A stretch of 64,000 bases of DNA. Source: Cliona cf. orientalis (Eukaryota > Porifera > Demospongiae > Clionaida > Clionaidae). The position numbers were made by a program, and so were the translations under genes. How positions within the stretch are numbered: position 1 is the first letter of the stretch; each line of letters begins with the position of its first letter. Location of the stretch: NCBI GenBank assembly GCA_963930775.1, contig OZ005693.1, positions 6,014,001 through 6,078,000 of the forward strand, read 5' to 3'. Positions 1 to 64,000 of this stretch are shown piece by piece. Under the pieces are notes generated by a model that saw only the letters and a program-made list of their open reading frames with translations, made no database searches and was not told the origin of the DNA.

Positions 1-919
1 AAAGCCAGAGAATCGACTGTAGTCATCATAATTTTGACTAGCTCGAAAAGGCTTGAACCCTGAACTAGCAAGGAAGCATGCAGATATCGAGGGTCAAGGG
101 TCACATTATGCGCTCATAGGCCTGTATAAGACATGCACTTAACAGCAAATATGCACTTGCAAGCGAAATGTGCCTAATTACAAGAAATATGGTACATCAC
201 AGAGCTGACCACTACTACCACCATCCTCCTGCTTTGATTTGGATGGCTAAAGCATGCATGTAGTCGTCAGACTGTACTACCTACACAAAGAGGGAGATAG
301 AGGCTGGTGAAAGACAGAGGTGGTTGGTCATGCATGCACAGATTATAATTTATCATCGATTGTAATGTACACCCACACAACCCAGGTCAACCCGCTGAGT
401 CAGACATTAATTGTATGTGACGTGCAATAATAAAATGCATATTCCACGAAAATCATGGCCAACCTCCTCTGGGTGAAAGACAGTATAATTAAGTGCCTGT
501 ATTTGAGTGCACTACATTTTGACCAACAGTGTTTACCACAGTGCACTTACCCCATGAGTACCATACAGCTGGTTTTAGCCATGCACATATTGGTCTTGCC
601 CCCACTGTTAGATGATAAATATTACAACTGGAAGACCAGTTTTCACCAGACTTGTTCTTCCTCTTTGGATTGGAGTAGCCTCGTCCCCAGTCTTCCGATC
701 TGAACAAACGTCGCGGAGAGTCTGGGGACGAGGCTAGGTAGGAGAGTCTGCCCCGCAAGGCTATCAGTAGTACTGAAACTCAAACATTTCTGGGGTGGGG
801 GAGGGAGGGGTACCAGGATTGCAGTCTTCTAACCCCAGCCTCCACATATCTGCCCTATATATACACGTACTGGGCATGTAATGTTTCCTTAATAATGTCT
901 TCATTTTACTTTCACATAG
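1..919. other. Non-coding stretch upstream of RTCB exon
   Basis: No exon could be recognised here. It is probably an intron of RTCB, because the next exon at 920 is internal. A foldback lies at about 676-735, with 15-nt arms TAGCCTCGTCCCCAG and CTGGGGACGAGGCTA. A related foldback is at about 5624-5673. Confidence 0.5.
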
Positions 920-2577
920 GCTCCAGAATCCTACAAGAATGTAACAGATGTTGTTAATACATGTGAGTTAATTCAGTTATTTCACAAACACCATGATCCT
1001 TATATATCCATATACATTGCACCTACAATTTTGGATTTTGTAGTTGCTAGGGAAATACACTGTACACAGCATTGTGGGGCGAGCCTGAGTGACAGTGAGC
1101 GTGCAACAGTGATTTACATGTATGTTGCGCCATGCCCAACTATAAACTATAGGCTGCAGGATGCACACTCATAGCCTGCCCTCTATCTCTTCGTCTACTC
1201 TGTGGCTAGTAAATTCTGTCCCTTACAGCTGTTGAGCTGAGGCTCCGATTGACGACTAACTCTTGCCTCCTACCCTCTGACGCCTCAGTTCTGAGCTTTT
1301 CGCTGATTTATGCTTTGTTCAGCATTCATAGTGATCAGAGCCTGAATGTAAATTTGCAAGTCGTTGAATTAGAGAAGCATATATATACAGAATGATGGAC
1401 GTTGGGCAGGGCGTAACTAAGGACCGACGTACCATACATATATATCTCATTCACGCAGTTCATACCCGTTTATGTAGGGCTCGCTCAGGCTCGCCCCAAT
1501 TAATCCATGTGACACTGGCAGTGACAAACTTGCTGAATATCTATACACAGATTATATACATGTATACCGTAGATCGTGATATTTTCACCGGTAAATATTT
1601 CACTTGTAAATTAATTTTTTTGCATAATTATAGTCTAAAAATTTAATTTCGTCACCAGACTTTAGTGACCAAAATAGGTATAGGTCGACGTACATTACAC
1701 AAAATATTTGCATGTTCAATTTTCATCGGAAAAGGTCATCGATAATTTATGCAATCTTCCAATTGCACATGCATGCATTCTATCTTATTTACATATAATA
1801 ACCATTGCATGAAGTTTAGGGTAAAGGTTTCAAAAAATTAGCAGAGGTGCCAATTAAATTTTTTGAAGAAATAATACTATATTTTGGTAATATAAACAAG
1901 TATGTTTGATGTCACAATCATGGAATAATGTGACTGAACACTACTAACTATTGTACAATCGAGTGCCAGTTAGTACAGTGCGTGCGCAGATGAAGACCAT
2001 GCACACCCCTCACTGCAGGCCAAGAGTAGCTGCTCGTGTAATGGCGACGTTCTCACTCCGCTCGAACGTCGAATCTACCACCAGACCATGACAAAGAGCA
2101 GACATCGCCTCTCGCTTCGCTCGAGGCTTGGTGGTCTGCTGAGCAGGCCTGTTGAAACGTGCGGCGCTTGCGCCACTCGCTCGAGCTCAAGCGCTCGAGA
2201 ATACATCTCTATGGCCCCTAGGCCCTGGCAACCTTGTTTGTGCACACGGCACAACAATTCTGACCAATCATGAGTCTTCTAAACTTGTAGGAGAGCGCAT
2301 CTTTTATGCCCTCCAGGTTAGGACACGGACTATATAAGAAAATTGATTGTCTGAAAAATATTTTTCGTTGTATATATATAAACATATCGTACATGTAGAT
2401 CGCGAAATTTTCGCCATTGCCACTAAAAATGGGGCGAAGCTATTGTAATAGCTAGTATTTTTGTGCTAAATGTTTGAATGGTTAATGATAAATGGTGATA
2501 TTTTGTTTACAGGCCATGAAGCTGGTATTAGCAACAAAGTCATTAAGCTAAAGCCATTAGCAGTCATCAAAGGCTAA
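920..2577 (+). CDS. RTCB: RNA-splicing ligase RTCB, last two exons (partial)
   Basis: RTCB is the catalytic subunit of the tRNA-splicing ligase complex. It joins 2',3'-cyclic-phosphate ends to 5'-OH ends in tRNA splicing and in XBP1 mRNA splicing. Two exons are visible. Exon 920-962 reads APESYKNVTDVVNT and follows a pyrimidine-rich tract and AG. Exon 2513-2577 completes the split Cys codon and reads CHEAGISNKVIKLKPLAVIKG, then a stop. Together they match the C-terminus of animal RTCB almost residue for residue. The final residues of RtcB lie close to the nucleotide-binding site. Both junctions are GT-AG and the phases agree. The rest of the gene lies upstream of the window, because no further exon was recognised in 1-919. 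The 1.55-kb intron holds no recognised gene. Confidence 0.9.
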
Positions 2578-2739
2578 CTATACTCGATACTGACATGTCA
2601 TAAAAATTGTAATTAAATTTTTTGTTATTATCAGTGCATCCAATTTAATCTAATCTGCAACCTAGAATGATGGCACTGGAGTGCAGAACCCTCACCACTG
2701 CATGTATCATAGCATGGCTGTAACATATCAATCTCACTA

Positions 2740-3072
2740 GTATGTATGCTTGTTCAACTGGTATGCTGTAGTATAAATTTAGTCTCGTGCCCAGCCCCCT
2801 TCTTCCGTTCTAGACCAGATCTCATCATTTATCACCCAGAATCTGATGATCAAATAGCCGCCTATTTATTAAATACTGCAAATGAAGAGCAGGACATGGA
2901 ATCGGATAAAGAACCGGATGTGACCCTTAAAAGCTGATCATGATGAGAGATACTTTCGAACAGTTATTGGGTGGAATGGAGAAAGTTGCAGGAGACGTAG
3001 CATACAGGCATTTAAGGAAGGATCTATCCCTAGCAAAAAGGTCATTTCAATTCATTCAGAACTTCTACAGGT
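2740..3072 (+). other. Unidentified coding-like patch
   Basis: Two overlapping open frames follow RTCB. One (2746-2937) contains PDLIIYHPESDDQIAAYLLN and an acidic tail. In a different frame, from about 2920, the sequence DERYFRTVIGWNGESCRRRS continues to SIHSELLQ, just before a good donor (CAG|GTATGT at 3071). The composition looks protein-like, but I do not recognise the family. It could be a decayed gene, or an exon of an unidentified gene between RTCB and SUV39H. No link to the SUV39H exons can be shown from the sequence alone. Confidence 0.3.
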
Positions 3073-3183
3073 ATGTGACCTGGGGACAAGAAAATGCCGA
3101 ACATATAAATTGGAGTATGCTATACGTGAAAATATAAAACTTCATTGATATGGGGAAAAATTGAAAGTAGAGTTGGCTCTACA

Positions 3184-3209
3184 AGGGGGGGGGGGGGGGG
3201 GGGGGGGGC
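3184..3209. repeat. Poly-G run
   Basis: An uninterrupted run of about 25 G, followed by G-rich GGGGGCTCGGGGGCTCGGGC. It could form G-quadruplex structure and is prone to sequencing error. Confidence 0.9.
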
Positions 3210-3879
3210 TCGGGGGCTCGGGCTCAGACCTTTGACTCTGTACTGTGACAACAATTAGGCTGGGGGCATGCTCCCCCAGAAAATTTTGGAAATTTCGACT
3301 CTCTGAGAGTGTTTCTGATACAAGAGAGGGGTCAAGTGGCATAAATGGCACCCAAATTTTCGTGTGCTATTGTGACAGGGTTTTAGGTCACCGGTATCTT
3401 CTATGGTTGAAAATTTTCGTGGTGCTGTTCTTGCCAATAATCGTAAGTCCATATAAAAATTACTGTACTCTTACGCAGCCCTAGTCCCCCCTCCTGCATA
3501 TGGCAATATAAATTTGTACATAAATTTGCCGGCACTCTAGACACTGCAAGTAACAATCATATTGCCACTAATGTGGTCACGCCCTCGTCTGCAAGGACCC
3601 TCTGGGCGCTATGCAATGACCGGGTTAGCCTCGTACCCTGGCTCGAAAAGTACGAAGCTATGACTGGGTGCATTTGGCAGGAACTCATCAACTGGTGATT
3701 TATTTAGTCCAACCTGGACCCCACCACGTCATCACATAACAGTATCAACTGGACTGATGTTTTTGCCCAAGCCAGGTCCCTACTTTACAGCTAGGTATGC
3801 TGGAGCAATGGGAATATATTGAATCATCCAACCCCCCGAGTCTAGGGTTGGGAGCCCAAGACCTCAATCACTGCACCAA

Positions 3880-3882
<3 letters not shown>

Positions 3883-3911
<29 letters not shown>
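3883..3911. repeat. (CA)n microsatellite
   Basis: About 13 CA units in a row, followed by imperfect CA-rich sequence to about 3965. Confidence 0.9.
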
Positions 3912-3913
<2 letters not shown>

Positions 3914-4216
3914 TAACATACATGCACACACTCGTACACGCATTCTCACACATACAGGCACATGTACAATTGTCATACTCCCAACATTTTTATCACAATG
4001 CTATCCGAGCAAAGTACTCATACAATTCATCGGAAATTTATTGCCTCATCAGGCTTAGCTACAAGTGTTGCACAAAATTCAAATATTACAGTTGGGCTGA
4101 TATGGTACATTATGGCTCTTCTATCTGTTATGCCGTGCAATTCGATTGCATAAAATTTATTCCTCACTGGGAGAGCCTGAGACCCCCATACATGATCCTT
4201 GAGACTTGCATAGCAT

Positions 4217-4846
4217 AATTACCCCGCGCGCATGCGCAAGGGGTAAAGTAATCGGTTGTGTCGTTGTCGTCGTTGTTGTCGTTGTCGTCGTGAGCACAAA
4301 AATCGCCATATCTCGAGATACAGGCATCTAAGCGACTGGTAAGCACAACGAATCTATCGAATTCGGCAAAAAAAACTAGCTTCAATGTGCGTCAAATCGA
4401 TGGACACGGTCCACGGGCGTCACAAATAGTGCCTTTTTGTTGGCTAACGTAGCCACGCCTATCGACGTGACAGTGCCTACTCAATGCATAATGCATACCC
4501 ATTGTGTTTTCTGCTCATGCGCATAACTAAGTAGCCAAGAACATGACTGGTAAAGATCGTCGAAATTAATAATGCTTGTGAAATCTATAGTCCATCCGCA
4601 TCCGCTGACGGAGCTGAAATCTGCGGCCCTATGGCTATACATGTGTACTAAAATATTGGAAGTATCAGTTCATATCTCCTAGTAGTCTAGATCTGGTGCA
4701 GAGAGAGTGCTTTTGTTACCGGGACCTCTGGTAGCCACATACAAGCATTTTCACTAACTTTCTGAAGTTCACACAAAAGCAATAATTTCTATAGATTGCA
4801 CAATGTGCGCGCGGGGTATGTGCTCTACAGAGCTCTAGTTTTGCAA
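4217..4846 (-). mobile_element. Miniature transposon, family 1 (GAGCTC/CCCC ends)
   Basis: This is one copy of the commonest repeat in the window. Read on the minus strand it starts with CTAGAGCTCTGTAGAGCACA and then TACCCCGCGCGC. It ends with a GC-rich palindrome CCCCTTGCGCATGCGCGCGGGG and TAAT. The core contains GGCGTGGCTACG and the end of the copy holds a run of CGA/CAA trinucleotides. Other copies are near 12.4, 16.6, 23.7, 27.6, 27.9, 28.7, 30.2, 34.1 and 49.6 kb. No transposase is present. It looks non-autonomous, and its superfamily is unknown. Confidence 0.7.
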
Positions 4847-4849
4847 CTG

Positions 4850-7384
4850 TCATTGCATTGTTTTTGAGCATACCAGGTATAAGCATAAAAGTATGTATGT
4901 ATGTATGTATGTATGCAAATGCAGTCGACTCTGATGATATGCATCAAAATCCTGGTCTTGCGACGGTGGCAATGCAGGTGTCACACTGAAACTCTCAGGT
5001 TCAAGTATCGCCCCAGTCATTCTAACCTAAGGCTAGCCAAAATGACTCCCTCAGATCATTGTTATCTAGTGCAGTTTCCCAAAATGTGTCGTCACTGAGA
5101 GCCTACATGTACATGATGTAGTGAAAAAAAACCTCCTGGAGGAGCATGTGCATGAAGTCTGAGCCCTCTCATTTGCTAAGCACTCTTTACTGCTTAAAAA
5201 AAGACAGTTGCGCAGAGCTGAGGTCACTCTAGCTCTGAACCTTCAATGATTACTACTGACTCAAAACCTGTCAAACTTCTCTCGTGAACAATTCTGAATG
5301 TCCCACTGCAAAATTACTACACCATTCTTTTGAATAAGTAGCTATAGATAATAGCTATAGAAGAAGCTAGTAGAAAATTATCTCAAGAATGCAAGGTGCC
5401 CTGAAGGCCTTTCCAAAAGAGAAAATACCAACTTTTGACGCGATCGAATGCACCATGGGTTCCCAACTAGAATAATTCCGGAGATATTCTCAGATAAAAT
5501 GTAGGGGAGTCATTTATTCCTTAGGCAGAAATGATTGGGGATTCATTGCTATGTTGGGATCATTTGATTGGGGACCCACGACACAGGTACGTGGTCGTAC
5601 CATAGATTATATATGATCGTATTGTCGTCCCCAGGCCATCTCACTTTTTCAAAGGCGGGACTGGGGACAAGGCAAGGCTAAGTTCCCAGATAAAATGTAG
5701 GATTTATTCCTTGGGTAGAAATGATTGGTGGTTAATTTCTACCTTGGGGTCATTGACTAGGGGCCCATACCTAGTACTGCGCAGCTAACTGCGTACTGGC
5801 GCGTATCGGTCACATGATCAAGGTGAAGTCTCGCGCCAAAAGACATTCATGGGCACCACCTACCACCTGGCCTATTATCCAGTACACGTTTTGTTTGGAT
5901 TGATGGAGTGAGGAAAGGGAGTACCGGCCAAGTCTTTTGGATGCTCCTGGTTAGTTCATTGCTATGGAAAATATTTAGGGTAGGAAAATGAACAGAAAGA
6001 TCACGGTCAGTGGCTAGTCAATTAAAGTACAATAATTTATATAGTCGAGCAGCTGTGATGAATTCCTCCTCCCCAGCATGTTGATGAATTATCAGAAGTG
6101 ACTACTGCATAATTTGAAGCTAAGAAGAAGACGAAATATTATGGCAGCTGCAGTGGACAGTAAGCAATTTACTAGTTGACCAGACAAGTAAGGCCCAGTT
6201 CACAGTCAAGGGCTTGTATTACGTTGCATTCCCTTTGCGTTGATGTTTGTTACAAAAGAATCAGATACTGTCTGAGTTCCTTTGTATTGTGTACTTGAAT
6301 CTTCATGATAAACTCAATTTTATGTTCATAATTATGCAAATAAACTGAGCTAGGTGTTAAGGGGGCAACACATTTGGTGCCCTTTGTACACAATCTAATT
6401 AGGATGCCTCTCTGCACCACCAACACTTGGAGCATTATTTTGACATTCTGGACCTAGCCTTGTCCCCAGGCCACTTGAATGTTGCACACAGAAATACTAA
6501 AAGATCGAAAGTGGCCTAGGGACGATTGGACATACTCACTTAATCCATGGGCATTGATATAGCTTTGCTTCTCCCAGTTTCAGGCAGAAACACATGCGTG
6601 TTGAAAGACTAGGGAGCCGGCACAGGGTCTATAAGCCCATGCTTGAGTGCAGTAAAAAAAATGCACAGTGTGTTGTTTCATAATACCAGTATTTAGTGCA
6701 AGTGATGTATACCAGATGTTCTTGATCAGTGGGTCTGGCACCGTATCCATTCTAATTAATGCACCACTAAAAAATAGTAACCGACCTGGGGGTGGTGCAT
6801 ACATGTAATTAGAGCATGAAAATTAACGTTCTGGTCCAGGTGGTGCATCTTTTCGAGGGGCGCATTATCGGGCGAAAGTGTCTTCCGGTACTCAGTATGG
6901 GATATTCAGTATATCAAACTATAACTGTAATTGTATACTGTAAGTATACAGTTACCACTCTAATTAGAATATGCCTGTAAAAAAATAATTAGCATGGCCA
7001 CATGGCACATAGTTATGTGCGAAAATAGGACTCCAGCGTAGGTGGCGCATTTACATGTATTAGTGAGGCGCCTTAATTAGAATGGGTACAGTAAGGAACC
7101 GTACATGTGATAGTTCGCTGGATAAAAAATTTCGCCAAGCCCAGCTATCTTTGTAGTGCAAAAAATTTGGTGGAAAAAATTTTCCACCAATGCAGTAAAA
7201 TCACCACATTTTATCAATGTAATGTTTAACACCAGACAAAACGTTAGCATAATAAATTTTCACCAAATAAGCTGGTGGCATAATTGGTGAAAATTTCCTC
7301 GTGGCAAAAATGTCTACGTATACGGTAATACTGTACGACACAGGGCATTTTTATTGCATTGCATCAAGCTTGCAAAGTGCATCA
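4850..7384. other. Intergenic, no gene recognised
   Basis: It holds an ATGT tetranucleotide run at 4892-4915, the GTCCCCAG foldback near 5624-5673, and a similar imperfect foldback near 6459-6530. Two copies of an AGATAAAATGTAGG...ATGATTGG...CATT motif lie about 190 bp apart (about 5495 and 5690). No exon with a recognisable protein was found. Confidence 0.5.
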
Positions 7385-7757
7385 ATGCACTCGCTACTCA
7401 TCAGAGTGAAGGACCCCCTCTCCAAGGAGAAACTGGCAGGTGTGATCTACCAGATCCCCTGCCAGTGTGATAATGTGTATGTTGGGGAAACACAGAGGTG
7501 TGAGTCAAAGAATGCAGGGATGCATGCAACAAGGGGGACATGTGGAAGTCTGCCATAGCTGAACATCAGTGGGACCAGCAACACCAAGTGAATTGGGATG
7601 CAACTAGGATACTGGATAGGGCCACCAGACCTGTCCAGCTAAAGGTTAAGGAAGCACATTGAGGGGACCCCCGCAAACAACAGGCTTAATCGATACTACA
7701 ACTTGCCAGGCTGGTGGATAGCGACTATAAAGAAACTAGGGGGTGGGGGCAACCGTG

Positions 7758-8092
7758 CAGTGGCGTGTCCAAGGGGGGGCTCCGGGTGCTCGAGCACCCC
7801 CCTCAGTTCTGGCACAACAGCCAGATCAGTTGCTCAGTGGAAACTGTTTATGCTGATATATAGTCGACAACTGGTAGCCAGAACCAACAATGAATTTACT
7901 ATCCTCTAAAATTCGCTCTCTAAACAACTCTTTCTCGTCGCTACTTGGCCAAAACAGCCTTCTTTGTCAGCCAGCTACCTTCAAGATCGCGTTGGTGAGG
8001 GGCATGGTCAATGTTTTTGGGGACGTGGCTTAAAATTTTGTGTGCGTGATTGGTTTAGCACCTCCCTCCTTCAAATTCTGGACACGCCACTG
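7758..8092. mobile_element. Short inverted-repeat transposon nested in the Penelope remnant
   Basis: It has perfect 14-bp terminal inverted repeats, CAGTGGCGTGTCCA at the left and TGGACACGCCACTG at the right. CCGTG flanks both sides, which fits a short target duplication. The interior is C-rich and G-rich (GTGCTCGAGCACCCCC). A similar interior is seen near 30100. The CAGTGGCG start is common in hAT-like miniature elements. Confidence 0.75.
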
Positions 8093-8256
8093 CCGTGCTA
8101 GTCCTAATCGCACCGGCACTTCAGCCTCTGTATCCAACTGCATGGGCGTGCGAGGGTAGGAGCCACGCCTATAAGAATGCTAGCATTTTTGCACCTCGCT
8201 TCACTTTTTGTCCTGAGGATGACTAGAGCATCTAGTCGAAATATCGGCAAGTTTTG

Positions 8257-8557
8257 CCAGGAGCACATAACTAGGAGTGTGCAACACACACAGTAGTAGT
8301 ACAATCATCTCTTTCCAGATTTGATGTCACAGAATATCATTAACACACAACCACTAAAACCATGAAGCCATAATGGTTGTGCCTGCACTGTCCTATCAGT
8401 AACTAGCTGCAACTACAGCTATACAGAATGTAACTTCGTGGTTGCAACTCAAGTACCTTCTAATGATATGTACAAGGGTGGTTGTGATGTCAAATCTGGA
8501 AAGAGGTGTTTGTACTACTACTGTGTGTGTTGCACACTCCTTGTAATGTACTCCTGG
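8257..8557. mobile_element. Long-armed miniature foldback element
   Basis: Its inverted arms are about 75 bp. The left arm begins CCAGGAGCACATAACTAGGA and the right arm is its near-complement, ending GTAATGTACTCCTGG. Both arms carry GTGTGCAACACACACAGTAG. TTTT lies on each side. It sits inside the Penelope remnant. Confidence 0.75.
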
Positions 8558-8845
8558 TTTTACCGAACAGTGAAGTTGTCCGTAAGAGAATCTTCATTTA
8601 GAAGTTGACGTACAAACACATGATATGTTACTCACTCTGCTGTATATGAATGATGGATTCCCACTTCTGTTGTGGAATACCTCTGTTGATCGCTTTGCAT
8701 AAATACTAGCCTATCGGTAATTAAAATTTGACTGTTTGAGTATTGGTAGATTTGAATCAGCGATCAGTACAGGATCCCCATTCCCCTATCAAATTTGTTT
8801 CAGCATCTGTGCCCATTTCTAATACTATACTCTGTTATACAATAG

Positions 8846-11800
8846 GAAAGTCACTATTTGAAATCTTACACAGATCAAGAGAAGGATATCACTGATTCTA
8901 CAGTGAAACAGACTAGGAACTCTATGCCAAGTAATTCAAAGCTGAAACAAGTCCGTTTCACTACAAGTGACAAAGTAAGTATGGCACATGCAAATAATGA
9001 TTTAATATTTAACTAACACTTTCAAATAGCCAACTGGAGTTATATATCCAAGCAAGAGCTCAAAGCCAGCAATGGCTAAACAACCAAAGCAAAGAGGTTC
9101 AGCAAAGAAGGAGAAGGATGTCTATGAAGTCGAAGCCATTTTATCACACAGGAAGGTGAGTATCAGTGGTCACTCTAATGTGATCACTGATAGATACTGC
9201 AGCTTCTTGTGGTTTATTCACATAGTACATGTATATGTATGTGTGACTACATACCGTGTCTGACAGACACCTGTTGCAGGAGTTGGGCGTGTATGGCCCA
9301 CAAGCAGTATGCAAGCTCCATAACTTGTATATTGTGTAGTGTAGGTATGACATGACTTGTTGGTATCTATTGTGTCAGGATAAAACAGCAAGGTGTGTAG
9401 TCAAAAATTATCTAAGTACAGTGGAACCCCTCTAATCCGGACAACCTTGGGACACAGTACAAGTGGCGAGATATCTTCTTTTATACTATTCAACACGCAC
9501 TACAGTACATGTAACTCCTTAATGATCAAGTACCACCACCATCATTGCTAAGATGTAGGTACACTGTCCCCCATTTCATAGTTGCCATATCTTGGAATGT
9601 CTGGGACAGTCCTGAAATTTAATCCATTTATGGAGAATCTAGTGATCACTACCAACCAGTCTGAGCAGAACCCTGACTATTATTTGCACACCTTACAACC
9701 AGGAGCAGAAAGAAAACGTGTGCTTCAAGAAGTGAAGGAGCAACTGAATGAATTGCCATCAGCTTTCACGTAACAAGAACTATGCTTCAGTGGCTTGAGA
9801 ACATTCTGGGGCATCAGCTAGGGACCGGTGGGTTAGCAGCTACCACAATACACAATTGCCAACAATTCCAGTGTGGTTGGACATGTACAACTGTAATGAA
9901 AGCTGGTAACTGCACTACTGTATAGTGGATAGTAATATTTACAGGATCAATTCTTTAACGTTTTCGTGATTTAATTTTCAGATGCGCGTGATCATGCCCA
10001 TTATACCATACAATTCATGGGCGTAGGAATAGGGGTGGCCACAGGGGCCAGGGCCCCCCACTTTTTGAGCTAATATTAATTTTCGTACCTGCAGTTCAAA
10101 ATGAGATCCAATCCAGCTAGTCTGTAGTGACTATCAGTGAATAAGCCTCAATTGCTTTCAAATCTATTACATTCGATTTACAGTTCATTGTTTCATTGAG
10201 AAACTTGCGATAGCAGTCTTGATCGTGCAAAAATGGGCGTGGTTTGACACTAAGTGGGCGTGGTCGTAAAATTTCGGGCGCGCTTTGCGCGCAACTGGAT
10301 ATTGAGCCCACCTAACCTTCAATATCTTCCTACGCCTATGCAATTATTGTGGATATGGACCCCTCGAAAAATTTTCCGCTATACAGTATTTTTATTTGCA
10401 TTACTCTTAACAGGAAGCACGTGTTTAATTGTGAGCGAATTTGAGAAACGGGGTATATAGCTTTGTTTTTTTTTGTCACTTTTCAACCTACTACCATTTC
10501 AAGCCAGTAGACTTGCTTTGTTAGCAGTTTTGACCTTCTACTTCACAGATCCAACATTAGAAGTCTGAGCAAGCCTCCTGTCCTAAGTGGTGAGCCGCCA
10601 AAGTGGGGCATAAAACAGCGTTTTTCGAATGCGATGGACGCACGCACTCGCCCCACCCATACCTGAAGTGGGTGGGGTCCGCGAATTGCCGTGAGTGTAG
10701 TAGGATGATGAAGGAATATTCATGTGAGGTTTGAAGTTCATAGCTGCTATGGTTCCAGACACAATAAGCATTTTAAAACAAAAATTTGGAAATGCGCTAA
10801 GTTACCCCTTTTCTCTAAATTAAGTTCAGCATGCAGAACCAACAAATAAACCTTAGTTTCCACCGGCTGAAATTGTATTGCAATACACAAGATTTACCTG
10901 GGATGAGCCGAATGAAAAAATCATTTATACTGTACCCTCGCGAAAGAGGGCCCATTACGGAATGTCGGCCCACCCCCCCCCCCCCCCCCAACTTTTTTTT
11001 ACTCGAATATGTGCCCATGTGTAATATTATAGCTGCCCTTGAAAATTCAGCTAAAAGGGCTGGTTTATGAGGACTGAACTTCGAATAGTCTATGTAAGAT
11101 TGATAAGTACATGTAATTTGCAAAACCGCTGTAAAACTGTCAGTCTAGCTAGTTATATGCCACATTTCAGCACAAATAAACGGCTAGCGATCGTAGCCAC
11201 GTCCACTTAATACGACTTCACTCAACGACACACGGTGAAGTATCGCGGCCGCCCTTGCTCTGGATTTGTAACCGTGCTTGAATAAGGCTGAAATCAATAG
11301 TAGCCACTAATACTATTCAAATTATGAAGATAGTGTGGGTAACTTACCTGGGTGCTCTTTCGTGTATAAATGCGATACTGATACTTCGAATATTGGCCCA
11401 TCCCCCAATCTTGGCCCAATGTAAGGTGCACCGCCCATGGGCCCTCTTTCACAAGGGTACGGTATATTTAGGATATGTGGCCAACATATTCACAGGAAAA
11501 ACACTAAAAAAACCTCGTGAGGATAAATTGTGCGGGGGAAAAAATCATTCCAAGAGCTGACAGCGATTATGGTGCTCTAGGTCGCCTCAGGATATACCAA
11601 AGTGGCACGACAATCTTATATAGGATGCGAAGATCAATGGAGACTCTGCACCTGTGTCCCAGGGAGATAGAGGTGGAGTGCTTGTGGGCATGTGTGAGAA
11701 TAGAGCATTGCAGAAACATGATACAACTACAGTGGAACCTTGCCTTGCGGACAGCCCTGAAAAGCGGACATTAACGATAATGCAGACACTTTGCTTGATC

Positions 11801-14800
11801 CAACAATATCACTGTCCATACAAACTCACCCTTATAGCGGACACTTCAGCGGAAAATTCGTCGACTCGCTTGTAAATAAATACACATAGAAGAACTAATA
11901 GCTAGCTATAGCGCTACAGAACTTTTTAGCAGCTTCCGTATGTTTCATTTGAGAGATCACAGGTCACATTACATCATCGATTATAGCAGTAAGCCACACC
12001 CACCATACTTCAATAATCCCTGAAAAGAGGACAGCTCACCAATCCGGACACTTGTACTGGATCCCAAGGGTGTCCGGATTAGTGGGGTTCCCTGCAACTC
12101 ACCAGATTCCAATGGGGAAAATTTCCAAGCAGTGAAATGGAGCTGTTTGATGCAAGAGGACTGCATCCTTGCTGCTCTGGCCTTAAACAGCCAACCTGTA
12201 GACTCATAGCAACTCAGGAGTGCAATATTATACATGTATGTATTATTCTGCAAGATAGCAGCCCCACCCCCAATCTAACACAAATCCCTACAAGAGCTTA
12301 TTTTTCGTCTAATTCACTGCAATTTGGTTCCATAGGGCATCAGTGACCACATTTCAGTCAGCAGATAGCTAGCCGAGCCAAATATATGTGACGAGCATTA
12401 TTTAGAACATGTTTATTGATATCTACTAGGCCACTTGGTTGTACACATAAGCAGAAAGCACATGACCTGCATGCATTATACATTGAGTGGGCACTGTCGA
12501 TAGGCGTGGCTTCAGTTGCCAACAAAAAAGGCTCATCTGTGACACTCATGAACTGTGTCCCTCAATTTGGAGCACACCAAAGCCTTGTTTTTGATTGACT
12601 CGTGCTTACGAGTTGCTTAGTTGTGCTAACGACAATGACCATACGACTAAATTCTTTTACACCTTTCACATGCGCATGGGGTAATGATATGAAACTAAGG
12701 CTTCACGTGAGATTCTGTAACTTGAACACAATATTATTGGCCCACCAAGTGCTAACCACAACAACTATTTTGATTTAACAGGTGGTTTAAGTAAGTATCT
12801 CACAATGCAATACACAGCCGCACTGATTGGTAAGCATTGCCTGCTGTTAAACACATTGCATGGATTTTGTAGGTTTCAACGCTGAAACAATACCTTGATG
12901 CTGTGACAGGACGATAGTTGTTGCTAGGGTGGAGGATGTTAAACAAAACACTCCCTGTTTCACTTCTTGTCCATCCATATTCGAAGGCAAGCTCACTTCC
13001 GTATCTCACCAGTTTGTGAAATGTTGACGCTTTCTTATGATTCAGCTGCTCAATGCTCTGCCGATTCTTGCCACCAATAAATTCTCCGGTGTTCATTCTT
13101 GGCACGACCTGCCTGGTCAGATTTTCTCTTTGGAGTAGGTTCGATCATCATGCACACCATATCCCTCCAAATCTCAACTTGACAAACTGAATAAAGTTCA
13201 AGCTAGAGCACTCCTATTGCAAAGATTGCCTCAAGGCTGGCTGAGGGCCATGTTCTACAAGTGGCTTGAATTGGCTCCAAACGACAATTGAGGGAGCTCT
13301 TCTTTGCTACACTCCAAGCTCTAAGGATATTCTGGAATAGGTGGACTTGGAGCAACTGGTTCCAATACTTGATAAGATCACAAGTTGTGTTTCTTTTCAA
13401 CCATAACTAGGTATACGCAAGGTGCGCAGTAGAATGCCTCGCATAGGTTAGATACATGTAAGTTGGTCAGTGAGTTAAATGGGCTAAAGGTGAGAGAAAT
13501 GCTGACCCTGGAAAAAATTCCAGATTCAGTCGAGATTCGAAGTCAGGACCTCCTGATTACTCTACCACTGAGCTACTGGGCCCAAGTGGCAGCAGAGTGT
13601 AGGAAGATGGTATTTCCTAGGACCTCATTCAAATCTCAGCTACACTTCTCTCCTCTTAAGGTGGTGGGACTGAATTATGCTTGCTGCAGAACAGCTAGGT
13701 GCACAACCATAGCTGAGGCCCTCCTAGCCTAGCAGTCCTCATCAGTCAAGGCCTGACTGCTGGCCTTGGTCAGGCAATAGGTAATATATCCCCTGTTTGT
13801 TGGTCGGTGAGATTGAAGTTGTGTGAATACTGATACAGTTTCATATGTACATGTATGTATGTATATACCGTACTCGCTCTAATTATCCGAACGGCCAAAA
13901 ATAATTATTAGTATCGCCGTTCGGTGTTAAATAGAAAGTAAATAAATTCGGGCAATGGTTTGTTCGAGTGTAAATAGAACGGATCCGGTGCAAATGGAGA
14001 AGCAGTATTATAGCGACGAAGAAACAGCAGTCGATGTCCAACTATAGGTATTATTTATCGGTATATTTATCTAGTTCTCAGTATCGCTGTGCTCTCAGGA
14101 GCGATCGCAAAATGATCGCCGTCTGTGTCTGTGTTACCTTTCCGCTCTTATATGCTGTCCAAGATGTGGTAGCCACACTCTTCGATGAACGTGGGAGAGT
14201 TGTCTCGAGCTCCTGCCATGCCGTACCGCGTGGCCGTTCGATTGATTTAGAGCGGATGAGAAAACTTGAAATTCAAGATGTTAGACGAATTAGGAAGGAA
14301 ATAAATTATTTAAACTTGCCGTTCAGGCTATTAGAATGTTCGAATAATTAGAGCGAGTACGGTATATATTATACATGATATACTTGTATGTATGTTTGTG
14401 GGGTGATCATTTCAGTGAGGAAAGAGTTAAATTTTGAATACGTACGGTAATGGTCGTCATGCATCCGCACTGCACCATGTGCACACGAACTTAGAGACAT
14501 CTCAGGCCTGTACAGTGTAGGCAAAGGCATAAAACTGGAAAGGTGAGTGGTGTACCACTCTGGCAAGGCTTAGGTCCACAATTAACATCACTTCCCTGAG
14601 CATGAATGTGACTGTTTGTCCCCTCAGGGCTTGGCTACAGGTACTTGGACTCGTGATGGTCATGGCATGTACAGTAGACTACTAAATATAGTGTAGGTGA
14701 TCAACATTTTGGACTATATATTAGCAGTCTATGATACTTTCACTGTCGTGGTAGCTTCTCAGGCATAGTTATAGGGGTACCAACCCCATGTGCATGCCTG

Positions 14801-17800
14801 TATGCCTGTATGCTTTCAAAGAAATCTTATAACATCGCCACTAGTCAAAAACAAGTGATATTATACACTGTATGTTACAGTATGTAGGCAGTGGCGGATT
14901 CAGGGGGGAAGGGGGTGCAAATGCACCCCCTTTGTGCTGCATCTAACACTACTACTTAAGAAGTACTAATGATAGGCTAAATGGAACCCCCCTTTCTGGC
15001 TATAGAACTAAGAAAACTGCTGCTATGGCTCACCTTAGAAAACCATATAATATTATATGTATATGTTCTAATACCGTACCCTCGCAAAAGAGGGCCCATG
15101 GGCGGTGCACCTTACACTGGGCCAAGATTGGGGGATGGGCCAATATTCAAGGTATTAGTAGCACGTTTAAACGTGAAAGAGTGCCCAGGTAAGTTACCCA
15201 CACTATCTTCATAATTTGAATAGTAGCCAGGGGTGGGCAAGCGAACTGAAACACTGAGCCAAAGTTACTAAGGAAAGTTCTACAGTAGAGCCAACGCCCA
15301 TACCACAGCACCTACGATCCCCACCTCCCCCTCCCTCCTCCTCCCCCCCCCCCCCCCCCCCCCCAACCAAAGCTTCACATGAAACATTACTATGGGGGCT
15401 GGCAAAACTATACTCAGGATGATTATTAGCTATCCCTGTTTGAGAAAAGAGCATACTTGAATAGATGTCCTTGAGCCTCGTATTATAAATAGCTAGCTGA
15501 TATTCTTCGGTTGATCACATGCACAATTAAAATACCTAAAGCCAGTGACAACTCTAGCTAATAAATTATTGTCAGATCTTAGCCAAGAGCCACAAGAAAT
15601 CCTGGTAGAGCCACAATTGGCTCTTTGGCTCCCATTTGCCCACCCCTGAGTAGCAGCTGCTACCACTGATTGCAGCCTTACGGTTACTGATCCAGAGCAA
15701 GGGCAGCCGCGGTGTGTCGTTGACTGCAGCTGTATCAAGTGGGCGTGGCTACGATCGCTAGCCGTGTACGCTCGTTTATTTCCGCTGAAACGTGGCGTAA
15801 AGCTAGCTAGGCTTAGTTTTATGGCTGTTTAGCAGGTTACTTATCGATCTTACACAGACTATTCGAAATTCAGTCCTCATAAACCAGCCATTTGAGGGCA
15901 GCTACACATGGGCGCATGCATATTTGAGTAAACATTGGACCTGGCCGACATTCTGTAGTGGGCCCTCCTTCGGGAGGGTACGGTATAGGCGCCACCCTAA
16001 TTTAGGCTCCCTTTGAGACCTGCGCAATTTTTTGGTTCTAATTTAAGGCACCTTTCCGGATATCAATTATTTTTAGGCGTGCCTATTTAATTGGAACGTA
16101 TTGCCACGTGCAATATCGCTGTACTGTCGAATGATCTATTGAGCTAGCAGTTCGGATGTCAAACTAAGCTGTCTGTTACATTTATATGGAGTTGGAGACA
16201 ACCATTCTGATTGCTACGGTACCACAACTCAAGCATGATTCAGCGATCAGAGTGAAATTTCCAAAAAGAACTGAAACTAGAACCTTAATTATTTTTGTTG
16301 TTTTCCCCACTGTCATATTCACTGCCACTAAATAGTACCGGGTTAGTGATAGCCTTGTGCTCTGGCAAAACTTTCAGAACCATTCTAATTGCAGCTCTTA
16401 GGGCCTCCCTAATTTAGGCCCCCTTTGACCTGCTTGTGAATTTAATTGGAGGCACCTATGCTATCTATAATTATTTTTTAGGGGCACCTATATTAGAAAG
16501 TATACGGTACTTGTGAAAAAAATTCGTTCGAAAACAGATTGATCGGACTGGTAGTCTCAAAACAATCGAAATTGGTGAGACTTCTAAAATTTTGTGTATG
16601 CTTTGTGCGCTAGACCTCTGGAGAGCACATACCCCACGCACACTTGCATCCTGCTTGCAGCAGAGTGCATTTGCAGGATCCATCCATTGTGTAGTGCGAG
16701 CCCTGTTGACGACCTTTACCTACATATTGTGCCAGTTTGTGCGCATGAGCAGATCAGAAAGCACATGGCCTGCTGTGCAGTAGTGATAGGTATGGTCAAC
16801 AAAATGCAGTGTTTGCTATGCTCGTGGGGCTTACTGAGCGATTCGAAGCACAATGAAGCAAGTTTTTCGAAGATTTCGACGGATATGTTGTGATTGTGAG
16901 TTGCTCAGATTCCTAGATGTCCAGATCTGGTGATTTTTGTGCTAACAGACGATGACAGACAACAACCAGTTGCATTACCCCTTGTGCATGTGCGTGTGGA
17001 GTAATTATCACCACACTACAAAATGGCTACATAACCTCATGGTCATGTTTTGCGCATACCTATAACCACTAATTTCACAGTAACCACAGTTTACAAGTCC
17101 ATTACTCTAAGTTATCACTAGGCTTTAGTAGGCTTACCATATATATGTTCTAATATACAAATGTAGGCGCTTCCCACTTTAGGCACCCTTTGAGACCTAG
17201 GCAATTTTTTCAGTTCTAATTTAAGGCACCTTTCCAGATATTGATTATTTTTAGGCAGTTCCTTATTTAATTAGAATGTATTGCAATGTGCAATATCACG
17301 ATACTGTCAATCGCTATCAAGCTAGCGATTTGAATATCAAATTAAACTGTCTTTTACATTTATACAAGAATTTTACCTACTGCTTCAATGTCTTCCTGGA
17401 GCTAGAGACAACTGTTCTGATGGCTACAGTACCAGCAGCTGGAGCATGATTTAGCAATCAGAGTGAAACTTCCAAAACAAGTGAAGCTAGAACCATATTT
17501 TTGTTGTTTTAGGCACTCATAATATTCACTGCCACTTAATAGTACCAGTCAGTGTTGGCCTTTCACTCTGTCAAAACTTCAGAACCGTTGTAATATTTTT
17601 AGCTCTTAGGCGCCTCCCTAATTTAGGTACCCTTTGAGTTGCTCACAATTTTTCAGTTCTAACTGGAGGGCCTTTGCTATCAATAATTATTTTTAGCAGC
17701 GCCTATATTAGAAAGTGTACGGTATAATCTGCATACACATCTCAAGATTTACCACCTCTCAAAATTTCTGGGGAGAACCCTGTATATAGCTTTTCCAAAT

Positions 17801-20800
17801 GCTCGGAGCATTAGTCGTTATCTGAGGTAATCTTCACTAGCTGCTTTGATACTGAGCTGTTTTGTGTATGTATCTGTATACTGGATGATGTGGCACATGA
17901 TGCATTTGTTATGATCTGGATCTTGATCGTCTTCAACTACCTTAGCATTGCATTTGATAAAGTATCGATATTCATCACCCTATAATGCGAGGTTCTTGAC
18001 GTGTGAAATGTTGCCATCTTCATCTGCAACATTTTCATCAACTATAGCTCTGGTATCATCATTTTTGGTAATGTTGGGGTTTTCCTTTTTATAAGTCGAC
18101 AAATTTTTTACCACGGTATTCTCTGACGATCATACCACTGAGTTGATGTGTTGCATTTCTTCTTCCCATGAACCATTTTCCTTCTCCCACACTATCAGTC
18201 TGGCTGTTGCGGTGGCATCTATATACTCATTCTGCCATTGGATGCCTACAGACAAATAGCTTTGACAGCCGCACTTGTACACGGTGAAACTATCTGGTCT
18301 TAAAGTTCATTCTTTGACTGTAATCGCAGCTATTGAATACCTCGTCTGACTGTCCAACTTCCGTGTACTTGTGAAGTTTGATTTAAAGTATGTCTTGATT
18401 CCTTGAAGGCTGTACTACACACTGAGATAGTGTCACAGCAGTTTCCTTTCATTCAGTAGCTTTCTCACACCTGCAGCACCATCAAATCCAAAGATCCTCG
18501 TGCTCTTGTTTCTATTAAATACTCAAAGTGGTTGCATATGTTTCATTTCTTGACGGGAGACAGTGCTGTTACTAATCCATGGATCTTTGCGTTTGCATTC
18601 ATTTCTGAAACATCTTTAGGTCATTGTAGCACACAGCTAGCTTTTATTAGCACATGCACACACTAAAAGAATTACCACGTATAGTGTGCTTCAATTGGAA
18701 ATATGAAATTTCATGATCATTGCCATATACCACCTCACTTTGACATGAATGTTGAATATCACTTTAAATTACTAAATTTTATGACGAAAGATGTAAAATT
18801 GGTGCAATAACTGAACCTTCTATATACATGTACATGTAGTTGCAACTGGTTCTCTTCTCTGTATGAGTCTTTCACTTGCCTGTTGAGCCTTCGAAATGAC
18901 ATTGGTTGTAGTAGTCCATGAATGACATTTCTTGGCCTTGAAATTAATTGCATAACTAAATGCTGGATAGTACCACTGGTGAGGATGTCAGCAGGTGTAT
19001 GGCTGTGACACTCAAGGAAAAAAAACTTCCATAGAGGGAAAAAACTGAATAGGAAGTACATCCCAATTCAACTATATTGTTTAGATCAGGAGCCAGAATT
19101 TCCTAGCAGCTGGACAGCTGGTGGTTGCTTGGATTTTCAGTGAATGGCTGACCAATCAGGTAATACCGTAGGTTGGGTTTTAATTGCAAATTGCAAGTTT
19201 TTCTACATTTTGTAATTAATAGATTCGCAAACATAAACGTGCACGTACACTACAGTATGGTACGGGGTCTTCCATCGTAACTATTGGATTCGCAATTTGG
19301 CCTGACTTGACTAGAACGCAATCATTAAACTATGCAATTAAAACCTGTCCTACGGTATTCTTAGCCATTTCCTGTAGTAAAGTGTAATTACATACACAAC
19401 AGCCCCAGTTTACATGTATAGAGCTTACACACCAACCTAATTCAGCCTAATTTAGGGGTTGCCGAAGCTATGAAAATATCATAGCCAAATTGGCTACTAA
19501 ATGTACATCTCTTTTATAGCAACATAATTACAGCAAGTGATGTCAAGCAAACCAATTTGGTGGTTACTCCATTGTGAAATAAGTACATGTATGATCTTGT
19601 GTTTCTTTTGTTTGGAATTAGACAAAAAAAGGTTACCAGTGGTTCCCCAGACGGTTGCCAAAATCGCCATTTGTGGTCGTCCAATGGATTCTGGCAATTG
19701 CGTAGTAACCAAATTGGTGAAAGTGCATAGGAGTGTAGCTAGTAGGTAATGGTCGCTTGGTGAAAGGAATGCTGCTGGTTACTATACAGGTCTGCACAGC
19801 TGCCTGCACTCCTAGTGTGTGTAGATGTTTGTGTGTGTCTCTCTCTCATTTGTGCAACATAACATGTGGCTATGGAATATGAAATTTGGCTATGTGAATC
19901 ACCACAGACCTGTATGACAGAAGTAATTATCCGGGAGTACCGTACTTAATCTAATACAATGTATGGGAAAAAAATTAATGAAAAATGCACGTTTTTCTGG
20001 TAAAGGTCGTCAATCACTCCATAATATTATAAAAATGTTATGAGAATTCGTAAGATGCTAATTTCTTGCATTAAATTGGATCATGTATTGTATTCAATTA
20101 ACTACGGTATCCAATTTGAAGTATTTGACCCTTGGGCGCTACGATCAGGCCTCATGTTTTATACTGGATGTATCCCTCACACTCGGGGATTTGAAATATA
20201 GTTTATAGTGAGCTGTACATACCCTTACGTGTCGATACAATTAGTATGTGATTACAATGTGTGGTAATTTGTTTTGCAGCGTCAAAGGTGCAAGGAAATG
20301 GAATTTCTTTTGAAGTGGAAGGGTTATCCTGAGTCAGAAAACACCTGGGAACCATTGACTAATCTAAATTGCCATGATCTATTGAAGGCTTACATGCTGA
20401 AACATAAACTACCTCTCAGCAATGATCCATCTAAAGGTAAAACGTCATCTTCCCCTTCAGAAAAGCCAGCGCAGAAATCACAGCAGATTCTAGCGGCAAA
20501 AATGAGAAAACCTAGGAAAGCTGAAGCTGCTAAAGAAACAAAAATTGTGAAGAAGCAGCCTGTGAAGATTAAGTTACCTAGAAAACGACAGCCTACTACC
20601 CTCTTAAATACGAAAGGAGGAACAACAAAAAGGATTAGAATTGTTAATCGCAAGAGTAAAACCGCTCAGAAGATGTCTACACCAAAATGTGGAGATGATT
20701 CAACTACTTCAAAAAAAAATCAGCAAGCAATAGTTTCAAGTATAAATGAAGTATCGGGGTTCAGCCATATCCAGACACAAGCACTAGCCACTCCTGCAAG

Positions 20801-23063
20801 TGCATCAACATCGTCAGTCAGAGATCAGAATCCAAGATGCCACATTGCTGCATTTGACAAAAGAAAACCAACTGAAATGAATTGTGCTAGTGACAATAAA
20901 GATAGTGACAGTGATGTTGTCATAACCTGTGTCGATCCTCCTCCTGACCATCAGCATATCACACCACAAACTCTCTTATCAGTTAACCCTAATCCTAATC
21001 TCAATCAAACCCTTTCGCCAACAGACCTTTATTTCTCCTTCATGCGTTTTCCTCGGCATATCCCAGCACTACCCACCAGTGTACCTCCTACACCAATTAC
21101 TACCATTCAAGCCTCTCCAGGTTGTGATTTACACACACCTGTCAACCAAGAACCCCAATATGCTCATTCAGATGGTTTATCAAGTCTGTCAGGTACTCCC
21201 AGCACATCTGCCACACTCACAGGGGCTTCTACTCCCTCTTCTCCTCTGTTAAGTTCACCACTTAGTGACAACAGCTTTAAACTGCAACTCTCTCCTAGTG
21301 GTAGTTCTGCTGGAGAATGTGAGAGCCCTTGCAAGTCTTCTCTGAGGGGAGCACCCCTGTCTCAATCACCACTTACATGTAGTTCCTATATTGGAGTGTT
21401 AACAGCATTATCATCAGGTTCAGGTAACCTACCTTCAACAAAGTTTCACAGGTTGCACAAAAATGGTACTAGGTCAATACTGAGCAGCAAGGGAAACAAA
21501 AAGCGCTTGAATGGAAATCATATCAAGTCTAATCAAACGTGCAGTAAGATAGATCGGAGGGGTAGGATGGGTCCTGTACCTAGACCGTGCCAGCCAGTTC
21601 ACAGTCAGTCCACTTCTTTACAAACCAAGGCAGCTAAGAAGATGAATGGCACCTCAAATGAGTCAGCTGCAGTACAATCCTATCCAAATCGTTTCCCTAG
21701 CGATGACCACATGTCAGTTATTTTCAAATTCAGTGGTATGTGCACACAGTATGTAGTGCATAAGAGTAATCTGTGTGCAGGTAGTGATGACAGTGATACC
21801 GATTCCTCGACAAAGGAGATAAATCACTTACCAGCCAAAAAGCAGGTGAAAGTGACTCATGCTAGCGTACTTAGTTCCACAACCAATCTACGGGCTAGCT
21901 CTACTGAGGCTGGTAAAAAGCCAACTGTTCACCACCGTTCCAATGGCATTTTTAAGAATGGCCTGCATAAATCACACAATGGGATTGATAAAGCCAATGA
22001 AAATTTGTCAACGAGTGAGCTTAACATTCCAGAGCATGGTGATTCTGCTGCTAGCTGCAGCAACAGTGGCTCACTGACTTGTATTCCATCCTTGCAAAAG
22101 CCATCTTCAGAGCTGCTACCATCTAGTTTGTCATCCATTGAATCGGTGAAATATAAGCAAATCTTGCTTGACTGGCAGTTCCAGTTAAACAGGCAGCGTG
22201 GAGGTACAGACGACATAATATTTGTTGAAAATGATATCGATACAGCTGAGCCTCCTAAGGATTTCACATACATCAGCTCTAACATCTATGATACAGGTGT
22301 TCCTGACCCAAACCTCCCCCAGGTTAGGGACTCCCTTTGTGGTTGCCAGTGTTACCACTTGGGTAAAAGATGTGGTCCGAAGGCTCCCTACTGCTGTTCA
22401 ATAATGGCTGATGTTCCCTTTGCATATACCCTTGCTGGAAAGGTCTGTGTAACTCCAGGAACACCCATTTACGAGTGCAACTGGAAATGTTCATGTCCAA
22501 TGGACTGTAGCAATCGTGTGGTCCAGCATGGGAGAAAAATCCCTCTCTGCATTTTTCGCACCAACAATAGAGGTTGGGGTGTCAAGACCCTACAACCTAT
22601 CAAGGCCAATACCTTTGTCACCGAGTACGTAGGTGAAGTTATCACCAGTGATGAAGCTGAAAAGCGGGGGAAAGCTTATGATGAAGAGGGTGAAACGTAC
22701 CTCTTTGATTTAGACTTTGATGATGATCAAATGTTCACTATTGATGCAAAAATTTACGGTAACATCTCTCATTTCTTCAATCACTCAGTAAGTGGCATAG
22801 CTAGCTCTAATTTTCAACTACAATTAATTTTACTATTCTCTTCTTGACTGCAGTGTGATCCAAATCTAGTTGTCTACTCTGTTTGGATTGATACACTTGA
22901 CAAACGGCTTCCAAGGATAGCATTTTTCACCACAAAGAATGTGTCTGCTGGGGAAGAGTTGACATTCGACTATCAGATGAACCTGGATCAAGCCAGGAGC
23001 GCATCAAGGAAGAAGATAGCGTGTAGGTGTGGTTCAAAGAACTGCTTGCAGTATATCAATTAG
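8846..23063 (+). CDS. SUV39H1: SUV39H-type histone H3K9 methyltransferase
   Basis: This enzyme methylates histone H3 lysine 9 in heterochromatin. Visible exons are 8846-8974, 9030-9155, 20280-22787 and 22854-23063, all joined in phase 0 and giving about 990 residues. The chromodomain starts in exon 2 (VYEVEAILSHRK) and ends in exon 3 (MEFLLKWKGYPESENTWEPL). A Ser/Lys-rich, low-complexity linker of roughly 600 residues follows. The pre-SET domain then has clustered Cys (CGCQCYHLGKRC to CSCPMDC). The SET domain shows RGWGV, EYVGE, YLFDLD, NHSCDPN split at the last intron, and EELTFDYQ. The post-SET CRCGSKNC ends at YIN. Human SUV39H1 has 412 residues, so this protein is unusually long because of the linker. 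The true start is uncertain: the first Met in the 8846 exon is internal, and an upstream exon is likely. Confidence 0.92.
10018..10339. mobile_element. Miniature inverted-repeat element
   Basis: The ends are ATGGGCGTAGGAA and TTCCTACGCCTATG. Internal GGGCGTGG motifs and a C-rich segment are typical of short non-autonomous elements. There is no coding capacity. Confidence 0.5.
10930..11462. mobile_element. Miniature element, family 3 (CCGTACCCTCGC ends)
   Basis: The left end reads ACTGTACCCTCGCGAAAGAG then GGCCCAT. The right end reads ATGGGCCCTCTTTCACAAGG then GTACGG. The second copy is at 15074-15983 in the opposite orientation. The interior shares CTTCACTCAACGACACACGG-type and GCGATCGTAGCCACG sequence. 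It is about 530 bp and non-coding. Confidence 0.7.
11729..12092. mobile_element. Short element with CAGTGGAACC ends
   Basis: It starts ACAGTGGAACCTTGCCTTGC, then GGACAG. It ends with GTGTCCGGATTAGTGGGGTT, then CC. The inverted ends share GGAACC...CCGGAC. Such ends are known from Tc1/mariner/pogo-type elements. It carries no transposase. A fragment of the same family lies at about 9418. Confidence 0.55.
12413..12690 (+). mobile_element. Family 1 miniature element, partial
   Basis: It shares the family core GATAGGCGTGGCTTC and the terminal TGCGCATGGGGTAATGA. The left end is not complete. Confidence 0.5.
13463..13590 (-). repeat. tRNA-derived SINE-like fragment
   Basis: On the minus strand GGGCCCAGTAGCTCAGTGGT starts a tRNA-like head with a good A box (TAGCTCAGTGGTAGAG). 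A B-box-like ACTTCGAATCTC follows. The expected 3' acceptor stem is missing and the sequence runs into an unrelated tail, so a SINE or decayed tRNA is more likely than a working tRNA. Confidence 0.5.
13868..14362. mobile_element. Miniature element, family 2 (CCGTACTCGCTC ends)
   Basis: The left end reads CCGTACTCGCTCTAATTATC then CGAAC. The right end reads GTTCGAATAATTAGAGCGAG then TACGG. This is a near-perfect 25-bp inverted repeat flanked by TA-rich sequence (TATATA on both sides). A second copy is at 31856-32325. An open frame at 14034-14351 lies inside but is not recognised and is degraded in the other copy. Confidence 0.8.
14888..14935. mobile_element. CAGTGGCGGATTCAGG-type transposon end
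   Basis: CAGTGGCGGATTCAGGGGGG followed by a short GGGGGTGCAAATGCACCCCC palindrome. This is a common start of hAT-like miniature elements. The other end was not located. Confidence 0.4.
15074..15983. mobile_element. Miniature element, family 3, interrupted by an hAT-like insertion
   Basis: The left end is CCGTACCCTCGCAAAAGAGG and the right end is CCTCCTTCGGGAGGGTACGG. It is the reverse-orientation copy of the element at 10930-11462. It is longer only because a 421-bp element sits inside at 15228-15648. Confidence 0.7.
15228..15648. mobile_element. Nested hAT-like miniature element
   Basis: The perfect 13-bp ends are CAGGGGTGGGCAA and TTGCCCACCCCTG, typical of the hAT superfamily. AGTAGC is duplicated on both sides (6 of the usual 8 bp). 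It contains a long C run at about 15344-15364. Confidence 0.8.
15985..16508. mobile_element. Repeat family 4, copy 1
   Basis: It starts GGCGCCACCCTAATTTAGGC and ends CTATATTAGAAAGTATACGG. It is in direct orientation with a similar copy at 17152-17724. The shared interior includes GAGACAAC-TTCTGAT and AGCATGATT-AGC. It has no coding capacity. Confidence 0.65.
16605..17006 (+). mobile_element. Family 1 miniature element
   Basis: It begins CTAGACCTCTGGAGAGCACA then TACCCCACGC. It contains GACGACCTTTACCTACATAT. It ends CATTACCCCTTGTGCATGTG and GGAGTAATTA. Confidence 0.65.
17152..17724. mobile_element. Repeat family 4, copy 2
   Basis: It starts GTAGGCGCTTCCCACTTTAG and ends CTATATTAGAAAGTGTACGG. 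It is similar to 15985-16508 along its length, with small gaps. Confidence 0.65.
17795..18645 (-). pseudogene. Decayed OB-fold / zinc-ribbon (RPA-like) gene remnant
   Basis: Minus-strand fragments in several frames read, in order, NANAKIHGLVTALSPVKK, STRIFGFDGAAGVRKLLNER, DATATARLIVWEKENG, and YRYFIKCNAKVVEDD followed by a C..C pair (CIMC). The DATxTxxLxxWE block is the usual signature of OB-fold, RPA1-like single-strand DNA-binding proteins, and the Cys pairs suggest a zinc ribbon. I recall many genes of this type in sponges and corals, but could not search. The frame changes repeatedly and stops interrupt it, so it is dead. It lies antisense inside the SUV39H intron. Confidence 0.55.
19164..19362. 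mobile_element. ~200-bp miniature inverted-repeat element
   Basis: The ends TACCGTAGGTTGGGTTTTAA then TTGCA, and TGCAATTAAAACCTGTCCTA then CGGTA, are inverted copies of each other. The interior is AT-rich and non-coding. Confidence 0.75.
19937..20112. mobile_element. Repeat family 5, copy 1
   Basis: TACCGTACTTAATCTAATAC at the left, with TTTTTCTGGTAAAGGTCGTC inside, and CAATTAACTACGGTAT at the right. An inverted copy of the same element is at 53667-53832, inside the PRDX5-B intron. Each end carries a CCGTA/TACGG motif. Confidence 0.7.
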
Positions 23064-23414
23064 AGTGTAATTACTTCAGCACTTGTACCCAATTTTTTAT
23101 GTGAACATACCCATACCCCTTGCACCCAATAGAGCACCCCAATATGATCCTAACATGTCCACCAAAGCTCGTGATACAGGTTTCCTATCTTTATACATAT
23201 TCCTCACCTTGTACATGAATTATTTATTTACAACAATCTGGTACCATAATTTAATATTTCATTGATGGAATTATACACGCAGTGTGAATAAATACTAAAT
23301 TACAGTAGTAGGCTTAACTGTAAAAATTAAAGTAACGTGATCTGATGTCATTAGTGTACCACATTTCTTGATGGATTTTAAAAACTAATCAGTCAGTGAT
23401 GGTATATGACTAAC
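23064..23414. other. Gap between convergent SUV39H and MANF 3' ends
   Basis: Only 351 bp separate the two stop codons. AATAAA occurs at 23287 on the plus strand and could serve SUV39H. No other gene is seen. Confidence 0.5.
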
Positions 23415-26400
23415 TCATAACTCAACATGTTTGTGCTTGACTTCCTTAATTTTGCTAACAAAATCATACTTCTCAGCACATCCTCGGCAGTCTTCACCCC
23501 ATGCATTAAGAATTTTCTTCAATTCTTTGACCCTCAACTTGCCAAGATCCACCGTGTTCACATCAATCACTTTCTCTGCAAATGTGCAAGTAGAGCTTAT
23601 TTGAAGGAAGTGGATAATCTCCACAGTTCAAGTATCATTATTGTGAGAAATCGGCATGCCGTAAACCATGTGGTACATTATCAAAGAATACCATAGTTTC
23701 AAAGTAATTCCACTGCTTTGCACATTACTTGGTTATGGATTAGCAACAATTGCACATGCACATGGAGTGTGAGCACAAATAATTCTGTGTCTCCCTAGCT
23801 CACTTCGTTCGTTGCCTCTTATGACCATCGCAAACACTGCACTGCATTTTGTTGGCCACGCCTATCAACACCACCCACCATGTGCTTCTGCTCATGCACA
23901 CAACCTAACTGGCACAATATGTAAAGGTGGCATGCATGGAGTTCAAGCTCTCCCACATTGACGCTGCAGCGCGTGGGGTATGTGCTCTATAGAGCTCTAG
24001 TTGATTTTCAGCTTTTGAAAGACGTACAGTAGCTGTCAGTAATAGTTGCATTTCCTTCCATTTCTATACGGTGGCAAAATAGGAACAAAACAGGTACAGA
24101 TAAAAGGTGACTCATTCTTATAGTAGGTATTCTTGGCGAACACAGTGTGTGTTAAGATAACCGTAGAATAAGCTCTTGTGTTAGCTTTATGATTGCTAGG
24201 TGGCAGCTGTAAGTGAAAGTTGTTTGCCACTCGTTTGAAGCCAAGCCAATCAGTTTTTTTAGGCGATCACTAGCTTGAACTGCTCACACAAAACATAAGG
24301 GACAAGATAAAATGATAGCCTCCATTCAACTCCCTGCATAGGGCTCATTGTGGAAGTATTTCACTACAGGGAGCTCACAGTGTGATTTTGTAAGACCAGC
24401 TTGAGATAAAATGGAATTTTTGTCACTTAGGATGACCTCCCAAGGCCCAACAACTTGGAAAGATTGCTTAGTGAAGATCCACACATCCTGAGGTGGATTA
24501 AAAGTGGGTTACATGCATAATACACGATAAATTAAACCAGTGTATTTTTATGTGGAAGTTAGACATTTTTCCAGAAGTTAAATACTCAGTGCAGTTAAGG
24601 CATGTCAGATTATCGGCGCGCGCCCGACTAAGAGCCAATTAGTGGCTTGTATTGTGACGTCACTATCATACAAGCCCTGAACAAGCCACGGCAAAAAGCC
24701 GCATAGCCGCAGTTTTGTGCTCACTTCAACGAGCAAATGCCGTCCGGAATTGTAGCGCTCATGGTTTCACAGCACAAATGATCGAAAACCAAAGCTTATG
24801 ATCGATGTTGACGATCTATCGGACAGATTGTCGATGGCTGCTTTCAGTTTGGAGCTACCTGCGAAACATCGTGCCGTGGATGCCCCCAAAATCGAATTTT
24901 TTTGCGACTAAAATCGTAGCAGAGGGGTTTTTCAACAATCCGTCCGATGATATGTCAGATCATCATAGTAAGCCCCAGTCTGTGTAGCTAAGGTTCGGTA
25001 GAAGTGGCTGCTGAAATTCCGGATAGCTCGATTTAGCGTTTTAGAGGGCATGGCTGAATGGCGCTGCCACGCCTAATTAGTTAATTGGTTGCGGTTAATA
25101 ATTATATATTCGAAAGGTGCTTGGATTGGTCTTTCATATTTATTTATAGTACCCTAATCAGCCTATGATACTTTTACTAGGTGCTTGAAAAGAGTCCTTG
25201 AATGTGACTGAAAATTGTAACTTCTTCGATTCCAGACAGTCAAGCGCACTGAGTACTCAGAAAAATACGTTTGAAGTTAGATACATCTTATTTTTGTGTT
25301 TTTTAATTCTAACCCTCCACAATGCATGGCTTGAAACACATGGATAGCTACAGTAGCAGCATTATGTCCAATGTTCAACTTCTTCAAACCTTATGAACCT
25401 TTCGTTGTCCTTTAGTTTGGTTCTTTGCTTAAGTACATAGATAATCAACAACTAACTATATTATATCCTTTCAAGCATGTGAACCACTTGTCTCAATCTT
25501 GCCTTCCGATTTATGCTGATAGGACAATAAGTGCAATAATTAAGACAGATAATAGCCTGATGCATTCGTATCATTGATCAACTCGAGGTCTTTTGCCTGT
25601 GACTGCCATATTATATATACATGTAATACCGTAGAAACTGGTTGTTAAGCGCATGCGCTATAATAACACGCGGCAGCAAGAAAATATTATGTGCTTAACA
25701 GGAAGCATGCGCTTAATTAAAAGTGCTAAAACACGGTAGGTGGGGCGTGCGTAAAGAATGTGTCGAGGGTAAAAAGGCCTACAGCGGTTGCCAAGAAGCG
25801 ACCAGAGAAAGTAATTCTCGACGTTTTCTTCTCCAGCCCTTCTTTCTGGGCTCGTGTAACTGATTGCTCGTCGTTCAGGTGGCTTTCTGGGCATACGCGC
25901 CTAACAAAGAGTGGTAAAGCTTGCACAAAACTATGCGCTTAACAGCGAGCAGCACTTAACAACCAGTTTCTATGGTACATGTATTGCATGGCAACAATTT
26001 AATGCACATGCTCAAACACCACATTAGAATATGACCAGTAATGGTCATTATCATCGCAGTTTGACTCAAGGGCTCTTGCACATGTATAGTATTACGTTAA
26101 GGCTATAGTTTTCTGAGGGAACAAATTTCATTATTTATTGATTTAGTAAGTAATAATTTTAGCAGATCTATAGTCTCAACCTTTCCAGGTTTGATGAATG
26201 TTACGTAGGTTTCAGCCATTTCCAACCCTTTCTGGACTGGCTTACTATATGTGACTGTCCACGAGAAAACCATGCATGATGCGCTGGATATCAATCTGAG
26301 ATACAGGCCAAAATAGTCGCCTACGGTGTAACTATTGATTTCACTTTTTTGTATAGATCGATAGAGGAATCATTCCTCTACACAAAAATCTGCTTCATAG

Positions 26401-29400
26401 CTTCTAGAATGCTATACTTACCGAGTTGGCTTGAAGTCAGGCGAGTAGCATACAGAGCCCTTGTGGTACATTAGATAAGCATGGCAGCTGCACACAAGAG
26501 TCTCCAGCCACTTTCTTCTTCGATTCTGTATATTGATGATCTTTAGAAAACGCTTGTCTTTTTGTTCTTTTCCATCAAAACGTTGGCTGCTGCTCTCGTT
26601 CGAGCGTTTTGGCAGCCAGCAAGCTCACTGATTTGGTGGGCGGGGCCACATATTTACCATAAATGGCGAGTGTACAGACTTTCACGTGCAACATATGTAG
26701 CAATGTTCATTGGAATTTTTTTGCAAAATTTTAGTATGGACAATCAGGGTATATTTTTGCTCATATCTCCACGACTACACAGGCTAGAGACTTCAAATTT
26801 GCTGAAGCAATAGTTAAAAGGTTATACTTGGTAATGGTGGCCTTAACTAGCGCATTATGCATGGTTTTCTCGTGGACGGTCACATACATGACCAGATTTG
26901 ATAAAAGCGGGCACTTTGCACATAAACAACATATCTCTGTTCAAATTTGGCACAAATATTCTCCATCATCCTAATATACGTGCTACGAATTCCGAGCCAC
27001 ACCCAATTCCGATATGGGCAGGGCAAGCGAGTGCATCAATCATGTTTGGAAAATGCCATTTTATGCCTCTCTATGGTGGCTCACTGCTCGGGACAGGAGG
27101 CTCGCTCAGGCGTCTAACGTATCTGTAAAGTAGAAGGCCCAAAGTACAAAAAACCAATAGGGCTCTCACGGGCCTGAAATGGTGGCAAATTGAATAAATA
27201 ATATATTTTGTGCAAAGTGCCCCCTTTCCTAGCTATGTGCTCACTAAATTTATATGAAATTCCGCCGCTCCTCCCCATTGTAATTTTTGCAGGTACTCAA
27301 TATTTTGCAATTTATACCTATTAACAATAGTGTCCTTAAGGTACACCTGTACTCACCATATCTTAGTTCACATATTTGGCCATCTTTCTTCTTCAAATCT
27401 TCGCAGATCTTTTCGGATGGTTTTCCAAAAGACAATGGCCTAGCTACCTCACGCACCAGTTTCGTAGCTGATGTCTCGGCTGCTCCAATGTAGTAACACT
27501 ATAATGGAAATGAAATAAATAAGCTCACTCTATATTATTGATTACTGAATAAACATTATGCCAAATCAAACTAGAGCTCTATAGAGCACATACCCCGCAT
27601 GGATGTCAGAGCGTATCTATGGTCGACTGGTCAGATCAGAGCGCTAGAGAGCTCGATGATGTGAGCACCCTGTCGACGACCTTTACCTACATATTGTGCC
27701 AGGTTGTGCGCATCAGCAGAGAGCACATGGTGGGCAGTGTCCATAGGCGTGGCCAACAAAACGCAGTATTTGCAACGCTCGTGGGCCTTGCCAAACAATT
27801 CGAAGCATACTGAAGCCAGTTTTTCGGCGATTTTGACGGATACGTTGTATTTACGAGTCGGTCACATGCCTAGATCTCCTGATCTGGCAATTTTTATGCT
27901 AATGACAGACAATGACAGACAACAACTAGAGCTCTACATAGCACATACCCCGCGCGCTGCAGCATCGATGTGAGACAGCTCGAACTCCATGCATCAGCGG
28001 CCACCTGCAGTCTGTTGACAACCTTTACCTACAAATTGTGCCGCATGAGCAGAAAGCACATGGTGGGTGGTGTTGAAAGGCGTGGCCAACAAAATGCAGT
28101 ATTTGCGACGTTCATGGATCTTACCAAACGATTCGAAGCATAAAGAAGCCAGTTTTTCGACGATAACGACGGATATGCTGTACTTACGAGTCGCTCAGAC
28201 TCCCAGATCGCCAGATCTGGTGATTTTTGTGCTAACGACAGACGACGACGACGAGACAAAACAGATTGCTTTACCCCTTGCGCATGCGTACGGGGTAATT
28301 AATTTGTTGTTGCACGGATTCACTGGTCCAATTTTTGCCTTACTTGAAAAGATTAAATGCGCATGCGCGTTGTCGACCCCTTACCAAATATTGTAGCACT
28401 TCAACCATAACACATGCAAACAAGATGACTGGACACTAATGGCAAGTGCTTGTTTATATATTAGCCAGCCTTCTATTCTCTATCACTCAATTTCTTGCTC
28501 AGTAAGCTACAAATAGACTGTCAGCCAAATAAGCATAAAATTTAAGGCTAGGGAATGATAATACACATCAGAATCTTTTTCTTTCTCTCTTCATGAAGTA
28601 TAGTGCCTAGTATGCATGGAAGCTCTTCTGTCACTTGCAACAAAAATTTACCATATCTGTCAACGAAACCATGATATAGTAATTCAATTATGGTTTCTAG
28701 CCACTCTCACATAATCACTTATTACGTACCCCGTGCACATGCACAAGGGGTATACAGTAATTAGTCATGTCGTCATCGTTAGCACAAAAATCCCCAAAAT
28801 TATCTGCATAATATGTGACTGTATCTGGGAAAACCCGGCATATAGCGAATTTTATGATTTTTTAGTTAGCTACAAACAAAGCGCTGTATCTCCACAACGA
28901 AGCGCACAGTTGCTCTGAAACTTGAACGCAGGTTAGCCCTATGGTAGAGCTTATCAAATATGCAATCGCGCCACACCCCCAATAATCGAGAAATTACGGT
29001 GCAAAGGCGTTGCTATGCACACGTATGGCGTTTCCGCATACTACGCGTGACCCGGAAATCAATTAAATGGACCTGGGCGGAGCCGTTCGAAATGAACGTA
29101 AAGATAGAGCAAGAGTTGAATTTCGTTGTTGACGACGACAGACGATTGTTCTTAGATGCCCAAGAAGCTAAAAAGGTGAGCAAACGTACAGTAGTTTGAT
29201 GAATCTAGCTGTATCTAGGTAGAGAATTCTAATTAGCGCCCATAGCAACGGGCTCCGTGTACGGCTGCCGTACAGACTAGGTAGGTCAAAATGAAGGCTT
29301 ATTTCGCCTTGGTAACTTACGTTTACCCTCCATAGGTGGTGGCAAAGGTTAGTAGAAAGGTTCTTTGATAAAAATTCTACTTTGACATTTTTTGACCTGA

Positions 29401-32400
29401 GGTATATACTAAAAGCGCGCATTGCGCTGCTTGCGCGTTCTCGCGATATGCCGGGTTTCCCCAGATCCGGTCACATATATTATAACAAACATTATGAGCT
29501 GGTAAAGGTCGTCAATAATGCTAGTGGAATATGTTCGGCTGCTAGCTATCCGCAGACTGGAATGCAAAGGCCCATCGAATCAGAATGTAAGATACTTATA
29601 TCTACCTGGTCTAGATCTGGTGCAGAGAGTCAGTGGTTTTTTTGGCTGATATCACCAGGAGCCTATATACAACCAAGGGCTTATGGAGTCTATAAGCCCT
29701 TGATACAACCAAGCAGCACTTCTACTCAATATTTGTTTCCCACACACACAAAAGCAGATCTATACATTGCACAATGTGTGCACGAGGTACATGCTCTACA
29801 GAACTCAGTTTTTCCTATTTTTCAGTAGCTCAATCCTGTTCAGAAAATCCAAGCAACAACAAATTAATTTGGTCTGGCCTTATAAAAGTTTCCGTGTATT
29901 CCTAGAAGTCAAATATCTGATACATGTGTAATATTAGTTATAGCTTCATCTGTCACACTATTCTAGGACACAGGCTCCTATATCTTTCATTTATTGGTTC
30001 CAATATAAGAGGATTATTCTTTCGAGTCTGGCATACTGTGTTATTGTATAGAAATATCTCTACTGAATTACATTTAGATACTACAAGCATCGGGGTGGGG
30101 GGGGGGGGGGGGGTGCTCAGGGTGCTCAAGCACCCCCCTTAGGCTCAGAGGCATACAGTTAATTAGTGTTAATATGCCATAGTTTACATCAATAAACTAC
30201 AGCTCTGTAGAGCACATACCCCACACGCACTTACTTTCTATAATTTTGTGAAGTTCAGATAAATAATGGAAATGCTGCTTACAATTGTACTGGGGATTCC
30301 GGTGACACTTGAAAGAGCGCTCTCTTACACTTAGACATCACGAGCATTATTAATTTTAATTAGAACATCGACGAGTCATACGCTTGGCCACTTATAGTTT
30401 AGTTGTGCGCATGAGCAGAAAGTACAATTGGTATGCATATGCATTGATGGGCACTGCCGATAGGTGTGGCTATGGCACTATTTGTGACGCTTGTGGACCG
30501 TATCCCTCGATTTGACACATACTGAAGCCAGTTTTTTGCCAAATTTGATTGATTCGTTGTGCTTACGAATCACTTAGACGCCTATATCTCGAGATATGGT
30601 GATTTTTGTGCTAATGACAACGACACGACTGATATTATACTTTACCCCTTGCGCATGCGCGCGGGGTAATAATGTCACTAGCATTTTACTATATAAAAAC
30701 GCTATACTAGAGCTTCAAAATCGCTAGCTAGTTCACCAGTAGCTGCTCACCTGAACGTTTTCATGGTTTTTGAGCGGTGAAGAGTGGAGAGCATGGCCGA
30801 TTCTTAATAATGCACACCCAATAACGGGCGAAAATGGTGGGTGTTGTCAATAAAGTGGGCGTGGTCGCCAAATTTTCGCACACGCTTTGCACGCAGATCA
30901 TTAAGCACCCCCCCCCCCCCCATTTAAAATCCTGGATACGCCACTGAGCTGCATAGCAATAGACTCAGTGCAAGCCATGGTGCGCACACTCCATGTTGCC
31001 CTAGACCGAGGCAGCTCTACTCAAGCCTGTGTTAGTGCTATGACCATAGATATTATAGACCATGTAACCAGGAAACACGACATCATCAATACATATAATT
31101 GGGACAATCCGTGTCACCCCCAAATCCACAAAAATGCACCAAAAATCACGGAATTTTCAAATACTTTTAACACTATCTACCGAACAGAAACACTTGCAAG
31201 CTTGGAACTAGTGTAGATAAGACCTTCTGCCAACTGTCTGTAGTGATGAAAAGATTCTTCATTTAGTACCTGAAGTGTTTTAGTCCCAAAAAGTAGGAGA
31301 TTTCAAAATCGTGTCGTTTTTGGAGTTTTTCGAGGTTTCTGGCCGTAGCAGTGTCTCCAAAACTGGCTACTACCATGTACTAGTACAGAGGAACCATACT
31401 CTGACTTTGAGCTTCAGTTATGGATGTTGAGATAGACTGGTTTCGTACAGTGTTCTATGGGGCAAGTATGGAAAAAGACGACTGAAACAGCACAGCACTG
31501 AACAACTTTGTCCCTCGAAAAGACCTTCACAAAAATGTTGCTAGTAGTATTCTTTCATCATAGAGCTTTGCTTTTGTTATATCAATATAGCTATAGCACT
31601 AACACAGGCTTGAGTAGAGCCTCGTTCAGCTGCCTCAGCCTAGGGCAATACGGAGTGCCCACCATGGGTTACATTAACTCACATGAGCTGTTGCCAATCC
31701 CAGTTATACGTATATAATAACTATGATCTATGCTATGCCTAAATTGAGACAACAAAAGCAAAGCTCTAGGACAAAAAGAATACTACTAGCAATAGAGTAT
31801 TTTAGGGGGACAAAGTCGTTGACTAGTCGACTTTGTCCACACTTGGACCAATTTACCGTACTCGCTCCAATTATCTGAACGAAATTGTTAATATCATCGT
31901 TCGGCATTAAACAGAAAATAAATAAATTGGGCCAATGGCTTGTTCGAGTGTAAATAGAGCGGATCTGGTGAAAAAAATGGAGAAAGCACTAGCAACGAAG
32001 AAACAGCACTCAATGTCCAACTATAGATTTATTGTCGTCAGCTCCAGAGCTCGCTGTGCTCTGAGCAATCGCAAAATGATCACTGTCTGTGCTACCTTTC
32101 CACTCTTAGATTCTGTCCAAGATGTACATGGTAGCCACACTCTTTAATGAATGTGAAACGGTTGTCTCGAGCTCCTGCCATGCTGTACCGCGTGCCATTC
32201 AGTTGATTAGAGCGGGTGAGAAAACTTGAAATTTAAGATGTTCAATGAATTACGAAGGAAATAAAAATTTACTTTAATTTGCCGTTCAGGCTATTAGAAT
32301 GTTCGAATAATTAGAGTGAGTACAGTATACCTCAAAGGGATAGACTGACATTATGTCTGATCCAAGGTTACTTTGGTCAGACATGCTCTTGGTCAGGTCC

Positions 32401-32984
32401 TGAATAACATTAAAGGTTCAAATCTTGCATGGCTGTAACAAAATTATCAAATGAAGATACCAATAATCAGTTTTCAATATCCTATTCTCGTATTGTGGTC
32501 GTTGGAGAAACCACCTAAGTCATTAGACCACAAGGATATCCTTACATGATCAACCAGTGATATCATACATCATTTACATCATATCTGTTTACATCAAACC
32601 AGTCATTACTGGTACTTACAAATCTCTCATCCTTGCCCTTGGCTTCTTTGCATGCTTTGAGAAACTCAATTTCAACATGATCAGGACTAGATGAATCAAT
32701 TCCACTGTCCTTCATTCTCTTAGTAAAATTGTTCAAAAATCTAATACACACTGTATAAATACAGATAATAATTTTCATGATCATAATATATTCCCTATAA
32801 AACTACTTCATGAAAGCTGGTGACCTACTTTTGTAATAATATGTAGTACACACTACAGCATTCACTTTACAGTTTAACGTTTATAAATACCTTCACAATC
32901 ATCTCCCTTCAGTTTTGCGTTCACTCCATAACAAAATAAGAGGACACCTACGCAGCCAAATGTCACCGCTAGCTTCACAGACAT
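23415..32984 (-). CDS. MANF: MANF/CDNF-family ER-resident neurotrophic factor
   Basis: MANF is a secretory-pathway protein that supports ER protein folding and is induced by ER stress. Exons on the minus strand are 32891-32984, 32620-32750, 27357-27498 and 23415-23575, giving 175 residues (human about 182). The first exon codes a signal peptide ([20 protein letters not shown]). The mature N-terminal saposin-like domain begins [11 protein letters not shown]. The C-terminal SAP-like domain has [15 protein letters not shown] and the CRGC motif (CKGC in human). All eight conserved Cys are present. The last residues, HVEL, form a KDEL-like ER-retention tail. Introns of 3.8 and 5.1 kb hold many repeats. 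It ends 351 bp from SUV39H, tail to tail, and lies in line with CDK20. A UPRE-like site lies upstream. Confidence 0.92.
23740..24003 (-). mobile_element. Family 1 miniature element, partial
   Basis: On the minus strand it begins CTAGAGCTCTATAGAGCACA, TACCCCACGCGC. It contains GTTGATAGGCGTGGCCAAC. The palindromic 3' end is degraded. It is intronic to MANF. Confidence 0.6.
24004..27356. other. MANF third intron, part without genes
   Basis: It holds one clear miniature element (25628-25976) and a pair of 38-bp inverted repeats at about 26248-26285 and 26850-26888 (core CATGGTTTTCTCGTGGAC). The repeats could bound another element. No exon was recognised. Confidence 0.5.
25628..25976. mobile_element. 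350-bp miniature inverted-repeat element
   Basis: The ends ACCGTAGAAACTGGTTGTTA then AGCGC, and CACTTAACAACCAGTTTCTA then TGGTA, are inverted copies. GCGCTTAACAGCGAGC near the right end repeats the theme. There is no transposase. Confidence 0.8.
27569..27926 (+). mobile_element. Family 1 miniature element (first of a tandem pair)
   Basis: It starts ACTAGAGCTCTATAGAGCAC, ATACCCCGC. The core is GACGACCTTTACCTACATAT, then GGCGTGGCCAAC. It runs straight into the next copy at 27926 and lacks the CCCC palindrome at its 3' end. Confidence 0.7.
27926..28303 (+). mobile_element. Family 1 miniature element (second of a tandem pair)
   Basis: It starts ACTAGAGCTCTACATAGCAC, ATACCCCGCGCGC. It ends TTTACCCCTTGCGCATGCGT then ACGGGGTAATTA. 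This is a good reference copy of the full element, about 380 bp. Confidence 0.75.
28724..29816 (-). mobile_element. Family 1 miniature element split by a nested element
   Basis: The palindromic end TACCCCGTGCACATGCACAA, GGGGTA is at the left. The GAGGTACATGCTCTACAGAA, CTCAG end is at the right. The length is about 1.1 kb because of the insertion at about 28810-29483. Confidence 0.65.
28810..29483. mobile_element. Nested miniature element (TGTGACTGTATCTGGG ends)
   Basis: The left end reads ATATGTGACTGTATCTGGGA then AAACCCGGCATAT. The right end reads ATATGCCGGGTTTCCCCAGA then TCCGGTCACATAT. Inverted arms are about 33 bp. Two unrecognised open frames lie inside (28960-29199 + and 29168-29422 -). 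Neither resembles a transposase I know. Confidence 0.75.
30082..30140. repeat. G-rich run and short palindrome
   Basis: About 16 G in a row with TGCTCAAGCACCCCCC following. The pattern resembles the interior of the element at 7758-8092. Confidence 0.6.
30197..30672 (+). mobile_element. Family 1 miniature element
   Basis: It starts CTACAGCTCTGTAGAGCACA, TACCCCACACGC. It ends TTTACCCCTTGCGCATGCGC, GCGGGGTAAT. It lies in the MANF second intron. Confidence 0.7.
31856..32325. mobile_element. Miniature element, family 2, second copy
   Basis: The ends CCGTACTCGCTCCAATTATC and GTTCGAATAATTAGAGTGAG, TACAG match those of 13868-14362. The interior is similar (AAATTGGGCCAATGGCTTGT). It lies in the MANF second intron. 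Confidence 0.8.
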
Positions 32985-33145
32985 CACCCTCAGACTCAAG
33001 TATATTAAACGTCGTTGACAAATTTTGGTATCCAATGAAGTCTGTCAGCAGTGCAGCTATACTATAGCTGTACTCGAGCGAAATTGAGGCGTGGCTATAC
33101 ACTTGCCGCGCCAAATGGCAGGCTTTGATTGGACGATTGTGGCAA

Positions 33146-33153
33146 TGACGTGG
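33146..33153 (+). promoter_or_regulatory. UPRE-like site upstream of MANF
   Basis: TGACGTGG, followed by C, is the core recognised by ATF6/XBP1-type bZIP factors in the unfolded protein response. It lies about 160 bp upstream of the MANF start codon, near ATTGG (an inverted CCAAT box) at about 33129. Mammalian MANF is induced by ER stress through such elements, so the site is plausible. An 8-mer alone is weak evidence. Confidence 0.45.
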
Positions 33154-33200
33154 CACACACTTATTGCGCGTGCGCATTAAAATGCGGCGCGCGCTTCGTG

Positions 33201-33209
33201 AAAAAAAAA
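33201..33209 (-). terminator. Pol III terminator of tRNA-Gln
   Basis: Nine A on the plus strand, that is nine T on the transcribed side, two bases after the tRNA 3' end. Confidence 0.85.
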
Positions 33210-33211
33210 GT

Positions 33212-33283
33212 AGGTTCCGCCGAGATTTGAACTCGGATCTTGGGATTCAGAGTCCCAGGTGCTAACCGTTACACCACGGAACC
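33212..33283 (-). tRNA. tRNA-Gln (anticodon CTG)
   Basis: A full cloverleaf can be drawn. The acceptor stem is GGTTCCG paired with CGGAACC. The D arm has TGGTGTAACGGTTAGCACC. The anticodon stem is TGGGA/TCCCA around loop CTCTGAA (anticodon CTG). The T arm is CGAG-TTCAAAT-CTCG. The discriminator is T. It has no intron and is almost identical in plan to animal tRNA-Gln genes. It lies between the CDK20 stop codon and the MANF promoter, on the same strand. Confidence 0.95.
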
Positions 33284-33324
33284 AACACCGCAAGCCACTT
33301 GGAAATTAATCAGTTTACTATGAA

Positions 33325-36300
33325 TCATGAAGAAGACAACATAAATATACTCGCATAAGGCTCTACTAAATCTGGCTTAACAACTGAATTATCAATCGGA
33401 GCAACAACATCAAAGTTCTCTGAGCCACTACTTCTATTTAACTGTCGGTTGGGGATGGGTAATTCGGAGTGATGAGCTGGGAGTGGTGGAGTGAAGAAGT
33501 ATGGATGCAACAATGCCTAAGAGAAACAACAGTATAAATTTTTAGATCGACATAAATAACGTGCTTACTTCGCTGGCACTGATTCTTTTGGCAGAATTGT
33601 AGACTAACAACTTCTTGAGAAGATTTAATGCCTACAATAGATTAAATATGCAAACATAATCACTGTATTTTCCTCACAAACAAAACTCTACTGATGCATA
33701 ACACCACCCTAAGGAATAGATTATGCTGGTTGGCACAATTTTGTATTATACAAGTATGTGGTATACTATAAAGATTATAGCCTCAGTGTCATCCCTGAGC
33801 CTCCTCATTTATGTCATGCTACGGCCCTTCTAAATTAATGTGGAGTAATAAGGGGACAGATACATTGTAGATTATAAAAGTACAATGTCATGTATATCGA
33901 GGCTCACCTCAGGAGAAGCATCAGGAATAACATCATCAAGAGGTATTGGGGGCATATCTGGGAATTCTATCTTCTTAAAATCCGGAAGTTCCGACATACC
34001 CTGCAAATGATTAAAACAGTCTGGATGAAACCAGGTTAGGACAGGGAAAGGAACTCTATTATTAGGCTGTGGATTTTAGTGGCACATGGCCTGCAATGGG
34101 TAGTGTCGACAGGTATGGCCAATATAACGCAGTGTCGTGCACCTTCCAAAACAATTTGGAGCATAATGAAGCCAGTTTCCCGACAATTTCAACGGATTTA
34201 TTGTGCTTACGAGTTGCTCAGATGCCTAATTCTCAAGATCTAGTGATTTTTGTGTTGTTGACAGACAACAGACAAAATACTTTACCCCTTGCACATGCAC
34301 GTAGGTAAAAATTTGAAAATGTCCCTACTTAACTCATGTACAGACATTGTCTGCACATTTCCACCTCACCGGCCAAATAGTTTCATTTGGGGTACCAAGA
34401 ACCCTCAGAACACAGCAAAGTTGGTCAATATCATTCTCACCCTGTATGCAGGTGCACTTGATTATCCATTATAATTATTTTATACAACATATATATACAT
34501 GTATAATAATATTATTATAATAACTTACAGCAAACAAGGGAGAATTATTGAGTAGCTCACCAAAAATGCAACCAACAGCCCTGTATTATATATGACAGTA
34601 TATCTTTCACCATTAATATAATTTTGTACTTGTACATTAAATTACCACATATCAACCCCTGGATCATAATTTTTTGCACCATAGAGCAGCTCAGGAGCCC
34701 TATACCACCTGCAAGCAAAACAGCCATCATGTAACGACGATCCTAGGGGACAGAGGGACAGGGAAGAGGGGAGGGGGAGAGAAAGAAGCAGGGAGAGAAT
34801 ACCTTGTGGCCACCTGATGACTATACTGCCTCTCTGTGGCTCCGACAAACACCCTAGCAAGTCCAAAATCAGCAATTTTCAGGTGACCAGTTGGACTTAT
34901 TAGCAGATTAGCAGGTTTTAGATCCTATAATACATGGAAATTATAATATGGACGTCATGTTATACCTTGAATCTAAGAGCAAAAGAGAAGTAATTAGTAT
35001 CTGATCAACAAAAGGCTACACCCTCCGAGTAGCAAGCTGGTCCTACAGGCATACTCACAAACTAAAACATAACAAAATAAGCTAATAAGAAATCATTCTA
35101 TCATAATAGATGAAAATGAATAAAACAAAAGTTCTTAGCGGACAACTTAACTGTTCGGTAAAACTTGCCGACGATTTGACTAGATACTCTAGTCATCCTC
35201 AGGGCAAAAGTGAAGCGAGGTGCGAAAACTGGTGCTCTTATAGGCGTGGCTACTGCGCTGGCACGCCCATGCGGCTCGGTGCAGAGGATGAAGCACCGCG
35301 GCGCGATTAGCACTAGCGCGGTTGCCCCCACCCCCTAGTTTCTTCATCGTCGCAATCCAACAGTTAAGTTGTCCGCAGAGAATCTTTGTTTTATTCATGC
35401 AGATTGCAACTGAGAATGATGTCACTTAATATATGAAAAGTTTTGCCAACCCCAGGAGCCTTTGTATTGCAGAAAATTTAGTTAAAGGTCGCCATATCCT
35501 CTATGCAATCATAACACAGGACAATAAATTTCTCCTGGCAAAATTACTACATATACGATGTGTCATTTACCCTGTGCATGATTGATTTTCCATGGAGATA
35601 CACTACACCCTTCAGCAGCATCGTCATATAGCTCTTAATCTGGGCCTGAACAAGGAGGCATCACAATAAATTAATGTTGAGAGAGAACACTGTACCAATC
35701 TCCATAGACTTAAGGTTTCACACAGAGAAAGGTCCCATGATTTCTTCAAGGGAGATTTTCATTACACTATTGCGCACCAAATCCCATTTTTGACTAAGCC
35801 ATGCCCTTCAATCACGTAGGGCAGAAAATACTTACCCTGCCAGTCAGTCGACAGTCAAGATCTGCTGAGGTGAGCCACAATGGCAGTCTTCCAGTTTTTT
35901 AGGAAGAGGGAGGAGAGAGTGGGGTTCCATACCAATAACCCAAATCTGCCACTGGCATGGATTGAATGGATCCGTAATAATTACTAGGGATACACAAAGT
36001 GCAAGTGTGCACACATCAGTGGACATCACTGATACCATTTGGAAAATATATCTACATCAAAACATGACATTCTAAAATTACTGGTATTAGTCATCCGAAA
36101 CATACAGTCTAAAAATCAAGCCACCACCCAAACTTTCATGGAGAAAACCTTTAAGATTGCCTGAAATTGGAGCAAAATGGGAATTCTAACAACTAGGAGC
36201 GATATGTAGCCTTAAAAGCTCCTACTATTATATTATCATCGAGTCGGTAGACTCTGTAAGGAGGGATGGCCCGGATGTTACATATACGTAATACATTACA

Positions 36301-38167
36301 AAAACTAAAATATCTCAAGAACGGAACAGTTTCAAAACTTATCATAGCAATGCCCAGAGCAGATTCACTAAGTGGACAGGACAGTGTGCTCACCTCGGTA
36401 AGAGGCTTCTTTGAGTTTCTGACAACTTCAGCGAGATCTGACAGCATATAGTCAAAGACCAGCACAAATCCACTGCCTTGAGGAAACATCTCTCGTAGGC
36501 GAACCACCTACTCATGCAGATAATAATAATATGAATGTCAGATGTGTACATGAATCTAACTGTACAATGTACATACGTTATGGTTCTCTTCGCTTTCTTG
36601 TAATGCCTTGATTTCCCTGTTAGAAAGCATCAGTAAAACATGAACAAGTGTGTGGATGGTTCATTACTTACAGAAGACAGCCCCTTCAGTCTAAAAAGCT
36701 TATAGGGCCAGATGACCTTATGTGTGAGTTATTTGTATGGAATTGCACAATAGCAGGATTTCATACAGGATTTTTGGTGGGGCAGGAAGAAATTTGTGGA
36801 GCAGAGTGTTGGGTATGGGAGTGGTGAGCATAGCACACGCATGCTAGCATACTTGCAAGCTAGCAGGGTCTGGGGGCATCCCCCAGGATTGAAGAAGAAT
36901 TTCTAAAATGTCCCACCCACCACCCCCTAGGACATTTTATTTCTCTGTTAGCAACATGTGGCACTCTAGCCACAACCTCCTGTAGCTACAAGGCATTATG
37001 TCGGTATTCTAGATCAGACAAGCTATACAAATTTCCAAGATTTCTGGTGGGGGGGATAATTGGGGAAGATTCCAGGGACACCCCACCCCCTCTGTATGAA
37101 ACCCTGAATAGGCAAACTTCAAATCACAGCAATGCTGTACTGTTGTTCAGTGATGATGTGGTATCAAACACCAAAACCTCAATTCTAATTAGACATGACA
37201 ACTACTCATGCATATGGTAACCAGATCCATTAACAAAAGTGTTAATTAGAGGGAATGACAGGGGTCGAGTTTGAAATGGCTACAATTGTTCTTTTGTAAA
37301 TGTGATGGAGTGACATTAAATTTTGCAGGCTCAGTCAAGAATAGAAACGCTTGTCCGCTACTATTCTTATCCACTACATGCGAGGCCCAGGCCCATGCCG
37401 ACAGTACAGCTAGTTTCGTACTTCCCACAGCCTGGGTATGAGTACAGTCTACAGGACTATTTCAATACAAGAGATGGAACTTCTAGGCGAAGCGCTTGCC
37501 CCTCAAAATACACCCGAGAGAAGCTCAGCTATTCCATTTAGAGTCAGTGGGATGTTGGTAAAGAGTGCTGATGGCTGAATCCATGACTAAGCATGAGGCG
37601 ATCTGATTTTCCTATCCGTTAGTTGCACTTGCGCAATAATACATCACACCATGGCCGTCACATGTACAACAAGAACAAGTAAGGATGACGCTTTCACACT
37701 CAATTGTCGCTCCACGGTACCCATGGGGTGTGAAGAATAAGTCGGTAATGCGAAGTGTACCAGACCTTCCTTTGTTGTAAAGGGGCTGGCTAGTCTCGTA
37801 AGCCAGACCCTCACACTCCGCAGCGTTTAGTTGTTTTAGGATAAACCACGTGTTTTTCCTGAAAAGAAAATACTGCAGAGTGTGAGGGTCTGGCTTGCGA
37901 GACTAGTGGCTGGCACCCAGACTAGACAACTTACGGATTACTCTATACCTCAAAGCCGAGTTTGGGATTCCATCATCGAGTTTCCTGAGAGGGACTTTCT
38001 TCAGAGCAACCAGTTCACCAGTCTGCAGAAGTGGTATAATTTTTATTAAAACTAACACTTCACTCAAACCTTCTCACGTAATTATTTCTTACCTGGATAT
38101 GCTTTGCTTTCAGAACTATGCCATGAGCACCTTCCCCTATTCTTCCCAAAATCTGGTAGTTTTCCAT
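33325..38167 (-). CDS. CDK20: Cyclin-dependent kinase 20 (cell cycle-related kinase)
   Basis: CDK20/CCRK is a Ser/Thr kinase linked to cilium length control, Hedgehog signalling and cell-cycle entry. Twelve minus-strand exons join in phase to give 344 residues (human 346): 38093-38167, 37949-38022, 36577-36616, 36394-36507, 35571-35645, 34803-34924, 34646-34708, 34529-34580, 34370-34441, 33908-34000, 33569-33631, 33325-33516. Motifs in order are the glycine loop [11 protein letters not shown], catalytic lysine VALKKV, hinge region [22 protein letters not shown] split between exons 5 and 6, [18 protein letters not shown], and a CDK20-specific tail [20 protein letters not shown]. It is compact and all catalytic residues are present. 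It shares a 117-bp gap with a divergent membrane-protein gene. Confidence 0.95.
34065..34308 (+). mobile_element. Family 1 miniature element, 5'-truncated
   Basis: It shares GACAGGTATGGCCAATATAA and the end TTTACCCCTTGCACATGCAC. It lies in a CDK20 intron, antisense to the gene. Confidence 0.55.
35118..35400. mobile_element. Penelope-like element end fragment
   Basis: It is related to the 3' part of the remnant at 7385-8610. Both contain CTAGTCATCCTCAGG-type sequence (inverted there), the coding scrap [13 protein letters not shown], and the terminal GCGGACAACTTAACTG. Its two ends are inverted (AGCGGACAACTTAACTGTT and AACAGTTAAGTTGTCCGC). It is intronic to CDK20. The family is inferred from the larger copy. 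Confidence 0.5.
37312..37544 (+). other. Possible plus-strand exon inside CDK20 intron 2
   Basis: After TTTTGCAG an open frame reads [20 protein letters not shown], then [15 protein letters not shown], and ends [11 protein letters not shown] before a stop. The composition looks protein-like and an acceptor-like site precedes it, but the protein is not recognised and no partner exon was found. It could be a relic. Confidence 0.25.
37791..37906. mobile_element. 115-bp foldback miniature element
   Basis: The arms CTAGTCTCGTAAGCCAGACC then CTCACACTC, and GAGTGTGAGGGTCTGGCTTG then CGAGACTAG, are near-perfect inverted copies of 29 bp around a 50-bp loop. It lies in CDK20 intron 2, 43 bp from exon 2. 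Confidence 0.85.
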
Positions 38168-38284
38168 AATATTATGTTCCCCGCCTATGTGGTGCATCGA
38201 TCATGAGTGGTGGGTGGAGTCTAATCTGGGCTTTGACCCTTGACCACATTTAAACACCGCCCCCAAACCTGCTGGTGCACCGAG
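38168..38284. promoter_or_regulatory. Shared divergent promoter region
   Basis: Only 117 bp separate the CDK20 start codon from the start codon of the membrane-protein gene on the other strand. Both promoters must lie in or overlap this gap. No TATA box is evident. Confidence 0.55.
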
Positions 38285-38899
38285 ATGTCGGAGGATGAAA
38301 ACGTACCTTTGCTGCCTTCTCTAGAGGAGGAATTTGATGAGGATAGCGATGTTGCGAGCAGTAAGGTCACGGTCGCAAAAAATGAGGAAGGACGCTCTTG
38401 TCACTCTACTGGTACTTTGAAATTGGTTATCATTCTTGCTGTTGGAGTGACAGTGCTGGTGATAGTAATTGGAGTTGTATTGGGCATTACTCTGCCACTA
38501 CTTAAGGTGGCGCACAAAAGCTCATCTTCTGTTAGTTCTATGACCCGTACTGCCTCCAGTATTCATAGTACTGCCAGTAGTTCCACGATCATGCGGCAGA
38601 GTAGTTACTCTCTGAGCACAACTTCAGGAGAGACGTTTCATACCATCACTGCCACTAGTATCGTACACAAGACCTCAGCATCTGATAAGTCTATGAGCTC
38701 TACTGTTTCTGGCATTCATAGCAGCAGCACTGCTTCCCTGAGTAGTTCCACAACGCAGGGAAGTTACTCTCTGAGCTCCACATCACTGCGGACATTTCAT
38801 ACTGCCACTGATACTAACCCTACTCCAAGTCCTGCATTGTCTTCTTCCAGCTCTTCCTCTTATCCAGTCCCTCATTCAGTGAGTAGCAGTCAATTGTAA
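38285..38899 (+). CDS. Single-pass Ser/Thr-rich membrane protein, unidentified
   Basis: The start MSEDENVPLLPSLEEE was chosen because it lies just before the acidic tail; an upstream in-frame ATG exists at 38240. The protein has 204 residues. The N-terminal segment is acidic and carries ENVPLL, which fits an acidic dileucine sorting signal for endosomes or lysosomes. One strong membrane helix follows (LVIILAVGVTVLVIVIGVVL). About 130 Ser/Thr-rich residues come next, likely heavily O-glycosylated and luminal or extracellular. Two internal repeats share SSYSLSTTS-GETFHT and GSYSLSSTS-RTFHT. The last codons overlap TCAGTGAGT, a good splice donor, so the open frame may read into an intron and the real C-terminus may be elsewhere. 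The family is unknown. Confidence 0.6.
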   Translation: MSEDENVPLLPSLEEEFDEDSDVASSKVTVAKNEEGRSCHSTGTLKLVIILAVGVTVLVIVIGVVLGITLPLLKVAHKSSSSVSSMTRTASSIHSTASSSTIMRQSSYSLSTTSGETFHTITATSIVHKTSASDKSMSSTVSGIHSSSTASLSSSTTQGSYSLSSTSLRTFHTATDTNPTPSPALSSSSSSSYPVPHSVSSSQL

Positions 38900-40873
38900 G
38901 CTACACTGACACTACAAACTTATGCAATCCTTTTCTATCACTGTCAAAGAAGATTTGATGTAATCGCCCACTGTTTATGTATCACCATGAGCTACGTTCA
39001 ATTTGTTGCCAAAACAACACCAGTATGGTTGAATTTGATGTGTAGGCTGATCACAGTTCTCTATGTATTTTTACTTTCTAAGTTAGACTGTCAAATATAA
39101 TATTATTGAAATGCTTACCACATCCCTAAAAGCTCCATTGTAATAATAATAATAGTAAAGGGTCATACGTAGTATACTTCAGTTATGCAATGTAAATGCT
39201 TTTGAGTGTCATAACTTAAATTATGAAAGCAGTTAACAAACTTGACTTGATTTCAGTATTCACCTATATTATATTATAATAATTATGTCTGTGCCAAATT
39301 TCACAATTCGATACCCTAATAATTCGGGGTGGAAGCATGATAAATGAGTGATAGAGACAAGCACAATATTATTATATATCTGGCATTGCTTTGGTTTTAT
39401 ACTGGTGTATATAGTAAGGTAAACTGGAGTAATTTCGTATGAAGGGCAATTCCGTATCCTCACATTCCCCGTTTCACAATGTGAACATTTATGGAGCGCC
39501 TGGAAGCGCGGCGATTATGCACATTGTGTAGCAGAAATCGTGAAGATACAAAATTATACCCTTTACTGTTCTAATGTTTAGTGAGTACAGCACCATAGCT
39601 CTTTTCCGTGAAATAAAGCTATCATAAAATTCAAGTTTCCAAATAAATTATCGCAGATTAGTATGCAATCAAGAGCATAAAACAATAAGCATAATATTAT
39701 TTGGAACATAGCATACCAGTAATAGGAATGAACAAGCATAATGTGTGTGTCCCTAATGAGTGGGCATATGTAGCATGCCAAGTTCCTCGGGACATATACA
39801 TTTTTAGGAGAATTTCTCTGATCAAAAGGAAATGCTGCAGGTGGTTTGATCATGATTTGATGGCGGCTTGTTGTCCATGGTATTATGATGCTTAATCATT
39901 CAAATTTTTAGTGTTTAAATATTAATTCGGCAGGGAGCCACTGCATTAAACATTAACTAAGTTTGACAGGGGATAAGGCATTTACTCTGTTTGGGGGGGG
40001 GGGGGGGGGTGAAGCGGTTAAACTTGGTAGGTTTATATAATTATGCTACAGTCAACATACGGTCTAAAGTAAGCCCAAGATGGACACAACTGGTCACTGT
40101 ACTACGGTGATGTATTTCAAAACTTTTCTGTGCCCTCAGAATATAGTAAATTACATATACAGGCATACAGAGTTGATATACTTCTGTAATAGCCTGCTAT
40201 CATATTCGCCTTTAATTCATCATAGGGCACAAAGAAACATACTTGACACATAAACAACGTAACACACACATAATACTAGCTCAAGTCCAGGAGCCTATTC
40301 AGGTTGAAAACTTAGTACACACGATTCAACTGGTTAAACAGTCGAATACCTTCATCTGAGTAAGCTTTTCCACACACAGGCTTCAACTGGCTATACCTGC
40401 TAGGCTGAAGAAAAAGTTATTTTACACTTTCGATAATTAGATGCGGTCCGTGACGACCCTGTACCATACTTCATTCTTCACCATTATGCCAACCGTGTCA
40501 AATAACTACGTCAAAATTTAATAATTTGACATGGCTTTAAACTACAGGTCAAATCAGTAGGCGTACAGTTCCTATAAAATTGTTGCTACACACAATTATT
40601 ATAGACAATGAAATTGTCAAGTTAAGTGTATTAATCTTGTCCGCAACATCTTAGTCTCGAACCCAGACCCCTAGCTCCCTTTTCCACAGTGCTGGATGTA
40701 TTGCATCACCAGTATGCAATGCAATACATCTAGCACTGCGGAAAAGGGTCCTGGAGGGGTCACAGCGTTAGATAGTAGTTAAGTTGTGAGACTTGGCTAC
40801 AACTCCATCAATCCTAAACACTGTACCAATATACATCATTCTAGCAACAAATTATCATCATCAAATCAGTTTC
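38900..40873. other. Intergenic region
   Basis: It is AT-rich, with a poly-G run at about 39995-40010 and a foldback at 40656-40760. If the preceding gene is spliced, its later exons would lie here, but none was recognised. Confidence 0.5.
40656..40760. mobile_element. ~100-bp foldback miniature element
   Basis: The arms AGACCCCTAGCTCCCTTTTC, CACAGTGCTGGATGTATTGCAT and ATGCAATACATCTAGCACTG, CGGAAAAGGG are inverted copies. It sits about 115 bp downstream of the COMTD1-like stop codon. Confidence 0.75.
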
Positions 40874-41629
40874 TCAGAGTTTCTGTCCAATGCCAATCCC
40901 ATCAGAAACAGGCAATAGGGCAAAATCTATGCGAGAATCTTTCAGCATAACATCATTCATTCTGCGGATTGAATTGGTTGAATCTGATTGGTTGGAAACA
41001 TCGGCCACTGCTCCACTCCACAGGGCATTGTCTACAACAATCAATCCTCCCCGTCTGAGGAGCTGAAATCCAAGTTCAAAGTATCTGACGTAATTATCTT
41101 TATCAGCATCAATGAAGATGATGTCAAAAGTATCCATTTCTCCATCATCAATGAGTTCTTGTAAAGTTTCAGTTGCTGGTTTCAAACGAAGGTCAATTTT
41201 GCTTGCAACACCTGCTTGTTCCCAGTATGGTTTACCCATGCTTGCATACTCATCACTAACATCACATGAAATCACTTTTCCGTCTTCAGGAAGAGCTAGG
41301 GCCATGGCAACCGAGCTGCACCCAGTAAAAACACCAATATCAAGTGCTTTGCGAGCATTAAGTCCTCTACACAAGATTGCCAGCAGCTTCCCCGTTTCAA
41401 CACGCGTAGTCATCCTTCCCCGTCGATGGCTCAAAGACATGGCACGTAACTGACTCAGGGAAGCATCTTCAATATTGTGATCATTTAGATATTTTATCAC
41501 AGGGTCAGATGATGAGCGACTATTCCACGATTCCTTTCGAGCACTTTTGCGACCAAGATAAAACGCTCCAACAGAAATAATTCCAACTCCGCCTGCAATA
41601 GCTGCAGTCAATTTCCAATCCATCTTCAA
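40874..41629 (-). CDS. COMTD1: COMTD1-like SAM-dependent O-methyltransferase
   Basis: This is a class I methyltransferase of the CCoAMT/COMT-domain group. It has 251 residues in a single exon, close to human COMTD1 (262). An N-terminal membrane anchor (LTAAIAGGVGIISVGAFYLG) is followed by a basic stretch, as in COMTD1, which is membrane-associated (reported at mitochondria). The SAM-binding motif I is ALDIGVFTGCSSVAMALALP. The acidic SAM-ribose and metal-binding region is VISCD and then FIDADKDNY. The C-terminal half has GGLIVVDNALWSG, where the Asp-Asn pair binds the metal in this family. Everything needed for activity appears present. The physiological substrate is not known. The gene is divergent from VWA1, with about 275 bp between start codons. 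Confidence 0.88.
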   Translation of the reverse strand: MKMDWKLTAAIAGGVGIISVGAFYLGRKSARKESWNSRSSSDPVIKYLNDHNIEDASLSQLRAMSLSHRRGRMTTRVETGKLLAILCRGLNARKALDIGVFTGCSSVAMALALPEDGKVISCDVSDEYASMGKPYWEQAGVASKIDLRLKPATETLQELIDDGEMDTFDIIFIDADKDNYVRYFELGFQLLRRGGLIVVDNALWSGAVADVSNQSDSTNSIRRMNDVMLKDSRIDFALLPVSDGIGIGQKL

Positions 41630-41904
41630 TTTGTCAACTGCAATAAAATGCCTCCTCTAGCTGCTTGGTCATGTGTCTGCCAGATCACACTCTTCAATAT
41701 CCATTCCAAATTAGGAACGAGACTTGTTGGGGGAAGGGCCAAGGGGAGTGGGAGTAGTCCCGTCCCCAGACCCCGGGCCTACCTCTATAACCAACCGGGG
41801 TACTATTGGGAAAGAGAGGGGGCCGGGGGCAGGGTGGGGCCGTGCCCACGAAAGTTTAAAACTTGCGCCTTGAGCTGATATCAGATATCCATATAACATC
41901 AAGG

Positions 41905-44730
41905 ATGGAAGATAAGTTTGGTTTGATCCTTAAACTTCGAGGAAAGTGGACAGCCTCTCCCCTCAAGGATGTCACAGTGGAGGCGGAAATTCAGGGATAC
42001 GTTCTGGGGCTGGAGTCAACCCTCAAGTACGCCAACGAGTCCTCTGAGCCCGCCGAGGTCGTGTTTCGGTTCCCCTTGGAGCAATCTCACGCTATCGTTG
42101 GACTTACTGCCATCATTGATGGTCGAAAAATCAAGGCCCAGCTCAAAGAAAAGGAGGAGGCTCGTGCAGACTATGATGATGCCTTGGCCAGTGGACAGAC
42201 GGCCGCTCTGGCAGAAGAGAAGAGTGGAGACGTGTTTAGTATCAGCCTGGGGAACCTCCCAGCTGGGAAAGAAGCAGAGATCCATCTCAAGCTTGTTGGA
42301 GAGCTCGAGATCGATGCAGAAGGGAGTGTGCGCTTTTCCCTGCCGTCCAGCCTCAAGCCGAGGTACAGCCCCACTGGGTCGTCAGATCCACTGGCTGGAG
42401 TTGGGGGCGGGGCTCAAACACAGGTGGAGCAGGCAAGCACCTCCTGTGTGCAGCACTTCCAGCTCACTGTGCTCAATGCTCAAGAGGTTGCTGAAGTAAT
42501 TTCTCCAACACACACGATTACAACCACACGGAGCAATGGTGGAGATAGGATAGGCGTAGTCCTGGCTGGTTCAGAGCAACTTGTGGGAGATCTGGTGATC
42601 CTGATCAAACACACACAACCACATGCCCCCACTGCATTGGTGGAAGGTGGCTCCTCAGAGAGAGAAGGCATTATGGAAGCACCTACAGTAATGATCAACT
42701 TCTTTCCCGAGTTTGACAACGTTGACGCTGCTTGTGAGTTCATCTTCCTTGTGGACAGGAGTGGCAGCATGAGTGGTGGCTTCATCAACAGTGCACGTGA
42801 AACATTGATTCTGTTCCTGAAGAGTTTGCCAGAAGGATGTAACTTCAACATCGTTGGATTTGGTTCCCGCTATGAGAAGTTATTTTCTGCTGTAAGCGTT
42901 CCATACACCCAAGAGACGCTGGACAAGGCAACTCGGCATGCACGAGAAATGCAAGCAAACCTCGGTGGGACGGAGCTGCTTCAGCCCTTGGAATACATCT
43001 TCGGAGAAAAGACAACCTCTGATCTTCCCAGACAGATCTTTGTCCTCACAGATGGAGCTGTCAGCAATACTGATGCCTGCATCACAAAAGTCAGGCAAAA
43101 TGTCAAGAGCTCAAGGTGAGACAATCCTATACTCTTGAGATAGTGCTAGTGAGAATGAGAGCTCATCATATGCAAATCTATAGCTTCATTAAGGGGTGAC
43201 TGAGGAAGGCACAATACAAGAGTGTCAAATAATTTAATGGTTAATGGTGGTGTACTGTGTACTATAGGAATACATGGCTATTCAGAACTGCATTAATAAT
43301 TTTATTGAGAAATTTAGTCCTGATCACTTTGTTACTCCTTACTACCTCAACACTAAGTTTTGAACATCAATAATCCCCCCCTCCCCGAAATGTTAACAGG
43401 TAGGAGTTCTAGATTGATTAGCTATTGTTGTGCATACTTAATGCACTTGCAAGTGCATACTTTAATGAATGGAGTTTTATAATACCCTTTATAACTTCTA
43501 CACAGGTGTTTTACATTTGGAATTGGATCTGGTGCCTCGACTGCACTAGTGGAAGGTCTGGCTCATGCTGGTAATGGAAGAGCAGAGATTGTGAAGGAAG
43601 GAGAAAGACTACAACCTAAGGTGCTCATAACCACCCAAGACTTAGTAGATAATAATTATGTTTATATCGTTTCAACAACACAGGTTATCCGGAGCCTCAA
43701 GAGGGCCTTGCAGCCAGCAGTAACAGATGTCAGTGTAGACTTCCAACTACCAAGGAGCTATGTGGTTCAGCAAAGTCCTCAAAATCTGCCAGCCATCTAC
43801 AATGGAGAAAAAGTGGTGGTTTACGGTATCATAACTGCCAAAGGATCACCTGTGGACCAGGAAATCACTGGCAGAGCTGTTTTAAAGGGAAATATCCTTG
43901 GGAAGAAGATAGAATATTCTATTCCATTTACATTCAATGCTGTCAGCACTAGCCCTCCATCTCTCCCTACCATCCACCACCTTGCTGCAAAGGCTCTCAT
44001 CAAAGACTGGCAGGATCAGGACAGGAATAAGGAGGAAATTATCAAGTTGAGTATCGAGTCAAGTGTGCTCTCATCCCACACTGCTTTCATTGTTGTAGAT
44101 GAAACGAGTAATCAACCAGTTGCTAGTGCAATGAAGACATGGGATATTACTGCTCCTTTCATACAGACTTTTGGATGTGGTATGCCCCGGAGGCGCAAGC
44201 AAACGGCTCGGAGGAGTACTGGAGGCAAAGCTCCCAGGAGGCACTTGACATCCAGCAGGAATGTTCAAGGAGCAAGTCTTAAGAAAAAAGCTGCTGCCAA
44301 GAAAAAGGCAGCTCCCAGAAAGAGTATTGCTTTACCAAAGAGACATACAGCTGATTCTGCACCATCACCTTCCCGATCTCGAGCTCGTTCCCGTTCTCCC
44401 ATCACCAAATCTAGATCGTCCAAGAGCTCAACCATTGACCTGTATGGGATCATTGCAGGTCAGCAGGCAAATGGCTCATGGTCCCTCAACACTGCCATGG
44501 CCTGCATCCAGGGAAAGATGGCTGTAACAATGGGTGATTGTCCAATCGAGTGCAAAGGCATTGTTGCTACAGTTTGGGCTACCGTACTGATCCTTACTCT
44601 GCTGAGAAAGAAGTACTCGAGTCAACAGGATGAGTGGGAGCTGGTTGCAATGAAGGCCGAGTCCTGGGTGAAAAAGCAAGCCCTTCCAAGTGGAATCACC
44701 ATCCAAGACTTTTACACTGCTGCGGAGTGA
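41905..44730 (+). CDS. VIT/VWA protein with histone H3-tail mimic (VWA1)
   Basis: Exons are 41905-43115, 43506-43620 and 43684-44730, giving 790 residues. The start MEDKFGLIL was chosen because it aligns with the start of human VWA5A. The VIT domain (about residues 1-140) is followed by a VWA domain with a metal-site motif DRSGSMSGG, then a GTELLQPL stretch and FVLTDGAVSNTD. A C-terminal domain (IIAGQQANGSW to the end) resembles the ends of VWA5A and PARP4. Between them, 44182-44247 encodes MP-RRR then KQTARRSTGGKAPRRHL, a copy of the histone H3 tail around K4, K9, K14 and K18 with K9 and K18 as Arg. KKKAAAKKKAAPRKS and an Arg-Ser stretch (SRSRARSRSP) follow. The stop lies next to a possible donor (GCGGA|GTGAGT), so a longer C-terminus is possible. 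VWA2 at 59089-61950 is its paralogue. Confidence 0.88.
43621..43683 (+). other. 63-nt in-frame intron, possibly retained
   Basis: GTGCTCATAA...CAACACAG starts with GT and ends with AG at exactly the position of an intron in VWA2 (60373-60430). It has no stop and is a multiple of three. If spliced the protein matches VWA2; if kept it adds 21 residues (VLITTQDLVDNNYVYIVSTT and Q). Confidence 0.7.
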
Positions 44731-45429
44731 GTATCCTAAACAAAATACATGCAGCAGCAATCCACATAATATTATGCATAACATTTCTAACCCAAGCAGT
44801 CCCATTAGCTTTAATTTTATAAACTAAGACCGAACTTAGTTCCCTACAACCTAAGATTAATACCTAATCTATGGTCTCAAGTATCCAAGTACCAGTATTA
44901 GTATCACAGTGTTTCCGCTACTATACTTGAAAAGGGGCGCCCCGCCCTGTTTGTGAGTGGCTGGTTTGCAAAAATGCTGACAGCTGCAACAGTGGTTTGC
45001 AGAACAGCAGTAGCTCCCAAGTGTTGTGGGTATCTTTGGCTTCCCACAATCAGCTCAGAAGCACACAACTAGTGGTTGAAATGTACTCTCTAGTGGTTGT
45101 ACTAGTGTACACAGCACATGCACACATAATATAACAAAATTTAATTATAGTACATACATACACAGTGACTATCCAAATGCACATTGCAAAAGTAAGCCTG
45201 CAAAAGCAAATCATTCTCTCTTTATGGCCAGTATATATCCCATAATAATATTCAATGATAGTAATGTTAACCACCCTGTTTGAATTCAGTCCTAGAGGAA
45301 ACACTGTATCACTATTATAGACTTGCATAATATTATTAATGATTATTACTATTCACTAGATCAATGGCATTGTATAGCACTTAAAGTATATATATGTGCT
45401 CTAGAATTAGCGTAAATTGTTCCTTCTAT
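44731..45429. other. Gap between convergent VWA1 and PRDX5-A
   Basis: It is AT-rich. No exon or clear transposon was recognised. It would contain any extra 3' exon of VWA1 if the donor at 44726 is used. Confidence 0.5.
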
Positions 45430-48400
45430 TTAGAGCTGGTTGACAAGTTCATTTGAGAGGCTGCAAGTCAGTCCTGTCCCATCGGGCTCCACATTGAGGC
45501 GTGTCACTAGCCCATCTTCAATCACCATGGAATACCTACATGTATAAGTGAATAGTGCAATCATAATGGCTAAACTAGAGCTCTCTCAAGCACAAAACCC
45601 TTGGCATGTTGTATGGTATTAGCTACACATTTCAGTATTACACTCGGTAAACGCCTGGGGATGAGGCTACCATAACATTAAAGGGCTGAGGATGAGGCTG
45701 TTACACTCTCTTGTTCAATGGCAAACAATCCTGGTGTGTTGTATCAAACACTGCACTGTGGTGCTGGTATCAAATCAACTTCCCTCACAGTAGCCTCTGA
45801 TTCTTGGGGACATTAGCTAGCTTCTTAAAATATTTTGAAGGACTGTGATATATACAAGACTGAAGTACACTGAGCAGTATTGCATGTCCAAGATTATCGC
45901 TGTAAGTTGCTCACTTGGGTCCAAGCACTGCATGCATACTAGCTTAGCTAGGCAGAGAGAAAGGGTATCACAAGGCATGGCAGCTAAACATACATACCCA
46001 CGGTTCAGCCAGAGGGTAAAATGAAGGTTCCTTTCTGACCTCACAATAATGCTTTGATCTTTTAACCACCACCCCCTTTAAGATACGAGCTGGCTACCAG
46101 ACTGCATACCCTTAGAGTTGTACTTTTTGGCCCTCCCACCCTACTTCATTTTTCAATTTCATTGTTTTTTATACTTGTTTTAATAATAATAACCAATAGT
46201 ATATTTTTGTACTTGACACGTCTTTAGTCTGTGGTAATCATGTAATAGTGAGTTGCATACTCCCATTTCAAGATCACCAGCCAAATTTTTCTGGCCCAAA
46301 TTCAAACTAGTGTACTCTCCCAACCAACCACGATACACACAGGAAGGAGGTAGGCTACTAGCTACCCTCCATGAATGCTTGCACACAGTACTAAACGGAG
46401 ATGGTGTGCCGTTGCTAGCCACTCATCATGCATCACCATAGTTCAGTACTAATATAGAATCCCCTTTGCAGAGCAGGGTATAACAAATAAACAGATAAAC
46501 TGACCTTTTGGACCTAAGTCCCCCAAGAATAGCCCCACTGTCGAAACCAAGATCAACAGCCTACACAATAGAAAAGAACGTGCATGGTGGTTTCTGCACA
46601 CTCCAAGCACAATTTGCAATTTGAGCTACAAGAATATACCTTGGTGAATTCACCAGATGTGTCGGCAAGCATCCTAATCTTTCCGGTAGCACCCTGACTT
46701 TTGCCCCAGGCATCCATCACAAAGGCATCATTGACAGACACACAGGCGATGACCTCCACTCCCTTTGACTTTAGAACATCGTAATTGTCAACATAACCAG
46801 GCAGATGGGTCTGTGAATATATATAGTGGTTTGTTCTAACACGGGGTCAGTATAGCCTTGTGTAAATGCTGAAAGCCACTGGCACCTTGTTATGTTATAG
46901 TGGCCCTATCCATGCACAATGTAAGTATGTACAGTGTACACAAATGGACAATCATAGCTGTACCCCAGCGGCCACAGATGTTGTATATACTGTATACAGC
47001 ATTCCACCACAGATAATATAATCCATGCGTACCACAGTATATTATTACAACATCTACGGTTCCACTACAGTATTGTGACCACCACAGGCTGTAAGCTTAA
47101 TAGTTCCTGCATCCTGCAGCCCTGTACTTCCTCAGCAGATCCCACGCACGTTTACAAACACTATTGGCAAGTAAATAGGATGTTTTCATACAACAAGCAA
47201 CTGTACAATCAACAGGAGCTGAACACTTTTGATACTTTTGGGTGACTATTTTTGTGGGTACTAACATTAATTTTGATATTTCTATGGATTGGCAAAATCG
47301 CAAAAAATGTACCTGCAAAATTAATAATAATTTTTGTCACCATAAGGTAACTAATTGATGTTTCTATTACTGTTCACTGGGCACTTCACAATTAAGCAGG
47401 CAACTTAATGGTCTTGCCTAGTCACTTCAAATGTGTTCTATGCATAGGGATTCATCACCTTCAAATTGAACTTTCTGAGTGTAATAAAATAGTTTAATAT
47501 CATAGGAATTTTGAAGCAAAAGGGCTAAGTCTGGAGAGTGCTTCCAGTCTTGCTCAGGGTAAACTGCATGTACACACAAGCCTTGTATCCAGCAAGTGCA
47601 TACACATACAGCATCATCTCACATACGTTTGAACATCCTGGAGTAAAAGCTCCTGGTACAGCGAAGAGAACACCCTTCTTGCCAGCAAACATGTCCTTTA
47701 TGTTTACCAAAGTCTTTGGAGTACCTTCTTGCAGCTCCAATGAAGGAAGAACATCTCCGATCTACGTATACACGATCACAATTACACACAATAATTCGAT
47801 AGCAAGAGTCAAGTACAGTATAATTGGGCAGCAAGGATTAATACTATTTCTAGCAGGGTTGCAACTCCCATACCTAAGGCTACTCCAAGTCGTATTTCTG
47901 TTTTTGGTCTCCCGTCTGCATGCTTTTGAATGATTCCAGATTGTCCACTTTCTCAGTATTTTGTACACCACATGCATGAAGTGATGCATGAATACTAATT
48001 TTAATGATTGGAAGAACCCAGCAGCAGTACAATTTCAAGTGGCCTAAAAACAGGTATGCTCTTCATGACGACTCAACAATACTATTATTATACAGCTCAA
48101 AATTTCAGTTGAAAGTTTTGTGGGATTTGCAAGTTGATAATGATGCATGGGTGTAGGCACAATTTGTAATGGGGGGGGGGGGCCCTTGATGATCATTGCA
48201 CGCAAAGCACGCAAAAACCTTTCTGCCATTATTAAAAATGTCATAAAAATGCACTTTTGAGGAGAAATTTAATTTAACCAATTTGGTAGTGTAAAAAGAG
48301 TTTTTAGACCGACAAAAATCAACATTAATTTTGATACAAATCCATAATTCTTCCCAATAAATATAATGTAGAACCTGAAGATCTTGGAGGGGGGCTCCCA

Positions 48401-49195
48401 GTATCACACGATATGAAGTGTGGCTGGTATATAGCTCAATCACAAATTTTATTTGGCCAAACAATCGTGAAAGAGTTCGGAGTATTACAGCCTCCACTAA
48501 AAGGGGGACCACCGCTGGTATCTGTACTCACACCCATAATTGTGGTCAAGATGTCAAATATTTCATGCTTGATCCGTTAATAATCCTCTCTTGACAGGGT
48601 TGCATAATATAAAGGAGGTCCACTGGAGTCCACCCCCCACACACACACTACTACTAACAATAATAATATTATGCAAATGCAGATTTTGGATAAATTTTGC
48701 ATGTGCTCCACACAGTCAACTCTTTCACATTCCCTCCTCCAATACATGGACATCATTATGCAACCTTGCTTGCCCCTCGACCATTTATACTTGGCCATTA
48801 AATTTTCTATGCTCAAAAATTTCACCTTCATAAAATTGCTTGATCTCACTCTGACCTGTGGGAACACAGTCCCTATGTATACTATATCACATAATATTAT
48901 GGTATCTCCCATCCCCTTTCCATAAGATTGATCACACCCACCATGAAATTACTGTAAAATACAGATCAAGGGGCACATATCACCAATGAGCAAGACAATT
49001 AAATGTCAGAAGAGTATGAAACCACGCAGATCAACCTTTGTCCCCTTCAAACGCTATCACTACAGAATATAATTTAAGCACGGGTTTTATTACAGTAAAT
49101 GTACAGACCTTGATTGGCATTCTGGAGAGGGTGCCTACCGAGAAAGTCCTGCGAAGAATTCTTGAAAGAATTTGACTTGATAGTTGAAAGGTCAT
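45430..49195 (-). CDS. PRDX5: Peroxiredoxin-5, copy A (mitochondrial form)
   Basis: PRDX5 reduces peroxides and peroxynitrite using thioredoxin. Exons are 49109-49195, 47627-47761, 46640-46810, 46505-46560 and 45430-45535, giving about 184 residues. The first exon encodes an Arg-rich, Ser-rich presequence (QILSRILRRTFSVGTLSR) followed by MPIK, which fits mitochondrial import with a second start for a shorter form. The peroxidatic Cys is in PGAFTPGCS. The middle exon carries GVEVIACVSVNDAFVMDAWG. The resolving Cys is in GLTCSLSNEL. The C-terminus NQL resembles the peroxisomal tail SQL of human PRDX5 but is weaker. It is convergent with VWA1. A tandem paralogue lies upstream. Confidence 0.92.
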
Positions 49196-49501
49196 TGCTG
49201 TTATTATGCATAATATTAATATTAAATGAGGCAATCGCGCACGACGGTGACACGTGCGCTGCGTGCACGCATGCGCACATGTAACCGGTTAACCCTTGCC
49301 ACGTCATGACGTCAGCCGTGCGCATGCGCTTTTAATTTTTGGGATGGCATTGGTTTGGGCAAAGAGTAGAGAGAGCCTCCTTTAATTTAAAATGAATCTG
49401 GTCAAACCCATGCGTGCGCACGTGCGCACACAGTCACTGTAGCAGCTAAGTAACATAATAACAATTATTGGTAAATCCACAACAGTTTTGGCAATAATAA
49501 T

Positions 49502-52500
49502 CTAAAGCTGATTAATAATTTCATTTGAGAGGCTACAGGTCAGTCCTTTTCCATCAGGTTCCACATTGAGGTGTGTCACTAGTCCATCTTCAATCACCAT
49601 GGAATACCTGCATAAACACAATAACGTAATATTTACCCTGTGCATGAGCAAAATCAGTTTATCCATCTGTTGTTGTCGGCACGAAAATCACCAGATCTCG
49701 AGCTCTAGGCATTCGTGTGTGCTGTAAGCACAACGAATCCATAGATATCATTGAAAAACTGGTTTCTACATGCTTCAAATTGCTGAAAATGGCTTACTAT
49801 TGCTACAGATTGTGCATTTTCTGCTCAGCATGCCTGTGGTTTATCGACCTCATCCACTCTACTGGCATGTGTTGATGTGACTGCACATGCTTGAGTCAAA
49901 GGATCGTCAGTGTAATAACAGCTCTGCAGTAGAGTTGCAATACTACGTACGCTACAGTGGCTACAGAGCACGCGGGGTCTGTGCTCTAGAGCTGCATAGT
50001 TCTCATCAAGGTTCTCATAATGGTAGAAGGTCGTCAATATAGTGCAAACACAGTCTACAAGCCACATCGACGCCAACGCCTCAATCACAGAGATGGAGTC
50101 TGAGACCGACTCTCGACCTTGAATTTCAATGCTTCAATCACAGGAGATGAGCTCAACATCATAATTACCTCATAATTGTAGAAAAGTAAACTACTACTTG
50201 GGATGTAATGACTCATACAACAGCCGTTACACTGGAGTAGAACACTCTCCCTCTCTCTATTATACACGCTTGCCAGTATATACCAAGCTAAAACAATGAA
50301 TGAAATACTCACATAATATAGTTATAATGGTGCATGTTGTAAAAGGTCATCAATATAGTGTGCACACAGCCTATATCTGATCTGCCTCAATCGCAGAGAT
50401 CGAGTATGAAGACTTTGGCCTCGATAGTGACAGGTTTTGATGCTTCAAAGACGAACTCGACAGCATATCACTCTTGTGAGATCTCATTTCTCTATTGCTG
50501 TCAACTCTGGAAACCAAGGCTAATAGGATGTCAAGGCAATCAATGATGAGGACCTTAACAGCTAACAAAAATTACAGAAGCCATGGAGATCTCAAAAATT
50601 GGGAGTTTGGGCCGACCACAGATTCTGAACCACTTAATCTATACACGTATATTTCTCCAACGGCATCAATCATGGGTAATGATATGCAAACATGTGGAGG
50701 GGGGAAAACAAGACTACTTTTGTGGGTCACTTTTATCACTTTTATTAGATGAATGTAGAATTTGGCTAAAATGCAAAATAGTTACCCTCAGTACTCACCA
50801 TCAAATAGCTAACATAGCACTTGGCTATCTCCTGAAATCTACATATAGCTAATTATCCTAACACCTCAAACATATCAGTCTAAGTTTAAGTGATCTCAAG
50901 ACTATAATGACATTATGGATCTCTAATATGGTGGGGGCTATGGTATATAACTTCAAATCTTTCACATCTTTTTAGAGTGATTCTGGTGCATTCTGAGCAC
51001 ATTAGTTGATAGATAGCAATTATGAATTTTCGAGATTTATTTGTTGGGCTACAGCAAATTATGTGTACAGAATCGAGGCTACATGCATATAATAATGTCC
51101 TAACACAATAAAATCAGAGTAAACCCTATTCAAGTATGCACGAGTAAAATTTCTGAGGGTGTAGATAGTACATACTGTAACATACATCGTGATTTTGGCC
51201 CGCATGGGCGCTTACCCGGGACATAATTTCCATACGTTTGTATAGAAGCTGCTACATTGACCCCGTACATGGGCACTTACCCAGGAGTGGGTGCTTGCCC
51301 GGGACACTACGGTAATTACTGGGAAGGCTGGGGGGCTGAGCCCCCCTATATTTTGAACTTGTATGGAGCTCATGCCGAGTCAGTTACTAGAGTGTGGCAT
51401 GGCATTTGTATTGCATGCACATGTACTTTTTGAACTGGGCGGAGGGGGGCTGAAGCCCCCCAGCCCCCCTGGTTCTTACGCCAGTGTCTTGAACATAATA
51501 TTATTCATAGTATTTAGTGAGATGGTTTAATTACGTTACAAGATAATAGTATTATGGGCTGGTTCACTTGGCTGGTTGCATAGGCAATGGAGCCAGGCAC
51601 TTCCCCCACCCCCACCACCACCATTTCTAGCATAGTGATATCACAAAGTACATTTTCATGAAAAAATGCATCAAGATACCTACAAAGCTGCCTAGAATAG
51701 CTTTAAGAATCGATCATAGTGCAAAATTTCCACCATTTCTTTGTTCTGACAGTAGCAGTACCACTGATCGCCACGAGTGACCTTTAAAAATTTGCTTGCA
51801 ATTATTAATAGTTACCCCCCCCCCAAACAAAACTTCCTTCTGCCACCTATGTGTTGTGTTGTTTTTGTACAACTTCCGTATGAACAAATCCACACAACTT
51901 ATACCTTGCATGAAGATACCATAAAAAGCATTACGAGTTATAAGAAGTATCGCTGGATCTACACAGTACTCCTCTTGAAATGAAGCAATCGATATCCATT
52001 TTATCCATCGAGAGCTTGTCAAAAAGCAAACGAGGCAGCGGTGGTCAGCAAACATCACCACAACTTCTTAAAAAAAGCATTCAACGAAATACACACAATA
52101 TACATGAAAATGCCTAACAGCACCTTCTTTTCAATATATAAATCAGGTAACAGACATGTAGAACGACTACCGCATCTCTCACACATGCACCGAGAGTTAA
52201 TCACACCTATACCTGTTCAAGGTACATGCATGATGTCACTTTCATATGCATGATGCCACTTTCTGTTTAACAATAGGCAGGCATCAAGCAAGGTTTCAGT
52301 AATTCCGAGCAAAGCAATGTCCTCTACTCGGGCTCGGCCAAGATCATATGGCTTATTTTTCGCATGCCTTCCAAAATTTATTCTTGCTCACCACTGACAG
52401 TGAATCAAACTCCATCGCTGGCTCTAAGGATGTCAAACATGGTCAGTCACATTCACAAAAAGCTATGGTAGTTGCAGCTCCACAGTTTTATTGATTTCAT

Positions 52501-55500
52501 TCAACAGATCATAAACTTGTGCGTCAATTTTAAAACCTTGCCATTCTTTGTACAATTCGACTTTTCGGTAGCAGTAAACACTAAACATGGATTTTTATCT
52601 TGTAAAACGCTCAAAGAATGTATGTGGCTACAGCACCGCTGAACTGAATCACCCCCAAAAGTCTTTTTCACCATGTTCAAAATGATAGTCCTCTCTTGAT
52701 TAGAGACCTCTGGGTCATTTACTTGCATCAGCATTATTAGACCTTGTGGGCTACCTGCTCGATGTCACCAGTATATTTCAGTTGAAACTTTGTAATCCCA
52801 ATACTTAACTATGGAGTATCCAGCTAAGTTAGCGCAAAATACACCCCCTACATGCACGTGGTTCATAGGCCATTTTCACTTATTTATTTGAGCTGAGTGA
52901 GGACATTGTTTATACACGAAGTGTACTGCTAGTTATCATGACTCTCATTATTAGACAATAAATGACAAACCAACCACCAAATATTCTATTTAGGTAGCAG
53001 AATACACACCTTTTAGATCTGAGTCCACCGAGTGAAGCACTTTCAAAACCAAGATCAACAATCTGCAAGAGAGACACAGCATTTAATACACATGAAGTAT
53101 GAAAAGCGTATGCTACACATACACAATCTTAATAACATTATAATACTGCACCTTGGTGAATTCACCAGATGTGTCGGCAAGCATCCTAATCTTTCCGGTA
53201 GCACCCTGACTTTTGCCCCAAGCATCCATCACAAAGGCATCATTGACAGACACACAGGCGATGACCTCCACTCCCTTTGACTTTAGAAAATCGTAATCAT
53301 CCACATAGCCTGGTAGATGGGTCTGTACAGTGAAACATGAAAGACATGTCCTGACAAACAGCTTTACACCAGACATATTGGATCAAAATTCAATATTATC
53401 AAGGGCTTAATATACTATGGCCCTAATTGATATTATACATGCTCATTGTAAGTCATGCCTTGATCCTGTGAATGGATCTGCTCCTCACACTATAATCTAT
53501 CTGCTGCCATAACTTTAGTAGCCTCAATTGTTTGTCTGCAGGCCCATTCCCAGCTTCTCAATGTACAATGTATATTGGGAGGTGCAACTTAAAATGTCAT
53601 ATTCCAGTATAATGTCCCAATTAAAACTTGTGATGGTTTTTGCAGAGCTATCTTAGGAGTGGTTTTTGCGGTACCGTAATTAATCGAATATATAATGTAT
53701 GATCCAATTTAACGCAAGAAATTAGCTTTTTATGAATTCTCATGTCTATAATAATATGGAGCGATTGACGACCTTTACCAGAAAACACGCGTTTTTCAAA
53801 TTTTTTTCCATGCATTGTATTAGATTAAGTACAGTATATTTAAGGACTGCCTATGGCCTATACTACAGGTTATTAAATTTATATCAACTTCACTACTAAA
53901 TAATGTAATTATTTTATTTTGCTATTATTAATAATATTATTGTGAACATGTTATGGGATGCCTGTCTCTATTGAGATACTGCCTTCACACTGATAAAGGT
54001 AATGATCATGAGGTGTTTTAAGACAATGTACGTCTTACCTATGTTGGTATTCTTAAAGTGAGGTTTGGGTGTTATAACCTCGACCCAAAAAAATAAGTAG
54101 TTTGATGTGCCGAATATGCCAAGTTGATACACCAAAAACCGCAATGTTTCACTACAATTTTAAGCAACAAAAGCATAAACCCATATCAAAATTAATAAGG
54201 TTAGCAGATAATATCGTAAATCGTGAATATTTCGTGTCTAAAATATTTCATGCGATAAATTTTCACGTTAAACAATTTTCAGACAAACGATCCTGTACCG
54301 CATTATCGTTAATATTGCGCATGTATTTTCGTGCGTTAAATTTTCACACAAGCCAGGCTGTCCGAAAATATTTTAACAATGAAATATTCGTGATTTACGG
54401 TAGTTCTAACTAGGTATAATACAATGATTCCCCCCCCCCCCCCCCCCCCCAAAAAACCAGAAACTTTCCATCTTTGGGATGTCCCATAATACCTGCATAT
54501 ACACTCAAAACAGCTGCAATCTACCGTATAGCGGGAAATTTTCATATGGTGCTAATTTTCGTATATTTCGTATGCTCCAGCCCTTATACGAAAATAAAAA
54601 CTGCAAAAATTTGAACGTACGAAGTTTTTTTCCTTTTGCGCGTGACCTTTGACCTATACGCGCCACACGCGGTCGCTAGCTGGAGGTGCTAAATGCAAGG
54701 CTAGCTCACTGAATGTCTCTTTATCGATTCTTTGCCAAGGCGTTGAAACGAAGTGACCTTTCTGATTCCAGTGGACCGCTATCGGCATCGAAGTGATGCT
54801 AGCGTTACCGTATACCGCACGTAAGTGAGAGCGCTACCAGCTGCGCATGCGCGCAATCTCCCGCAGCAAGCATACGAAATTTAAAAATACGAAAATTTAT
54901 TCTAAGGGTGTTTTGGCCGATCATACGAAAATTAGTACCAACGAAAATTTTCCGCTATACGGTATATAATGGGTCAAAGCCCTCCAATGTTGAACCAGAT
55001 ATGCAATTGAATACCTGGTACACTATCAGACGCCACAATCACAAAAGCTGTTTTTATTATCTTGGTTAGTGACTAAATTAGTGAATGGACTATCGTATGC
55101 AAAAGATTTACCATAATATAATATAGGGAAATTTTCACAGAAGAAATTTTCGCTAATTTCGATACCTGCTTTCATTGGCAAACTTTTTATCACATTGATT
55201 TTTCTTGTCCTCTGCTAATGATCGCATATAGGATATGGTGACCTATACCATACTGGCACTTTTCTGCAATACAGAGGTAACTGGGCTTGGCGACCCAGCA
55301 GAGGGGCCTATCCATGTTGAAGGAAGCAAATTCAATCTGATCTGGCCATTAGCTTAAGTTGGTGATCAAACAGCAACACAAGTGGCCACAGGGATGAGTG
55401 CTGTAGTGGGCATGTGCGGAAATATGGAAGCTTTTGCCAAAATAAATATCATACAAGAAAGTGCCAACAATAGCCTCTGTACCAGCCACTAAAATTAATA

Positions 55501-58500
55501 GGTCTACTGGCTACCAAATAATATGGTGTTATTGCTAAAATTAATGATCATAAAAAAAAACAATCCAGTGATCAGACTGCTTCCCAGTGGCCATGCTCCA
55601 TGCACATGGATTTCTCTGAAGGAAGTGTAGTGCACACTATTAGCACATAGTCTTGCAGTGAGACTAGTTAGGACGTCTTCTTGCATACCCCAAACACTAA
55701 GTCTTGTACAAGACTGGACCCTATAATATTATATCACTGGGACATGAATCTGGGGAGGTACAATATTGCCAGTGGTCAGACCCCAAATGTGCAGAGTTCA
55801 AAGGTGACTGCTTCCAAGGCAGAGTGTGGACATGTGATATGTATCATGCTTCATCGATCATATTGATGTCGGACCGAGTGAATAATGTATCCCTCTCAGT
55901 GAATGTCGTCCCCCTTGCCTTTCCTATGAAAAATGCATATGTGCTCAATCCAAATAGTGCAAGTACTCTGAAATTGAAGATGTCAATCAGCTATGCTATC
56001 ATAAACTATAATTACCATATCACATCTACTCTGAGTCATCAGTGATCTTGAGAAACATTATTCTTTGAACTTGTAGCTTAACTACATGTACATGTATAAT
56101 ATTATTATACTGCACCTGGAAAGCTTTGATGACCTGGGGAAAATTACATGTATTAGCTAACTCCTCTCTCACTTAATTAAAAAACAACACCCACTAAGTA
56201 ACAAGTTTAGCTCACTAGGCTAGGGGGACAATCTGCCTATATGTATGTCTGACAGTAGCTAGTCAACATGGTCCAAAACTCATAGTCAACACCGTCAGAA
56301 TTAATCTTTTTTCGAAAGAAACCCACACAATCCAAGAAACGAGGCATTAAGCTTACTGCACTTGGATCATGCACGTGTCTTACATTATGATGAGCTAAAT
56401 AATTATTAGAGACTGAGTTCAAGGTCTCTACACGTTTTAAGAGACCCAAAGGCCCAGCCGGGGCTGTAGCATCCCAAAGGCAAAAAGGGTGCTACTATGG
56501 GCCTGCTAATCTTGAATAATATGACAATTGGCCTGGGGACTTGGCTACTGTTGCACAGTGCATTTTTCTTTGCCCTTGGCAGCCCAGTAATAGACCTACA
56601 TGTACTTAGAAGACCTCTCCAAGGGGTCTAGAAGTGAACTGAGCGGTCTCTAAGTGAAATAATGGACCTCCAAATGACCATTAGGATTGCTGCATTTGTT
56701 ACAACTACACATGTATATACCGTAGTGTTCCAGGCAAGCGCCCATGGGGGCTTCAACATACATGTAATTTTGGCCTGCATGAGCGCTTATCATACAACTT
56801 CCAGTTGCAAAAAATACAACAATCTGATTGGTCAGTTGGAAGTCCATTATTTCACTTAGAATAATATTATAGTTGGGCCATACCAATTTGAATATATGTT
56901 TCTCGGATCCGGCGGGTCACATTTTGCTGAATTCCAAAAAAAAAGGGTGTGGTCAAGTGTTGGAAATAATAAACTGTATATCGACAAGGCGCACGCGCAT
57001 TAGTGCTGTCCTACGTAATCGACAGTGCACGTACGTGCGGCCTAAGCTATTGTCAGCTGATCTCTCGTTCTAGCTCGAGCTAGCTATCTTTGATTAGAGA
57101 AATGGCTGTGTCGTCTGCATGGCTAAGCGTCGTTGTAAAACGGGCGGAGACCGTGATCAAACCCAGAGAAATATTGAAATGTTCTTGGACTGACATATTT
57201 GGTTCTCTTCTTTTAAGTATGGTAGTTTTGGGGCTTTGTTAACAGACATGTGGCTTTTTATATCACTGTATTATGGTTTTGTTTGAACTTTGCATTGATA
57301 ATAATCAGATTCAGACCAATTTAATTTGTTGTTGCTCGGATATTGTGAGGTAAAAATTGGACCGAGCGATCGAAAAAAAAAGGCAATTGGGGTGTGGTTA
57401 TAGACCATAATCTAATTAAGACAGACTAATGTGACTATTAATTTTTAGGAACCAGGGAATCAAGATAGAATACAAAAACCACTCTACTGTACATAAGCTC
57501 CACCCAACTTACATGTAATTAATTTTTTCTTCTGTTTGCCCAAAAATTGGAGCGAACGAATCCGTGCAACAACTGGTCTGGCCTAATGACCAACCAGATT
57601 GCAGAATTCATAGTTGTAACAAATAGATTGCAGTTTTCATAGTTGCATGTATTAATTACTACAAGATTTTGATAGAATCCCTACAATTTTGTATCCTCAG
57701 ACTATTACAACCACATTATGATCTAAACTTGAATCTTAGACACTGCTTAGGAGGGTTCTATTCTAAATCATGTATACAGAAACTTCTATCGAACTAATAT
57801 GTAAAGACCTTGGACTTGGTCTCTAACTATTATATAGAAGCTGCTACATTGACACCTTGAAATGTGGTACATAGGATTACAGGGGGACAAAATTAGCTCG
57901 TGAATAATATCCTAGCTATAGGGGGACAAAAAATGTTGGGGGACAATTTGAACATTCCTTAATGAGGATACTGTCCAGGGGAGTGTCATAGTGTGGCTGC
58001 ATAATTCGATGTTCACAGTAGAACTTGAAGAATCAGCGGTTTACTTGGGTCTGTCATGCTGTCCATGGTCCCCCAGACTGTCCACTGCGCCGTGTTTAGT
58101 CCCCCCCCCCCCCCCCCCAAGAGGCTATTAAATCCTGTGCTAACCATTTGTACCTGATCATGAAATCCAGCCCCTGACCCGGCAGGGGGACCATGCATAG
58201 TTGCTATGGATAGTCCAGGGACCACTTATAGTAGAGCTCCTATTATTAGCCCATTAAACTTAGTGGCTACCTAGTATAAAAGGTGATGGAAGTATGTGGG
58301 GTAATATGCTATACCAAGGCTTTATAAGCCCTTGGCTGTACCTTAGAGCACCCCGGAGTAAAGGCTCCGGGAACAGCAAATAAAATCCCCTTCTTTCCTG
58401 CAAATAGCTCTTTTACATCAATTGTGGTCTTTGGATTTCCCTCTTGTAACAACACAGATGGAAGCGTATCTCCAACCTGCATTGTATTAGAACGATTCGC

Positions 58501-58533
58501 TACGTAGCTCTTCAAGTCATATCGATCGATCAT
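49502..58533 (-). CDS. PRDX5: Peroxiredoxin-5, copy B
   Basis: Exons are 58342-58533 (or 58342-58476 if an upstream exon is used), 53152-53322, 53010-53062 and 49502-49607, giving about 173 residues. The peroxidatic Cys is in PGAFTPGCSK and the resolving Cys in GLTCSLSNEI. The exon 53152-53322 codes a protein segment almost identical to copy A. The first exon can start at MIDRYDLKSY, which has no mitochondrial character. Alternatively CAG|GTTGG at 58476 is an acceptor, as in copy A, with an unseen upstream exon. Introns are 5.0 kb (53323-58341) and 3.4 kb, much larger than in copy A, and are filled with repeats. One codon is missing in the small fourth exon relative to copy A. The C-terminus is INQL. 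Confidence 0.88.
49625..50012 (-). mobile_element. Family 1 miniature element, degraded
   Basis: TTTACCCTGTGCATGAGC at the left and GCACGCGGGGTCTGTGCTCT, AGAGCT at the right match the family ends. It lies in a PRDX5-B intron. Confidence 0.5.
50013..53009. other. PRDX5-B last intron, no clear gene
   Basis: An open frame on the minus strand at 52501-52734 (VSNQERTIILNMVKKTFGGD, then VQRCCSH) looks protein-like but is not recognised. A degraded element with GGGCGCTTACCCGGGACA and GTGCTTGCCCGGGACACTAC lies at about 51200-51315, and a related fragment is near 56720-56800. A C-rich run is at 51813-51823. Confidence 0.4.
53667..53832. mobile_element. Repeat family 5, copy 2 (inverted)
   Basis: GGTACCGTAATTAATCGAAT at the left and TGTATTAGATTAAGTACAGT at the right, with GACGACCTTTACCAGAAAAC inside. 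It is the reverse complement of 19937-20112 with divergence. Confidence 0.7.
54212..54405. mobile_element. ~190-bp miniature inverted-repeat element
   Basis: The ends ATCGTAAATCGTGAATATTT and AAATATTCGTGATTTACGGT are inverted copies. The interior TTTTCACGTTAAAC/GCGTTAAATTTTCACAC motifs repeat. Confidence 0.65.
54429..54451. repeat. Poly-C run
   Basis: About 22 C followed by AAAAAA. Similar C or G runs occur at 10974, 15344, 39995, 48171 and 58100. Confidence 0.85.
54523..54963. mobile_element. 440-bp miniature inverted-repeat element
   Basis: The ends TACCGTATAGCGGGAAATTT, TC and GAAAATTTTCCGCTATACGG, TA are perfect or near-perfect 22-bp inverted repeats. TTTCGTATG and its complement recur inside. 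There is no transposase. Confidence 0.8.
55690..56043 (+). other. Unidentified open frame in PRDX5-B intron
   Basis: A frame of about 113 residues from 55704 reads GPYNIISLGHESGEVQYCQW, then DPKCAEFKGDCFQGRVWTC, and ends in a stop at 56043. Four Cys lie within about 30 residues, which could suggest a small extracellular domain. It starts without a clear signal peptide and no partner exon was found. It may be a relic exon. The family is unknown. Confidence 0.3.
56050..58341. other. PRDX5-B first intron, remaining part
   Basis: It contains a CCGTAGTGTTCCAGGCAAGC fragment at about 56720 and a poly-C run at about 58100-58117. No recognised exon. Confidence 0.45.
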
Positions 58534-59088
58534 TCAAACCTCAATTGGCATCTTGCAATTTTGGTCAAACTACAGCCCTGGGGCTATACGGCGGTGTCAC
58601 AGTATATTAATTTTGACATCCCAGGAAATTTGGCACTCCCATCCCATATATATAGTGGATATTATGCATCCCGCTAGGATATTTGGAACCCCCTTGTGAG
58701 TAAGGAATTCTGGTACCCCCTACCTGGCAAATATCCTAGAAATCTTGACACCCCACTATTCACCCTCTTTTGCCTCTGAGGTGTCAGAAAGCACAGGATA
58801 ACCTCCTGTATCGATCGGCGCTGTGTGCGAGAAGGGGTTCAATATTTCCTAAGGGGTACCATTGGGAATACTGTATATCCTAAGGAAATGTGGCATGGGG
58901 GAGCAAATTATCCTAGGATATCTTGCACGGGGGTACCAAAAAGGGGGGATGTCAGAATTACTGTGACACGTGTTCTCTGATACAAGGCGGGGCAAAAATT
59001 TAGATAACTAGTCTAACACAACAATACAGCAAAATTACAACCAACAGCTTCGCCATACATGCATATATGTAGAGACTACGTAGTCATG
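58534..59088. other. Gap between VWA2 and PRDX5-B
   Basis: The 3' end of VWA2 lies 555 bp from the PRDX5-B start on the same strand. Short phrases such as ATCCTAGGATAT and GGTACC recur as imperfect inverted repeats at about 58600-58950. No PRDX5 presequence exon was found here. Confidence 0.45.
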
Positions 59089-61950
59089 TTAAATTATAGC
59101 TTCAGCAGCAGCCTTATAAAAGTCTTGAACAGTGATTCCACTTGGAAGGGCTAGCTTTTTCATCCACGACTCGGCCTTCATTGCAATGAGCTCCCATTCA
59201 TCCTGTTCACTGGAGTACTTCTTTCTCAGTAGAGTAAGGATCAGAACGGTAGCCCAAACAGTAGCAACAATGCCTTTGCACTCACTTGGACATGCAGCTT
59301 CAATCACTGTCTGTGGCTTATCCATCAACTTTGTCACTGTGCCATCAAACTTCCATGAACCATCAGCTTGTTGAGCAGCAATGATAGAAGACAGTCTATC
59401 ACCGTGACTGGATGCAGCAGCAGTGGATGAATGTTGAGGTGGTAATCTTGAAGATGCTGATAAAGTACTTGAATTCAATGCCCTTGCTAATTCAAGATTA
59501 CTTTGATTTTCTTCCAATTTCATGCATTCGAGTTCTTCTTCAAGATCATCAATATCCAACTCTTGATCATGAAAGCTGTCAGAGTCAGAGTCAACTCTGG
59601 CCAGAGAGTCTTCAACTGCTGCACTTCTGACAGCCCTCCTCTTGGTATCTGGTTTAGATGATTCACTTTTACTACCAGAAAGGCGACTTGATAAACCAGA
59701 AAAGAGTGAACCAAATGAAAATCCACTTTTTTTCTTAGCTTTCTTATAGAAGGCTGTTGAAGAACAGTTGAGATCCTCAGCTTTCTCCAATAAGTCATCA
59801 AGACGATCACCTCTGGCTAGCATTGAATCAATATTTGACGACATTGCCATGGAAATAGCAGCAGTTTGTTGTTGAAGACACTGAATACTCGACTCTTCTG
59901 GTGCTTGAATATCCCATACCTTCATAGCACCCGTGATAGGCTCACTATTCCCTTCATCCACAGCAATGAAAGCAGTGTGGGATGAGATCACACTTGACTC
60001 GATACTCAACTTGATAATTTCCTCCCTATTCTTGTCCTGATCCTGCCAGTCTTTGATGAGAGCCTTTGCAGCAAGGTGGTGGATGGTAAGGAGAGATGGA
60101 GGGCTAGCATTGACAGCATTGAACGTAAATGGAATGGAAAATTCTATCTTCTTCCCAAGGATATTTCCCTTTAAAACAGCCTGAGAAGTGATTTCCTGGT
60201 CCACAGGCGATCCTTTGGCAGTTATGATACCATAAACCACCATTTTCTCTCCGTTATAGACGGCTGGCAGATTTTGAGGACTTTGCTGAACCACATAGCT
60301 CCTGGGTAATTTGAAGTCTACACTGACATCTGTTACTGCTGGCTGTAGTGCCTTTTTAAGACTCCTGATAACCTACAGTACATCCACAATTGCATAAAAA
60401 ATGATCTATTGTGAGAATAAGATATTATACCTTTGGCTGCAATCTCTCTCCAAACTTAACAAACTCTGCTGTTCCATTCCCAGCATGGGCCAGACCTTCT
60501 ACTAGTGCAGTCGAGGCACCAGATCCAATTCCAAACGTAAAACACCTACACATAATAATGGAAGTAAATACACTTATCACATCATGCAAGCAACATAAGG
60601 CAATTATACTAATAGCTGGCTCGTAAGGAGCATTGCATACAAGAATTTTGATAAGTCATGGGTGTATCCACTATCTAGTGTCATTGTACTCATTGGGAGT
60701 AAATATGAAGCAGTGCCCTAAAATTAATACCTTGTAGTTACTGCATTTTCCTTCATCTTCCTGATGCAGGCATCAGTGTTGCTGACAGCTCCATCTGTGA
60801 GGACAAAGATCTGTCTGGGAAGACCAGAGGTTATCTTTTCTCTGAAGATGTATTCCAAGGGCTGAAGCAGCTCCGTCCCACCAAGATTTGCTTGCATTTC
60901 TCGTGCATGCTGAGTTGCCTTGTCCAGCGTCTCTTGGGTGTATGGAACGCTTACAGCAGAAAACAACTTCTCATAGCGGGAACCAAATCCAATGATATTG
61001 AAGTTACATCCTTCTGGCAAACTCTTCAGGAATAAAATCAATGTTTCACGTGCACTGTTGATGAAGCCACCACTCATACTACCACTTCTGTCCACAAGGA
61101 AGATGAACTCACAAGCAGCGTCAACGTTGTCAAACTCGGGAAAGAAGTTGATCATTACTGCAGGTGCTTCCATAATGCCTTCTCTCTCTGAGGAGCCACC
61201 TTCCACCAATGCAGTGGGGGCGTGTGGTTGTGTGTGTTTGATCAGGATCACCAGATCTCCCACAAGTTGCTCTGAACCAGCCAGGACTACGCCTATCCTA
61301 TCTCCACCATTGCTCCGTGTGGTTATAATCGTGTGTGTTGGAGAAGTTACTTCAGCAACCTCTTGAGCATTGAGCACAGTGAGCTGGAAGTGCTGCACAC
61401 AGGAGGTGCTTGCCTGCTCCACCTGTGTTTGAGCCCCGCCCCCAATTCCAGCCAGTGGATCTGACGACCCAGTGGGGCTGTACCTCGGCTTGAGGCTGGA
61501 TGGCAGGGAAAAGCGCATATTCCCTTCTGCATCGATCCCGAGCTCTCCAACAAGCTTGAGATGGATCTCTGCTTCTTTCCCAGCTGGGAGATTTCCCAGG
61601 CTGATGTTGAACACGTCTCCACTCTTCTCTTCTGCCAGAGCGGCCGTCTGTCCACTGGCCAAGGCATCATCATAGTCTGCACGAGCCTCCTCCTTTTCTT
61701 TGAGCTGGGTCTTGATCTTTCGACCATCAATGACGGCAGTCAGTCCAACGATAGCGTGAGACTGCTCCAAGGGGAACCGAAACACGACCTCGGCGGGCTC
61801 GGAGGACTCGTTGGCGTACTTGAGGGTTGACTCCAGCCCCAGAACGTATCCCTGAATTTCCGCCTCCACTGTGACATTCTTGAGTGGAAGGGCTATTTGC
61901 TTGCCCTTAAATAAAAGCCCAACCTTATCGATGATACTCTGCATGACCAA
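59089..61950 (-). CDS. VIT/VWA protein with embedded R-SNARE helix (VWA2)
   Basis: Exons are 60731-61950, 60431-60545 and 59089-60372, giving about 872 residues. The start is MVMQSIIDKV (or the second Met). The VIT domain and the VWA domain with DRSGSMSGG and LTDGAVSNTD are nearly identical to VWA1. After MKVWDIQAPEESSIQ a synaptobrevin-type R-SNARE segment follows (59727-59890): LQQQTAAISMAMSS, then NIDSMLARGDRLDDLLEKAE, then NCSSTAFYKKAKK. The zero-layer Arg is the R of MLARG. Ser-rich and acidic coiled stretches (DIDDLEEELECMKLEENQ) follow. The C-terminal domain runs SIIAAQQADGSW, ATVWATVLILTLLRKKYSS, EWELIAMKAESWMKK. No membrane anchor follows the SNARE helix, unlike a true synaptobrevin. 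The family is clear; the SNARE insertion is read from the motif only. Confidence 0.88.
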
Positions 61951-64000
61951 GAATAAAAATAATTAAACTTGTGAGCTTTATATACCAGGAATTGGTTAAA
62001 AATAGCTATTGCTGTGTACGTGTAATAGCACCTTGTAGCTTTTTTTAGAACAGCTGCGTCATGATTGCGCATGCTCGAGCGCTCAGAGCTAGAGCGTGAC
62101 ACGTCCGCAAATCACCCGGGCCGGGGCTTTGTGCTTGTGGTCTACTTGATTCAATCAAGCATGGAATGATGAGTGTTTGGTGATGCATACATGTACACTC
62201 ACTCAAGGCCTAAGATTTATTTTCTTTGAGCTGGGTCTTGATGCCTGATAATAATTATCTTTGCCACCTGTATAAAGATTGTGCTTTCTCCTAGCTAATA
62301 CCCCAACTCTATCGGGGTCACTAACCTACTCTAGCCGCTCTGCATCTGAAAGCCCTCATCCCACTGCTAGCACACTCATCACAATGCCTTGGATCCACTT
62401 CATTCCAAGTACTACTTGAAGTAGCTACCATCACCACATGGAACTTGCTTCCCTCTGATACTCCTCTATAGCTCCTTATTAAGATTGCATTTAAATGTTA
62501 ATTATTAATTATTATGGCTACTTTAACTATTCCCATTTGGTTGTATATATGCTTGTAGTAGCTATTACTGTAACCTCTGCATTGTGCTACGGAAACTTCA
62601 CTCTAAGTAGAACAAAAGTATTATCATAATAACTAATTTGTGGGTCCGGGGGCTGGGGGAGCACTTGGGTAGTTGGACATATTCTAAATAATATTATAGC
62701 TAGGGCACGCAGAATGAGAAATAAAAAGCAGGTCCAATTCAGATACTTATTGGTATAACTAGCTCTACACAGAGAAGTACATCCATATGATCCTGATATT
62801 TGTGAAAGGATTGGCAGCTTATTTACATGTGAGTGTGGCTCACTATTGTCAGGATGTAGCTGATCAGATCTATAGTCATGCCCCCAGGCTGTGTCAATGT
62901 TAAACTTGAAGGTATATAAAAGCCAAATAAATTAACAGAGAAATTGTTATGGTCTTGAATTTTCGTACACACTATCAGGATTCAAAACCATGCACCACCC
63001 CCATCCCAATTTATCACCTCTACCTTGCTCTATACTATATACTGGTGGTGGTTACTAGTCACTATAATAATATTATTACTATTTTTGGGAATATTATAGC
63101 AGTAGCACTTGTATATTACTCACAAGATTTAGTCATGAATTGATTGCTCCAATAGCTCATTGTAGCTGATATTCCATGACTTTAGACAACTTACAGTAAA
63201 GGCAAAGATTTTGACATCTTCAATATCTCTCCTCGCATCAAGTCCGAAGGCTTAGAGTAACACTGTCTATACAGTATTCCCATAAGTTTTGGTACATACA
63301 AGTGTTGGCAATATGAGTAGCTATATCCTTGACAAGTATCTAGGGTCAAAATTGTAACATGAGTCATGCAGTATTAATAATGTTATTATGCTCAATAGGG
63401 ATTATGCATCACCACATGGACATTATTCCACACCTATCAGTGATACCTCAATCCTTTAATTAACATTTGAAAAGCCTGACATAAAAGTATGCATCTAGGT
63501 AGAGTGCTTCATGTATCACGAATGATCAACAATAATTATGCTATCAACAGATGATGATATCAAGGGCAAATCGATTAACAGGTAGTTAAAAAAATCGGTG
63601 GACCAAGCCGGGATTTGAATCCAGGACCTTCTAAATTTTAGGTAATCAGACTCTCATAACAACAAACATAGGCATAGGAAGATGATTTAATTGGGTGCTC
63701 TGATGCCTATGTGTACGCTAAATTGATAACATAAAAAACAATTCAGAGCAAAGTATGACTTTGTGTGTGTTTCACTCAGAAATTTCATGGGTCACCCGGT
63801 GCACCCGTGCTTCCTATGCCAGTGACAAAGCTACGTACTGCATGGGCCCTAATGGCAGGGGAGTGTACAATAGGTGGTATATACATCCTGTGATCATTTA
63901 TGTCAATGATCGAAGCCAGACTTACAGTCTACTGATCATGAGTATTCACGGATATAGTGACTGGATACTGATAGACTTCACACAGCACAGATTGTATGCT
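61951..64000. other. Intergenic region downstream of window genes
   Basis: No gene was recognised. Near 62100 a CG-rich patch may be the VWA2 promoter. The rest is AT-rich and ends with a decayed tRNA-like sequence at 63590-63650. Confidence 0.45.
63590..63652 (-). repeat. tRNA-like 3' half, decayed
   Basis: On the minus strand GGTCCTGGATTCAAATCCCG has a good B box and leads to GCTTGGTCCACCGA, then TTTTTTT. A matching 5' acceptor half (GGACCAA) and A box are not visible, so this is a tRNA relic or SINE piece. Confidence 0.4.

What the first reader, a model, noticed from the sequence alone, without database searches (positions are those of the whole stretch)
41905..61950. Two paralogues with one scaffold and swapped inserts: a possible cargo slot for vault particles
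Seen: VWA1 and VWA2 are nearly identical through VIT and VWA and up to MKTWDI/MKVWDI, then unrelated, then similar again from IIAGQQANGSW/IIAAQQADGSW to the end. One insert is the H3 mimic, the other an R-SNARE. Known: PARP4 has VIT and VWA domains and its C-terminus binds major vault protein; VWA5A has a related C-terminus (LQ..DG.W, then a helix with WAT.L..., then EWEL). Inference: the C-terminal domain may load these proteins into vaults while the middle insert is exchangeable, giving a family of vault-delivered modules. This could be an undescribed system.
Basis: partly seen in the sequence, partly recalled or inferred. Interest (0 to 1): 0.92.

Follow-up and report, generated by a model that had tools for sequence, protein, structure and literature searches.

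The report
Twin VWA proteins with different linkers
Two neighbouring genes encode nearly the same VIT-VWA scaffold protein but carry unrelated linkers, one resembling the histone H3 tail and one a vesicle-fusion (R-SNARE) motif; their shared end piece is a distant relative of the domain that ties PARP4 into vaults, but nothing found here shows that they enter vaults.

Summary
VWA1 (+, 41905-44730, 790 aa) and VWA2 (-, 61944-59089, 870 aa) are three-exon VIT-VWA genes: near-identical up to WDI, unrelated across a 100/174-residue linker, similar again to the end. One linker holds an H3-tail-like stretch (16 of 21 identical), the other an R-SNARE motif with its zero-layer Arg and no evident membrane anchor. 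The C-terminal domain (CTD) is real (AF2 pLDDT 92 with an alignment; bacterial relatives), and its family profile matches the PARP4 MVP-interacting domain better than every scored permutation, so the guessed homology is supported. Vault loading is not. The CTD is 25-29 residues shorter than PARP4's domain at the end that MVP affinity needs. Its one high-probability structural match is a trypanosome flagellar doublet protein. Bacterial CTD and MVP largely occur apart (8 and 0 of 247 genomes in one phylum, 0 and 36 of 195 in another), with a weak association in a third. 'Swapped inserts' is better read as old paralogues whose exon 1 was recently homogenised by gene conversion (dS 0.09 against 0.30-0.47; introns unalignable) around a linker that varies family-wide. 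No genome of the window is held, so MVP and further paralogues could not be checked.

The parts
41905..44730 (+). VWA1 gene, exons 41905-43115, 43506-43620, 43684-44730; 790 aa; VIT (aa 20-129), VWA (aa 279-431), linker, CTD
   Evidence: splice model with GT-AG ends and open frame; Pfam VIT E 7.5e-32, VWA_3 E 1.4e-24
44149..44448 (+). VWA1 linker, aa 598-697, very basic (27 K/R, 2 D/E in 100)
   Evidence: no alignment with the VWA2 linker beyond shuffles; composition
44191..44253 (+). H3-tail-like stretch RRKQTARRSTGGKAPRRHLTS, aa 612-632; Arg at the places of T3, K9 and K18, Lys kept at K4 and K14
   Evidence: PDB H3 peptides, best E 2.3e-4; 0 of 20,000 shuffles reach the score
44449..44727 (+). 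VWA1 C-terminal domain (CTD), aa 698-790
   Evidence: alignment with VWA2 and bacterial CTDs
59089..61944 (-). VWA2 gene, exons 61944-60731, 60545-60431, 60372-59089; 870 aa; VIT (aa 21-130), VWA (aa 280-433), linker, CTD
   Evidence: splice model; Pfam VIT E 1.4e-30, VWA_3 E 8e-26; PARP4 620-1202 E 2.2e-37
59386..59907 (-). VWA2 linker, aa 599-772, 174 aa, rich in Ser and acidic residues
59731..59895 (-). R-SNARE motif, aa 603-657, Arg in the zero layer, no hydrophobic anchor after it
   Evidence: Pfam PF00957 40.2 bits in the whole protein, 43.4 in the linker alone; VAMP4 and YKT6 chains E 3.5e-5 to 7.7e-5; register and identity 20 of 58 with VAMP4
59092..59385 (-). VWA2 CTD, aa 773-870, helical bundle
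   Evidence: AF2 with a 6-row alignment: pLDDT 92.3, pTM 0.87; single sequence only 49.3
41952..43102 (+). tract of VWA1 exon 1 that is 96.0% identical to VWA2 60744-61894: recent gene-conversion tract (inferred)

Best explanation
VWA1 and VWA2 are two intracellular VWA5A-type VIT-VWA proteins. Each has a folded VIT/VWA scaffold, a long linker, and a small helical C-terminal domain. The pair is an old inverted duplicate; exon 1 was homogenised recently by gene conversion, while the linker, which varies in length and sequence across the whole family, diverged freely. In VWA1 the linker became a basic, H3-tail-like segment, most likely a nuclear-import signal and/or a lure for readers of the H3 tail. 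In VWA2 it became a soluble R-SNARE motif, most likely one that pairs with Q-SNAREs without fusing membranes, as tomosyn and amisyn do (analogy from recall). The CTD most likely folds back on the VWA domain or binds a partner and so controls access to the linker, as proposed for Dictyostelium Vwa1. Shown here: gene models, linker motifs, CTD fold, CTD family, CTD-PARP4 homology. Inferred: gene conversion. Not shown: any binding, any localisation.
For: Pfam VIT, VWA and Synaptobrevin above their cut-offs. H3-like and SNARE-like scores exceed all 20,000 shuffles each. Zero-layer Arg kept. dS: exon 1 0.087, exon 2 0.47, exon 3 before the linker 0.30, CTD core 0.35; introns and 500-bp flanks unalignable; exon 1 against exon 3 nt differences Fisher p 2.5e-8. 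In 13 bacterial relatives measured, the distance from the end of the scaffold to the CTD is 92-195 residues (not measurable in 6 more), and the four scanned whole have no Pfam domain in it at E<=0.01. CTD fold pLDDT 92. The Dictyostelium and human VWA5A CTD, on a long disordered loop, is predicted to pack on the vWFA domain (PMC10539598: passages; section 22).
Against: No expression or binding data exist here. dS comes from a simple NG86 count on two sequences, and one part of exon 3 (aa 548-572) is also little changed (3 of 75 nt). The H3-like stretch has Arg at K9 and no free N-terminus, which weakens a role as a substrate or lure. That a linker without constraint would twice end with a recognisable protein motif is itself odd.
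Confidence: 0.6

Rival explanations
1. One reading: the CTD binds MVP and loads the proteins into vaults, and the linker is an exchangeable payload (chromatin mimic, SNARE).
For: CTD and the PARP4 MVP-interacting domain are homologous, at the end of the same VIT-VWA layout. PARP4's domain is seen bound to the vault wall (PMC13174449, passages). In the phylum of G004, 5 of 7 CTD-bearing genomes have a strong MVP hit against 9 of 32 without (Fisher p 0.075); stratified over four phyla p 0.012. All 14 strong-MVP genomes there also have VIT (26 of 39 genomes do; p 0.0009). Vaults touch membranes in Dictyostelium (PMC13100048, passages and section 11), which would suit a SNARE.
Against: The CTD is shorter where PARP4 needs it: 20 and 24 residues after the last conserved Trp against 49. 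Against VIT-bearing genomes without CTD the association is gone (5 of 7 against 9 of 19, p 0.39). Eight CTD genomes lie in a phylum with no MVP hit in 247. In 17 stretches around bacterial MVP genes only one VIT-VWA gene and no CTD was found. VWA5A lacks PARP4's Arg1689 (PMC10450202). The Dictyostelium MVP proximity paper names PARPs and TEP1, and its main text does not hold the word Vwa (supplement not read).
Confidence: 0.12
2. Cassette exchange: exons or gene fragments (an H3 gene start, a VAMP piece) were inserted into one slot after a recent duplication.
For: The VWA1 stretch begins with Met-Pro-Arg-Arg-Arg-Lys, close to the start of H3 (MARTK, recalled), and runs colinear with H3 for 21 residues; the SNARE motif is full length.
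Against: No intron bounds the linkers; they lie inside exon 3. Introns and flanks are too diverged for a recent duplication. The linker is variable across the family anyway. Only two copies could be seen.
Confidence: 0.2
3. The H3-like stretch is only a basic nuclear-localisation segment that resembles H3 by composition.
For: 27 of 100 linker residues are K/R; no Pfam histone hit.
Against: Shuffles of the same composition reach 52 at most against 82; QTAR-STGGKAPR is colinear with H3.
Confidence: 0.15

Closest known systems
VWA5A/BCSC-1 and Dictyostelium Vwa1 (intracellular VIT-VWA proteins)
   Same: VIT, VWA, a long poorly conserved linker, and a homologous ~100-residue C-terminal domain (PMC10539598)
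   Different: No H3-like or SNARE motif is mentioned in the passages and section I read; those come here from the linkers
PARP4 (vault PARP), MVP-interacting domain 1570-1724
   Same: VIT-VWA scaffold (E 2.2e-37) and a homologous start of the C-terminal domain (PARP4 1575-1643)
   Different: PARP4 has PARP and BRCT parts (recalled and PMC10450202 passages), a longer C-terminus needed for full MVP affinity, and Arg1689
VWFA domain-containing protein in the T. brucei flagellar doublet (PDB 9e5c chain 4s)
   Same: Shares the CTD by sequence (E 0.0064) and by fold (Foldseek probability 0.99, TM 0.70)
   Different: Found on a flagellar microtubule doublet, not in a vault
Soluble R-SNAREs such as tomosyn and amisyn (recalled)
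   Same: R-SNARE motif without its own membrane anchor
   Different: There the motif is C-terminal (recalled); here it lies in an internal linker
Histone H3 N-terminal tail and known H3 mimics (recalled, e.g. G9a)
   Same: 16 of 21 residues identical to the H3 tail
   Different: Internal, no free N-terminus, Arg in place of Lys9 and Lys18, no histone fold

Membership tests
VWA5A-type VIT-VWA protein | VIT followed by VWA | tested here: met
   Pfam, both proteins
VWA5A-type VIT-VWA protein | C-terminal CTD with Q..(D/N)GSW, WAT, EWEL, KA..W | tested here: met
   alignment with bacterial CTDs; VWA5A itself was not at hand and its CTD is taken from PMC10539598
VWA5A-type VIT-VWA protein | intracellular, no signal peptide | not tested
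   N-termini MEDKFGLILK and MQSIIDKVGL; no predictor run
PARP4-type MVP-interacting domain | sequence homology to PARP4 1574-1724 | tested here: met
   17-row profile 19.0 bits against at most 12.1 in 16,155 scored permutations; but the two sponge-like window sequences alone give 2.2 bits, reached by 331 of 14,599, and plain SW is reached by 588 and 373 of 5000 shuffles; in the PDB, PARP4 ranks sixth at E 0.17, below unrelated chains
PARP4-type MVP-interacting domain | fold match to the solved PARP4 domain | tested here: inconclusive
   no PARP4 chain among the 50 rows shown of 125 Foldseek matches, and no match at E<=0.001 at all
PARP4-type MVP-interacting domain | C-terminal segment needed for full MVP affinity | tested here: not met
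   20 and 24 residues after the last conserved Trp against 49 in PARP4; loss of the last 15 weakens binding
PARP4-type MVP-interacting domain | Arg1689 patch | tested here: not met
   no Arg in the aligned stretch after KAESW; alignment there is loose
PARP4-type MVP-interacting domain | binds MVP | not testable with these tools
   needs a pull-down
Vault-bearing organism | MVP gene in the genome | not testable with these tools
   no genome held for the window
R-SNARE | SNARE motif with zero-layer Arg | tested here: met
R-SNARE | transmembrane or lipid anchor after the motif | tested here: not met
   Synaptobrevin match stops at profile position 56 of 89; the sequence that follows is KKSGFSFGSLFSGLSSRLSGSK, no long hydrophobic run (read by eye)
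Histone H3 mimic | H3-tail sequence beyond composition | tested here: met
Histone H3 mimic | modifiable Lys9 (ARKS) | tested here: not met
   ARRS at that place

The most novel reading that the evidence does not exclude
VIT-VWA-CTD proteins are an ancient family of vault (MVP) clients, already present in bacteria, and this organism uses two of them to bring an H3-tail mimic and an R-SNARE to the vault: the C-terminal domain binds the MVP wall with lower affinity than PARP4, and the linker decides what the vault meets, chromatin readers or membrane Q-SNAREs.
Probability: 0.1. Interest if true: 0.92.

Novelty: new variant of a known kind. Interest (0 to 1): 0.5.

Why it matters
The work links three loose ends: the poorly understood VWA5A family, the vault-binding domain of PARP4, and a bacterial CTD family that mostly lives without vaults. 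It suggests that vault binding by PARP4 is one use of an older domain. An internal, anchor-free R-SNARE and an H3-tail copy on otherwise near-identical proteins is an unusual pair, and both can be tested with simple binding assays.

Tried and rejected
Sequence comparison of the two window CTDs alone with PARP4 was not significant, nor was their two-row profile; only the deeper family profile was. A fold of the CTD from a single sequence was poor (pLDDT 49). With six rows the five models scored 92.3, 91.6, 70.5, 64.5 and 63.1; the best was used. Single-protein scans of bacterial and viral contigs found no relative. Bacterial VIT-VWA genes on plasmids (four read) had no CTD. Searches for a sponge vault paper and for synaptobrevin with VWA, and for an H3 mimic in sponges, gave nothing on point. 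The PDB code 9E5C found only unrelated papers in the five listed of 21, so the flagellar role of that protein rests on the entry title. A neighbourhood link between bacterial MVP and VIT-VWA was looked for in 17 stretches of 3.8-19.9 kb: one VIT-VWA gene, no CTD.

Full report
What was checked. The window is eukaryotic by its genes (spliceosomal introns); no genome is held for it, and the organism was not identified by any search. A sponge is my guess only.

Gene models. VWA1 lies on the plus strand, exons 41905-43115, 43506-43620, 43684-44730, 790 aa. VWA2 lies on the minus strand, exons 61944-60731, 60545-60431, 60372-59089, 870 aa. All four introns are GT-AG. Both have VIT and VWA above Pfam cut-offs. 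No third copy is in the window by tblastn: the remaining hits have E of 1 or worse.

Scaffold and linkers. tblastn shows 92.0% identity over 402 residues of exon 1, lower in exon 3. Between WDI and IIA(G/A)QQ the proteins are unrelated. VWA1's linker has an H3-like stretch, 16 of 21 identical, found as H3 peptides in the PDB, best E 2.3e-4. Lys4 and Lys14 are kept, but Thr3, Lys9 and Lys18 are Arg. VWA2's linker matches Synaptobrevin (E 3e-11) and VAMP4/YKT6/VAMP8 chains, keeps the zero-layer Arg, and is 20 of 58 identical to VAMP4. Neither linker shows a trace of the other's motif (scores 17 and 19).

How the pair arose. The 96.0% DNA identity covers 1151 bp inside exon 1. Synonymous divergence is 0.087 there, but 0.47 in exon 2, 0.30 in exon 3 before the linker and 0.35 in the CTD core; the last nine codons of exon 1 differ at 12 of 27 nt; introns and 500-bp flanks do not align beyond shuffles. 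Nucleotide differences in exon 1 and exon 3 differ at Fisher p 2.5e-8. I infer old paralogues with a recent gene-conversion tract in exon 1. The linker is then the part that conversion did not reach, not a slot filled after a recent duplication. Against this: aa 548-572 in exon 3 are also little changed (3 of 75 nt).

The C-terminal domain. Pfam has no family for it: VWA2's CTD has no hit and VWA1's only a chance-level DUF1569 hit below its cut-off. Among 80 bacterial VIT-VWA loci (the best of 421), four carry it by a first profile: L005, L006, L007, L009, the last at E 0.0076. With these, AF2 folds the VWA2 CTD as a helical bundle, pLDDT 92.3, pTM 0.87. More bacterial CTDs came from genome searches, giving a 17-row alignment.

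Is it the PARP4 domain? The 17-row profile scores PARP4 1574-1724 at 19.0 bits, the bacteria-only profile at 19.5; the best of the permutations scored are 12.1 (16,155) and 11.1 (16,180). The alignment covers PARP4 1575-1642. hhalign: P 2.9e-5, probability 74%. Weaker or contrary: the window sequences alone are not significant; in the PDB, PARP4 comes sixth at E 0.17 behind unrelated chains; Foldseek shows no PARP4 chain in 50 rows of 125. The published AF2/Foldseek comparison of PARP4 with VWA5A (PMC10450202, passages) agrees with homology and notes that VWA5A lacks Arg1689. My reading: homologous, diverged.

Does it load vaults? Beyond the last conserved Trp, PARP4 has 49 residues, VWA2 24, VWA1 20. 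Removing PARP4's last 15 lowers MVP affinity about sevenfold, though binding remains (PMC5665922, passages). The best match by sequence and by fold is a VWFA protein of the T. brucei flagellar doublet (9e5c; E 0.0064; Foldseek probability 0.99, TM 0.70, E 0.40), so the domain serves elsewhere too. T. brucei may itself have vaults (recalled).

Co-occurrence in bacteria. Phylum of G001: CTD in 2 of 5, MVP shoulder in 3 of 5, both CTD genomes among them. Phylum of G002: CTD 8 of 247, MVP 0 of 247. Phylum of G004: CTD 7 of 39, MVP 21 of 39, of which 14 at 90 bits or more; 5 of 7 CTD genomes are among these 14. Phylum of G293: CTD 0 of 195, MVP 36 of 195. G003 has a CTD and no MVP over the cut-off. 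Of 50 VIT genomes (of 76) without CTD at the fetched locus, 5 have MVP. Within the phylum of G004 CTD against MVP gives p 0.075, over four phyla p 0.012, but against VIT-bearing genomes without CTD p 0.39. VIT and MVP do go together there: 14 of 26 against 0 of 13, p 0.0009. None of this corrects for kinship. So the data leave room for a link of VIT-VWA proteins with vaults, but the CTD does not carry it.

The linker in relatives. From the end of the scaffold to the CTD the 13 bacterial proteins measured have 92-195 residues, the window proteins 119 and 193. Length and sequence vary; the four bacterial proteins scanned show no Pfam domain there at E<=0.01.

Mechanism. Best: scaffold plus C-terminal lid, with the linker as a freely evolving binding segment. 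The lid idea comes from Dictyostelium Vwa1, where AF2 packs the CTD, on a long disordered loop, against the vWFA domain, in VWA5A too (PMC10539598: passages; section 22). VWA1's linker would act in the nucleus or on H3 readers; VWA2's would bind Q-SNAREs without fusing membranes. All functional steps are inference.

Verdict. A confirmed and curious observation; a correct hunch about domain kinship; an unsupported leap to vault cargo. New variant of a known kind.

Noticed in passing
window 20274-22847 (+): 857-aa open frame with Chromo, Pre-SET and SET domains, the layout of an H3K9 methyltransferase of the SUV39 kind, about 19 kb from the H3-like linker. The H3-like stretch has Arg at the Lys9 place, so it cannot be a Lys9 substrate.
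   Followed up: partly
window 40874-41629 (-): O-methyltransferase gene (Methyltransf_3, E 1.2e-63) directly beside VWA1 on the opposite strand.
   Followed up: no
window 45428-47780 and 49500-58490 (-): Two tandem genes between VWA1 and VWA2 with paired exons (46638-46814 and 53150-53326 are 95.5% identical); they look like peroxiredoxin-5 by a recalled motif, not confirmed (one search failed). Another pair with uneven identity between exons.
   Followed up: partly
L086, L087, L109: Bacteria with long open frames (most 700-1000 aa) carrying the MVP shoulder domain, up to 158 bits; in 36 of 195 genomes of one phylum. Some vault reviews call vaults absent from prokaryotes (PMC9778704, abstract start in a listing).
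   Followed up: partly
phylum of G004: VIT-VWA genes and strong MVP hits go together: 14 of 26 VIT genomes, 0 of 13 without VIT. In G266 a VIT-VWA gene and MVP lie about 16 kb apart on one contig (C150).
   Followed up: partly
L006 7745-8008: An 88-residue frame repeating the second half of the CTD about 2 kb downstream of the CTD-bearing gene, perhaps a broken duplicate.
   Followed up: no
window 33212-33283 (-): tRNA-Gln (anticodon ctg) by ARAGORN with the bacterial code; could be a tRNA-like repeat.
   Followed up: no
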